Shown: one piece after another, positions 1-64,000 of the stretch
Position numbering within the stretch: the stretch's first letter is position 1
Layout: each line of letters opens with the position of its first letter
Source: Ceratodon purpureus
Taxonomy: Eukaryota; Streptophyta; Bryopsida; Pseudoditrichales; Ditrichaceae
Reading direction: 5' to 3'
Assembly (NCBI GenBank): GCA_014871385.1
Contig: CM026429.1
Location: 17,278,751-17,342,750 of the forward strand
Length of the DNA: 64,000 bases
Notes under the pieces: generated by a model
The model's database searches: none
Seen by the model: only the letters and a program-made list of their open reading frames with translations
What the model was told of the DNA's origin: nothing
Position numbers and translations under genes: made by a program

Positions 1-261
1 GCATTTAACAACAATCTACAATGAACGATCAGAGAAGCTCGACTGGGAAACGATTATTGAAGCTGGACAAGAAACGATCGGAGAAGCGGGACTGCATTAA
101 GAACTGATGACCTGCTAGGTAAAATTGCACGACCGTTTCCTTTTAACACACATAGCATAATTTAAACAGAGTGACTTGTGGAAGTGACTTAGGATGAATT
201 TAATCCTTCCAGTCAAGTTACGAGAGTTTGAAAGTTCAAGGCATGAGTGAAGTGATCGCAC

Positions 262-477
262 CTTATCATCTGATGAATATCGTTGATTCTGCTGCTGTAA
301 GTTTGCAGGAGGCTGGAAACGCTGCGGTGTAGGATACACTATCGATCCACCTCCCAATAGTGCAGCTGATGAATATACTTGACACAATCCATGAATGTCA
401 CTGAAATCCTCCTGAGAGCTTGTACCTGCACGCTCATCAAAGGAAACTGCTGCAGGCGAACTAAGTGGATTGAACAT
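262..477 (-). CDS. Possible first coding exon of an unidentified gene running off the left edge
   Basis: A minus-strand open frame starts at an ATG at 477 and reads about 72 codons to a good splice-donor context (AAG|GTGCGA, exon end at 262, GT at 261-260). The peptide is Ser/Gln-rich (for example LQQQNQRYSSDDK) and has no domain I recognise; the style resembles the disordered N-terminus of a plant transcription factor. The rest of the gene would lie beyond position 1 or in the first 260 bases, where I cannot follow it. The frame stays open past the donor to 115, so it could also be a chance ORF. Confidence 0.3.
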
Positions 478-1338
478 ACTTCTTCTTCCACTTTAGTAGT
501 TTACAGATGGGAATTTGTGATGTGAGCGGTGAGTGGTCCCCCTTCTCAGGAAGTACTGCCCAGCACCACGATGCTCATCATTGTTAAGAGACATTTGAGT
601 TCACTCCTTTCAGAAATCTAAGCACAATCTAGTTGAACAAAACTCTCATACATTGTAAAATTCTCCAGTACTCTCTATTCGACACCCTTCTCTACACTTT
701 GTCAATCAGTGATAGATACATACTTCAAATGAGGGCAAATGCAAAATTGCACAACAGTTGTACTGATAGCATATGTGACGGCACCCATTACTCTCAACAT
801 TGAATGTTAAGGCCACTTGTTACTTTACATGAAAGCCGTCATTTTCTAAACTGAGCATAGTTACATTGGACGGCGGCTGCCTTATATTAAAGAGTCCTTT
901 TACTTTTAACTGTTTTGCTCAGATCTATCATCAATTGCCTTGAACCTAAATCCGTTGGATGGATTCCCCAAATTGCCCCTCCACGCGGATGCACGATGAC
1001 AGAATTCATCACTATTGCTTAAGTGGCAAATTATAGGGTACGCCTTTGGGGGGGGTCCGGGTATAGGTGTGCATACCATAGAAGGAGGGATCCAGGGAGA
1101 GTGGAAGAAGCGGGAGGGCGGTGGGAATGGATAAGTGGAAGGGAAGAAGGATGGAGGGAGCGTGGGACGGAGAGAGCCTCGTGGCGGAGCGAGGAAGGGA
1201 CGGAGGGAGGAGAGAGGGGGGTTGGGGGCTCAACCACAGGATGTGGGCTGGTGGGTCACGATCCAACTGCACCGGGAGTGGATAGTGCAGGCTAACTTAG
1301 TGGATAGAGGGAGAGGGAGGGAGGGAGGGACTGAGTGA

Positions 1339-1369
<31 letters not shown>

Positions 1370-1524
1370 TCACTCTCACACTCAAACAGTGCACTCCAGT
1401 GCCGCGCCGCGCCTCACACCTGCTCAGGGGTGGGTTTTCGTCGATCTCAGTTTCAGCCAAGTTAATTTTTAACAATTTTCCGTCGCCTCCCACAGTCTTC
1501 AGTCTCAAGTTTCCCTTTGTGGCT
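478..1524. promoter_or_regulatory. BSD2 upstream region with GA-rich tract
   Basis: No gene is seen here. From about 1090 to 1370 the plus strand is strongly purine-rich, with GGGA-type runs and a (GA)n stretch around 1337-1370, about 160-190 bases before the BSD2 ATG. GA/CT repeats near plant transcription starts are common core-promoter or 5'-UTR elements. Several overlapping open frames in this stretch come from the low-complexity composition and are not credible genes. Confidence 0.4.
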
Positions 1525-2028
1525 ATGGCGTGCCTTCAAGCTGCGGCTGCAGCTCAGCTCGGCTTCCGCGCTTCGCTCTCCTCCTCCTCTTCCTCCTTCC
1601 AAGCTGCTGCTGCTGCTGCTGCTGTTGAGACCACGACCACCCCTACTGTTCGCAGGCCCCATGGGCCACTACAGTACCAGCTCTGCGCGGTGCGCTCGGG
1701 GTTGCGCTTCGTGTCCAAGGGCACTGATGGCAAGCGGGTTGTGAGGGTGAATTCATCCAGTGGTAGTGGCCCGGGTGGCGATTCCGGTGCTGCGGCTCCT
1801 CCTGCAGCCAAGAAGGCGAGCAGCATTCTATGCCAGAGCTGTGACGGGAACGGGGCGGTGGCATGCTCACAGTGCCACGGAGCAGGCGTGAACTCAGAAG
1901 ATCATTTCAATGGGCGCTTTAAGACGGGCCAAACGTGCTGGTTGTGTCGTGGGAAGCGGCAGATGTTGTGCGGCAGCTGCAATGGCGCCGGTTTTATGGG
2001 AGGGTTCATGAACACGCAGGATGAGTGA
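1525..2028 (+). CDS. BSD2: BSD2-like plastid zinc-finger chaperone (Rubisco assembly)
   Basis: A single-exon frame of 167 residues. The first ATG in frame is 1525; the open frame extends further upstream but without an AUG. The N-terminus (about residues 1-75) is Ala/Ser/Arg-rich with poly-Ser and poly-Ala runs, as expected for a chloroplast transit peptide. Residues about 103-158 hold the DnaJ-type zinc-binding repeats: CQSCDGNG, CSQCHGAG, CWLCRGKR and CGSCNGAG. The C-terminal block (DHFNGRFKTGQTCWLC, then GFMGGF ending in DE) matches my recollection of BUNDLE SHEATH DEFECTIVE 2, a J-domain-less zinc-finger protein that holds folded Rubisco large subunits during assembly in the stroma. There is no J domain, as expected for BSD2. 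I am confident of the family; the exact paralogue is inferred. Confidence 0.93.
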   Translation: MACLQAAAAAQLGFRASLSSSSSSFQAAAAAAAVETTTTPTVRRPHGPLQYQLCAVRSGLRFVSKGTDGKRVVRVNSSSGSGPGGDSGAAAPPAAKKASSILCQSCDGNGAVACSQCHGAGVNSEDHFNGRFKTGQTCWLCRGKRQMLCGSCNGAGFMGGFMNTQDE

Positions 2029-3814
2029 AGAGGTAGTTGAGTGCAGGATTAGGAGAGGTTTCAGCACTTTGTGCTTAAGTATTTCTCCCATCGGATTTTA
2101 CAGATTCTCTTTGGTGGTGCTAAGCCTAAGGTATTAGGATTGGATTTTGTAATACGAATTCATAGATTTTCACGGTCTATTCTTCAAATTTCGGGTTGTG
2201 CGCTAAAATAAGTATTGTGGATTCTGTTTGGTTGATTCAGAGCAGACTTCAAGGGCATCTGCTTCGTAAGTTGTAGTGAAGGTGTGGCGTGTCAAAACTT
2301 GATTTTAAGGGAAGGATTCATTTGACACAACTGGAGCAGGCAGTCTTGCAGACGGGATTGATTGAAATCGGGTTGTAAGCGTTTCGGGTGAACAATTTGC
2401 TACTAACCGGGAGCAACTTGTTGCTGATTGAATATGGGTTGAAACGTGGAATTCCAATGAGTCAGTCTGAGTGGTTGCCTGCAAGGGTTAGCCGTTTGAA
2501 ATCAGTGGTGAAGCTTGCAATCGGTAAAATTTAGGGTATGACGGGGTGTCCGAGCGGACGGACCAAGCTTGTTGCGATTGTTGGTTTCCCTTCAGTTTCG
2601 ATTTTTAAGTCTGAAGTTTACTTCCAGCTCCTGGAAAGGGTCAAGCTACTTTCGGTTCGCAATTGGCGATGATGTTCTGGAAGCCAAGTATTGTACAAAT
2701 GCTGAGGCAACGGAAGAATGAGAATTTGCTACCATGGGGGTTCTCTTGGCGTGTATCTGAGCTGGTACGTGTCGCTTGTTAAGGATACTTTGGGTTTGCA
2801 TATTTTGGTGACAGATGAAGTTGGTTGAAATGATCGAGATTTTTTTGGACTAAAGCCTGCAAAGTGAACGAGTCTTATAAGTTATAACTGTCTCTGTTAG
2901 CCACTTTTACTCCTGTGAAGTGGAATCAGATTGTGGATACGCTTCCGCAACTTGTATCAACTTCCCGGACACGTGAAGCGTTAGCTATCGGAACTTTGAG
3001 AGGTAATAGAAGTTCCAGGGTACAGTCCCCACCTTAGAGGTGGTTCAGGCAAATCAAACATACAAGAATCTGTTGGTCATTTTATCAATTGCCAATTCGA
3101 CCGGTAGCACTATGAAACAATCCGCTCTCCTGTAATCAGATCTGTTGTGGCACGCGGTTACTTTCTGCAGTGTGCAAAACTCCTTGATCCGTATGGGGTC
3201 ATGGACATCATCCATCACAGATGTCCCTTGTGCCTCATCAATGATCAACTAAGGTTGATTGTCCTAATACCAACCACCACCCCAAAAGCATGGCCAGGGA
3301 GAATCAACCCTCACACTGCTACCTTACCGGATGAATGCCGTGGATGGTCCCTTCGGTATCTCATCTATCATAATCCAAGTATGTAACCCATGGTCAAACC
3401 CATGGTTACCTTGACATGTGGATGAATGGAGGCTGTTTGGCCTTATTGTGCAACCATCCTTATGAACCCACATCCATTTAAAGGAAAAATTGCAACTTGA
3501 AATTGCCTTCCAATGAAATGAGAGGACCACAACATTTTTGTGCACATAAATTGGAGTAGATATCACTTGCGGTTTCAAATGAGATTTGTAAGTCAAGCAT
3601 CATTGAAGTTTTGAATGGGGTATATTTTAAACCTTTAACTCATTAGTTTTATTTGTTTTTATTTTATTGCATGCATTCAAATATATGCACATTTGAATGG
3701 TTTATATTTTAAGAGCATGTTGTTGTAACAATTTAATAATTTTTTATTTACTATATTTATAGGTGTTTAGGGTTAATTACACAAAGCAGAGATATAATTT
3801 TTTTGTAGAAATGC
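2029..3814. other. BSD2 3' region and intergenic DNA, no gene seen
   Basis: The first few hundred bases are probably the BSD2 3' UTR. Beyond that, only short frames with no recognisable protein occur on either strand (longest about 90 codons near 3324-3596). No RNA gene or transposon ends were recognised. Confidence 0.4.
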
Positions 3815-4450
3815 AATCATGATGGGTATGGCTTAAAGAGTTGTGATGTATTCTAAAGTTTCTCTATGATGGGTATTTCCTCCATGTGGTTGTGATTTAT
3901 CTCAAATGTAGTCCATGATGGGTATTTTATAGAAGAGAAGATGCATTTCAAAATTCCTATGATGGGTATTTTCTAGAGATCGTGATACATTTTAAAATTG
4001 CTCTATGATGGGTAATACCAAGATGAATAAACCTTAAAGATGGCAATGGGTTTAAAATTATGTTCATGATGAGTATTGTCTAGGGACTTAGGAGGTATGT
4101 CCAAGTGTGCTTATTTTTATGATTGTTTCAAAGTTTTGTGATATAACTCCATTGGGGCTATGATGGGTATTGGCCCAATCTTATAGTGTGCCATTAATCC
4201 ATGAAAGGGCAACCAGAGATAAATCTTTTTGCTTAAAAACTTGGATATGATGGGTATTGCTTGGAGAGTTGTGATATAATTCAAACTAGGTTTATAATGG
4301 GTATTTTTCCTAGGCCGTGATATAATTCATAAGGTCTTCATAATAGGTATGGTGTAGAGAGTTATGAGAGTTGTTTATGTATGCTTCCTTTGAGGATAAT
4401 TTCAAATCCTCGTGATAAATCTTATTTGGGCTTCATGATGGGTATTGCTC
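3815..4450. repeat. Degenerate ~46-bp minisatellite with ATGATGGGTATT core
   Basis: The core ATGATGGGTATT (or a close variant) recurs about 11 times, near 3819, 3867, 3912, 3959, 4006, 4069, 4160, 4247, 4291, 4339 and 4435. Spacings are about 44-48 bases or roughly twice that, where an intermediate unit has decayed. Between cores a weaker motif like GAGTTGTGATGTATT is also repeated. Units differ by point changes and small indels, so the array is old. No open frame follows it. Confidence 0.8.
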
Positions 4451-6387
4451 AATTATGAAGGTGCATCCTTTTGTGTAGGCATGATTGTTCTTGTGTGCAT
4501 ACCCTTTCTATTTTTTTCTTTTTGAATACTTGCTTTAAATTCCAATGGTGTAGTGCATGTGTCTTATAAAATTTTAAAACAAACTACTCAATCAAAACCT
4601 CAATATCATATGTAAACCTTACGCATACAACAAACACCCAATGTGAACCTAAATCTCAATGTCATATATGTTACACTTGAAGTCCATACAATAAGCAAAG
4701 TATCTCTAAAATCCTAAAACCCTAATTTTCCAAATTCAATTCAAACTTGGAAAATGTAGGCAACAAGAAACAATGTAAGGTATCATTTCTTCAACACACT
4801 CTGTACATACAAGAATTCAATGACTCTAAATCAATTCAAAATCAAACACAAAGGCAAATGTGGAATGTAACTTGAATCAATATACTTTAAAAATCACTTG
4901 TTACAAGTTCTCAGCTTCTATTTTTCCTACCTAACACTAACTCAAACTCCTTATTTCTTTCTTCTTGGACCTACACTTCAACCTGCAAAAGCATAATAAA
5001 CAATTTTCCATCAAACATAATAAACATGGAACCCTAAACCCTAGATTATATGTAATATAGACATACAATCCAAACATGATAAACTCAAAAGCAATCAAAA
5101 CATCATAAACTTACAAACAAAGAAGGAGCAGTGTAGTAACAAAAAAATAAAATTTAAAAGAATCAGCACCTAAAGGAAAACAGAGAGTGATGTTGGGGGC
5201 TACGGGGGGCGACGCGAGGGCGAGGCTCTATGGAGCGAGGCAAGGGCGTCGCTCAAAAATCCTAACACTGCTGCTGAAAAAGCAGAAACTCTAGGTGCGG
5301 AGACGTGTTGCCTTGAATGTTGCACAAGGTGAGGCAGAAGCAGACTACTCTCATGGACTCCACGAGAGCGAGCGGGCTCAGCTTGCAGCTGCAGAGGGCA
5401 CATTTGAAGCAGCCAGCCTCGAGCGGGCGAAGTTAGCAGCTAGCAAAGCCGGGAGCAGGTAAAGGCGCACAGATCGGGACTCACGTCGCAGCAAAGAGGC
5501 AGAATTGACGAGGCCAGGGAGCAAGGCGACGTCGACGAGGGAGGGGCGGGAAACTGGGGAACGGGGATGGTGGTGGGGAACGGGGAAGGTGGGGAAAGTG
5601 GGTTGGCCTAGGATGGAGAACGGAGTTGGATGAACCCCCCACACTCCGTCCCGCGAGGGTACCAGTGGTGGGGCTGATCCTCCCCAGGCCAAAAGCATTA
5701 GGTTGACTTGTCCTATAACCAACCAGAGTGTAAACTGAATCCGTGAATTGTTTGACTTTTGCAAATTTAGGGTCTTTGCAAGGTTGGTTTTGGGTTGATG
5801 TGGAGTGGAGTATGAGGTGGGAGCATGTGAGCCACTAGTTGTCATTTTCAGCATGATTGATTATAGCCAGGAGGAGTTTTCACTTCATGGATCTTGTAGT
5901 GGTTGGTTTTGGGTTTGATCATCAACAGAAAATAGGGCCACCACAGTTTGATCATAGGAGAATAGTATATCAAGTATGGGTGATAGGTTACTTTGCATTT
6001 TGAGATTTTGTATAAAATTGAGAAATGCAAATTGTATGTTGAAATTTTTTGCAATCTCCATGAAATCCTATTTCAAATGCGGTCATAATTTTTTTGGGGA
6101 TTTATCACTGCTAAATATAGGTCAGATTGCTTAAGTGGTTGGTTATAGGACATGCTATCTTATTTGCTCGACTTGAACTCTTCAACATATGCAATTTCAT
6201 GCAAGCTTGAATCGTAAAGGACTTAGGGACATTTCCGAGTGTAAAAAAGTTCAGCTTATATCTAATATTGTTTCTCAGTGGACTAAAGTTCCTTAGCGGA
6301 GTGAAAAAAAGACTGTAACGTGATTTTACATTTTGTAACCACCTTGCTTCACTAAACCTTTTTCTATTTTAAAGTCCTCGTCCTTCA
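4451..6387. other. Intergenic DNA with a GC-rich block near 5180-5700
   Basis: 4451-5180 is AT-rich with nothing recognisable apart from scattered AAACCCTA-like motifs (near 4715 and 5034). From about 5180 to 5700 composition shifts abruptly to GC-rich and carries overlapping minus-strand open frames (5200-5403, 5378-5854) with low-complexity Ser/Ala/Arg/Leu translations. It resembles the GC-rich 5' part of a transposon or an old gene fragment, but no domain is visible. 5861-6387 is AT-rich and empty. Confidence 0.35.
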
Positions 6388-6507
6388 CATAGGGTAAGCT
6401 CCTGGACCAAGGTGGTTCATGGAAATAAGCATTCACCACGACAACGTAGCCGAAGTGGTGAATGCTTATTTCCATGGACCACCTTCGCCTAAGAGCTTAT
6501 CCTACAC
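6388..6507. repeat. Near-perfect inverted repeat (foldback) with 15-nt loop
   Basis: The left arm (about 6388-6439) and right arm (about 6455-6507) are reverse complements. The inner 31 bases match with a single mismatch, and the similarity continues outward for about 20 more bases with several differences. The loop is about 15 bases. Such a hairpin could be a small foldback transposon, a rearranged duplication or a hairpin RNA locus. It lies at the left margin of the decayed LINE copy. Confidence 0.85.
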
Positions 6508-6509
6508 AT

Positions 6510-8539
6510 TCTTTGAAACGAGAAATGGTGGAATGACTGACACCGCTTCGTTGCTGAATCGTATCAGTAGAAAAGGAGTGAGTAGCAATGTCCATTGCCG
6601 AAAGCAACGGCACATCTTAAGAACTTATGATGCTTGTCGGTGACCATTTTAAAAAAGATGGAGATGCATACTTCTGTGCTGACTCAATCACTTGCGAAGA
6701 ATTAAATATTCCACCCAAACTTAACATTGAACCACGTAGAGAACCATCCACCATCTACATCTATTGCATCCACCATCTACATCTATTGCATCCACCATCA
6801 AAATTACAACATTGAATTCCAACCACAAATTGAAAAACTTTTGAGTCTATTGTAGCTTCTCAATTTTCCATGTATGCACATAAAAAAATAGCCTCATCAA
6901 TTCCACGAAACATCACAATCAATAAACAGTCAAACACAAACAACTTGCTTTATCCACTACCAACTCTCATCAGCAATCTACACCCCCCTTCACTTGACTA
7001 TAATATCAATCTTTTATTAAAAAATTCCGCGTAGATATAGCTATTATAGAAATGGCTCATTTCCAAAACCAAAACAAAAAGATGGACATTGCATAAAGAA
7101 ACAAGATATTAAGGAATCTACAACCTTGTCAAGAAAATCAAAATATAAAAAAATTCCCAGATAGGGCACATTTACTATGCGTTGAACTCACAGCTCTACA
7201 TGAGATCTTACAAATCATCAATAACCATTCTCCAAACAAACTAGTACACATACTTATAATTTTCCTCAACTCCTTACATCTAATCATTAATCAACTAAAA
7301 CATCTTTCATCATAGAATATTTACCCGATAAGCTTACATTAGAATCTATAATATATTTAATGCAACTAAGAATCTAATCCCTCACCATATGCAAAGTACA
7401 TATTCATGCCAAAAACCTTGAATGAAAAAACAACCCTTTTATGGTATTAACAATGAACACTAAAGTCTCTACATAAAAAAAAATCTAGATTTTCTTCACA
7501 AAACATTAAAAATTTCAAAAACATTTACAAACATCAACATCGTTGCCACCCGACATGAAATGTCCAACTTATTACATAAAAGAAAACTCTAAAATAACCA
7601 ACCTATACCACATCCGGAAGACCCACCCTCAATAAACAACTAGGACAAAAATATCAACCCTCCTATTTATAAAAGGAATAAACACTTGTTCTGTTAAAAA
7701 TGTATGTGCCTCCATAAAAGTGGACTTATTAGAATTTTAGGGCATTCCAAAATATGTATAAAATTATATGAAATTATGAATATTGTGGTTGTAAAAAGAT
7801 AAGACATATGTTTCACGTGCAATATTTTTTTAATTATTTAAAGGTAATTCTTGATTGATTCTTCTTTCTTCTTTATTATAATTAAAAAGAGGGTGTGGCA
7901 TATGCCACACCCTACTATTTTTGTATATATTTTGAAATGCCCTAAAATTCCAAAATCTCTATAAAATAAAATTATTCTTTTGTCTAAAAGTTGAAGAAAG
8001 GGTGTGGCATATGCCCCCCCCCCCTTTCTCTCAGTTTTATTTATTTAGAGTTGACTAAAGGGTGTGGCATATGCCTCACTCTTCTTTTCATCTTTTTCAT
8101 CTTTTTTATCTTTTTATTAAATCATATTTAGATGAAGAAAAAAACTAAATGTACCATAAACTTAATAATTTAGTATTCAAAAATAATCCCTTAAAAAAAC
8201 ACACATGGTTATGTCCACTTTTAACAAAACCGGTGTTAATAGTGATTAACTACCACCTTATTGTTAAAATCATTGGTATATCTTGTCATGTTCCAATTGC
8301 ATTTTCTTAATACTATTAGATCCAGAGGCAAGTAGGCCCTCTTGGTTGAATACTTTTCATGTGTGCTACATCATCAATAATACCAAACCATGTATATCAC
8401 AGAGAACAATTCAAACTAGTCCAACGGATTTCAAATCTAGACATCTTTCATTAGATACACTCACTTCAATAAACACATGTGAGCTCATGGTTTGGCGACC
8501 ACACTACCTTTTAACATAAATTTATATATACATATGTTG
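6510..8539 (+). mobile_element. Decayed 3' half of an older copy of the same LINE family
   Basis: Translation fragments match the intact element downstream. Around 6640-6775 the frame reads FCADSITCEELNIPPKL then IYCIHH, matching FAADTITYDEPTIPPEL and IFCIHH near the ORF2 C-terminus. Around 7033-7100 YYRNGSF corresponds to YYTDGSF of the RNase H domain, and near 7170-7300 VELTALHEILQIINNHSPNK parallels the RNase H helix after LRAE. Catalytic Asp positions are lost (TDG to RNG; TDC to an Ile-Phe sequence) and stop codons interrupt the frame. Near 8290-8505 the sequence aligns with the 3' UTR of the intact element, including its tRNA-like part. The spacing of these landmarks matches the intact copy, so this is one collinear relic. 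Its left boundary is not visible. It is interrupted by the young insertion and resumes at 22738. Confidence 0.85.
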
Positions 8540-8552
8540 TTCATTTAACGTA
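8540..8552. repeat. Left target-site duplication of the intact LINE
   Basis: The 13 bases TTCATTTAACGTA are repeated perfectly at 22725-22737. The bases flanking each copy differ, so the match is exactly 13 bp. It defines the left end of the inserted element. Confidence 0.85.
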
Positions 8553-8948
8553 GAAGGGAGATGAGTAGCTAAGGAGCTCCACGTTTTCCGGTGAGGAGAG
8601 GCTTAGGGAGTTAGTCGTTTGAGAGAAAGTGTGCAGGCAGCTTAGGGGCTGGATTTGCTGTGGAGTCCTATGTACACTTGCTGGATCTGCGATTTGTGTG
8701 TGGGTAGAGAATATGTGTTGGAAAGGACTCAGGTTTGGTAGAAACTAGATCTGTTGCAAACTTGTGCTGGAAGTATAGTGAAGACAAGCAATGGGCTGGG
8801 ACATGTGTTGGTGCTCTGTTTCCTTTCTACCCACAAACTTTGCACCTCAGATCTAGTATCCATCACTCTCAGATGGTGTAAGGGATTCTATGAAGCCCAC
8901 ATACCAAACTCCCTAGTCTCTCCAGATCCGGAATATCAGCATTTGCAA
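8553..8948 (+). promoter_or_regulatory. LINE 5' UTR, presumed internal promoter region
   Basis: This is the part of the element before the first ATG of the long 5' frame (8949). It is more GC-balanced than the flanking DNA and contains several out-of-frame ATGs. LINEs of this kind carry their promoter internally at the 5' end; that role is inferred and no specific factor site was recognised. Confidence 0.45.
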
Positions 8949-10931
8949 ATGGTCAAGACGCAACGCACACAGGGGCAGTTTTCTCCCTACCTCACTACTC
9001 TTCTATTCATTCCTTTTGCATTGCTCATGATTGAAACTGTTCACACTCAATGTTACAGTTTGGAAACCTTAGATAGAATGAGAACTAGACACTGCATGAA
9101 TGCCTACACCTCACTCCAACACTACACAAATTGCTCTATGTATCAGATCTACACTAACAACTATGTATACAAGTATTGTATAGATTGCTTTGGTTGCAGC
9201 AAGCTCAAGCAGTCGACCCAGAACCTGCAATCGCAACGCTCCACTCTCAACTACCTAAGTGCAGTTGCAGCAAGAAGAATCCAGCAGAATGCTGTCACCT
9301 TCTTTGGACACCAGCGTCAACCGCTCAATCAGCTACCGCATCGCCAGATCTGCAAGCAGGTCGATAGCGAGCCGCGTAACAAGGAGATAGAAATTGGCTT
9401 TGCAAGATCCAAGCAGAGTGACGAGCAGGGCAGTCAACTACATCAAGCACTGACACAACAATCACGACAAAGGTCAGCAATGCCGAGACCAACACAATCC
9501 GCAGAAGTCACATCAACGCTGCAACACAGAACCACACTGCAACGCTACAACGCAGAACTGCGCATCAACGCTGTAACACAGAACCGCACGCAACGGACAA
9601 CTCAACTGCAACAAGCAACGAAGGCCAGCATGAGCAGACTACACCAAGGATACGAAGATCCCCAACCTGCAACTGAAGACTTCGAAGAGAAGATCAACAC
9701 CGAGGGAGTGGAAGAGACCACCGATCCTACGAAGACAAAGTCAGCAGCTACGTCCCTCTCGAAGGCCACAGATAGCGTGAGGACCGAATCAGCTATAAAG
9801 CAAACCGTCGGAGAGCATGCAGCTGAGAAGATCAACATCTCGAGAGACATCAGAGACTTCGAAGAGAACATCACAGCTCCACATCAGGAACCTGCACCAC
9901 AAGCAACCGCATCTCAAGGACCTGCACTGCAAGCGACTGCACAGCAAGCACCCGTACCTCAAACACCTTCACCGCAAGCACATACAGCACAAGGTAACCA
10001 AACAGCAGCGTTCACAACCTCACATCAAGCACCTGCATCAAGACCTGAAGAACACTCCAAGGCAATCAAGAGCAGCAGAAGACACCGAAAAAATTGTACG
10101 AGCTACAAGAGTAACGACTCACCTCAAACCGGCAGGAGCAAGTTGCAGCGCCGAACAACTCCCCGAAGCTGCAGGGATAACACCAAGGTGAAGCAGCATG
10201 GAGCAGCGCAGGTACAGCACCAAGCGATAGGTGTCCTTTGCAAAACAAGGAAATGCAGAGAAACAGAAGACGGCAATTCAGATAGTACCAAGTACGTCCA
10301 CCTGAATGAGCTCACATCGAAGCAAAATAAAGGTCGCCGCAATGGAGATGCTGCAGCGTCAAGCACAAGCACGCCAATGCATCAGGTAAGAAACCCTAAC
10401 CCAATCTCATGTTCAAACCGGTTAAAACTTAGTCAAAAGGCTCAATTATTGTACATAATTTTACCTAGAAAAATTATTATCCACACTTCTAAACCACACA
10501 CTGCTAGAATGAGGAAATCCAACGGCCAGTCCACCGCAAACCCTAAAACATATTACCAGCCGCCTAAAGAATTACCTTCAAACAATAACCTAAAAATCCA
10601 ACATAAGCAAATGAACAGTAGGAGAATAATCATGTACATAAGCGTAACCCACAAAGCATTCTCCCTCTCTCACACACACAAAGTGCACCCCACAGTGCAT
10701 AGGAGAATTGTCCTCCCTGATTCTGTGTCTCAGTTAGTTTTTGATTTTGAGGAAAGGTTAGATAGACGTACCTTCTGTGAGAGGAGAGCAGTTGCAGCAA
10801 GGATTGTGTGCATTCTTAGCATAGCAGAGAAGCAGCGGCAAGTGGCGTTGGTAAAGGCAAAAGACGCGGTGCAACAACTTCGGACAGACACTGCGAAGGC
10901 AAGTGGAGGCGCAGTGTTGCTTACATTGTAG
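8949..10931 (+). CDS. LINE ORF0: Gln/Thr-rich 5' open frame, function unknown
   Basis: The frame is open from 8754; the first in-frame ATG is at 8949 (reading MVKTQRTQGQ), giving about 660 codons to a TAG at 10929-10931. The product is rich in Gln, Thr, Ser, Arg and Ala and low in complexity, with a Pro-Gln-Ala repeat zone around 9880-10050 (for example SPQAHTAQGNQ). No domain is recognised. The next ~980 codons in the same frame, through ORF1, are also open, so this TAG is the only stop between 8754 and 13892. Either ORF0-ORF1 is one protein broken by a point mutation, or the TAG is read through, or it is a real terminator. A consensus splice donor (CAG|GTAAG at 10386) lies inside. Composition alone could favour openness, so translation is likely but not certain. 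Confidence 0.5.
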   Translation: MVKTQRTQGQFSPYLTTLLFIPFALLMIETVHTQCYSLETLDRMRTRHCMNAYTSLQHYTNCSMYQIYTNNYVYKYCIDCFGCSKLKQSTQNLQSQRSTLNYLSAVAARRIQQNAVTFFGHQRQPLNQLPHRQICKQVDSEPRNKEIEIGFARSKQSDEQGSQLHQALTQQSRQRSAMPRPTQSAEVTSTLQHRTTLQRYNAELRINAVTQNRTQRTTQLQQATKASMSRLHQGYEDPQPATEDFEEKINTEGVEETTDPTKTKSAATSLSKATDSVRTESAIKQTVGEHAAEKINISRDIRDFEENITAPHQEPAPQATASQGPALQATAQQAPVPQTPSPQAHTAQGNQTAAFTTSHQAPASRPEEHSKAIKSSRRHRKNCTSYKSNDSPQTGRSKLQRRTTPRSCRDNTKVKQHGAAQVQHQAIGVLCKTRKCRETEDGNSDSTKYVHLNELTSKQNKGRRNGDAAASSTSTPMHQVRNPNPISCSNRLKLSQKAQLLYIILPRKIIIHTSKPHTARMRKSNGQSTANPKTYYQPPKELPSNNNLKIQHKQMNSRRIIMYISVTHKAFSLSHTHKVHPTVHRRIVLPDSVSQLVFDFEERLDRRTFCERRAVAARIVCILSIAEKQRQVALVKAKDAVQQLRTDTAKASGGAVLLTL

Positions 10932-10937
10932 AAGGCA

Positions 10938-12263
10938 GTGGCGAGAAGAAGGCGAAAAGGGCAAGAGGAAGGTAACCCTCGAGAGCAGCAAGGCTACTCA
11001 GCTGGTGTACCATCGAAACGAGTTGAAGGGCCGAAGGCTGCGGTATCGAAGGAGGGAGGAAGCTGTGATATCGAAGGTAGGCAGCAGGCTGCGGTGTCGA
11101 AGGTGGGCAGCAGGCTGCGATATCGAAGGTGGAGCATACTGAAGACGTCGGAGCGAGAGGCTGAAGGAGCGCTAACGGCTGGAGCGATAGGAGTCGGAGC
11201 GAGAAGCGAAGTGCCCAAGACTGCAACGACGAAGGCTGGAGCAAAGGCGTCGGAGCTTGGGAGCAAGGGGGTAGGAGCGTTGGAGCGCCGGAGAATTGCT
11301 GCCGGGAACGAGAAGCTTAGCGCAAACCAAGAGCCCACCGGTGCTGTGGTAGTGTGGACTGCGATAGCCCAAGAATCTGAATCCGCCCAAGATCTGCTAT
11401 TGACGGCAAAAGACGAGAAGGGAGAGGGCCAACCGAGCTCTGCAGAGGAGGATGCGAGCACTGCCAGTGCCTTGAAGACGAAGCCGCAGGCCGCAGTAAG
11501 CGAGGAATTGAGTCCAACGACGGCGGGAGGTGTAGCCCAAGGGATTTCGGCAGAGGTAGAGGTGATCTCGGCAGCATCACCCTGGCTGCTACCAGAAAGT
11601 CGGCGAGGCTGCAGCTCCGCAACTCAGCCAGGTTATTATTTTCAATTTTTCCCATCTGTTTGCTTATCCTACAACCCAACATCGGGATGTTTGTATCTGT
11701 GCATGATCACACACTATTATGAACAATATACTGGTTACCTACTTGTCACCAGCAGTGAGCTGGGGCAAGCTTGTCTCTGTGTATTAGACTTTAGGATTCA
11801 CACCAATTTATTTGTTAAGTTGCTTCATAATTGTAGCAGTTCTAGATTGTTTTACTTGCATTCGTTAGATGTTAGTAAGAGTGGGAAAATTGGTGATTGT
11901 AGCAAGTCTACTTTTAACCATCTTCTCACTAACTCCCAATCTTGCTATTACATAGAAATTGAAATGTTGCATGGAACTTATGTGAATGATTTTGAAACCT
12001 TGCATTGTATGTATTCTTCTTTGTTATGCAAGCTAACACATTATAGTTGGTACAACCAGTTTGTACCTTACTATAAATGTGTTCCACAAATTAGCTTTGT
12101 TAGAAATGTATGCCTTGGTATTCATTCACACTTCTTCCTCACTGTAAAGCTCCAACTAGGCCCACAACTTAATTTGTGGAATGGGGTTTTCAGTAGGATG
12201 ATAAGAAGTGCCCTCTTCACATTTAGAATGGAATACCAATACAACTTCTTTGTTTTCTACAGA
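10938..12263 (+). other. Open linker between ORF0 and ORF1 (coding extension or intron)
   Basis: This stretch is open in the ORF0/ORF1 frame but has two unlike halves. 10938-11640 is GC-rich with short internal repeats (CTGCGRTRTCGAAGG-type units near 11038-11130). 11640-12263 is AT-rich and translates to a Cys/Tyr/Phe-rich sequence that does not look like a soluble protein. A strong donor upstream (10386) and a pyrimidine-rich acceptor (TTTTCTACAG, ending 12262) directly before the ORF1 ATG suggest that 10386-12262 may be spliced out, making it a 5' intron. The join would not keep ORF0 in frame with ORF1, so ORF1 would start at its own ATG. Confidence 0.45.
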
Positions 12264-13892
12264 ATGGCATCACCCTCCAATTTTGCATTAACTTCGAAAA
12301 AACTCTTTGAGGAAAGTGCTATGGTGGAAGTAGAAGTCCAGAGTCAGAAAAGAACAAGTACTGCTCAAGTTGTGTCTAGCCAAAAGAAGGTCAAGGGCAA
12401 AGAAATTCAATTTCAGCGCCCTCCCTTTTGGCTAGGTTTTCATGCTTTAAACCTCCTTGCAAAAGAAAAAGATGCACCAATGGAACCCTCCCATTCTGTG
12501 AGCCAATTGGTTAGAATGGGAGTTAGCAATGAAGAGGCATTAGATTGTGTGCAAAGTGAACCGGCTTTTCCATATGTGCTCCAAGAGGAATGGCCCTCGA
12601 AGAGGACGGATGGAAAAGAAGGTAACCACTATAATCTCACCCAACTCCCTCATGAACTTGAGGTTGATGAGTTCGGGTTTGCCCTTGACTACCATGTGGC
12701 AATCTTTTTTGAACTTGGCGAAATGGAATTATTAAAAGATGATGTTATGGAAATGGTTGTTGCAAGATTGAATCACATGCATATTGAAGTGGGGGATTTA
12801 CTTGGTGAACCCATTGCAATAATGTGTTACCACGGATCAAAAAAGTGGAGTGGGTCGGTCAAAATTCACCTTAAAGACCCTAAGACGGATGGATGTGGCC
12901 TTCTTCAAGGTCTTCGTCCGTTCATCCTTAAATTGGATGGACAACATATCCGGAGGGGAAAGGTGTGTAAAAGCTTCGACTCCATTGCCATTGCTAGTTT
13001 ACTCTCAATTAGAGTAAACAGCGAGCAATTGAAGGGAAAAAAATGGTATAATATGTATGAAGAAGTTGTGACTGATAGTTTTGAAAGATGCCACGATTTT
13101 GAAATTACCAATATCCAAAAAAATGAAGGGGCGGATTTTGCTTGGATAAAAGCACCGTCACCGGATGAGGCAAAAAGGATAAGGTTACTCAAAATCTCCT
13201 TTTCCAATGAGCTTATGGATGCAAAATTTGCAAGCAAGGAAAGGATGTCGGATGATGACAAGGCAAGAAAGAATGCAATAGTTCTCATAGCAAAAAATCT
13301 CAACAAATCCAAATCTACCATTGCTCTTGAAGAAGGAATCAAGGCACATATGGGTGAGAAAAATGTGATTGGAGTATTTTTTCGCCTTGAGAACTATAAA
13401 CATGTTGGATCTTGTAACATCCAATGTGCAAGTGCAGCAGTCTATAAAAAGTATGTCAAACAAAATGCAAAGATTTTTGGGAAGTATGTAGAGTTTTGCC
13501 CTCATCCAAAGAGTTTGGACGGAGTTAATGCACCAACATCCGAGGAATTAACAAGACTAGGATTCAGTGATGTCAACACTGCCTTAGCTAATACGGTCCA
13601 AGCCATGGAGAATGGACCTTCCAACAACCTCTCCAAATCTGAGCTTAACCGCATGGTAGAAGATGCGGTAAATAAAGGAGCAGTAGAAATAAGGAAGGAA
13701 ATGAGTTTGCTTAAAAACGAGATTGTTGAAGAAGCCAAAGTGTATGCGGACAAAGTACAAGCAGAAGCAAACAAGAACTCAAGAGCTCAAATGGCACTCC
13801 TTCAAAAACAATTGAGATTAACTCTTGAATCCATCCAAGCCGACCACCCCGAGACCCTTGAAATTGAGGGACCAATGGATATGTCAAACTAG
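12264..13892 (+). CDS. LINE ORF1 protein with RRM-like region and coiled coil
   Basis: From the ATG at 12264 (MASPSNFALTSKK) to TAG at 13890-13892 this encodes 542 residues. I chose this start because it directly follows a splice-acceptor-like site and because typical folded-protein composition begins here. The N-terminal ~35 residues are basic and Ser/Lys-rich. A globular middle follows. Residues about 335-415 have an RRM-like pattern (AIVLIAKNLNKSKS, then a helix, then VIGVFFRLENYK, then IFGKYVEFCPHPKS). The last ~100 residues are heptad-like and charged, predicting a coiled coil for multimerisation. LINE ORF1 proteins are nucleic-acid chaperones that form RNPs with element RNA, often combining RRM and coiled coil; the role here is inferred from position and pattern. 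No CCHC knuckle is seen. Confidence 0.7.
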   Translation: MASPSNFALTSKKLFEESAMVEVEVQSQKRTSTAQVVSSQKKVKGKEIQFQRPPFWLGFHALNLLAKEKDAPMEPSHSVSQLVRMGVSNEEALDCVQSEPAFPYVLQEEWPSKRTDGKEGNHYNLTQLPHELEVDEFGFALDYHVAIFFELGEMELLKDDVMEMVVARLNHMHIEVGDLLGEPIAIMCYHGSKKWSGSVKIHLKDPKTDGCGLLQGLRPFILKLDGQHIRRGKVCKSFDSIAIASLLSIRVNSEQLKGKKWYNMYEEVVTDSFERCHDFEITNIQKNEGADFAWIKAPSPDEAKRIRLLKISFSNELMDAKFASKERMSDDDKARKNAIVLIAKNLNKSKSTIALEEGIKAHMGEKNVIGVFFRLENYKHVGSCNIQCASAAVYKKYVKQNAKIFGKYVEFCPHPKSLDGVNAPTSEELTRLGFSDVNTALANTVQAMENGPSNNLSKSELNRMVEDAVNKGAVEIRKEMSLLKNEIVEEAKVYADKVQAEANKNSRAQMALLQKQLRLTLESIQADHPETLEIEGPMDMSN

Positions 13893-13894
13893 CT

Positions 13895-16800
13895 TTGACC
13901 AATGTAGCTCCAAATATCTCTACTTTTATAGTATATATATATACTAAAAATAAAAAACTAATTAAAAACTATAATAAAGTATCCCTAGATACTACCTTTT
14001 TAAAAGAATACTTATCACCTCGAACTCATCCAAAACTTAAGATTCATCCAAAATCTCAAATTCATCCAAAATGCAAAATTCATCCAAAATCTAAAAATCA
14101 TCCAAAATACAGAGTTCATCCAAAGTGCATAATTCATCCAAAACCTAAAAACCATCCAAAATACAGATTCCATCCAAAATGCAAAATTCATCCAAAATCT
14201 AAAAATCATAATATAAAATTCAGAATTCATCCAAAATGCAAAATTCATCCAAAATCTAAAAATCATTCAAAATTCAGAATTCATCCAAAATGCAAAATTC
14301 ATCCAAAATCTAAAAATCATTCAAAATTCAGAATTCATCCAAAATGCAGAATTCATCCAAAATCTAAAAATCATCCAAAATACAGAATTCACCCAAAATG
14401 CAAAATTCATCCAAAATCTATAAACCATCCAAAATACAGAATTCACTCAAAATGCGAAACTCATCCAAAATACAGAATCCATCCAAAATGCAAAACTCAT
14501 CCAAAATCTAAAAACCATCCAAAATACAGAATTCATTCAAAATACGAAACTCATCCAAAATACAGAATCCATCCAAAATGCAAAACTCACTCAAAATATA
14601 TAAATCATCAAATCTTCAAAGATCATTCTAAATCCAAAATTCATCAAAACCTCAGATTATATTCAAACAACATATTACACCCCGAATTTAAAACCCATCC
14701 TAAAATACATGTAAAACTAAAAACCTACCAAAACCATATGCCTCATATAAAAGTCAAAAACCTTCCCAAACTAAGAACCCACTCAATACCTAAAACTCAA
14801 ATAATATTAAACACTATACAAAAACAAAATCTCTTAAACAAACACTCGACAACTATGGCCTATCAACACCTCAAGCAAATAGAATACACCTATCCACATC
14901 ACGAGAAATTAGAAAATGAGAGAAACAAAAACCACCACATATACAACTGGTTTGCTAACTCAATTACAAATCATTCAACCGAAGTCATTACAACCGTACA
15001 TTACCTACCCCCATGTCTAGAACAAATAATACCTGCATTACCTAATCTATTTAACACAACAAAATTTATAACAATAAAATATTATAAATTAAATTATAAA
15101 AACCCTAAAACTAGTTCTTACCAAGGATACTACTTCGTAAATAAATTAGCCCTACTTCAATGCGGGGACATTGAATCAAACCCAGGGCCAATGCCCAACA
15201 TACTTAGAACTCATCCAACCGATCACAAGAAAAGAGCTAGAAGATACTTCATCCCTAGCACAATTAAATTACGCCCGGAATACCAACATATTGCAAACTC
15301 ATTTGCTCCAATTTTACAAACTAACCACCATCTACACCATCTAGCAATCATGGAATTTCCACACCTACATCGATACATACAAATACAAATACAATCTCCA
15401 CTACCTCACATACTATATGCATTAATCATTACCATACACCCACTAATAAATACGTGTAATAATATATTAGCTCAGCCCCGCATTTACCACTTTAATGATA
15501 TTTGGACCAATACAGTATTGATCAGACTAGCCAACCTGAGAAACCCTCCGGAAAGACACATCCTCACTCAACACCCTTATACCAAATTCATTGAAATGAA
15601 CGAAGACCTAATATCCCCAAAAAACTCAATTCACAATGAACTTTACAAATTTATTCATAACCAAGATACACCACCAACACCTATCATACTTCAAAGAAAA
15701 TTTCCTTTCCTACCAAACAAATTAATCACTGAAGCTTTACGATGTCTCGAAAGTCTAAATGAATACTCACATCCACCACCCCTTCCAAACATCCCAACAC
15801 CTCCGCCGAGAATAAACATCAACACCAATGACGAAACAAAAATAATAACTTGGAATGCATCTTCGCTTAACACAGCTTTACCAAACCTACAAAACCTCGT
15901 ATACAACTCCTCAAGGAGTACGGCAATTATAAACATCCAAGAAACAAAACTCACAGCAACCAAATCCACTAAATGGATACAAAATCTATTTCCTGAGTAT
16001 AAACTCATTTTTAATAACACACATGCCCTCACAAGATGCATACAACAAAGAATGCCCTACACCCCGGGAAGAGGAGGCTTACTTACACTTATACACAATA
16101 AATATGCTTTCCCTGGAAATATTACCAAAATCCCTACACCAGCAAACATTTCCCCATATCTACAAATAATAAAAATAAACAACCATCCGTTATTACCATG
16201 GTTAATCATACATTTATATATGCCGACACACCTAGAAGACATCCGCCTCATCCCCCACATTCAAACTACAATCACAAACCAAATAAATGCACACCCTAAT
16301 CATACATACATCTTGTGTGGAGACTTCAATCGTGATATAGCACTAAATGGAAGACAAAATCACAACACCAACACCCCACCACAAGAAGAAGATATTCAAT
16401 GGAAAAACTTTACAAATTCACTAAATCTAGAATACGTCCCAACAAACACAACATTCACGAGACAAGGTGGTTACAACTACACATCAACTAGTCTCATAGA
16501 TGGTTTCTACATTAAATCCCTAGATAATACTAGACTTACCTCCACGACAAACACAAATCTGAATCTAAACTCAGATCATTATCCAGTCACCTTACACATT
16601 CCACAAAACTTATTAATAGCCAGACCACCGGCCCCCACCAATACCCCAACAATTAGAATCTTAAATCCAATACCTCCAGAAAACTTAGAAAAATTTAATA
16701 TTGAATTTTTTGAAAAAAATTCTATACAAATAAATGAATTAACCAGACTTCTAGAAAATAATGACCATCTTACCCCCGATTTATGGCAAGAAGCTTGCGC

Positions 16801-19800
16801 ATCCTTAGACAAAATCGTAGAAAAAATCTCAGAAACCATCGAAAAAACATGTAACGCACCCCCACTACCACAACTCACAAATAGAACAAGACAACAAGGC
16901 GGTTTTTTACCGCGAAAACTAGCCAAAGAGTGGAAAAAACACCTTGCCACATACCATCTTATCAGGAAAACTATATTTATCGCAAAAAACAACCCCCAAT
17001 GGCAAACACACCCCATATTGAACGAAATACGTAGCCACCAATATGTACAAATCCCACATCCACCAGCAACAGACTCTATACCGAACGAATGGATCGATGA
17101 CATAGCTAAAATCGCAAAAATTGCTAACAAAGAAGCTAGGAAAATAACCACAAAATACACTAAAAATTGCATCTACAAAGCTGTATCAAAATATCGACAA
17201 TTGTATGAAAAAAGCCCCAAAAAAGTAAATCGAAAAGTCTTCAAAAACTCTGAAACTTCACCTCTTGACTCTATAATGGATAGACAAAATAACATCTTAA
17301 CTAGGCCAGAAGATATTGCTCAAGAAATTTACATCCAACAATCTATTAGTAACCGGCCAACAGTCCCTACATGTCATTATCAAACTACACATCCTCCACA
17401 ATGCACATGCAGCGTTAGACAATACCCATGGCATGACTTAGACGGATTCACAATTGATCAACGCGGAGAACCACAAATCCCCCTACACACATACTTTGAT
17501 CAAGAAACCTATGATTTATGCCTCAAAAACCTAGGAAATAACAAAGCCCCAGGCCCAGACAAAATACCTAACTCTATTCTGAAAAACATGCCCCCACGAT
17601 TCCACAAACTACTATTTCTATTTTTTAAACACTGCTACAAACAAAAACAAATACCTGCAACATGGAAAACCAGTCTAACTGTCTTATTATATAAAAAAGG
17701 TGAACCATCCCAACTTACAAACCATAGACCTATCGCTTTAGCGAACACCATATACAAACTCTTTACTAGCACATTAACCTTTATCCTTTCTACTTACGGT
17801 GAAAGACATCAAATTCTGCATGACAGCCAAGAAGGATTCCGAGCAGAAAGAGGAACATCCAGACAACTTCAACTACTTATTGCAGCCTTAGAAGATGCAA
17901 GATTTACAAATCAAGATATATATATTCTCTACATTGACTTCAAAAATGCTTTTGGCTCCATTGACCATGCGAGACTCTTAGCCATAATGAAAGATCTCGG
18001 ATACCCAACCGATGCTATAAACTTGGTAGGAAATATATACTCACAATCCTCCACTATATTTTCTGGAGAACATTTTGGTAAAACTCTACCTATTCCCATC
18101 CAAAGAGGAACAATACAAGGAGATACTCTTAGCCCATATCTATTTATAATATTCTTAGAACCACTTCTTCGATGGTTACAACAAGGTAACAATGGATACA
18201 CCTTTGGTACATCCAAAGTCACAATCTCATCTGCAGCATATGCTGATGATTTAGCAGCTATTGCTAACAAATTAGCATCACTACAAATACAACTAAATAA
18301 ACTAGACAAATTCTGCGAATGGGCTGGAATGGATCTTGGTATACCTAAATGTGCAGTGACCGGATGCCCGAATAAATCAAAAATGAACCCCATAGCATTC
18401 AAAGCACAGATCCAAGCCACCAATATAAACTACAGAAACCAACCAATACCAGTTTTGGACCAACATGACCCTTATACATACCTTGGAATAAACCTAGCAC
18501 CATCACTTAAATGGAAAACACAAATAAACACCACCACAGCTAAAGTCATCAAACAATGTCAAGCCTTAGTGGCTTGCCCAGCCACTATGAAACAAAAAAT
18601 CAACATGGCCGATACAGTCATACGTGCCGGGATCGCATACAGCTTCTACGCAGTACCATACTCTATACCAGCCATTAGAAAACTTGACAAAAAGATCATA
18701 GCACTCCACAAAACAATATGTGGACTACCAAAAAGTACATCTAATATAGCTACACAACTCCCACACGATCTATTCGGAATGGAAGCCTTTTCGTTAAAAA
18801 ATGCCTATCTAAGATGTATTGGAGAACAATTACAAAATGCTCTCAACGACAAAGGCAGACTCGGTAAAATCTACTATGGCTTACTACAATTCATACTTGC
18901 AAAATTTGGAGGCTCCGAAGAAATAGAGCGCATTAAATATCAAGATTGTGTGAGATCCCCTATCACTAGAACATTGTTTTTACTTAAACATGAAGCCGGA
19001 GTCCACCTTAAAAGCACTATAGAAAACTTTCTATTAAACCCATCCCCACTCGAAACCGCATGGATGCAAGAAGCACAACACCTACATGGACTAAATCCCA
19101 AAACTTCTCTCAAACTACTACAAAAACTACTAGTACATAATATAATAAATTTAGAACAAATAACCATGCCTAACGGGACCACCTTAATGAACCCAGAAGA
19201 ATATAAAATATACCACTCCAACCCCACAAAACTCATAAAAAGTGCGCTAAATATTGCCAGTCAATTATTTTGTAAACCCACTTGCCATCAAAGATGCCAA
19301 ATACCATGCAGATTCCGATACCACTCCCCCCCAAGAACCCTAAAAAGTGATTACATAGTATTAAACCACAACATTCTACCACGACAATTGAACCCCCCAA
19401 TACACCCCCCCAACCCTCCTATTCCCGAACTTCCTCCTCCTCCCAACAATATGCTTAAATATCCAAGACAATTCCCCATACACACAATATTAAACCACAA
19501 ACAAAATAAAATAAAAGACCCAAATGGGATAAACTATAAAGATACAACATATTTATGCCAATGGACCACGCCAAATAATAATACATACAACAAATGGCGT
19601 AGCCAAAGTGAACTTTTCCCATGGAGCGACATTAACACCTGCCACCACAATACTGAATTACTTACACAATACTACACTAAACAACAACATAAACATTTTT
19701 TAAATATCATCGAAAAGAACTTCTCCATAGAACAACAAAAAGATACAAGATACGTTACTCCGGCCACAATTATCCCATTGGCACATATCTCCATTAATGA

Positions 19801-20692
19801 ATGCAACCCAGAAAATGACATCGAAACAGAATCGAACATTATTCAAACACAACATGACATTGCACACATATACGAAGATAATGGCCGACACCTCATCACC
19901 ATTCCAAAAACTAGACTACTATGGCTATGGAAACAATATCAACATGCAAAAAACACTCCACATAGCCTTGAGCCACCCACCCAATCATTTGAAACAGAAA
20001 TTGTCTGGCTATATCAAAGATATAAATACCGTATCCCAAAAAATGATCCACTTAAATGTGCTCAATACACAATACCAACTGAAATACTAGATTCTCTAAT
20101 ATCAACATTCAACATCCACCAATCCTACTTTTCATCCCCAGTTACATGCCCTACACAATTTACCCAATTTTACTCACCATTCTCACGAGATATAATATTT
20201 GGCTCCTTAGGAAAAGCATTTGATCACCAATGGAAAGGAATTGGCTACGCCCACCCCCACAATGAAACCGACATACAACAAGCCATTCATTGGGCCCGCC
20301 TTGCGGCAAAAAATAATCCAAACAACATCACCATACTCATCTCTCCCGATTCTAACTGGTACCAAAACTCCAACCCCCACACTGGTCCATTCCCGGACAC
20401 ACATATTATTGCCCACTTTGCTGCAGACACCATTACATATGACGAGCCAACAATTCCCCCCGAACTTAAGCTAGAAAGAAAAGAACTTTCTACGCTCCGA
20501 ATATTCTGTATCCATCACCAAAACAACAGTATCGGTACGCACGAGCAAATGAATCAACTTGCTCAGACAATTAACAATCTCCAAATATTACAAACTCACA
20601 CACAAATTGCATCCCTGACCCCCTTAAACACTCATGTCAATCCCAGTAAAAAAATGGTCCAAATCATATTTTCCAAACACCCCCGCAAATAG
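13895..20692 (+). CDS. LINE ORF2 polyprotein: HPK repeats, 2A, APE endonuclease, reverse transcriptase, chromodomain-like segment
   Basis: 2265 codons, open from just inside the end of ORF1. There is no in-frame ATG until about 14855, after the HPK repeats. Residues about 44-254 are 35 tandem His-Pro-Lys modules. Residues 424-432 are the 2A core (DIESNPGP), which would split off the first 431 residues. The APE endonuclease spans about 650-905 with WNAS, IQETK, CGDFNRD, LIDGFY and SDHYPV. The reverse transcriptase spans about 1210-1500: APGPDKIPNSIL, NHRPIALANTIYK, EGFRAERGTSRQL, YIDFKNAFGSID, IQRGTIQGDTLSPYLF and YADD (18239-18250). Further on are a Cys cluster (CKPTCHQRCQIPC), a chromodomain-like segment (19460-19690) and a conserved C-terminal module (about 20130-20520). 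The enzyme nicks target DNA and copies element RNA onto it. All catalytic motifs appear intact. Confidence 0.95.
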   Translation: MTNVAPNISTFIVYIYTKNKKLIKNYNKVSLDTTFLKEYLSPRTHPKLKIHPKSQIHPKCKIHPKSKNHPKYRVHPKCIIHPKPKNHPKYRFHPKCKIHPKSKNHNIKFRIHPKCKIHPKSKNHSKFRIHPKCKIHPKSKNHSKFRIHPKCRIHPKSKNHPKYRIHPKCKIHPKSINHPKYRIHSKCETHPKYRIHPKCKTHPKSKNHPKYRIHSKYETHPKYRIHPKCKTHSKYINHQIFKDHSKSKIHQNLRLYSNNILHPEFKTHPKIHVKLKTYQNHMPHIKVKNLPKLRTHSIPKTQIILNTIQKQNLLNKHSTTMAYQHLKQIEYTYPHHEKLENERNKNHHIYNWFANSITNHSTEVITTVHYLPPCLEQIIPALPNLFNTTKFITIKYYKLNYKNPKTSSYQGYYFVNKLALLQCGDIESNPGPMPNILRTHPTDHKKRARRYFIPSTIKLRPEYQHIANSFAPILQTNHHLHHLAIMEFPHLHRYIQIQIQSPLPHILYALIITIHPLINTCNNILAQPRIYHFNDIWTNTVLIRLANLRNPPERHILTQHPYTKFIEMNEDLISPKNSIHNELYKFIHNQDTPPTPIILQRKFPFLPNKLITEALRCLESLNEYSHPPPLPNIPTPPPRININTNDETKIITWNASSLNTALPNLQNLVYNSSRSTAIINIQETKLTATKSTKWIQNLFPEYKLIFNNTHALTRCIQQRMPYTPGRGGLLTLIHNKYAFPGNITKIPTPANISPYLQIIKINNHPLLPWLIIHLYMPTHLEDIRLIPHIQTTITNQINAHPNHTYILCGDFNRDIALNGRQNHNTNTPPQEEDIQWKNFTNSLNLEYVPTNTTFTRQGGYNYTSTSLIDGFYIKSLDNTRLTSTTNTNLNLNSDHYPVTLHIPQNLLIARPPAPTNTPTIRILNPIPPENLEKFNIEFFEKNSIQINELTRLLENNDHLTPDLWQEACASLDKIVEKISETIEKTCNAPPLPQLTNRTRQQGGFLPRKLAKEWKKHLATYHLIRKTIFIAKNNPQWQTHPILNEIRSHQYVQIPHPPATDSIPNEWIDDIAKIAKIANKEARKITTKYTKNCIYKAVSKYRQLYEKSPKKVNRKVFKNSETSPLDSIMDRQNNILTRPEDIAQEIYIQQSISNRPTVPTCHYQTTHPPQCTCSVRQYPWHDLDGFTIDQRGEPQIPLHTYFDQETYDLCLKNLGNNKAPGPDKIPNSILKNMPPRFHKLLFLFFKHCYKQKQIPATWKTSLTVLLYKKGEPSQLTNHRPIALANTIYKLFTSTLTFILSTYGERHQILHDSQEGFRAERGTSRQLQLLIAALEDARFTNQDIYILYIDFKNAFGSIDHARLLAIMKDLGYPTDAINLVGNIYSQSSTIFSGEHFGKTLPIPIQRGTIQGDTLSPYLFIIFLEPLLRWLQQGNNGYTFGTSKVTISSAAYADDLAAIANKLASLQIQLNKLDKFCEWAGMDLGIPKCAVTGCPNKSKMNPIAFKAQIQATNINYRNQPIPVLDQHDPYTYLGINLAPSLKWKTQINTTTAKVIKQCQALVACPATMKQKINMADTVIRAGIAYSFYAVPYSIPAIRKLDKKIIALHKTICGLPKSTSNIATQLPHDLFGMEAFSLKNAYLRCIGEQLQNALNDKGRLGKIYYGLLQFILAKFGGSEEIERIKYQDCVRSPITRTLFLLKHEAGVHLKSTIENFLLNPSPLETAWMQEAQHLHGLNPKTSLKLLQKLLVHNIINLEQITMPNGTTLMNPEEYKIYHSNPTKLIKSALNIASQLFCKPTCHQRCQIPCRFRYHSPPRTLKSDYIVLNHNILPRQLNPPIHPPNPPIPELPPPPNNMLKYPRQFPIHTILNHKQNKIKDPNGINYKDTTYLCQWTTPNNNTYNKWRSQSELFPWSDINTCHHNTELLTQYYTKQQHKHFLNIIEKNFSIEQQKDTRYVTPATIIPLAHISINECNPENDIETESNIIQTQHDIAHIYEDNGRHLITIPKTRLLWLWKQYQHAKNTPHSLEPPTQSFETEIVWLYQRYKYRIPKNDPLKCAQYTIPTEILDSLISTFNIHQSYFSSPVTCPTQFTQFYSPFSRDIIFGSLGKAFDHQWKGIGYAHPHNETDIQQAIHWARLAAKNNPNNITILISPDSNWYQNSNPHTGPFPDTHIIAHFAADTITYDEPTIPPELKLERKELSTLRIFCIHHQNNSIGTHEQMNQLAQTINNLQILQTHTQIASLTPLNTHVNPSKKMVQIIFSKHPRK
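14024..14656 (+). repeat. Coding tandem repeat: 35 HPK hexapeptide modules
   Basis: The basic unit is 18 bases encoding (I/N/T)HPK plus two residues. Modules run in a three-step cycle of about 54 bases encoding IHPKCK, IHPKSK, NHPKYR, giving a higher-order period. One module has seven residues; later ones diverge (THSKYI, DHSKSK). There is no frameshift in the 633 bases, which in such AT-rich sequence argues that the repeat is translated. The product would be a very basic, histidine-rich, Pro-punctuated tract that could bind nucleic acid or metal; that function is speculation. Confidence 0.93.
15158..15190 (+). other. 2A-like ribosome-skipping peptide site in ORF2
   Basis: Codons at 15158-15190 encode QCGDIESNPGP, matching the 2A consensus D(V/I)ExNPGP exactly. 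It is preceded by a short hydrophobic stretch (NKLALL), as is usual. The Gly-Pro break would fall at 15187/15188, so the HPK-bearing N-terminal product has 431 residues and the EN-RT product begins with Pro then Met. 2A sequences are known in some non-LTR retrotransposons (for example trypanosome L1Tc and sea urchin elements). Skipping activity here is inferred from the perfect motif. Confidence 0.9.
19460..19690 (+). other. Chromodomain-like segment in ORF2
   Basis: The translation reads FPIHTILNHK, then after a short insert YLCQW, a loop with NKW, and an end resembling ELLTQYY. This follows the chromodomain order: a starting aromatic or hydrophobic strand with I-L-x-H-K, a YLVKW-type strand, W-x-P-x-x-L-like middle and C-terminal helix ending near Tyr. 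Cage-like aromatics are in place. Chromodomains guide some LTR retrotransposons to heterochromatin; in a LINE this would be unusual. The match is by eye only. Confidence 0.5.
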
Positions 20693-22223
20693 CTCAACAC
20701 CTATCCCACAAATACCAAATTACCAAACAAATCTTCCACTAAAATTCCACCCCCAATTCAGTTATTACACAGATGGATCATTCAAACCCCCAAAGGAAAA
20801 GGCCAACGGTAAATGGAAAAGAGAAAAAGCCGGATACGGTATTTACAGCCCCAAAGGCCTCAATATCCCCAAAAGACTCCATGGACACCAAAATATACTT
20901 CGTGCCGAAATGATGGCAGTACACAAAGCACTGAGAATTATTAACACACAATTCCCCAACGAACCAGCATACATATTTACCGACTGTCTAAATGTACTAT
21001 ACCTACTTAATACACAAATAAAACACCCCACACTACATAATAGTCACCCCGACCAAACTACACTTGCCTCCATAGTAGAACTACTCCAACAAAGAACACA
21101 ACCAATTTCACTATACAAAGTAAGAGCACACATCAACATTGACGGTAACGAAGAGGCAGATTATTTAGCAAAGCAAGGTCTGAAACTAGCACACAGAAAA
21201 GCCCTACACCCGTACGAACATGCCCATGCCACTCCATTCTACTTCCAAAAAGATAACTGGCCTTCAAAAAACGATGTTCCAGACAAAGGACCAGTTAGAA
21301 CTCTAGAAAAACAAATCAAAAAATATGACAGAGAAAACAATCTAGAAAACATGGCCATACAAACCCCCAACATTTGCAAATGGACGGAAAATGTAGACAT
21401 AGACAATGTACTTTCTAACGAATTTTGGGAAAATCCAGCCATTACTGACAAGCAAAAATCATGCCTCATAAAATTCCGTACGGGAACTTACATGGGCCAA
21501 GCTAGAAAACAAATGTTCTTCGGAAGAGAAAGATTTCCATCCATCACATGTCCCATTTGCAATTCACGCGAACCGGATACATGGCTACATGTATTACTCA
21601 CATGCCAACAACAACATATACACTCCCTCCGAGTCAAAAGACACAACAAAGCAGTATGGGAAATTAGAAAACTACTAGTCTCATCCGAAAAATCTCGTTG
21701 TTTTATTCTAATGAATGCGGGCACCTTCAATGATAAACCCCCAGAAAATACCGTTCCCAATTGGTTACTTCCATGCACATGTGGCACTCAAAGATGTCAT
21801 TGTAACTCTAGATTTAGACCAGACATTCTTTGCGTTAAAGGTTTGCCGTACCAAAGCGACCCCCCTACAGCAATAAACCCCAATCTTACCATACAATTCA
21901 TTGAATTCACATACTGCAATGACAGATTTTCACCAGAAACATTTTTAGCTAAAACCAACAAATACAACCCACTAATTGCCAGTCTTACCGCTAGAGGATG
22001 GAAAGTTGACCCCCTCATTGTCATCACAGCAGGCGCTAGAGCTACCACACACATTCCTTCAATGAAACTACTTGCAGACAATTTCAAAATACCATGGCTT
22101 ACCATCAAAAACACCTTTAAAAACATAAACACTATTGCCATACAATATGCCATGTCTATACTTCTCCACAAAAGAAGAATAGAAAACCACCAACCACTAC
22201 CCGAGACATTAGATCCCCCATAG
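20634..22223 (+). CDS. LINE ORF3: RNase H, CCHC finger, possible PD-(D/E)xK nuclease
   Basis: 529 codons from an ATG at 20634, overlapping the last 59 bases of ORF2 in the +1 frame. Residues about 42-185 are an RNase H type I domain with the full acidic set: Asp47 (YYTDGSF), Glu92 (LRAE), Asp117 (FTDCLN) and Asp176 (EEADYLAKQG). It would remove the RNA strand after first-strand synthesis. Residues 306-324 form a C-x2-C-x9-H-x4-C finger (CPIC to HVLLTC). Residues about 395-450 contain RPDIL, then IEFTYCND with Glu424, then lysines (AKTNKY), and further ITAGARA. This order resembles the zinc knuckle plus RPD..E restriction-like endonuclease of R2-type LINEs, although the spacing from RPD to Glu (26 residues) is longer. 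In many LINEs RNase H is fused to RT; here it sits on a separate frame. ORF3 needs reinitiation or frameshifting for expression. Confidence 0.88.
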   Translation: MSIPVKKWSKSYFPNTPANSSTPIPQIPNYQTNLPLKFHPQFSYYTDGSFKPPKEKANGKWKREKAGYGIYSPKGLNIPKRLHGHQNILRAEMMAVHKALRIINTQFPNEPAYIFTDCLNVLYLLNTQIKHPTLHNSHPDQTTLASIVELLQQRTQPISLYKVRAHINIDGNEEADYLAKQGLKLAHRKALHPYEHAHATPFYFQKDNWPSKNDVPDKGPVRTLEKQIKKYDRENNLENMAIQTPNICKWTENVDIDNVLSNEFWENPAITDKQKSCLIKFRTGTYMGQARKQMFFGRERFPSITCPICNSREPDTWLHVLLTCQQQHIHSLRVKRHNKAVWEIRKLLVSSEKSRCFILMNAGTFNDKPPENTVPNWLLPCTCGTQRCHCNSRFRPDILCVKGLPYQSDPPTAINPNLTIQFIEFTYCNDRFSPETFLAKTNKYNPLIASLTARGWKVDPLIVITAGARATTHIPSMKLLADNFKIPWLTIKNTFKNINTIAIQYAMSILLHKRRIENHQPLPETLDPP

Positions 22224-22425
22224 TCAAAGAAAACCCCTAAATATAATCAAAAATTTTAGTAGCTAGAGCTACTTTATTTGAATTGATAGCATACGGGTGT
22301 CAAGTCTCTTGTCAACTTCTCACAGAGGGGGCTGTTGGTTGGCACAACTCTCTACTGCCTGCAAATTGCCCACTCAGCAGTACCAAGCCACTTCATCCCC
22401 CACATCCACTCAAACGAGTCCATCA

Positions 22426-22500
22426 GGGTTCGAACCCGGACCAGATTAATGAGACAAACGCTCACCTCCAACCAACAAACGAGCTCGTGGCTTGGTGTCC
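22426..22500 (-). other. tRNA-like segment (SINE-type head) in antisense within the LINE 3' UTR
   Basis: On the minus strand a B-box-perfect GGGTTCGAACCC (22426-22437) is preceded by TTTGTCTCATTAATCTGG, which looks like an anticodon arm with CAT, and by GAGCTCG..TTGGTTGG, an A-box-like stretch. Order and spacing are those of a tRNA 5'-to-3'. The acceptor stem does not form well, so it is not a functional tRNA gene. A decayed counterpart lies near 8380-8500 in the older copy at the equivalent place, so it belongs to the family's 3' UTR. Confidence 0.65.
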
Positions 22501-22692
22501 AAAATTGAAAACAAATGAATCTTGAGTTGATAAATCACTACTATTACTGGCTACTTGTTACTAGTTACTGGTTACTGGTTACTTTGTGACTAAAGTGTCT
22601 ACTCTCGAAAGGGGGGAGTAGATCTTTACTTCCATACCTTTGTCCTGTGGGCATTGGCTTGGGGGTGGATCGAACAGACACTTAATTCACTT

Positions 22693-22711
22693 CGGTCTCC
22701 TCCGGAGACCG
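22693..22711 (+). other. Terminal 3' hairpin of the LINE
   Basis: CGGTCTCC and GGAGACCG pair perfectly (8 bp) around a TCC loop, 13 bases before the end of the element. The older copy keeps AGACCG and GTTTCTCT at the corresponding place (near 22860-22877). A 3' stem-loop recognised by the RT is known in stringent-type LINEs; that role here is inferred. Confidence 0.7.
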
Positions 22712-22724
22712 TAGTTTCTCTCTC

Positions 22725-22737
22725 TTCATTTAACGTA
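22725..22737. repeat. Right target-site duplication of the intact LINE
   Basis: Identical 13-mer (TTCATTTAACGTA) to 8540-8552, directly after the element's CTCTCTC end. Confidence 0.85.
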
Positions 22738-22880
22738 CTTAAAGTGTCTACCTTCTAACAAAATAGAAGTATTCTTGTACATATGTTCTGATGACCCTAA
22801 GAATTAGAAGCAAAATACTTGACAAAAAGACGCTTCATTCACACTGGCTTCCTTATTCTAAGAGACCGGAGTTTCTCTTC
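22738..22880 (+). mobile_element. 3' tail of the older LINE copy, displaced by the insertion
   Basis: This segment aligns with the last ~140 bases of the intact element. TAAAGTGTCTAC near 22740 repeats 22590, AGACGCTTCATTCAC near 22830 parallels AGACACTTAATTCAC near 22677, and AGACCGGAGTTTCTCT near 22860 parallels AGACCGTAGTTTCTCT at 22706-22721. It continues the relic interrupted at 8539. Confidence 0.75.
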
Positions 22881-23144
22881 TTTGCTCGTGGGTTGACTTT
22901 TTAGGAGCATGCTACAGGAAGGTTTCTTCCATGTTTATTCATGTTTCATATTTCCATCAATGTTGAACGACTAGTTAGAGCTCTTATCTTGGTTTCCAAA
23001 ACGGCGTTTTGGTCTCTATAGTTTTGTGAAATATTTGCCAAGGTTAGCACTATGTCCCACTTCCACTCACTTAATATCCTATGTATTGATCAATTTTGTA
23101 CATAATAAATCCAAAACAAGGAATTCCCAAAAAAAATTGGAAAA

Positions 23145-23201
<57 letters not shown>

Positions 23202-24273
23202 CTACAATGTCTAAATTCAAAAAGAACTATATATTTTTGAACTTTTCATCAATTTTGCAAATCATGTTATTTAATTCAAAACTAATATTAAAAAAAAATA
23301 TAATCATTAAAATTACAATAAAGGCAATAAAATACAATTAGAATTTTATTTAAAACATAGAACATGGTGTAAACATCCATGTGACTCAAATCTAAATACA
23401 TATATCAATTAAATATTTTGCACCTAAAGTTTTATTAACAATATCTATTTCCAACTTACTACACAACTTACTATAAAATATCATCACTATCAAACAATTT
23501 GTCTAGAACTTATATGTCTTCTACATCTTCATTTTGATCATCTACAATAATTACACCATACAAAGAATTGTAGGCATGGAATCATATAGCCTCTGCTTGA
23601 AAGTTTATTTTACATGATTTCATCAACCTACATTTTTCTCATCATTTTACATTTATACATGTATACATGCTTGAAAGTATATTTCTTTCCATATTTGTAA
23701 AAGCCAAGTACACAAGTCTTTAGGTACTATACCTAATCTCAAATCAAGTTGAATTTTAGAGACATTTTCTTTTGATTGATTTTGAATGCACAATGAAGAC
23801 CATTGCTTGCAATACCTCGTGAAGCCATACTTGATAGGCCTTTAAAAAATGAAATATGCTTGTTAGAGTTGTGATGTGGGATTAGCTTGTATAAACAAAA
23901 CAAAAATGTCAGCGTATTTGTGCTTCATCTAGATGAAAAATGCCTCACATTTGTATATAGACTAGCAATTTATCATGTTTTGACTTTGATGCCATTCCCT
24001 CTTCTACACAAACTTACTCAAAATTTGGAATAAGACTACTCTAAAGAAATTGTATACATGTATGTAGGTTTGACCAATGATTTGTACTCATAGTGAAGTC
24101 GATATTAAAATCAAAAGACGAAAAGAGATAATTGCTTTGAAGTACAAATGTAGTATACAAGTACAAACAATGAATGGAGTGAGATATGGCCTTATTTTGA
24201 AGGCCTCTAGAGCATCTCCATCCCATTCCAACAACAGCACATGCATGGAGTGTGCAGTAGACTGTGTTAGCAT
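22881..24273. other. AT-rich intergenic DNA with a (TA)27 microsatellite
   Basis: A pure TA run occupies 23146-23199. The rest is AT-rich, with short frames only; the YIYIY-type translations here are products of the microsatellite. No gene or RNA recognised. Confidence 0.6.
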
Positions 24274-24471
24274 TGATGTCAGACCTACTTTTTGTATCCT
24301 CTCCATTGGACTTGAGCCTCTCACTTCAAAGACGCCACATTTCACCACTTCCTCCTCCTTTCTAACTTAGACTGATGTCAGACCTACTTTTTGTATCCTC
24401 TCCATTGGACTTGAGCCTCTCACTTCAAAGACGCCACATTTCACCACTTCCTCCTCCTTTCTAACTTAGAC
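24274..24471. repeat. Perfect 99-bp tandem duplication
   Basis: 24274-24372 and 24373-24471 are identical by eye, each starting TGATGTCAGACC and ending near CTTAGAC. The absence of differences indicates a recent duplication or an assembly artefact. The unit has no recognisable coding content. Confidence 0.92.
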
Positions 24472-25828
24472 TACTTCCTAGCACCTTCAAATCCTAAAAG
24501 TTTAGTGATTCCATTGGTGCAACCCATTTCCTCCTATCCATCATGTTTGACAAATCGCACTTAGGTGTCCGACGCCGTAAAAAGTCAAGTTTTACAATTC
24601 ACACTGGTTGACTCCAAATTCCAATTAAAGGGATTGAATTTGGAGTGACCAACATTGAATCAAAGATTGGCGAGACTGCGATGGCCATTATGTCGGGGCT
24701 TCTTATGATAAATCCACCATTGCCGACCACAACAATAAAGATGGTCTTACTTTCACTACTTGGTTGCACATCTCAAAGTGATTCTGAAGGGACATTCCAA
24801 TCCACTTGCAAATCCCTTACGCCGCGTGGTACTCATGGCTATCTATAAGACTTAGCCACCACACACTTGTCATTTTAACCTTATCATTGACTTTGCTTAC
24901 TCAATGTAAGTGGGTTGGCATGTATCTGTTCACTTACCCGCGCTACATGTGCACCATGTGGTAAAACAATTTTTTTTATTTTCTCCCTTTTCTAAATCTA
25001 CCTCAATACACACTCTATTTACAAAGTCATAACTACAAGCTATTCCAAACTTTAATAATAGAATCTACAATCTTAACAAATCTTTCCAACATCGAATTTA
25101 GGTAAGCACCATTCAATTTTATCAATAAAGGTGATTTGCATTGGATGTAATATTCCATTTCTTACTAATAATTCCCATTAAGTAACTTGGTTTTATTGAC
25201 CATTTCAATCAGTTTGATATTGTTAGATCACTAGCTTGACCCGTGCCGGCCACTGGCACATAAAAAAATTCATAATAGATATCAAGTACAAAAAGCAAGC
25301 GAGAAACAAGCATAGCGCAACGAAAAAGTTGTGCAACAATTTCAAGAACACTCGTAGAATGCCAAAAACGCCTCAAGCAAGTTTCACTGCGGAGCTTAGT
25401 CAAATAACCACTTATTCAATGTGTAAATGTTATGCATTGACAAATACACAAAAAACACTTCCATCCTTATTATATGGATTTTTTTCCCAAGTGCATTCAT
25501 TACTTACGGATACTAGGTGATTACTTGCTCAACATTTTCAAACATCTAATAGACTTGAACATTCAAATTCAAATGATTTTTAAAAAATTCGAATGATTTT
25601 TAAATGATTTCAAATGATTTTTAAACAATAAGACTCCAATTCAAATGATTTTTAAAAAAGTTTTCTTGTCCATTCCATAGTCACCTTCCACTTTCTTAAG
25701 AGCTCAGGTGCACATATCTATGTAAACCTTAGAATAACTGGTTGTACCGTCTTAGTATTCAAAGACAAACTTCAATGCTTCGTCACTGTAGTTTCAATAG
25801 TAATGTAGGATGTTGCAGAATTGCCATT
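24472..25828. other. Intergenic DNA with a short AAATGATTTTTAAA repeat
   Basis: No gene recognised. Around 25568-25665 a motif like CAAATGATTTTTAAA recurs several times at 15-30 base intervals, a small degenerate minisatellite. Confidence 0.4.
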
Positions 25829-25995
25829 GTTCTAAAATGGTTCCAATGTACTGCTTTAGCTTATTTTAGAGCGGAAATGTAGGCGGTTAGTACATTTCTT
25901 ATTGTTTTAGATAACAATGAATAAGAAATGAACTAGTTACCTTCATTTCCGCCCTGAAATGAGCTAAAGCAGTACATTGGAGCCATTTTAGAACA
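25829..25995. mobile_element. Foldback (MITE-like) palindrome of ~167 bp
   Basis: The left arm beginning TGTTCTAAAATGG and the right arm ending CCATTTTAGAACA are reverse complements over about 80 bases each, with scattered differences and a very short loop near 25910. Almost the whole element is one hairpin. It looks like a foldback MITE or a hairpin RNA source. A clear target duplication was not found; the palindromy weakly continues a few bases outside. Confidence 0.8.
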
Positions 25996-27299
25996 CTAGC
26001 AATTTTAGGTGTTCCTATCTTAAAGGCTCTTTTCCTTCATCCAATCAATTCACATAAGATCCTCTTATCATCTTTTTTTGCTTTTCAAGTTGACGAACAG
26101 ATGATGGTGGTGGGATATCTACATGATTTCCAGGAGTAGTAGATCATGCAATGCATTTTCATTTAAATTTTTTATTCAAATCAGATTAGATACAAAACAA
26201 TATTCAAAAATATATAATTAGTAATTTAGTAAATTTAAAATAAAATAAACTTGAAAACATTTCAAACAAACTATAGTGAAGTAGTAAAAATGTATCTACA
26301 AGAACTCGCATTCATAGAGTCAAGAGAGTCATTTGAGGTTACATTTTACAAGGTTTTCCAAATGGTTGTTTAAATTTTGGAAGCTTATCAACTTCTAATG
26401 TTGTCCTTCTTGGAGCTTCCATCTCAAGTTCATATCAACTTCTAAAATTGTAATTTTGGACCATCTTCACTTTTGTTTTCTGAAGTTTTTCCATGCTTTT
26501 TATTTTGAAGCCATTGAAGAATGAAAGGCTAAGTTAGCATCCACTCTATAGTCGCAACATCTCTGACATCAAAATCTCTACTTTCTATAATCAAAACCTT
26601 CAGTCTCTTTCTACAACATAAAAAATTATTGTGAGATTCTATGTTTTATACATTTCCATTTTCTAACATTCTCTCTTATTGCATCGAAAGTGATAAAGAT
26701 CTAATGATTCTCAGCATAAGGTAGTGGTACCAGAAACCATCCAAATTTCAGGTTTGCTCATTTGGAACAATGGTGGGAATTTTTTATAATTTTTGGATGG
26801 AGTTCAAATCTAGTGCAAAGCCATCCCAAAGAAAGATTCATTTTTTGAGTATGTCTAGAATTTCCTATGAATTTTTTAGTGTTCAGCCCTAGGGGGTCCA
26901 CTAACCGCTCATAGAGTCATGGTTAATATGACCACTTGGATTCTGAGATAGGACGTTTTTGCACCAATCAGAAGCACTCAATTTTTGCAGCCATGGACAA
27001 AATTAGAACGCATTTGCACAGTTTCAGGAAATAGGCTAGGTGACTGCTACTGGTCGGTTTTTGCTACCACTACCTTAAACCTAAGCCAATGTTCACAGAG
27101 CAGCAAATCCGAACTCACAAAGTAGACAGCCTTAACAAGCGAGACACACTAGGGCTGTTCAGAGCCCTAGATGAGGCCACTTGAAAGGGTCACTAGAAAC
27201 ATACCTTGTATTAATAGAATTAAAGGATGCCATTTAATGCCATGAGCTCCTCTTTTGGGCTCCACTTGATGAATATCACTTAACTATTGACCTTTATTT
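25996..27299. other. Intergenic DNA, nothing recognised
   Basis: AT-rich at first, more balanced toward 27 kb. No frame longer than about 60 codons and no recognisable RNA or transposon ends. Confidence 0.4.
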
Positions 27300-27985
27300 T
27301 TGTCACTTTCCAATGCCTTTCTTTCCAGAAGCTCCCCTCCTTCCAATGCCTCCAAACCATGTCCACAACTATCATGTCATGGGCCGTGTGAAGGCACCAA
27401 ACTTTGGCAACCCATAACTTGGCCAATTTTACTCCGATTTGCACACTTCTTGGCTTCATCTCGCACGCTCTCTCACGCTCTTTCCATCGGTATAAGGCAC
27501 GGCCGCTCATTCCTCCGCATGCAAAAGTTGGATTTGTGGGTGCACCGTCCAATTCCAAACTTCGGCGACCCATATCTCCGTCAATTCTTTCCCGATTTGT
27601 GTGTTTTATGCACCTATCTTGTGCACTTTTTGATGATCTTTCCAGCGGTATAAGGCTCGTCTTCCCATTCTTTGCCATTCAAAAGTTGCATGTTGAGCCG
27701 TATCACCTAGGAAGAACAAACTTCGGCGACCCATATCTTCTAAAGTTCGTGTCCGAATTCCACATGTTTTTTGGCTACATTCTCTCTGATTCTTCATGCT
27801 CTTTCCATTGGTATAAGGCTCGCCTTTCCATTCCTTTCCATTCAAAAGTTGGATTTTCGGTGCCCATTCTGACACTAAACTTCGGTGACGCATATCGTGG
27901 GCTACGGTTGAGGGTTTCTTATGTTTTTTGGGTGCATTGTGTCTAATTTTCCATGCTCTTTCCATCGGTATATGGCTCGGCCTCT
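27300..27985. repeat. Satellite-like tandem repeat, ~159-bp unit, about four copies
   Basis: The landmark AACTTYGGCGACCCATAT recurs near 27400, 27558, 27719 and 27878, so the period is 158-161 bases. A second landmark, CTCTTTCCATCGGTATAAGGCTCG, occurs in each unit and in partial units at both ends. Copies are about 75-85% alike by eye. Open frames on both strands across this region are by-products of the repeat. The period falls in the range of plant satellites. Confidence 0.85.
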
Positions 27986-28751
27986 AATTAGGAAAAGAAG
28001 GAGACCAGTGGAAAGAACATGAGCTACACTGCTGACGAGGCCAAGAATGGCGGTGACGAGGCCAAAAAGAGATCACTTGAAACTCATCGAGGAGGGTGGA
28101 GGCCTCCTCGATGAGTTTTCAGTACCGGAAGACTATCTTGTGACTACAAACCAGGATGAAAGGACACCTGTTGTCAAGTGGGGAAGTAGCCCCAGTCAAG
28201 GCTCTGAACACCCCTACTGACAAGACTGCCATTCAGATGGCCAGGCACCTGCCTGACCAGGCAGAAATGAGATTTCCAGATCCGAAGCTCGGGACTCGGT
28301 TCGGACCGACTACCGAGAAGGTTCGGCGACGGACCGGGGAGGTGAGGTGGACTGTGGGAGCGTGTTCCAGGCAAAGAGCGTCGGACGGTGCCCATGGCCC
28401 GAGGGGGCGGACCGAAAACCGTCACCAAACCCGAAATCAACACCGGAGAGGAATCCTAGATGCACCAGAGTCAAAAACTTAGGAGGGTGTAGAATTCAGG
28501 GGGGGGGGGGGGGGGGGGGAGAGGCGCATCGGTGGCGTCGCCGGGGGGTTGCAGGAGCCATCGTCGATATGGTGCATCGCCGATCGCCAGTTGCAATCAC
28601 TCAGCGTCGCTTGCGTCCCTCTTTTTTGCTTGTGCTGCTTGTCCCGCTCCCGCCCCCATCCCACTCAGTAGTAAATCTTGCGCGCTCTTGTGTTGTGTGT
28701 GCTGTCGCGGAGGAGTGTTGTCGCGGACGAGTTCTCATTTTGCAGTTCGCA
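27986..28751. promoter_or_regulatory. Region upstream of the REF/SRPP gene: hairpin and G-tract
   Basis: A perfect 16-bp inverted repeat (28080-28095 with 28103-28118, 7-base loop) lies at the left. A run of 21 G (28499-28519) follows, and the segment 28300-28751 is GC-rich, as expected for a promoter and 5' UTR. Open frames here have no recognisable product. Confidence 0.45.
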
Positions 28752-30202
28752 ATGGCGGAAACCGACAAGGTAATGTTTCGCCTCTGGTGCCTGACGTGCT
28801 GTGCTGTGCTGCATGTGTTGTTGTGGGTTTGCAAAGTTGGGGTCGGGGTTCTTGTGAGTGATTTCCTGCTGGGCGCACTGGCTGTAGGGCGATCTTGCGC
28901 GTATTTTGATTTGCTGCGAGGCTGACTATGTGATGAATAGGATGGGGTTTTGTGTCGTATAATTCATGTCTTGTGTGTGTCTGTTGTTGTTGGTGTTGTT
29001 GAGTTTTGTGGCAATGTTTGGGGGCGCAATCATTAGTATGGACGAGGCATGTCCATGCTTGTATTTTGTGAGGTGTTTGCTGTGGTGAGTGGGAGTGAAG
29101 CAAAATGCCTTCAACCGTCTGGTGAGACGGTTCATTGATTTTTTTAATTTTCTTATTAATAGGTCTTTCACTGCTATGTTATGAACTAGTGATTTCAGTG
29201 TGAATTTCTGGTTGAAGATTAAGGGTAGCGGCTGTAAGGAGAGGCTGAGGCTGAGGGTCATCAGTGTGTTTTGGTTTCTTATTGTAGCCTACACGCATCC
29301 TAAATTTCTCACATCTGGCGTGACGCAGAGCTCACCTTTACATTTTGTTGTGCTTTCTGTTGCACCCGCTGACTTACTTCCTGTCTCTCGCAGAGTTCCG
29401 ACCTGAAGTATCTTGGGCTCGTTCATGCGCTTGTCTTGCAAGCAGCAGCCTATCTGGCTACACTTTATGCTTACGCGAAGGACAGTTCGGGGCCTCTGAA
29501 ACCCAGCGTTGATAATGTTGAAGGGACAGTAAAGACCGTCGTCGGCCCTGTTTACCAGAAGGTGGAGGGGAAGCCTTACCAGCTTCTGCAATACGTCGAT
29601 AGCAAGGTATTTCATCATAAGTCGATCTGTCCAGAATGGCAGTAATGGTATAGCTGACTCGATTGGTCATTTCATAACTTTCTGTGCGTTTTTCAGAGTC
29701 TCTGGCTTGAGGAAATTATTTATGTAAGTGTAATAATCCTGTATATGAACGTGATGTGCAGGTTGACGACACCTTCACATATGTTGACGGCGTCGTACCG
29801 AAGTACGTGAAGGATAAGTCCTACCAGGCACTGGATGTGGCCAAACAAGCTCCAGATGCTGCAAAAAGCATCGTTGCCGATGTTCAGTCTCGTGGAGTTT
29901 ATTCAACTGCGTCTTCTTACTACGAGAGATACGAACCAGTTGCTGAGCAGTTGACGTTCGACGCATGGCAGAAGATTCTTACTGTGCCATATGTTCCTCA
30001 AGCTGTGAATGTTGCTGCCCCTGCCGCTAGATTCGGAGCTCTTCAGTACAACAACATCGCGAAAGGGTTGAAGACGAAGAACTTTCCCTTGGTCGGCTAC
30101 CTTCCTTTGGTTCCTATCGAGAGAATTGAGAAAGCTCATGCAGCTGCTGTTCCTGCTTCCGCAGGCACGGCTCCTTCTGCTCCTGCTGTTACTGCCGAAT
30201 AG
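28752..30202 (+). CDS. REF/SRPP family lipid-droplet-associated protein (3 exons)
   Basis: Exons: 28752-28769, 29394-29606, 29762-30202, all with GT-AG borders and phase 0 joins, giving 223 residues. The start MAETDK is followed directly by the first intron. Exon 2 holds the family's first block (LKYLGLVHALVLQAAAY, then VEGTVKTVVGPVY), and exon 3 continues with VVPKYVKDKSYQALDVAKQ. Rubber elongation factor / small rubber particle proteins, called LDAPs in plants without rubber, are amphipathic proteins that coat lipid droplets or rubber particles and also respond to stress. There is no signal peptide. The Ala/Pro-rich tail (from about residue 205) is typical of variable C-termini. The family is clear; the organism's use of the protein (lipid droplets) is inferred. 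Confidence 0.92.
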
Positions 30203-33200
30203 AGTATCTGCGTAGATCCAAATGAGTTTATTTGACGTTGCCCGCGTTTTTGCAATGCTCGTATTACTCACTTCTTATGGTCAATTCTGAGTACTGGTAG
30301 ATAAAATAATTTGTGGAAAAACCCGTAGATTGTTGCATTCAAAGAGGACATAGTGTAGAGCTAAAGCTTCTCCCATCCAAGGTTTTGTGGTATTGTCTTG
30401 TACATCTTTGTTGATATGGCTTTGAAGTTCCCAGTAAATGATGAAATTCTGGCATGTAAATCATTTCACAGCTCGATACTTTTGAAACACTTTCATGTGC
30501 CTCATCATACGAGCTTTGTCATCGTGTAGCAAATTTTTTATGTACTCTGGTAGTCGACGACTATTTCATTGTGAAAAACTTGTGGGAGTGTCCTAGAACG
30601 AGAGGTGTTGGTCGTTACGGACTGAGATGTCTTGCATGCGGTAATTGTATGCAGATCCTAAGCACTGTGTGGAAATTTATTTGTTTTCAACGTCCATGTC
30701 TGCTCATATGGAACAAAATCTAGTCTTTTAGCGAAGTGAACGTTTTACTTACGGAGAGAACAGTAAAAGTACCGAATACCATCTTCTCTTCAAATGCAAC
30801 TTCAAAGTAGATTTTAACTTCTCTTTGAACTCGTGATCAAAGACATATAATTCAACCTCTTAATCAACTCTTCACATGAAATCATGTTTCTCAAATTGTT
30901 AATTAGAGGTGTTACAACTGCATGTAACCTCTTGCAATCAAACTCTTATTAAAGAAAATATACTTTCCATAGATTAATCCCTAAAGGACCATTGTCCTAG
31001 AATGGGCTTTTTTAGAATTCGGGCATGTACCTATGACTTCAATTGAAGTCGAGATTTGTTGAAAGTTTTTGTGAATGTAGGCCATAACAAAAACTTTGAG
31101 GATTTTTTAATTTTTTTTTCCAATTGGACATTTATAAAAATAGTTATGGTACCCAAAGTGGAAAAAGTTATTAAATAGGCAATTCGAGCAGCCATGCTGA
31201 ATACATCAATTACCTCTGAAAACATTTCTATAAATACTTCATGATGTCATCTTTGAGGTTTCCAAAAAAAAAACGACTTTGAGTTCATAATTTTCACTTC
31301 ACAAAATATCAAAATTTTCTCACCATTTCGGGCAGTGCACAACCTAAACTTCTTTTTTCCTTCATAAAAGTTAGAAAAAATCTTCTTTTAGGTTTTTTAT
31401 TTTTTTCAGTGAAAATATGGACATCAATCTTTACTTTGACCGTTTGAATTGGTACTTGTTAATAAAACTCAAGATTTAAATCCAAGAATCTATGAAAACT
31501 AAAATGAAGATAGAGTCCAAAGTCATCACAACTGTATTCTACAAATATATGCACTGGAAACAATTGGTGGTTGCTAGGTCAACTATCAAATTCACACACG
31601 TACCGTAGGTTACTAATAGCTTGGGCACTGTTTTGTCTAATAATTAATTAAAGTGTAGAAAATAACTAGGCAATTTGAAAAATAATATCTCAAAATTGGG
31701 GAATTCTAACTTACATTTTGGAGTGTACTCTTCAAAATCATCACATTCCACTATCAACACCATAATTTTTATTTTTTATTTTTGAGCAAACAGAGTTAAG
31801 ATTTTCCTGAAAATTTAGGCAGACTTGTAATTAATTATAATTTATCTAAGCTATTAGTAACCTACTGCAGTAATAGAACGATGACAACATACTCTATTCT
31901 TGGTTGGATCAAAATCTTGTACGCAAAACTACCACGGAAATCAGCATGTTGTGATCAGAAGTAACTAATTATCATTGATACTAACTGGTAGTTGATGTCC
32001 CCCGCGACAAACATCACCTTTGACTTAACAACGAGGGGTTCCAAAAGAGGGCACCAATTGGTAAGAGCAGAAAGTCCCCTACATATATTTTGTCAATGTA
32101 AAAAAAAAAAAATTAATTTAATTAAAAATTTAAAAATATATAAATAATCTTAAAATATTTAAATGGATACTCCAAAACAATTTGAAAGTCTATGGTTCCA
32201 AAAAATCAAAATTATTAAAAAGATGACGCATGCCCTTTAAAATTAAAAACAATGAGAGATTAAGAAAAGAACAAGATTTATTGCAAGGAGTTGATGTCTT
32301 CCATGGTGTTGATACAAGCAACGCTGAATTTTGCAACCACCAACTCAACTCATAAGTACAATATTTGCTAATCATATTACAAATATGTTCAATGATTGAT
32401 CACCTTTGCTTTCATTTAATTAAATAAAGATTGCAAGGCCAATTGAAACCATTGAAAATATTGATTTAATGGACGCAAATTTTACTCAAATTTAATATCC
32501 AACTAATTGAGGACTTGAAGTACTTCTAATTTAACTTATCTTCAATTTTATAGAGATTTTGGATATTATTGTTTTGTATTCTATCTTGTTTCCCTCAATT
32601 TGTTCCTCCAATCCATAATTGACTATTATATACATAATTTTGTTGAACTCATGACTTTCATACAATATGTATGAATCTCCAATAAGACTAGTTTTTCTTT
32701 CCTCTCTATTTATCATCAACATACTTGACTCAATTTTTTGAATGTTGAAGGCAACCTCCATAAACCATTGTTCTAGCAAACTCTATAGTTTGTAATTCCT
32801 CTTGAAAATATAATGAGTTTGCCATATTGTTGAATATAGCTGTACTACTTATGCCCTTGGCTATATCCAAGATAGCTTTTAAGTACAAATAGCTTCCATT
32901 TTTCTCGTTCTCTTCAAACATGACAAAATCTAACTCCAAATTTTTAACGTGGGTGCAATTACTATTTGGATCCAATCTACATCCAAATTCAAAATGCAAA
33001 CCATAGTTTTAAAGTTTTATATATTGGATATCTTTTAGCACACGTATTCATTTTCAATTCATAATTTTCACCATTTCCTCTATTTGCGTCTATTCTTTAT
33101 TGTTTCTCATGACTACTTTACTCTCTCTGATTCATTTCTTTAACCCCTAAACGTTTTCACCTATGTCTATTTTCGGCAATTTTGCAAAGATGCATTATAA

Positions 33201-35721
33201 AATGCAATTAATATGAATATTTAGAACTTGATGTAGAAATAAAAGTTATACATCTTGAATTTTAGATTCTGTCTAGTATACGGTTAGATCTATGACTACT
33301 ATGACTAATCTTTTTTTGTAAATTTTGAAACATAAAATAAAAAATTATTTTGTAATTAAATTACAAGTAAGATATTGACAATAAGTGGATGAAATTTTTT
33401 GTGATGGGTTATAATGTAGCACTTTAGATATAGTGATTTTTGGAGATTTTTTGGATGCTTGATTTCAATAGTTTTTTTCTTCAAGAACACTTTTAGAAAT
33501 TTAGACCAAAATCTTCAAGATTCGGTGAAACACTTCAACACAAAATGAGGTATAATTTTTTCAATTTTGTTTTCTTTTACGATTGAATTACACATACATG
33601 AAGCTAACTTCCCAAAAAAAATGAGTAAAAAAATCACACCACAAAAAGTGCATGATGGATGAGAAAATACAGATGAAATCTATACATCAGGCCATAAAAG
33701 CCTGCTTGAGCAGTTAGGGGTTAAATACGGTATACAAGGTTTGAAATTGGAAGGAGGTTCCATGCCAATAACCTTTCTTGAATTTAGCCATGGCTATGGT
33801 GCTGGTACTTAATGTTAAATGAGTTAGTTGATTGCATATTTAAATGCAAATTATTTGCTATAATGCAAGTCACTGCACATAGCTAGTACCTCAATGTTCA
33901 TGTTATAAAATTTCCCTCTCAATTACAAATTCTGGCCTGAAATTAAATAATCAATTCTAAAATCTATCGCCTAGAATTTTCCTTGAAATAAAACTAAAAA
34001 AAGAAAAGTGTACTTTCAAGAAAATAAACCAATAAACGAACAATATAAAATGTATGTGTTTGATGATTAGATGTTGAACCATCTTGTGGTAGTGACATGA
34101 CAACCAAAAGAAAGTACCTTCTTGTTCAATGGATTAAAATCATTTTTAATTGAAGATTTGAAAAATATAATTTTATTTCTTTGTGTACAAGAAGCGAAAA
34201 CTCTTAACGTTGTTTCACGAAAGGCTCTACCTATTTACAGAGGTATTGTCAATGGATCCCTAAAGTCGAAAGGCCTCAAAAGTCCCAAAATCCCTCAATA
34301 TTGGCCTCTTTCAATACAAGGTGTAAGTTTTTAAATTTTGATGTATTTTGAGGGATGTAACTGTAGAATCTAGTAACTTACTTGTATATGAACATGTACC
34401 TGAAATCTTAGATTCAAACTCTATACCGTTTGTGAGATCATAATGTTTAAAGTTGAAAAAAAAGTTTTTTTCCCTTGTTGCAAATTGGGTGTGAAGTGTT
34501 TTGTGAGCCAAAAAAACCAATTTCACAAGTAAATTTGAGCTGAGGCTCATCAAATTCTTGTTTCTAGATAGATTAAGAATATGTTCATGCACTTTTTACC
34601 CTCATACGATCTAAAAAACCTAAAGAAATGCTTGATTTTTCACATGGGGGTATGCTGAAATTCAAATTCAAAGGCCGGTCTTTGATAGTTAAAAAGGCAT
34701 ATAAAGAAATATTGGATTAAAAATCCAAGCGGTGAGATTATGCCTTAAAATTCTATTTACATGTACAAAAAAACCAAACATGAAAAAAAAAAAAAAAAAA
34801 ATCTCAATTTTTGGTGAATTTTCGAAATTTCTGTGAACTAATTAATTTTAGGCAGATTTTGAGGATACATGAGCATATACTGCAGTTTTTGATAGATTTC
34901 AGCATTTCTTAATAGTTTTTTCAAATCTTGACTGCTAATATATCCTAAAGTATAAGAAATTTTGTGGTCTTGTTAGAAAGGTATGGAAAAACTCCTCAAT
35001 CTGCAAAAAAATTTAAAAATTTAAAATTAAAATTAAAATTTAAAAAAAAAACAACTTTCCATGATCTATGTTGAGTAACTGAGAGCCTGAGCAGAGTCAA
35101 ATCGACCCTAGGGCTCATTAGGGCTCATTTCGACTTTTGGGGTTAAAGGACATTTTTGGGTCTTTTCAGGAAACGTGGATTTTTTATTTTTTTATTTTTC
35201 ATAATCCTACACATATTATACGTAACTTCTCTATTCTATAGAATCCAATCATTAAATATTATTACAACTTCACAAACCATCATACAAATTTTTTTTGGGG
35301 CACAGTGATTCATAGGGAGGGAGACCTGAGAAGGCACAAACTACCATTGAACCAGTTTGGTCCCAAAGCACGTTTAGGGGTTTAAAGCATGCTGATGCTG
35401 ATACCTTATGCCACCGCCACAAATCTGGTTGCAGCATACAACTGAAAACCACTGTAAAAATACTCACAATGGATGATGGTAGGAAAAGAAGACCGGTTTG
35501 TAGCAAGTACAATGTTACTGCAAGGTATTCAAGTAAAAGTACATGTATTTTGAGCAGACACTTCTCAGTATGTACATGTAGATACAAATCCTCTAAAAGC
35601 ATTCAATTCATGTCCCTCAATAAGCCGTTTGGTAATTGTAGGAAATGCTGAAAAAAGGTCAGTACTACAGAACCATAATTCTCTTCCAAAAACATATGAT
35701 GTCACGCTTGCGCTTCAAGAA
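30203..35721. other. Long AT-rich intergenic stretch
   Basis: 30203-30800 probably includes the REF/SRPP 3' UTR. The remainder is AT-rich with homopolymer A/T runs (for example near 34780). Two overlapping minus-strand frames at 32531-32999 have a normal-looking amino acid mix and might be a decayed gene piece, but no family is recognised. Nothing else is supported. Confidence 0.4.
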
Positions 35722-38700
35722 TTAAACACTTGAAGTAACTCCGCTCGTGTCACCACTTTCTGAGACTACTAGGTATGAAGCATTTGTACCATCGTATATG
35801 AACCTGTACATTCCCACCTCGTATACTTATGATTAAAGTACACAGTAAATCTGCTCTAGAGGCATTCAACATTTCTTTACACCTACAAAGGCCTAAACTG
35901 ACCCAATGTAGATCTTGAGTCAACTTTTTAATGAACATTTCTGGATAAACAGTAGATTAAATTATTTTCAAATGTCTAAAACGCATTTGCATAGTTCAAA
36001 ATTGACAAGGCTAAAGGCATTTAGCGGTTAAGAACAACGATCACTTTACAAATTAGAAGTTTTCATAGTTGAACTAAGATGCCTCACCATTTTCCCGATG
36101 AAGCATTGCAAAAAAGGCCTGTATTCTTATCATAAAAGTAACCATCATCGGCATTATAGTAATACCTACAAACACCAACTTCAAGTGTCAATAATAAAAC
36201 TTGAAGACCATAAAACCGCATATTAAAAGCAAGTAATAGAATTAAATCTAGCGTTATGAACTAATACAGGAGCGTGTGGTCGCTACTACCGTACAACTAC
36301 TCTCTTAGCTATAGCAGTATAATTCATCAGAACAGTTGCAAATCTGCAATTCAGCGTGCTGGGCTCAACACACCCATCATCGTTAGCTTGACAGAGGACC
36401 AAACATGTCTTACCCAGAATGTGCATCATAAATATATCCAGGAAGCTCTGGTACGGTATTGCTCGTCTGTTCAGCAAGGGAATGCATGTTGACAGAAGTT
36501 CCTCCTATTGTTGTAGATGAAGGAATATCATCGTCTCCGCCAAACATGTCAAAAGAACCATCGTCTTCAGCAGCAGACTACACGTGAAAGTCAATTGTGT
36601 TAGATTCACACATTCAAACAAGCGTCTTTCTGGTGCTTTAAATTTTACAAGTACATGGAACTGGTGTGTGCAGTAATGTCAGTCGGGCGATAACCACCAG
36701 GTGATACACATATATCCAATATATTAGATAAACAATAAAAAAATTAGACTTCGCGGAATAAATGTGGTTTGAGACACCGTGCACTTTAAGTCACCGAGAG
36801 AGACACAAAAAAATTCAAAACGTTTAAAACTGGAGCAGCAACAAACGCCCTACTCCTGAACTTACTAAAGTGCCCACTTCCCTTGATGTACTAACTTCAA
36901 CAACTTAAATGTATTGATTTTTCCATACAGTTTACTAACAGAATTGTCGAACTATGATCTTAAAAGTACCTGAGGATGCAGAATCGTCCCCCCAGCACCA
37001 CCAATGGTATGTCCAGCACTGCCACTTGTTTCACCTCTTCTAGCTCGAGCAAGAGCCTCGTAACCGTCTGTAACACCGACTTAATTTAGGAAAAAGATAG
37101 TTCAAAATAGTAAATAAACAAGTCACTGAAGGCATCCGAACGGACCAATTTCAGAAGATAGCAAACGTGCTTACCGGCTTCTCGTTGCAGGGTTTCTTTT
37201 TCCTCGTGATATATGTCTGCAAGTATATAAATATAATAATTTTAGTAACACTAATGGATTTTTGTGCACCTTCGGCTGCAGCAACAATTTCCCTCAGATT
37301 CTCACTGGGTTTTTTTTCATCAAATAGCTTCGAACATTACAAACCCCTAAATAATGCAATAGTAATCGTAGTACGCACTCTCCTCAATAAGCGCATCACT
37401 GCTGAATTTTTTAATTCTAACTTTTCTTACTATTGCAGTACATGTCTTGATATTACGTCAACTTCTAATCCGTCTTGTCCAATTAATTGGCGGCAAGATT
37501 GCTTAAACCGGTAGTTCCAGGCCCTTACTACGTAGAGTAGATATATACTCCAGTAATATTTTGTCCCTGGTTGACTAGGAGAGCTCAATGCACTAGGAGA
37601 CCTTGGGACTGCCTGCGGGTGGAAAGCGAAGTTATGGTTTGGGAGAAGAGACCTCTGCCACTGCTTTACATGGCCGAAGTTCCGGTTTGGTGAACGAACG
37701 GATTAGGATTCTTACTGTAATCGCCGTTGTCCAACAGCTTCATAGCATCCTCAGTGAGACGGTCAAAAATTTCCTTAGTCTCTCCTGTCATACGCGGAGG
37801 CCGTTTCCTATCCTTCGTTTCGTTCTTGTCCTTCGTTAGTCCTCGGAGTCTTCTAAAGGCTTGCAAAATCTAACCCACAACGAGACTTCGTATTAGTGAG
37901 ATCATTCATATAAATTTATATTATGAAACACCCGACAGACATCTAAATTGCCCAAGAAACCCAAAACAGTTCCACAGAAGAAAGAATGCACCACGACGTT
38001 CAGCAAAAAAAATTGAGAGGTGAACCAACCGTTTCTCCCGGTTGCAAAGTGTCCGCAATCCGTTTCTGGATTACCCACCGCTCTTCCTTTGTGAGCTCAG
38101 TATCTTCCTTCGCCATTTCCCGCTCCTTTTTCTTCTTTGCTTGTAGACTCTCGTCAACTTTTGCAGTCTCAAACCACGCATCCTGGTTTTGGTTTAGGTT
38201 TAGGGTTTTAGGGTTTAAGACATGCAAGGGCACCATGATTTACTGAGAAAGAGGAATCGAGCAGGAAAACACGGATAATATTGATCAAATAGTCGGCATA
38301 GATAAAATCTAACAAGTCAGACTCTAAGAAGCGAGGAAATAAGGTCATTCAATCTAAAATCGTTATGACTTGAAACTTCTATATATCACACACGCGTCAC
38401 TGCAAAAATACTGCCTTAGTTAAGAACACGATGCCCTTCAGCAAGAAAATACCTTGTCGTCGTCATTGAGCCGGTATTCAACATAATTTCCTTCAGCATC
38501 AAAGTACCCTTCTTCTCTTTCTTGGTTCAAGTTGAAAGGCTCAATAGTAATGCCGTCCTCTAATCTTAACATATCACCCTGAGATACAAGCAGGTCAAAA
38601 ACTCAAAAAGAGGGAAGAGGGAAAGCAACACTCTTACACGCAGTGAGTCAGAACAGCGAAACCTCGCAATCACCAGGTGACAAGACAAACAAATCTAATG

Positions 38701-39403
38701 AACAAGAAGGCTTTCAATAGAAAGATGGATAATGTCGCCAGCAAACTTGGGAACGAACTACAGGAGGAGGAGGAGAACAGCAGACCTCTTCTTCGGCAGC
38801 GACGACATCCTCAACCAATGCTACATCCTCAGAGCTGATAAGCTGCTCGTGAAGCACAGTGCGCTGCATTGCACGCTCTTTTGCAGCTAAGCGTGGATCT
38901 GTGGACAAAATCGGACCTCCACCCTCCTCTCCGTCCACAGGATCCCGCAAAAATTCTCTGGCGCTTGATTCCTTCTTCCCCTTGGGAAATCGAGCTTTCT
39001 TCGGCCTGCGAACTCAATGACAGCCGTTAGTTGATAGAAAAGAGTTGAGACGAAAAAAAAAAATTATAAAAAAAAAAAAACCCAAGAAGGATTAAATGTC
39101 TGCTGCTGATGTTGGTGACGGCAGTGATTATGTGATGAAAGGCTAGGAGTGGGATATTGTTAGTTCCAACGGTGGAATGAAGAAATTGAGTAGGAACAGT
39201 GGATAGGGTGAGAAATAGTAGGAAACATTGAGTGTGGAATTGAGAAGCAGAAGCGGGAAGTGGGGAATAGGCAAAGGCAAAGACAAGAGGCTGGGAGAGT
39301 GGAGCCTGGTTTTGAGAGTGACCCACCGGGGAACGTCGGCATCATCGTCCGGGTCAACGTCGAAGAAGTGATCGGGCCCAGTGCGCCTGCGAATCTTGTC
39401 CAT
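35722..39403 (-). CDS. CD2BP2: CD2BP2/LIN1-like U5 snRNP protein with GYF-type C-terminus (10 exons)
   Basis: Exons on the minus strand: 39403-39327, 39005-38786, 38578-38453, 38182-38030, 37869-37716, 37216-37175, 37067-36970, 36577-36414, 36165-36088, 35803-35722. Every junction is GT-AG and phases agree, giving 397 residues. Start is MDKIRRRTGPDHFF with an acidic stretch, then PKKARFPKGKK, EEGYFDAEGNYVEYRL, DAWFETAKVDE, and MTGETKEIFDRLTEDAMKLL, all characteristic of the CD2BP2/LIN1 family. The C-terminal part (GYIYDAHSG, then DDGYFYDKNTGLFCNASSGKW, then FIYD) is the aromatic-rich GYF-like module, here shortened. In yeast and animals the family is a U5 snRNP assembly factor that binds Prp6 and proline-rich ligands in the nucleus. 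The last exon is short and less conserved, so its end is the least certain part. Confidence 0.9.
38193..38216. promoter_or_regulatory. Telobox-like repeat inside a CD2BP2 intron
   Basis: Tandem TTTAGGG-type motifs on the plus strand (AAACCCTA on the gene's sense strand) sit just before the acceptor of exon 4. They may serve as the pyrimidine tract or be an interstitial telomere-like sequence. Confidence 0.5.
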
Positions 39404-40583
39404 GCCGAGGGGGGGGGGGGGGAGGAGGGGGAGAGAAGGGTGAGGCGAGAAGAGAAGAGAAGAGAAGACGGGGGACGAGAGAGAGAGAGAGGGGGGGGGT
39501 GGAGCGAGCGGAAGTGCGAAAGAGCGAAAGAGGGAGTGAAGCCATGGCAGGCAACGAGGGAGGGAGGGAGGGAGGGAGGGAGGGAGAGGGACACTGAGGC
39601 CCTGCCTGCCTGACGGATGACGGACGCACAGACAATTCAATTTCATCCTCATGTATGTCTGTCTGTCTGTCTGTCTGTCTGTCAATGAATGCTGCTCCCT
39701 CTACTTCAACACATGACCCACTCTTCCATATGATTGCATCGTAAGTTATGTGTGTGCCAGCCTAGGCTCCCATTTTCTGAAATACATCCTCCATCATGTC
39801 CAACAAGTTCATGACACTCAATTCCTTCAACAACACCAGCATCCTGTAACTTCCTTCAATCCAATAAACCATACTTCATTCCAACTCTTGTTTTCATGAT
39901 AGAACAAGACATTTGGTGTGGTAGCATTGAGCAATAATGGTTGAGAATTTTTTCATAATTTCTAAAAATATAGCAAAAATGTTTTGGATGAAGCCGGCAA
40001 TGTAGAGCCTATCACCGCAAAAAACATGGCATGAAAACTACAAATCATGTATTTCCAAATACAAAGTAAAGTATTCCACAAAAGTTGAACCTTTGAATTA
40101 CATAATTACATATTTATATTAAAAGAAGTATTAATGTGTTGAAAAAGCATTTTATTTGAATTGATGGCCATGCACTATGAATGGCAATTATGAACTCTTT
40201 CATGAAAAAATCTAATTGTTGCATTTTGTGAATTAAAATCAAAGACTATTATTGCATATTTCTATCTATTATTTTTTCCTATCTTACATATTATTAATAA
40301 AAATAAATTGTTAATATAAAATTCACAATATATATTTTTTTAAATGTAGAATTACATTGATATAATAAATAGTCAATAATTGGGAAAAAACCACAGACCA
40401 GATACCAAAAACCCAAAACCATCTGTAAGTTTTAATACAAAGCAAACACTGTGATTTGATTTAATATAAAACATTCTTATTGATTTCCTTATTCAATTAT
40501 GACATTCTTGAAAAAAATCACCAAGATAAACATTTTAAAATATTTTAAAGATTTAGAAACTTATAAATTTAATAAACATGATT
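39404..40583. other. CD2BP2 5' side with simple repeats, then empty DNA
   Basis: A G14 run (39409-39422), GA-rich tracts (39420-39500), (GGGA)n at about 39558-39585 and (GTCT)n at about 39656-39682 crowd the presumed promoter and 5' UTR of the minus-strand gene. Overlapping Pro/Ser/Leu-rich frames here come from these repeats. 39700-40583 is AT-rich with nothing recognised. Confidence 0.55.
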
Positions 40584-43500
40584 TTATGTTGTAGTAGCAT
40601 AGGCATGTACATACAATCGAACTGCCAAAGCTCCAACAAAAGCTACAACAATTGCTAACATAATTTCTCTTGTACTTATATTTTTTTTATAAAATTGGGC
40701 CTTCGATTCATTGCATGTTTCTAAATGTGCTGACATTGATTTTCTACTTTCTTCTTGATTAACCTTAGATGTATGGCTTAAGGCATTTTTAACTTCTATT
40801 AATTGAGAAGTATATACATTTGACTCTAAAACATCCTCCTTGATAATTGCTTCCATCATTTCAAGTTTTTTCTCAACAGTATGTTTCACTTCTTGAAGTT
40901 CAACATTGTTAGCTTGAAGAGAACTCAACTGGGATTCTAATTCGCAATTATTTTTTATTAAATAAACAATAGATTTGTAATACTTTTCTTTCTCTAATCT
41001 ATTTGCATTAGCCAAATAATTATTTTCATCGTATAAAATGTTCATTTCTAAAGAAACTTGAACTTCATTATCATTATATGTTGGATATGAATAACTTGTT
41101 ATTTGTGGATATAATAATTCGAGAGATTTTGGAGATTTTGAATATTGAGACAATATAGGAAATTTGGGAGATTTAGATGAGTTGTAAGATTTAGGAGATT
41201 CCACAACAAGCATTGGCAAACCTCCACAAGCATTTTCAATTAGTTTATCGTTATCGTGATACTTACTTTGTAAATTGTAAATCAATTCTTCAACTACTTC
41301 TTTGACAATTGTTTTTACTTCATGATATTCATTATTTAAAATTGTTTCGAATTTGATATAACTATTGTTGGATTTATTGTAATCCATTAAAAATTTATTT
41401 TTGTCATTCAAAAGAACCTATTTAAATCAATATCAATAAAGTGATTAAGTAAATGATAAATCATTATGTATTAAATTAATGATAGTAATCAAAAATTCGT
41501 TTTATATTTATAAGTTGAATTTTGAAAGTCTAAGTTAGATACTAGATTTTAAAATTTACATCATTAGTAAAAGAAACTTCGAATAAAACCTCTCCAGGAA
41601 ATCGAAATGATTCTTCATCAGCACAAGTAACATCTATTATTTTCGATTTATTTTGAAAAAACATCTCATTTTCCTTTGTTTCGTCTTCCAAATCAGCTAT
41701 TTCGAATTCTTTCTTTTTGGCAAAATCCTGCATTAATATATTTTGATAATGCTTGTATTTTATTTTTAATTATGAATTATCTCATATGATAAAATCAAAA
41801 ATTGTTATTATAAAAAGAAAACATTGTGTTCAAATGCTACAGTAATTATACTTAAAAAGTTGAGAGTTTGTAAAAGGGTCATATTATAGAATTAAATAAG
41901 TTTTATAAAACTTTGATTATTGCAATCTGATGATGAATTATTATTATTATTATGTAAATTTTAATCATATATCAAATATAATTTCTTAAACATCTTATAC
42001 ATATCAGATTTATTTGAATTGAATAATAAATACTTCAAGCATTGTAATCTTTTTATCAAATCAGACCATGTAAATAATAAGTCACCTTCAAAAGGTCATT
42101 TTGTATAATCAAATTGTTGTTGATACTTGATATTTTTTCATTTTCAAATGTAAGTAAATTTACTTTGCTTCTATATTCAATTATTATTTGCTTACATATG
42201 TCTAATTTCTTAAGCAAATCATCAATTTTACTACTTGCTACAAATATAGCACTTTCTGATTCTCTTTTTTCTATCATTAATGCATTTAACCTTGAATCAA
42301 CAATTATGTTGTTTGATTGATCTTGTAGCATTATAATTTTGTTCTTTAACCCTTTTTTTTCCAAATTCAATGGATCATAATCAACATCTATTGATTTTAT
42401 AAACTCATCTACCTCTTGAACGTTTTCTTGTGATTTATCTCGATCAATTTGAAGAATATCAACTATCCTTTCTAATGACTTTATTTCATCTTTTAGATAA
42501 TAATTATTTTCTTGGAAATAGATATTTTTATCTTGTGATGTCTCTACATCTATCTGCAAAAGAATAATTTTCTCTTTACATTTTTCAAGTTCACATCTGT
42601 AAACTGTTAAATCGTGTTGATAATTGTTTATAATGGATTGAGAAATTTTTTTCTCACTTTCTAAAATTCTTATTTTTTCTATCCCAGATAATTTAGCATC
42701 TTCTGAAATTTGAAAATTCTCCCTTACCAAATCCCATTCCATTTTTAATTTTGAAAGAATTTCATTGAAAGATGATTTTTCAAGTTCTGATTTATCTAAA
42801 GATTCCTTCTGTATGATTATTTCGGTTCCTGATTTTTCAAACTCACTACAAAGAACTATTGTAATATTTTTTAATTTTTGCAAATTTTTAATTAATTCTT
42901 CATTTTTAATTTTTAATTTTAGAACGTTTTTATGAAAATACCGTTTTTTATGTTCTTCTTTTTCAAGCCGGCCTATTAAAAAATCATTTTCATTTTGAGA
43001 TTTTATTAATGATTCACGCAATAATACATTGTTTACTTGGGTTTTTCCTAATCTATCTTTATAATTTTGATTTTCGCTTATCTTTTCTTCATGAGATTTT
43101 GTTAAAGTATTTCTACAAATCTCCAGATTTTGTATTTGTAATTGGAGATTTTCTATTTTTTTATTTAATTCTTCATTAAACTCTCTTAAAGTTCTATTAT
43201 CCGTTATAAACGTGTCTAATTGCCTTTTCAAATTGACATGTTCATCAAGAGCTATAGTTAAATTATTCTCAAGCGATTTTCTTTCTTCAAGGATAGATTG
43301 TAAGTTGTTTAGCATAATGTTTTGATCAATTTTAAGACCAAGTATTTCTATTTGAAATTTCTTTTGATCTTGAACATACTTGTCATCTTCAATTTGCAAT
43401 GATTCATTAATGCTTGTATCTAACTTGGAATCAGCCATCCAAAAACAATGATTCTCTATGGAGTCCTTACATTTATAACATTGTGAATAAATTACTTGAT

Positions 43501-44161
43501 TTAAATTTCTTTCTTTCTCTAAGTTCTGTTGCATATATTCACATTATAATATTGAAAAGCGTATCCAATTGTAAATTTCATATTAAAAAATTCCATAGTT
43601 TAAAGTGATTAGTTGTAGATATAATATAATAATTAGTATTTGTCATTAATATCAATAATCAATAAACTAGATTTATCATTCACATATATACATATATATT
43701 TTTAATTTAGATTTTTATAATTCTTAAATTTGTCAAAAAAAAAAAACTACCTCATTGATAGTGTTGAGTTCTACTCCCAATTTTTTAACTTGTTGAACCA
43801 ATTTATTATTTTCCACTTGAAGATTTTGAGTTTTATATACAAATCTATCAATAACCTCTTGAAAATGCATTAAATGAGAATCAATATTTCGCCCACCAAC
43901 TTCAACATTTGATTTTGAATCATCTAAATGAATCAATGTTGATGCACTACTTGGAACTTCAATAAATGAAAGTTTTTTTGTAGCGTCTTCATTACTTATA
44001 TTTAAAATACCTTTCATTGCTTTGTATAATAATTTCAATTTATTTGAAGAAGAAATAATATGTTCATGGTCATTGTTTTTAGTTAAATTGATTTTTATAG
44101 AGTGACTTGCAACATTTAAAGCTTCATTGGACAATTTTTTATGTCCTTTCTTTCTTCGCAT
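40584..44161 (-). CDS. Long coiled-coil protein with C-terminal membrane anchor (at least 4 exons)
   Basis: Exons on the minus strand: 44161-43751, 43525-42086, 41727-41560, 41417-40584. All junctions are GT-AG and phase 0, giving about 950 residues if the ATG at 44161 is the start. Most of exon 2 (480 residues) is continuous Glu/Lys/Leu/Asn-rich heptad sequence, a long coiled coil. Exon 4 ends with a short basic region and a hydrophobic helix (EIMLAIVVAFVGALAVRLY) seven residues before the stop, so it looks tail-anchored. This layout recalls plant nuclear-envelope or organelle tethers such as WIT-type proteins, but I recognise no specific family. Coding sequence is as AT-rich as its introns. 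A further 5' exon is possible: frames at 44720-44607 (VSYGVFVELACDGKK) and 44604-44435 end in donor-like sites, and might encode part of an N-terminal C2-like domain. Confidence 0.72.
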
Positions 44162-47100
44162 ATCAAAAATATAATAGTCGATACTATTTATCTATTTTGT
44201 ATATAGTATCATAATTAGCATGCATTAAGATTAAAAAAAAAAAAATTATTTAAAATTGAATCTTATATATTAGATTTATATTCATATTGTCAAGTTGTAA
44301 AGAATCAAAACACTCATATACTAAAATAAATCTCTATATTGTACCACAACAAGAAAGCTTTCTATTGAATTTCTTTTATATATTTTTCCAATTAAGCTTA
44401 ACATTTCAAAATTATCTATATTCTAAATACGTGTACCTTTAGCTTTTTTTCCATATGTACATTTTTACATTTAATGCATAACAAATAAAAGTATATATTA
44501 TTTTGTGAAACAACAACACATTGAAATTGGAATTTAAGTGTTTTAGATTCATAAGCATTTCCAACATTTCTTTCAATCAAAGAAAGAATACTCAAATATT
44601 TCATATAAAAAATATTTTAGTTATTTGAAATTCAATAAAACTATCAATATTACTTTTAAAATAGTGTTCTTCTATCTTTTTCCCATCACAAGCCAATTCT
44701 ACAAAAACTCCATATGAAACCTAATTTATATGACCATTCAAATATGCAACATATTCCATTAGTTAAAGGTTTGTTTATGTGTTGTTTGAAATTTTGAAAT
44801 TTTTTCCATCAATAATTTGGCTAAATCATGTGTTTGTATACTATAGCTTCTTTGCATATTATTAATGCATTTATAATAACCTAAAACTAACTATCAATGA
44901 AAAATATATTAGCACAATATGAAAATTTATATGTTTATGTGTATGTTTTAATGAAATGTATCTTTTAAGATGCATTTATAAATTTTTTAATCATAGAAAG
45001 TTTTATGTTAATAAAATAGAACGTAAAGTTTTATAATCATATTATAATGTCAATGCAATCAATGCAAGGATACCTTGGTAGAGTGGATGTATAAATTTTT
45101 ATAACATTGTAGAGTTTTACAATGAATTGTAGAAATAAATTTGCATTGGCATTTGCACTTGCCAATGATTTGCGATGCATAGTAGGTGCAATGTCAATAT
45201 CAAATCCATCAATTTAGTAGAATATGCAATGTGTTTGATAGTTCAAAGTTTCATGTTTTTGATTTTAAAGAATAATGCAAGAATATAGTGTTCATTCAAA
45301 CCGCACTTGAACAAGTTATTTTTCAACATTTAGATTTTTTTCAATGAAAATGGATTAGTAATGTAAAACATTAGTTTTTGGAAAAAATACAAAATACATA
45401 ATTTACTTATTAAAATCATCCAAAATCCATCACTAATACTTAACCATACCACATAAGATATATTTTCCATAAGTTTCGTGATCTCATTCATTAATTGGCA
45501 TAATAATTAATACCAAAGTACATTCAAATAATACTCTTGTTCAAATTAATAATGACTATCAAATACATATGAAATATCATTTTAAAAGTGAACAAAGATA
45601 AGAAACACCATATATGTACTAAAACATGCATCACATAATATACATAGATGGAAGCACAACAATTACTCTACTGTTTGAATATAATTTCATCGCCACCCAA
45701 TCATTGTTTCTACAATAATTTCTATAAATAGTTGTAGTAAATTGTCATTTATATTATGAATCACTAATGAAGATCTAACAACTACAACCTTTCAAATGGA
45801 TATTTAAAACACTTTTCTTTTTATACCATATATTATATGAATGTTTCATGCAATTCTTGTGGATCCACTTCATCGCAAGAGACCACAATCCACTTCTTTC
45901 CAAATGCCTACAATACTATATTGGTTCTCGTTGCTCTACTTCTTGTTGATCTACCTCTCACTCTACGTCCAACAATACACGAATTCTAGTTGCTCTATTT
46001 CTTGCTCCACCTTTTACTTTACATTCAACTCTACTTCTTGCGCGACTATTTGCTTCAATCAAAGTTCCATTCTTTGCTCTCATTCATTTCAAAATTTGAC
46101 ACCCACATGCTCTTTTTACTACACCTGCAGTGAACTACTAATTATTCATTTTAAGCATCACTTACAAAATTCCAATGTTAATATGTCTTGTTGATATAGA
46201 TAGTCACTAATTGTTCATATTAAAGGACACTTATGAAAAACCAATCCAAAATTTGAGATTATATATGCCTTATTAGTCTAGTAGCTCACTACTTGATGAT
46301 TTAAAACTAGACTTATAAACTTTTATTTCAAAATTTGTATTGCAACATGGCATGTTGTATTGCAACAAGAGTCTTATTGTTCCTTCCATGTGTAATCCAA
46401 AAGGCTAACATCATCTAAGTAACAAAATTTTTTCCTATCCTTAGAAAGACACCGTTCTTATCCAAGAATCCGGTTGTACACGGACCTCCATGCTCTGAGA
46501 CTGTACGTCTCAACGGCAAGGAGAGTGTACCGCGTCAGCGTTCAGAGCCAAAAAGTCGTAGAACTTCTTAGTGCAGAAAGGCGTAGAAAGAGAGGGTAGA
46601 GTTATCAATCCATCTATTGCTTGACCCAAAAAGGATTAATCCTTTTACAGGAACACCCCCATGCTGAACTTTGTCACGATCATGATTGAGACTTGGTCCA
46701 GAAGAATTAGGCAGCAAGAATCCTGACAAGACAAAACCACTGGACTCCAAAATCTTTGTGAGTGTTGAAAATGGACTGAACATGTTACGAACTTGACTCT
46801 CCAAACTTAGTGTTAGGATTCTTGACCTGAGCTCGGAATTTTTGAAGAACCAGTGTACAAGAAATGTGATGCATTCAAGTCAAAAGTTACACATTTTACC
46901 TCGCTCTCTTCTAGCCAATGGCTTCCATACGTGATTAACTTATTGACTCCAATTTGCCTTTGCTGGACATCCTTCTTCTGAGGGCTTACACAAGTTTCTT
47001 CCGTCCACCTCGGAACGACAAGATCAATCACGGCTTGCGTTACTGCGTCACTCCTCTTCTTGTGGTCCCCCTTCGCCCACACTACAGCGTGCTCGCAGCT

Positions 47101-50100
47101 GTGTAACAACCTCGGAGGGATCACTGGGCGTGAAAAGTAGACATATAGGTGAGAACAAATATAGAGTGCCTTAAATTTGTTCCAAATAAAAAATAGATTT
47201 TTTTTTACTTATACCTTAGAGGGCATAGAAAGTGTTGTGGGGCATTATAAGTAAAATAGGGTGCAGGTACTGTGGTCATATTTGAGTTTGGTTAATTATA
47301 ATATACCCCCCACTTTTAAAAAAAAAATGCCAAAGTTTGGGTATCATGAAGTCCATACATTGCCATGTCAGTATGAAAGGATAAGGTCATGTTCAATCAA
47401 CTTATTGTAATGGTTTCATTACCCGCCACTTCTAGGTGACCCGTAAGTCCAAGATACTATAACATGGACCGTGGATCAGACCACAAATCAACGGCTAGGC
47501 TTTGAAGAGGTCGATTTAGATGTTTCTCTTGGCGGCGTTAAGGTTTTTTGTTTCCTGGGATTCCACTCTCTTTGGGCGAAGTTCTTTTGATCATGGAGTT
47601 TTTTGCTAGGTACCCTCTTCTACAAGGCCGTTGCGAATGATTGTGCTTAGGGTGGGTTCGAGTGCGATGTTGGTGCTTCAATCGAGGTAGATACGGTCCT
47701 TGCGCATAAGGTGTGCAACTTTGATTCAGGTGAGATTGAGGATTTGCGCCTGTTGGAGTTGTTTTGAGATTTGTGGGTTTAGTTTAGGATTTCTTTTGTT
47801 GCTCTGCCATGAGATCTTTGTATCAGCTGTTGCTTAGATCATTTGGGGATCACGTTCCTTTGCTAACCTCGGTTGATGTAGGTGGTTTTGAGTTTGTAGG
47901 GGTTGGAACACTAGTTTTTTGGTGTGTTTATGAACACTAGTTTTTTCATAAACCATGTTATTCTGCTTATCACACTTCCATACATTGTACATTTGAATTT
48001 GTAGCAAACTTAAATTTTGTTTCTAAACCTTAAGTGAGGAGTAATCAATGAAGTGGTGTATTTGTGTGTTGTCTTGTAAAGAGTGTCGGTGAGTGGAGAA
48101 ATTGATCCAAAACCTACCGTTTCTTGTCGTTATCGATACTAAACCCGCCACTTCAGAGTGCTTTCAACTTCTTTTTTCTGATGTTCATGTATTCTGGTTG
48201 ATGCTGAACAATTGTGGTTCTTGTATGGCACCTTAGACCTAAACTTCCTTCCATTGTTGTTGTGATTTCAGTAACCATGTGATATTGTTCTTATAGAAAG
48301 AGCACGGTGTTAGAAATGCTCAAAGAAAAAATTCACATACTTATTATAAGTAATATAGGGTGCCATAAAACACCTTAACCCGAAACTTATACTTATCTAT
48401 AGCCCCCACTTTAAAAACACAGATTATAAAATTATCTAATAATAGTCCCTTAAAAAAATAGTGGAGAGTAAGTAATAGCCCTCTATAAAATATCCCATGT
48501 TTGCACCTATCCCCTTGATTTTTATGAATAGTGACCCCACCGAGGTAACAACTGCCGCCGACTCACTGCTCGCTTCATGGTTCTCTTATTTATGGCGATG
48601 CACTTAGCACCTCTTGACCCAAGCTTAGCATTCTTCACCTAAATGAATGCCGCCTCAATTACATTTTGTGCCAAGTACTTATCCCTTCCATTTTTAAATT
48701 TCAGCTCCTTCCATGTATCTACAATCCCATTGCCGACAATTTTGCACTGATGGCTTTCTCTACGTTGCACCACAATCTCTAATAACGCCCACTGAAGCAA
48801 GGGATGCTCTAAATACTTTTCAGAAACGGCCCGTTGGCACTTCAATCAACTTCCGCATGTTAATTTGTTGACAATATATGCCAACTTCCTCGCATCTCGA
48901 GCAACAAGTAACCGTATCATAGATCCTCTTGTCCAAAATTGCAATGGCACAGAACAATCCAAGCTATTGGCTACTGGACATTTGCTGACAACGAGCACTC
49001 TCAAGACGCTCCACTTCTATAGCTGTGTTAGTTGCCCTTGTTTTCCTACTCTTCTCTCTCTTTCGCCTCAATCAAAGTGCTTCAGACCTCTCAAGATTCT
49101 TACCCCACTCCGCCTTTGAACGCGCCATTGCACAAGTCCCACTGCCGCTAATCTTCTACTCAACGTATACAAAGAACGGTTGGGCACAAAATCGACAAGA
49201 CGACCTACTCCAAGATGCAACTACACATAGTCAACAAGTGTGGGCTGCTAGATCAGACCATCCATGAATGGCGTATGTTGATCCAGAAACCCTATCAATT
49301 CTTCCTAAACCCTAGAGATTCAAAGAAACCCTGAAGATCTCTCCAAACCCTATAGATCCCTCGAAACCGTGAAGACTCCTTCAATGAAATCCTGAATTTA
49401 ATCAATGAAAAGTAACTTCAAAAAAACTTTAATTCATAACCGTGAATTTAAATAAAGGGAGTTAATGTCTCATTTAAATCTAACTTCAAATACACAGAAT
49501 CTTTGTTTGTTTTAAATTCATTATAACAATAAATGCCAATAATTAAGTTTCATGTATACTATCATGAATTATGCAAATATTATGAGTATATGCTAAATAT
49601 GAGGATAATATATTATCCAATAAATAACATTTTAATACGTACTCCCCTTACAATACTATATTGCATATAAACTGATGAAAATATAACATATGTATATACT
49701 ACATGATGTATGTATATAACATGAATATGTACATACTACTAAATAGACTACGTTATTATAAAATTAAATATTCTTATCTTCTATTCTTCCGATATGATGT
49801 TCTAATGCTTTTGATTTTGTGTTTACTTCTTCAAATACTACTTTGATATTGAAAATAATCTGAATGGATTTTAATAGAAAGATTCATATCATAAAGAATT
49901 CTATCTTTGATTTCCTCCCCGTGTAATTATATGATGTCCCAATTCTTAATTTCAAAAATCTCAGTTATTAAGAAATCGCAATTTTTTTAAACACTTATTT
50001 TTTTCCATTTTTTTTTTTGTTGTAGTTTTTTTTTTTCACTAACATTTAAAATAAATAAATAGATAAGTCAATGGCACTTTCATGGGCAATCTACCTTAGA

Positions 50101-50572
50101 CATAGATTTCAGGCTGGGGAGGTGGATGTGCTCCATCAGGTGCAATCTGTGAACACAAAAAAATGAGAAAAGTAGAAAATTATTTTATTGTATAATTAAA
50201 CTAAAATTTAGCCTTCTTTTTAAAATTTTGAATTACAAGTGAACACAGAAATACCTAGGAATACCATTATTTTTTATATCACCATATTGTTCCTCATCAT
50301 GACTTATACCTTTTACCAAAAATTTGGATCCATCGCAGCTATTGGATACCATATATGATTTTTTTAAAACAAAGGCCCAAAAGTTTAACAAATTAGCTTG
50401 ATTTCATAAACCGTTCATTTCAAACATACCGAATTTTGCCCAAAAATGCTTTATGTCTATGCGGTGGAACATGCAAAATTTCATGGTCAACATCATGGTG
50501 TAGTGAGTGTGATAAATGTTTTAGTGTGAGGTTTGAAAAGTGGGGTTACCTAACTTACTAGAGGGCACTGTA
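44162..50572. other. Largely featureless AT-rich intergenic region
   Basis: 44416-44720 may hold upstream exons of the coiled-coil gene. 45841-46194 is a low-complexity (CTCTACTTCTTG-like) stretch. Two minus-strand frames at 46568-46804 and 46813-47124, and a frame at 48639-48845, have mixed amino acid composition and a more balanced GC content, and could be fragments of an old gene or transposon; no domain is recognised. Around 49305-49380 the motif AAACCCTAGAGATTC is repeated loosely three to four times. 49400-50572 is AT-rich and empty. Confidence 0.35.
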
Positions 50573-51430
50573 CAGTACCAGGCAACTCTCAATCGTCCTC
50601 CCATTTCTGCCATCCCTTCAAAAATTGCAAAATGCATTAAATTTTTATATTTTTTGTGTTGCATAATTATCATACAATTCTTGTGCAATTTCAATGTAGC
50701 ATACCAAATTTCGATTTCAAAAAACCAAAACTTTGTTTTTGGTGAATTGTTTTATTCAGTTTTAATGATTTTACAATTTAATTCATTGAGAAACATTGAT
50801 GAGGAATTAATTTAATCCAATTGTGGAAATATGTAGGAAACATCTATATACACATCTTTTCTTTAATAAGCATCTCCAAAAGGTTTTAGAATTTCCTCGC
50901 AATGGTTTCAAAAAACGGGGTGACACTATCCAAATTTTGAAAAATAGATATTTCTTCATTGTAATCAGATTTTGGCAAAGCAATTGTACTTTCATGGTCA
51001 AATGTACAAAAATAGTAACAATGTGAAGGTCAAATAGAAAAATCTAATTATAATTATTAAATATCTATTTTTCAACATTGTCACTCCAAGTTTTGAAAAT
51101 TTTGTGGGGAAATTTTAAAACTTTTTTAAGATGTTGATTGAAGCAAAGATGTGCATTTGGATGTTTCCCACATATCGTCACAATCAAATCAAAAAAAATC
51201 ATCACCAATGGTTTTCAATGAATTATTGTGCAAAACTATGAATTTTAAATGAAATGATTTACCAAAAATGGAATTTGCCTTTCTTGAAATCCAAATTTGG
51301 TATGTTTGATTGGAATTGTGTAAGAATTGAAAGTTTATAATGCAAGACAAAAAATATCATTTACATTCTATATTATACAAAATTGTTTTGACTGGAGAAT
51401 AGGGGGACGATTGAGAGTTGCCTGGTACTG
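50573..51430. mobile_element. Non-autonomous Tc1/mariner-like element with long TIRs and TA duplication
   Basis: The left end CAGTACCAGGCAACTCTCAA (50573) is mirrored at the right end (TTGAGAGTTGCCTGGTACTG region, ending 51430). Both are flanked by TA (50571-50572 and 51431-51432). The outer ~28 bases are nearly identical, and a diverged inverted similarity continues for about 170 bases into the element. There is no transposase frame in the 858 bases. CAGT ends plus TA target duplication are typical of Tc1/mariner, so this is probably a deletion derivative moved in trans. Confidence 0.8.
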
Positions 51431-51794
51431 TACTGTATATACAAGAACAAACAAGATATGACTGAAATCTGTTTAATTCCGAGTTTTGTTCATTTTGAGG
51501 CAGCGCATCACATTTGTATTTGTTTCAACAGATTACGGAATGAGAGTCTTTTAGTGTGAGCAGTGGGCGCTGATTTCTTGCTGTCTCGCTGGTCTTCAAG
51601 AGAAGGTACTTAATGACCAAATCATTTGCATCGTCGTCTGTTGTCCATGAGCTTACATGTTGACAGGTTAACTGGTTGGAATATTACTCTGTTTCTAGAA
51701 AATCGGAAATCATTTCGGATAGTTCTACTGGAAGGGTTAGTCACTAGTGCTTTTCAATATGTAAGGCGTTATTTATAGACCTCCTTGAATGCAG

Positions 51795-52537
51795 GGATTG
51801 GCGCTTCATGATACACCACCTTTTCGCTTAGTCGTCCTCATATCACCTGCTCAGCTCTCTGCGCTGCATTTGAAGCAAGTTTACGAAGGCGCTACTATCA
51901 AATGCCCTACTTTGGCATTCCTAGATTCACAGTCTGACCACTAAGCATTGAAGGTGGTGTATTCTGCTTTCTGATAGTACGACTCCAATTCTTCATTGTC
52001 CTCGTTACTATTGTTGATCGACTGCACCAAGATCCACTTATTACTACTTGGAGGCTCACAGTATCAAAATATTTGATACAGTTATGAGTAAGCTCAAATT
52101 GCACTATGTTGTAGTTTCAGGAACTTGCTTCCGTTATTTTCAACTGCAGGAGCCAAGGATTGGCTGAGACAATATGGCGCAGAGGCGCTAAAATCATTTG
52201 AGAATAATGTCCCTATCAACCATCGTTATGATCATACTGTTCCAAGATTAGGTGTGCATACTCTACGCGTTTCAGTGACTTTCCTCAATTTCCTTTACAG
52301 CCCTTCACATAAGCAGACATTGTAATTCAACCTACCTAAGGACCGATTAGAAGAAACGATCAAGCTAATTCCCTCTCCTCTTGGTTAACAGATGAAGGAC
52401 AGATTACAACCGTTGCCCACTTTTTCAGGTCACAATTGGCACTTATTGATGTAAGCGATGAGATTGAAGGCCCGGAGCTGGTGAAAACTAATGTGCTTAC
52501 CAACCCACTTCGTGAAGAAATGTATGTCACAGATTAA
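51795..52537 (+). pseudogene. Remnant of an FSH1-type serine hydrolase (alpha/beta hydrolase)
   Basis: Three exon-like blocks. 51795 to about 51911 reads GLALHDTPPFRLVVLIS then IKCPTLAF. 52150-52251 reads AKDWLRQYGAEALKSFENN then HRYDHTVPRL. 52392-52537 reads DEGQITTVAHFFRSQLA and ends in TAA. These match the C-terminal half of the FSH1/OVCA2 serine hydrolase family, including the catalytic Asp (KDW) and His (DHTVPRL). The N-terminal half with the nucleophile motif (GFSQG) is not found upstream; a Tc1/mariner-like element lies there instead. The expected donor after the first block reads G|AT in place of G|GT. I therefore call it a truncated pseudogene, though a missed distant 5' exon and unusual splicing remain possible. 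Confidence 0.65.
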
Positions 52538-53413
52538 TCGAGAGAATTGGTACGCTCGGTGCATGGTTTACTTCAGTTTTCAGTACAAATATGCCGCACA
52601 AGCAGTAGAATTGCAGATGATACTTGGCAGATCTAAAGAAAGAATTTGAAGTTTTTCCCACTTTCTCGCTAAAGCAACAAGATGAGGTTCTCTAGAAGAA
52701 TATTCAAGTTCATGCGCGGAAATAGCTTCATCACGATTATAACACTGTGGTTCGCAGAATGTTAGCTGCTAGGAGGGAAGGTGATAATGATAACAATTTT
52801 TAGGACAATCTACTACTTGTAGCATTCTCTGTACAAGATGAATAACATTTCACATACTCCAACAGTACACAACTTGGAGCTTCCCTCTTTTTGCTTGAAA
52901 ACTTAGTCGCTGTGATGCATTGTTCTATTTATTCCTGCACATGATTCCTTTTCCGATCAGCTCAAAGATAAGCACTAAAAAGCCAATTTGTATTTACAAG
53001 AAGAGCGTACAACAAACCGATTAGTAGCCAGTATCAGTAAATTCATTACGAGTTAAACATTCCACCATGCATCCAGATCCGGTGTACAACGCATATCCGT
53101 TACAGGTTGCATTGCATGACAAAGTTTCAAAAACGTTTTTCTAATGATATCGACGAGTGAAATACGAATGTAGTACCTAAAGCTTGAGGACTTGTTGATA
53201 CACGACTGGAGGCTTCGCCCTCCAGGTTGACAGGGTTCAATGTGCAGCATAGCTGGGTCCCGTCTTAGGAAGACTCAGTCTTACCAACTATAATCACGTC
53301 ACCTTCATGTGATGCATTACGCCGTTGATTATGCAGTCCGCTGACATGTCGGGACACAGGATGCTACCTTATGAGGAAATGGGGAGAGGTGTTGAGAATA
53401 ATTTACTGCAGAC
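52538..53413. other. Intergenic space between the hydrolase remnant and the fucosyltransferase gene
   Basis: No gene recognised; it should include the 3' UTR of the minus-strand fucosyltransferase gene at its right side. Confidence 0.4.
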
Positions 53414-55895
53414 TCAGAAGCATTTCGCGACTTGGCAGTGGCCGCCACGACCAATGCGGCCCTCGCACGCTTCAAGGTCCAGCCATCCGTCAGGGGACTC
53501 GTCTGCATAGGTTTCAACCGTCTCATTCACAGTTGCACGGTTCATAAATCGAGAGTAATGGCAATGTAAGCCGGCGGCATGGTCGTCTTTCAGAAGCATC
53601 TCACTGATGAGGCCATCCCGTGTTCTGGGGTCTCTTCTGTCTGCGTTCTTCACTTTCGTCAAGACCTCCGTAGATCGACGTTTTGCCAACCGGAGCCGAA
53701 ACACAGCAAGGCTCCATGTGGACTGTCCACTGCCAAGAAACACAGCCGAGCGCACACAGATTTCTTGTTCGACCAGTGCTATTTGTTGGCCATTAATCTG
53801 CGGCAAATCACGAACACTTGCATTGTCACATGTAATTGTATATTGGCGCAGCCTTTTGAGAGCATTTCTGGTCGCATGAGATCATTTCGTCGCGATTCAT
53901 CTTTTTCTGTGCACTACATTCCAATCATCAACTTTCGGAAAGAGTGCACTTACCACATGTTTTTTGCCCATTGTGATGTAAGGATCATAGTACGTTCCAT
54001 CAGAGAAGTTTGGAAGGTCCGGAATGCTCCACAATCCGATGACATAGAGACCCTGCCTCCGCAACAACAGAACAACCTGCACAGCAAACCCTCATATTCT
54101 AAGAACCCCTATCAAGATGAGGTTGTGGTGCACTACATCGGCGGTCTACAGACATCGAGCTATTTTGAACATGGTGGTGGTTGGGTTTAGGGCTGAGTGC
54201 TCCTCCGCGCACCTCTTTCACGAGAGCAAGACCTTCGACGCCACGAATCCAGCCATCAGTGGCCATGTAGACCGTGTTAAGATTGTGTTTGGCAGCGCGC
54301 TCTTCAATTGTCGCAATAATATCCATTTTACTAAGTCCAACTCCTCTGAAATGGCCGTTCCCTTTACACTCATTTTCCGACATTTTCAGCCACTCTTTAG
54401 CAACTGGGTGAAGACCGCTATCAATCACGGACCCGTCGTTGCAGCGTGAGAAGCAGAGCCCAATTTGGTGTTTAGGGCAGCTCGATTCCTCAAACCTCCA
54501 ATGCACTGCGGCGCCATTAACATATTCTTAACAGTATTAGCTCGTATTGACAAGAAAGGGATCCGTGGCAATGAAATATCCCTGACTTGGAGAAGGTTCA
54601 GAGTGACGACCAGGAAAACTGCGTACCTGCCAAGTAAGGGGTATCCTTTCCAATGCCGTATGTTTGAAGAATATTAGCTGCTTCGAAGATGGGCATCGCA
54701 GGTTGCAAGAACGCAGAGACGGCTAGAAAAGCTCCCCTCCATCGCAATCCGGGGAACAAGCCGCCCAGGCCAACACAACGGTCGCCGAGGTCGCCGAGCG
54801 TAGCGTTGATATCTCTGATAGATTGCCACTTCACGTAATTCCACTCCATATCCCACGACGCCTGCGGACCAAATGACAACGGCATTTCAAAACCAGTAAG
54901 CCAAACAAGACTTAAAGGCTTATAACAGGGACAACAGGTCGTGAAATGGTTCGGCATGACTAAGTTGCGGCAAACTTGATTCAGGAATCAGTAAACGAAA
55001 TAAAAAAGAGCTTACATTACGATACTGAAAGTTCTTCCAGCCACGAATCAACGGTTCAAGAAGCGTCGGTCTCAAGAACACGCTTGAATCCAGCCTGTAA
55101 TCACACTGTTGCAAGCAATGCTCGAGAGATGCCACTCTCGTGAACCGCGCCAAAGCCGAGACGTTATAACGCTCTTCCAACATTAACCCTCCTCGTGAAT
55201 GCACAGAAAGCCCTGCAATCACATGGTCGACGTAGGTCAAGCATCTTTTCTCCCCAACTAACATAGTGTTTCCTCATAAAACATGCTCATCCTGACGAAT
55301 TGCAGAAGCAGCACTAAGGAGTGAGAAAGTTACCGCTGTGCTTGCCCGGTCCTGAAAAAAACGGAGTTAGGCAAAGCGTCCGATTGGTCGCTTTCGCAAT
55401 CACTGCAGCCGAGATGTACTCCATTAACTGATTTCCAGCTCCAACTCCTGCAGACAGCAGCGGCGACAGGAATCTCTCGTGTTCTAATGACAGCTCCGGA
55501 GCAGCTGATGATGGAATTGGAGTCGGAATTGGTTCTGGAGACGAGACAAACGACGAATCGTCGATGATAGACGCAATTTCAGACGACGAATTCTTCTCTA
55601 AATCTTTGGAACCCGTACTCGGCGCAGGGGCTGACAAGGAATCCGTAGAGAAATCTGGAAGAAAATTTTCAGGTGGTGGAGCAGTGTCGTTCACGAAGAT
55701 CGCAATCGGATGAGCGGAAGTTAAACCTTGTCTATAACCAACAACGTTGAAGACCAGCGAACTGAAGCCAAATTGATCCGGCGGTAACAAAGACAGGGTT
55801 AAGACAGATACTATCGTCATCACGGTAAAGACGGCTAACACGATCTTTACACGCAGTGGCATGAGTTCCGACCCGCGCCATGCGGATTTCGGCAT
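53414..55895 (-). CDS. O-fucosyltransferase family protein, type II membrane (6 exons)
   Basis: Exons on the minus strand: 55895-55334, 55212-55016, 54861-54627, 54505-54213, 54076-53954, 53797-53414; GT-AG and consistent phases give 597 residues. The N-terminus has a short basic cytosolic part (MPKSAWRGSEL) and one membrane helix (about residues 14-37), then a Ser/Pro-rich stem, so the protein is predicted to be Golgi type II. The catalytic region starts at about 150: GVGAGNQLMEYISAAVIAKA, TNRTLCLTPFF, RGGLMLEERYNV, then VHWRFEESSC (the HxRxxE-type GDP-fucose site; here HWRFEE), YMATDGWIRGVEGL, GLYVIGLWSIPDL and the late VEQEICVRSAVFLGSGQSTWS. These are features of the plant GDP-fucose O-fucosyltransferase family. 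Acceptor substrate (cell-wall glycan or protein) cannot be told. The Trp in HWRFEE, where Leu-Arg is more usual, is a small oddity. Confidence 0.9.
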
Positions 55896-56128
55896 TTCCG
55901 GTCTTGTGGCTCAATTCACACGAGCACAGCTCATCTCTAAGCACATCACACAAAAATTTGCACCAGTCAGTGAAATGCCAACGAAGTCGTGCAACTGAGC
56001 TTCTCATGCAAGAAGAGGGAAACGTCAACGTCGCGCTTGTCAGTACAAAAGTTGAGAACAGCTTGTTGAGCATGCATTTCTTCAACTTCTGATATCAGAA
56101 ATGATAATGACAACGAAGTAGAATCGAC

Positions 56129-56145
56129 ACCCTAACCCTAACCCT
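56129..56145. promoter_or_regulatory. Telomere-like ACCCTAACCCTAACCCT upstream of the fucosyltransferase gene
   Basis: Three CCCTAA-type units about 235 bases upstream of the minus-strand ATG. Telobox motifs in plant promoters bind TRB-type factors; the role here is inferred. Confidence 0.5.
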
Positions 56146-57599
56146 CTCTTATTTGAGATTCTCGGATTCACTGGCTGTGCAGCTTACCTCGTTTCAGACT
56201 AAAGTGCGTGATTGCGCTGACGACTCCGCCGGCCCAGTGAGTCCAGCAATCGTTTACGAAACCTAGAAAATGATTTTGACCTTCTTAACCTCAAGTTTCT
56301 ACTGTCATACATGCTCGCCACATCGCCAATTCGTAAATATCGTTGCTGATTCTACAGTTCGGCAGGCTAATTGAAGATCTCAGGAATTCCTTAACCAGCT
56401 CAACACTACCAGAACTTAGCCGACTGTGCGTCTGTGGTCATGGTGCTAGCAGATTACGAAAAGACCTCGGTGCAAAGTCGTAAGATGGAGGCAGACAATC
56501 TCGCACAAATGTGCGCCAAATTCCACCGCCCCAGCTTACGAACTCGAAATCTTCGGCAGATGAGAATGAAGCGGCAAAACTTTAATTGAGCAATGCCGCT
56601 AGGCTCAGCTACTAAGTAGAATAGTAGTAGTAGCACACAGGCTGTAACGGAGCGTGAATGGAAAAATGGACGCGCTTGAGGTCGGGACGTGAAGCGAGCA
56701 AGGAAATAGAGAAAGGAAACAGGAGGGGATGGCCGATGGCGTCGGAGAGAGGCGGCATTGGCGGGGCGGGGCGGGGCGCAACTAGTTATAGCCTAAGTTA
56801 GTCCCATTGCGTGATAAAAGTAAGAATCATAAGTACGGAAGCGAGGACGCACGGTTGCTACGGATGGGATGCACCTGAATGACTCAGTGAGTCAACAGTG
56901 ACCAGGTTTTTTCATCCAGAGCCTGGCTACAGCCAGGCCAGGCAGGGCAGCCGGGGCCCGGGCCCGGGGCAGCCAGACTCACGAGTCACGAGCCGTCACT
57001 TGATGGGGCCCACTGAGATCGGAAATGGACGGACTGGACTGGGTCGATTGCAAGTGATCCAAGGTGGAGATCCAGCTAACTTAACTTAGGTGATGGAACT
57101 CGGTGGCGAGGAAGGGAAAGTGCCAAGTTCCAACCCCACCGAAACCTGGGAACCATGATTTCAGGCCCTGCCTACTTCCATGCATCATGATGCAGCATAA
57201 GTTATTTTAAGTAAGAAATGCTGGCGGAATGCAATGCGCGCCAGAGTCAGAGTCGTTGTTATCAATCATCATCATCAGAGCCTGGCATGGAATATGAGCA
57301 CTCTGAGCCATCTTGGCCAGCTTCATGGGTTAACCCTTTAGTGCCCAAGCGACCAGTTTCTGGTCGCTCACGCACTGGTTTTCGAAATAAACTTCGGAGG
57401 GATGCTCGGATGGGTTGGGCTAAATCGGAACGGATTGGGGGGTTTATTCTAGCTACCTGATCATGCAAAAAAATCAGAGATCGGACCATCACAGGTGTGC
57501 CAAATACCATGAAATACGGTGCAGCTATACAAAAGAAATGACGGTGCGGGGGGGGGGGGGGGGGGGGGGGGGAGGGGATGAGTGGGAGACGTATTCGAA
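56146..57599. other. Intergenic, GC-rich in part, with a G25 run
   Basis: 56146-56700 includes the probable promoter of the fucosyltransferase gene. GC-rich repeats (GGGGC near 56763-56778, GGGCCC near 56952-56966) and a run of 25 G (57548-57572) are present. Short frames have no recognisable content. Confidence 0.4.
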
Positions 57600-59619
57600 C
57601 ACTGCAACATGCACATTCACTGCGCCTTTGTGAGGGCAAGTTCCCATAAAGTGGCCCCTCGCGTTTCCCTCACGATGGGAACATGAGTTCCCGATAACTG
57701 CCCCCGCAGAAGCTCGGGTGGACAGAAAGGGTCACCCCCCAAGCGTTCCTCTGCTATTGGGCTTAAGAAACCCGTCTAGTTCCGCGACCACGAGAGTGCA
57801 ACTCCTGGGGTTTGGAGGTAGACTTAGGGGTTTGGGGGTTGGCCGCGACCGAGGCATGGAGCATTTAATTTCGGAAGCGTGTGCGTTTCCTTCCTGACAG
57901 AATTGCTCAGAGATTTATTGGGTATCGAAAACTGGGTTGGACGGATTGGAGCACGAGACTTCTCGGGATTGCAAGCATTGGTCGTGGCATCTTGGTGAAC
58001 CCAGACGCGACCACGTTGGCAGTCGAGATGGAGAGGGTAGCGACAGAGGAGGGAGATGCTCGGGTTTGCTGCAGCCGTCGCGGAATTTATCACCACGGCG
58101 GCTTCATGATGGTATTGCTTCTGAGGTACCAGAGGAATTTGGAATGTTGCGTGCGCATCTATTCTGTTCGTGCATGTCGTTTGGATTGTAATGTACCGCG
58201 GCGGCGGTGGCAGAAAGGGAATTTAGGTAGGCTTGAGGGTAAATTGCGAGAGAGGAGTAGGGGAAGTTGTTGTGCTCCAAAACTCGCCAGACATGCCATG
58301 GACCGAGCCATCAATTTGCGGGGTCCTTCACGCAACTTGCTCAGGAGATCAAGCAATGCTGGTCAGTGGCCGCCACCGCCTTCAACGCCGCATCCTTTCC
58401 CCAACGCAGAGAGGATCGTGCTGGAGTGGAGACATCGGCAAGGGGCGGGTGTCCATAAATTGGACATACTCGCGGCGCTCCTCCGCAGGAGTTATCTGGT
58501 GGAACTGCCATTGTCCAAAGGGTTGAGAGGAGTCACGGCAGCAGCGGAGTTGGAGCCTCGACAGCTACGGTACTTGTTCAGAAGGCATTCTACGAGGTTG
58601 CTGGGCTGGGGCAGGAGACTTGGCGAAGGGGATCCTCGTGGATTCTCGGAGGAGGTTAATCATGTCATCAGAAGTGAGGTCTACCCCGACTTGTAGGGGT
58701 CCTGGTGCGCGATTGCATTGCACCGGTGGAGTACAGCCGCGTGGGGGAAGTTCTGGGACGCATGCTCAGGGCGCAGGAGACATTGATGGGATTCATACTG
58801 GGATTCATGGGAGAAGCTCATGTAGAGGGTGCAATGTATGCGAGGGGCGGGGTCATCAAAACCTTGTAGGCATGGAGGCTCCAATTGGAGGGAGTGGTTG
58901 CGAAATCAATCATCCAGCGACTGCGCAAGTCGGAAGCGAGTGCTACAGATCCTCAGTCTAGGTCAAGATAGAGAAGGTCAGAGAGGAGCAAGGCGTCAAA
59001 GACGGCCTAGCATTGGAGCTGAACATTGAACCGGGTTCCAAACAGGGAATACATGCGGAGGTTCCTGCGGAACATGCGTCGGATTATGTTGGCATCACGG
59101 TGTGCGAGGAAAAGGGACCATGCCCCTACCGCAATGGGACATGCAAATCCAGCGCCGGCACATGTTCATGGAGTGGGAGGCAAATCAGCGGAATGTGGGG
59201 TGCAGGTCAAGATAAGTAAGAGGACAGGGAAACCTGTTCGGAAGTATGAGCGTAAAAAAAATAAAAATTCAGCATCAACTGAGGGCGCTGTCGAGGCACA
59301 ATCCTTCGTAGGAGAGGTAACAACGATGATAGACAAAATCACGGAGGGTCTCCAGGAGGAGAATCTGCAGGGGGTTATCGGAAATCACAACCCCGTATAC
59401 TCGGATATTGGTTGCATCACTCCGATTCCCGCTGGTCATAAGTATGTGGAGAAAGGAAAAGAGAAGGTGGCGTGGGGCGAGGTGCATGAGAACAGTGAAG
59501 CCGGCTTTGGTAACAAGCGTGGTGGAAGAGGGCGGGGGATGGCACGAGCATCAACGCAGGGACGTAGCTTGCACGTGAGCGGAGATTCGGAGAGCGCAGA
59601 GCACAAAATGGGGGACTGA
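57600..59619 (+). pseudogene. GC-rich decayed coding region, probably transposon-derived
   Basis: Long plus-strand frames overlap in different phases (57881-58696, 59026-59619). A coherent frame from about 58728 (VEYSRVGEVLGRMLRAQE) reaches 59619 but has stop codons near 58866 and 58967 and a few more, so it looks like a broken gene. The terminal part (59026-59619) is Arg/Lys-rich with Cys scattered and a Gly-Arg tail (RGGRGRGMAR), in the style of a nucleic-acid-binding or gag-like protein. No domain is recognised. It is convergent with the transposase pseudogene next to it; the two may be parts of one mobile element or chance neighbours. Confidence 0.4.
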
Positions 59620-59754
59620 ACCTAATAATAACACTTTTTTTACCATAAATAAAATATAAAATTAGAAGATTCGAATATTCTTTATATATTTTAAGAAAGT
59701 TACTTATTTTAGTAATTTAATTGACCCTATAACCGTGGACTAATTACAGTATTT

Positions 59755-60737
59755 TCATTGAATTTGTAGTTCGTTTTCTCTTTTCTTGGTGATTAATTTC
59801 TTGGTGACGGAATGGAGGCGCGCTTTGAGTGACTCGGTGGAGCCCATGGAGAGTCGCTGCGCCGGATTGGGACGAGTAGCAGTGCGCTTCACCATCTTGC
59901 CGTCTCTCTTGCTTAGGTAGCGGTCAGCGTCTGGAGGGACTGGCACCGAGCTGAGATTTGCAGGGGGCGGGGCAGAGGAAAAGAGGCGTCTTGGGGAGAC
60001 AAGCTTCTTCAGCGGAAGTTGGAAACCTGGTGCTTCGAGGGCAAGAATCTCAGTGAGTTTTAAATTAGTACCTAGTTTCACTGGCCAGACCTCTGGAATG
60101 GAGGGCAATTCCTGGTCCTTTGAGTAGTGTGCTACCCATTTGCGCTTAGAGCCTTTCACGCAGCGCTCAATATCATTAGAGCAGAAGAAGAACTCTGTCT
60201 TCTCAACTGTGTTCCTGCGGTAGTTAGTCCAAAGCACAGTATAGGTCGGTGCAGCGGTGTAATTGGGCCCCCTGACAATTCTCTCGGTGCACTTCTTTTT
60301 CGTTTCAGCTCATTGGGCCAAGCAGCATTTCGCAGAAGCTTTGTGAAGTCTCAAAATGTGCCACTCCTTCACATTGACCTTGGTTTCTTCAACCGCGTTG
60401 ACATGGCGAATGCCGCCCTTGTTCACAGGTGAAGGTAAAGGGGAATCAACTTCCTGGGCAGGAGATTGGGTACCTTCTACCTCGGTGTCGTGTTCGGAGT
60501 CGTCTTCCACAATGACGGGCATCTGCATAGGGCGAGCCTAACGGCACGTCTTGGGCCTCTTGGGCGTGAGAAGTTTGTCTTGTCCAGGCGATGAGACTCC
60601 TCGTCAGCTCCGATGGGAAAGTCGGCTTTTCGCTTCTGTGAACCAAACACTTCCGCTCGAGGCATGATAGGCTGACGGGTGCAAAACTCATCCACTCCTG
60701 GCATATCGAGCATCGGGTCTTCGAGCAGTGTAGGATT
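59755..60737 (-). pseudogene. C-terminal part of the Mutator-like transposase locus, fragmented
   Basis: Minus-strand frames 60713-60477 and 60237-59755 follow the transposase body. The first reads GVDEFCTRQPIMPRAEVFG. The second reads FFFCSNDIERCVKGSKRKW and then a Lys/Arg-rich tail. The frames are separated by stops and shifts. No SWIM finger with the full CxC..CxH pattern is visible. Function cannot be assigned; it is grouped here with the transposase because of strand, composition and contiguity. Confidence 0.45.
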
Positions 60738-62659
60738 TCCTATTTTTTCCCCCTGCGTTCTGCCATCCTGAGCTTGAGTTCCTTCTTCGTTAGTCCTGTT
60801 TCGCCAACGTCATCTTTGAGGAACTGGTAGTAGTTAACAACCTGTAGAAAAGCCCGAACAAAATCGTCCACGGTAGCAACGTAGAGGTCGTTCCATTGTT
60901 TCCTGAAGCTTGGAGCCACTTGTTATGAACTGTTTCGGCGAGGTTACAGGTCACCATCTCTGTGAGTTCTTCTTCCGTGAATTTCTGCAGTTTAGACAGT
61001 AGGAGCCGTTAGATTCACCGATTCGAGTTTTGTAGCTTAGGGATAGGAAACCAGTATCAAAAACATCAGAACATAGTATAGAAATCATACCGTGGTCATG
61101 AATCCCTCCCACTGGCGGAAGCATTGGTGCCAGAATGACAGCCACTAATCGAGTTTGATGAATCCGCTCTCGCCAATGACCCCGGTGGATGCCCACCATG
61201 CTTGCAACGCGTGGTACAGAGTGTCCGCCTCTGCCATGCTGGTCGCATTCTTGTATTGAGTACACATCTTCTTGTGCTGTTCCCAGAGTTCTTCGGGGAA
61301 GTGCTTCTGCGTATACGCGACCATGTTCTGTGTCCAGTGGAACAAGCAGGACCTCTCCCGGTCCTCCATTGGGTCCTCTTTGTTGCCATTGCCGTATAGG
61401 ATTCGCACTGCATTCCAATTCGCCTGTGCGTTATCCGCCATGAACCCCTTGAAGTTTGGCGCTGCAACGCCATTGATCTCCATGATCAGGTTCAAGTTTT
61501 TCCAGAAGACGAGTTGGGCCTCCATGTCCTCGGACTGCATGTCGCAAGTGGTGATTGTCATCACGCAGCAGTTTATGGCGTCGTACACATAGCACGCCAT
61601 CGTCGACCACTCTTTCACGCGTTTTACATGGTCGAACATGATCCAGGCATTCTCCAGATCTCCGCCAGCTTGCATTCGGCTGACCAATTTGACACCACTT
61701 CCCGGATCGACCTCCGACATCTGGAAGACGAAGACTTTGTCACCCGTAGCCCCCTGACCAGGAAACTTATTCTCTTGGACATACGCCCAGAGACTGTTTC
61801 CAGGGAGCTTGGTGATACCTTCCATGATTCCGTACCTTCTGATTTTTTTGAAGGTCGCGACTTTATTGCGGATATTTGGTGACGCCATGTCTTTGCATCG
61901 ATCCAGAATAGGAACTAGCTCCTCCATTGTCAGCTTCCTCGAAGGTGCATCCTCGAACTGTAGCAGATAGCTCGCGATGAGGTGTTTGCTCGCCTCGAAG
62001 ACAACGGCGCTCTTTGTTGATTTGTTGTTCATCTCTACCTGCTCTTCTATTAAGCTACTAATCTCTGCTTTAGAGTCTTTGTAGTCTCCAACTTTCACTG
62101 AATGATCATGTGTTCCTATGTGAATACAAGCTCTAGTCTGATTCGCTTTGCTCACTACGTAATAAATCTTAGCCTCGCATGTAGCTACACATGATGGAGG
62201 TTCTTTACATACCTTGCACACTAGCGTGGAGTCAGATGGAGGAGGCTGATCCATGAGAAAAGCTTGGAGGGTACACCCTTCAAACTTAGTCTTGTTAACC
62301 TTGAAGATCTTGGGAACACGCTTCAGGAAGTCACACTCCTTGTTGCTGCAACGCAGCCATCCGACGCAGGTGGAACTTCGAAAAGAGAGTCCGAAGTCGT
62401 TTTTGATGTTTGTTGTGATGGTCTTGGTCCACAAGTGTCCGTCGTATCGTTTGTCCATTCCCTGCATTGACTTGGCGGCAAGCTTAGAGGATCCTGCAGC
62501 AGCTGGAGGCAACTCAAAAAGAATCGGACCATCAAACTTCGCAGGCAAGTACTCAACTCTCTCGTGTCTAATAGTGGAATAGTCTATCTTCTTCAGAATG
62601 TTCTTTGACCCACGCGCCTTTGCAAGATGTTGAAGGAGCGGAACAATGCTAACTGTGAC
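60738..62659 (-). pseudogene. Mutator-like element (MULE) transposase, disrupted
   Basis: The main block, 62659-61145, opens right after an acceptor-like TCCTAG and encodes 504 residues. The N-terminal part has a zinc-ribbon-like set (CSNKECDF; CKVCKEPPSC) as in FLYWCH/WRKY-GCM1-type transposase domains. The centre has an RNase H-like layout with acidic residues (TCDMQSEDMEAQL; FMADNAQANW) and a following C..H (CLFHWTQNM), which is the MULE pattern. An in-frame TAG (61145-61147) is followed without shift by WLSFWHQCFRQWEGFM and a donor-like site near 61090. The next block (about 60986-60740) begins KFTEEELTEMVTCNLAETVHNKW and then needs a one-base shift to continue into FRKQWNDLYVATVDD. The stop and the shift make this a pseudogene, though fairly young. 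Confidence 0.72.
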
Positions 62660-63250
62660 CTAGGACAATGGAGGAGAGACATTGGAAGGAGGAGCTTCAA
62701 CGTGGACCTTAGGCACCAACTTGACGGGACTGACTTCGTCATCAGAAGAGAGAGATATGACGGACGGAGGAGGAGGTTTCTCTACATCTGAAGTCTCGGT
62801 ACCAGGCTCGACTTTGACCTTGACATCACGAGGTAAGGGAGTCTGAATTGTGCAAGTAGAAGAGCGACGGGGGGTGAGGATCTCAGTGGATGCAGCCATC
62901 AGAGAATCAGTAAGACCATAGACTCTATAGGATCCGGGGAAAAGTCTCCACTGCAACATATTGTTCTCATCTCTCACTGAAGGTTGCCCGAGGGTGTGGG
63001 TAACCTCGGCAGTAACGTCATCAAAGATCTCCTCCTCTATACTGATGGAATCCTCACGGAAATGGAATCTGAGACTCAGGCGAAGAGACGACACTGTAGC
63101 TAGACCATCATCATCTACGCGAAACCTAAGAGGGATTCCCATGCCTTGGGCGTACAGACAGACCATCCCCATGTTTGCAGGCAACTCAATCGTACTAGTG
63201 GAAGAAGGGAGAAGAGTGAGTGTACTAGCGAAGCGATATCGCGTCAGCAA
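62660..63250 (-). CDS. Open frame 5' of the MULE transposase, unknown function
   Basis: About 196 codons on the minus strand ending at the acceptor-like site of the transposase block. The first half (LPANMGMVCLYAQGMGIPL) looks globular, the second half is Ser/Pro-rich with an acidic SLSSDDE stretch. It may be a 5' exon of the same element or a separate small gene. No domain recognised. Confidence 0.4.
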   Translation of the reverse strand: MLTRYRFASTLTLLPSSTSTIELPANMGMVCLYAQGMGIPLRFRVDDDGLATVSSLRLSLRFHFREDSISIEEEIFDDVTAEVTHTLGQPSVRDENNMLQWRLFPGSYRVYGLTDSLMAASTEILTPRRSSTCTIQTPLPRDVKVKVEPGTETSDVEKPPPPSVISLSSDDEVSPVKLVPKVHVEAPPSNVSPPLS

Positions 63251-64000
63251 AGTGAGAGGAACGATGCATCGTTGTTGATTATTTTATTCAAGTTGGAAGG
63301 TCCATGTGGACGACTAGGTAATGATTCATTCTGTTACGTAACGAATGTATGATTTAAGAGAGACGGCGCTAACTAATTAGAATGGAACTTTTTGCAGGCC
63401 CAAGTATACGAGGTAGGATTTTTTAGAACTGCGCATTAAATATTTGAATCGTGGAACAGATTCTATTTGTTCTGAAGTTTGGTAAGATTAGATTGAGCCG
63501 TCTTTTAAATTCTACATTTAAAACAATGAATATAAAAAGGAGCATGTATTGAAGCGTGTAATTTAAATCTTTTAATTTATAGGATGCTTGGATCTCTTCC
63601 TTTTATGTGAAGGTTGATATTTTAAACTTTACTTCAATATAGAATTTGCCAGGCCTTCTGTGATGGGGTATCCATGGTCCTCATGTTTATTATAGTCTTG
63701 ATTTAATTGATGTACCAATTGATTTTAATTGTATTTATATATACATCAACTTTAATTCAAAATGAAATTATCTTAAGATTCACCAGGTATAGCTAGTGGA
63801 TGATTCTTGTAAGTGGGTACTATTATCTAGTCATGAAGCGTTGTTGAGAAATGGTTTGCTTATGGACTATATAAGCAGAGCTCGAGTTTTATTGAGTCCT
63901 TTATTGTGAGGAGGGTTATTAGGTTACTTAGACACATGAAGGAGAGTGGAGGGCCTACTCCCTCGACTTTTGTTAATGAGAAGCGAAGAAAGAAACGATG
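63251..64000. other. AT-rich right edge with a TATA-like site
   Basis: No gene recognised. CTATATAAGCAGAGCTCGAG near 63870 is a good TATA-box context on the plus strand, so a promoter for a gene beyond the window is possible. Confidence 0.3.

Follow-up and report, generated by a model that had tools for sequence, protein, structure and literature searches.

The Dualen (RandI) group of non-LTR retrotransposons was reportedly described by Kojima and Fujiwara in 2005. A cysteine protease domain, which is not strictly defining, is reported for Chlamydomonas Dualen. R2 targets the 28S rDNA and, to our knowledge, has no AP-type (APE) endonuclease and no RNase H; we likewise know of no restriction-like endonuclease (RLE) or PCIF1-like domain in L1. 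The accessible portions of PMC4640811 and PMC3636483 describe Dualen/RandI as carrying APE together with RLE, and those of PMC4640811 also place the group among the LINEs with RNase H and cite Dualen as the link between RLE and APE LINEs; a passage of PMC8226300 also mentions the group. According to PMC3747384, 224 of 233 L1 families of flowering plants end in poly(A).

The window analyzed here, 64,000 nucleotides from the moss Ceratodon purpureus (contig CM026429.1), contains a 14.17-kb insertion on the plus strand (8553–22724), which forms one unit. An exact 13-bp target-site duplication, TTCATTTAACGTA, lies on either side (8540–8552, repeated at 22725–22737). Other full-length copies were sought in the source genome, and a sister copy was found on a second contig (C1), with 98.9% identity over 8556–22725 and its own target duplication, unrelated to that of the window copy; ORF2 was found at 24 scored places, which are spread over 12 contigs. 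A change in base composition at 14 kb and an odd histidine-rich array might suggest an assembly chimera or several insertions nested in one another, but the whole structure recurs on C1 and the duplication borders the entire insertion. A chimera was rejected on the second near-identical copy, and we give this explanation practically no weight. As originally predicted, the element is a LINE of exceptional size that inserted recently, has a perfect target duplication and combines domains in an unusual way.

The insertion is single, as predicted, and its open frames are long; its coding capacity is not intact. The predicted ORF0 (8742–10931) and ORF1 (10932–13892) are a single frame (8742–13892) cut by a TAG at 10929–10931, and this frame is open as one 1714-aa ORF1 in the C1 sister and as one 1785-aa ORF1 in L046, a copy whose ORF2 protein is 83% identical. 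The ORF2 frame runs from stop to stop at 13868–20692, with its first ATG at 14738, and a frame change separates its end from the RNase H–RLE end (overlap at 20628–20692). Of 24 copies, 19 pass this junction without a change of frame, 3, including the window copy, are split and 2 are undetermined; the ORF2 frame of the C1 sister is undivided over 2802 aa. The domains assigned to a separate ORF3 are therefore present, but in the ORF2 chain. ORF0 and ORF3 were rejected as family features, and because they are lesions of the window copy, this copy is not an intact element. Our main reading, to which we assign a probability of roughly 75%, is that the insertion is a twice-damaged copy of a LINE that belongs by its domain content to the Dualen (RandI) group; the family encodes APE, reverse transcriptase (RT), a PCIF1-like domain lacking NPPF, RNase H and a predicted R2-type RLE in a single chain of ~2800 aa, and target-primed reverse transcription is its likely mode of insertion.

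The two expected enzymes, APE and RT, were both confirmed in ORF2. The APE endonuclease (15845–16588, plus strand, ORF2 residues 370–617) matches PF14529 above the curated cut-off and PF03372 just below it, a profile of its relatives matches the L1 endonuclease, and dN/dS is 0.05–0.07 against copies of 82–83% identity. It lies N-terminal to the RT, as in Dualen/RandI. The RT (17693–18496, plus strand, residues 986–1253; PF00078, E 2.4e-27) has a dN/dS of 0.03–0.04. In a comparison set free of named Dualen references, it falls together with proteins from algae and metagenomes whose architecture is similar, and it has relatives in Haematococcus and Parachlorella.

The C-terminal part of the chain carries RNase H (20760–21182, plus strand; PF00075, 2.3e-14) with the D-E-D-H-D residues, a CCHC zinc knuckle, CPIC...HVLLTC (21549–21605, plus strand), whose residues are nearly invariant in 68 sequences, and a predicted RLE with PD...E...K (21681–22184, plus strand). 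Copy L012, whose frame is broken there, was excluded from the RNase H and RLE figures. The CCHC and RLE together match the fold of R2 over 228–263 residues, and the CCHC falls within the stretch aligned with R2. The 3' UTR (22224–22724, plus strand) matches 40 scored places at ≥93% identity and ends in (CT)n. In 10 of 10 loci, that in the window included, this run varies in length and is followed by a different flank. The element thus shares with R2 its C terminus, by fold, and its RT similarity, and differs from R2, which uses a single rDNA site, in these 10 differing flanks and in the two unrelated duplications.

With L1-clade plant LINEs the element shares APE upstream of RT and two ORFs. 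It might be an L1-type element, the usual plant LINE, with added modules and a superficial likeness to a nuclease at its C terminus, and the APE–RT profile total is indeed slightly better for L1 ORF2p (3.3e-53) than for R2 (6e-52). However, the L1 total is the sum of an APE stretch (78.6 bits) and an RT stretch (109.8 bits), whereas the R2 RT alone gives 180.3 bits, and the single-sequence RT search returns R2 at 1.1e-29 but not a single L1 chain at E≤1. The R2-type C-terminal fold and a (CT)n tail in place of poly(A) also speak against an L1-type element, which we regard as very improbable.

The conserved C-terminal module of the original prediction was identified as a PCIF1-like domain, that is, one resembling a cap-specific adenosine methyltransferase (19805–20560, plus strand). 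It matches PF12237 at 1e-9, above the cut-off; the fold matches are adenine methyltransferases with the cap-specific PCIF1 first, the six best Foldseek matches all being PCIF1; and a profile comparison with human PCIF1 (6irv) gave 1.6e-10 with the position of the NPPF motif aligned. NPPF has a catalytic role in PCIF1. The moss element and PCIF1/CAPAM therefore have a homologous methyltransferase domain in common, but HPHN replaces NPPF in the window copy (about 20252–20263). The Pfam family PCIF1_WW denotes a CAPAM-like methyltransferase and not a WW domain, according to the available part of PMC7641849. Among the matches listed, the domain occurs in 96 of 120 RT relatives and in 26 of 35 named Haematococcus rows; the region was found in 70 of 240 relatives by single-sequence search and in 112–116 of 240 by iterated profile. 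These counts are based on 120 of 220 RT relatives and 120 of 156 ORF3 relatives, and absences mean little because the sequences of many relatives are incomplete.

The domain could still be an active RNA adenine methyltransferase and mark transcripts of the element itself. This would be consistent with the fold matches, with the dN/dS of 0.07–0.08 of this domain against copies of 82–83% identity, and with HPPF or xPPF in a few relatives; but NPP[FYW] appears in none of 101 rows, and with HPHN in the window copy we consider an active enzyme improbable. The domain is instead predicted to have been retained for binding capped RNA or for a structural role. If so, a PCIF1-like domain without NPPF, kept in most of the relatives listed, would give a retrotransposon a novel means of self-RNA recognition.

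The element shares with Dualen/RandI the presence of APE and RLE in one element, RNase H and a 3' repeat other than poly(A), and its RT relatives in Haematococcus and Parachlorella. It differs in its moss host, in an HPK-type array and in its ORF1, for which 100 homologues were found; and relatives (P0034 and P0098) match OTU or Josephin protease, whereas no Pfam match to either was found in the window. The original prediction knew of no described plant LINE with the full set and named as its refutation an RT that falls in a known clade with the same domains. By domain content this largely applies, because Dualen/RandI already has most of these domains; what is unusual against known Dualen is the land-plant host, the PCIF1-like domain, the 2A site and the HPK array. 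The element could be a plain Dualen, with nothing new beyond its host, since APE, RLE and RNase H make up the described Dualen set; the PCIF1-like domain, present in so many of the listed RT relatives, may be an ancient one that earlier work overlooked or that is reported elsewhere. However, the papers listed in the literature searched, which lay mostly outside subscription journals, reported by title or passage neither a Dualen in a moss, Physcomitrium (Physcomitrella) included, nor a PCIF1-like domain in a retrotransposon. A plain Dualen is a real possibility, if an unlikely one; we favor a Dualen-group LINE with these additional features.

For such an element, a full-length capped RNA would give rise to the ORF1 protein and the ORF2 chain, and a 2A sequence would separate the APE-RT-RLE enzyme from the residues N-terminal to it, skipping being predicted from the motif. 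One endonuclease would nick the target, and the RT would use the nick as its primer, beginning at the (CT)n-tailed 3' end. The template would be removed by RNase H, and the other endonuclease would assist in cutting or positioning the opposite strand, generating the duplication of ~13 bp. We tentatively propose, while considering it rather doubtful as a whole, that an entire ancient LINE group took up the cap-methylating enzyme of the cell, disabled its catalysis and retained it as a cap reader. Placed between RT and RNase H, this domain would bind the capped 5' end of the element's RNA and thereby restrict loading and integration to transcripts that are complete and capped; APE and RLE would share the two target cuts, and the group would be alive in a land plant. 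How the two nucleases of Dualen would divide their work is testable in moss because the family has multiple copies, some of them nearly identical, and its open frames are long; in many of these copies sites, duplications and tails are directly readable.

2A/StopGo sequences in APE-type LINEs were reportedly described by Odon in 2013. The core motif, given in the accessible literature as (D/G/C/N)(V/I)ExNPGP, is present in the RT frame, where DIESNPGP fits it. The predicted 2A site is thus canonical (LLQCGDIESNPGP, 15152–15190, plus strand); the motif occurs in 21 of 24 family copies, and a related one in 15 of 240 relatives. The moss case differs from that of APE-type LINEs in that it sits in a plant element of the Dualen group; for plant viruses, the available part of PMC12846837 reports no evidence of natural 2A use. 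The predicted HPK repeat exists as a tandem array of an 18-nt unit (14026–14649, plus strand; Tandem Repeats Finder) with an HPK-like predicted translation, but it is not a separate ORF because it lies inside the ORF2 frame, 5' of the first ATG.

The segment thought to resemble a chromodomain (19475–19684, plus strand) is modeled as three strands followed by one helix, with a pLDDT of 70–86 by block, so a chromo-like fold is possible, though not shown; no chromodomain was found by Pfam or among the best 50 rows of each fold search. The element has no tRNA genes, and a search for known structured RNAs returned one chance-level match only.

At the 5' end, 8553–9235 (plus strand) is likely the 5' UTR and promoter, as suggested by 83.5% DNA identity to L046 over 8558–9235; 8553–9053 has 40 scored genomic matches, and dN/dS is 0.62 over 8742–9300. 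The conserved 542-aa part of ORF1 (12264–13889, plus strand) has a dN of 0.22–0.39 against L046, with dS at or near saturation, and 100 homologues were found for it. Nothing in the PDB matched it at E≤10, and no Pfam match to it was convincing. Its C-terminal end reads as coiled-coil-like, as predicted; the predicted RRM was not supported, as the PDB search returned none and Pfam gave no match at E≤1 in the window copy except a chance-level DUF4472, and RRM_PARP14_3 matches weakly in 4 of 27 relatives (best E 0.054). A constrained protein from ATG 8949 to ~12260 was not supported by comparison with L046, in which 9300–12264 has an amino acid identity of 0.18–0.31 and a dS undefined or >1.8. 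The frame from 8949 to ~12260 is nonetheless open in both the C1 sister and L046.

Our analysis demonstrated that the element at 8553-22724 is a single insertion flanked on both sides by an exact 13-bp duplication, confirming the original prediction of a perfect target duplication. The original prediction had also proposed searching the genome (362.5 Mb, 151 contigs) for further full-length copies, and this recovered one on contig C1, the C1 sister, which matches the window copy along its entire length at 98.9% identity, with 94 mismatches among 14111 aligned bases. This rules out the assembly chimera that the original prediction had raised as a possible explanation of its ORFs. The C1 sister has its own, different target duplication of 12–13 bp, TAATACCTTACC (paired by eye), with approximately 20–25 nt of additional DNA at its 5′ junction; target duplications were paired at these two loci, each of approximately 13 bp.

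The C1 sister encodes two frames, of 1714 and 2802 aa from stop to stop. In the window, the first is interrupted by a TAG (10929-10931) and the second is broken by a frame change within 20628-20692. The first frame is likewise single and long (1785 aa) in the more distant copy L046, which is the same copy as L023, and the second break site lies in one frame in 19 of 24 copies, is split in three, and gave no call for two. Since the first frame is uninterrupted in the C1 sister and L046, and the second in the C1 sister and at its break site in most of the 24 copies, ORF0 and ORF3, previously presented as separate ORFs, are lesions of the window copy. Thus, the long frames described earlier are present, but the copy is not intact and is in poorer condition than its open frames suggest.

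ORF2 consists, in order, of an HPK-like repeat, the 2A sequence, a constrained segment of ~215 aa, APE, RT, a small strand-rich segment, a PCIF1-like domain, RNase H, CCHC, and a predicted RLE. Against copies L023, L024, and L027 (81–83% identical protein), dN/dS was 0.03–0.04 for RT, 0.05–0.07 for APE, and 0.07–0.08 for the PCIF1-like domain; with L028 added, in the same identity range, it was 0.10–0.12 for RNase H and 0.04–0.05 for RLE. Values against the closer copies L012 and L013 were higher and noisier (RT, 0.04–0.08; APE, 0.10–0.25; PCIF1-like, 0.12–0.22). The ~215-aa segment between 2A and APE, with a dN/dS of 0.11–0.13, matched no known domain in Pfam. The domain content suggests that insertion likely proceeds by target-primed reverse transcription employing two endonucleases, in which RNase H would take part, and that an N-terminal part would be released from the ORF2 chain. 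Among database relatives, P0051 carries a DNA cytosine methylase domain (PF00145) alongside RT, PCIF1-like, and RNase H domains; other relatives have a PHD, OTU, or Josephin domain.

The 2A motif was present in 21 of the 24 copies. Of 240 relatives, 15 also had a 2A-type motif, located within the first third of the protein; eleven of these were from Haematococcus. PMC12846837 gives the expanded core as (D/G/C/N)(V/I)ExNPGP and states that there is no evidence of natural 2A use by plant viruses. The HPK-like reading of the 18-nt repeat lies ahead of the first ATG of ORF2; therefore, its translation is unproven. In copy L045 (ORF2 protein 82% identical; 6481-7799), the repeat before 2A has a different, NTKNKN-like unit, and there is no overlap between the frames of ORF1 and ORF2, in contrast to the window.

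ORF1 was clearly conserved only over its last 542 aa (12264-13889), for which 100 homologues were found, with no PDB match and no convincing match in a Pfam search. Against L046, this part showed a dN of 0.22–0.39, its synonymous sites being saturated or nearly so. Upstream of 12264, both the C1 sister and L046 keep an open frame, yet the sequence is hardly conserved. A splice-acceptor-like CAG immediately precedes AATGG at 12250-12266, just ahead of the conserved start, and the residues preceding Met in several relatives are compatible with the same motif, suggesting a possible 5′ intron. P0241, a database protein from a 2093-base ENA contig, is 99% identical to the conserved part across all 542 aa. 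The 5′ end (8558-9235) shares 83.5% DNA identity with a copy in which the synonymous sites of ORF1 are saturated or almost saturated; given this disparity, families may exchange their 5′ ends, or constraint may preserve them.

ORF2 gave at least 24 scored matches on 12 contigs (81–100% amino acid identity; 1697 first-look candidates), and the 5′ end and 3′ UTR each at least 40 scored places. The 3′ UTR ends in (CT)n, and at all ten loci drawn from its scored places (the window's own and nine excised from the same genome), a CT run of varying length was followed by a different flank. The 125-bp tails were identical in 15 of 40 scored, including the window's; copy counts are lower bounds. On the minus strand, 22400-22490 of the 3′ UTR resembles a SINE-like tRNA-type promoter box (GGTTCGAACCC), where ARAGORN found no tRNA.

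In the portion of the PMC3747384 LINE table covered, green algae have RandI (8 families) and flowering plants have L1 and RTE; mosses do not appear in that portion. A literature search that included few subscription journals, and not the original Dualen description, found no report of Dualen in moss or Physcomitr, and the matches listed for PCIF1 with transposons, again with few subscription journals covered, held nothing relevant.

Elsewhere in the window, an AT-rich stretch (40584-44191; 22–26% GC per kb) holds three open frames on the minus strand (277, 495, and 152 aa), which by eye look coiled-coil-like and gave no Pfam match. A perfect 99-bp tandem duplication lies at 24274-24471, and four diverged repeats spaced ~157–163 nt apart at 27398-27979. 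Exons of a BSD2 cysteine-rich domain (1339-2028; 1e-38) and of the REF family (29711-30202; 6.3e-37), identified by sequence near the insertion, speak for a land-plant host.
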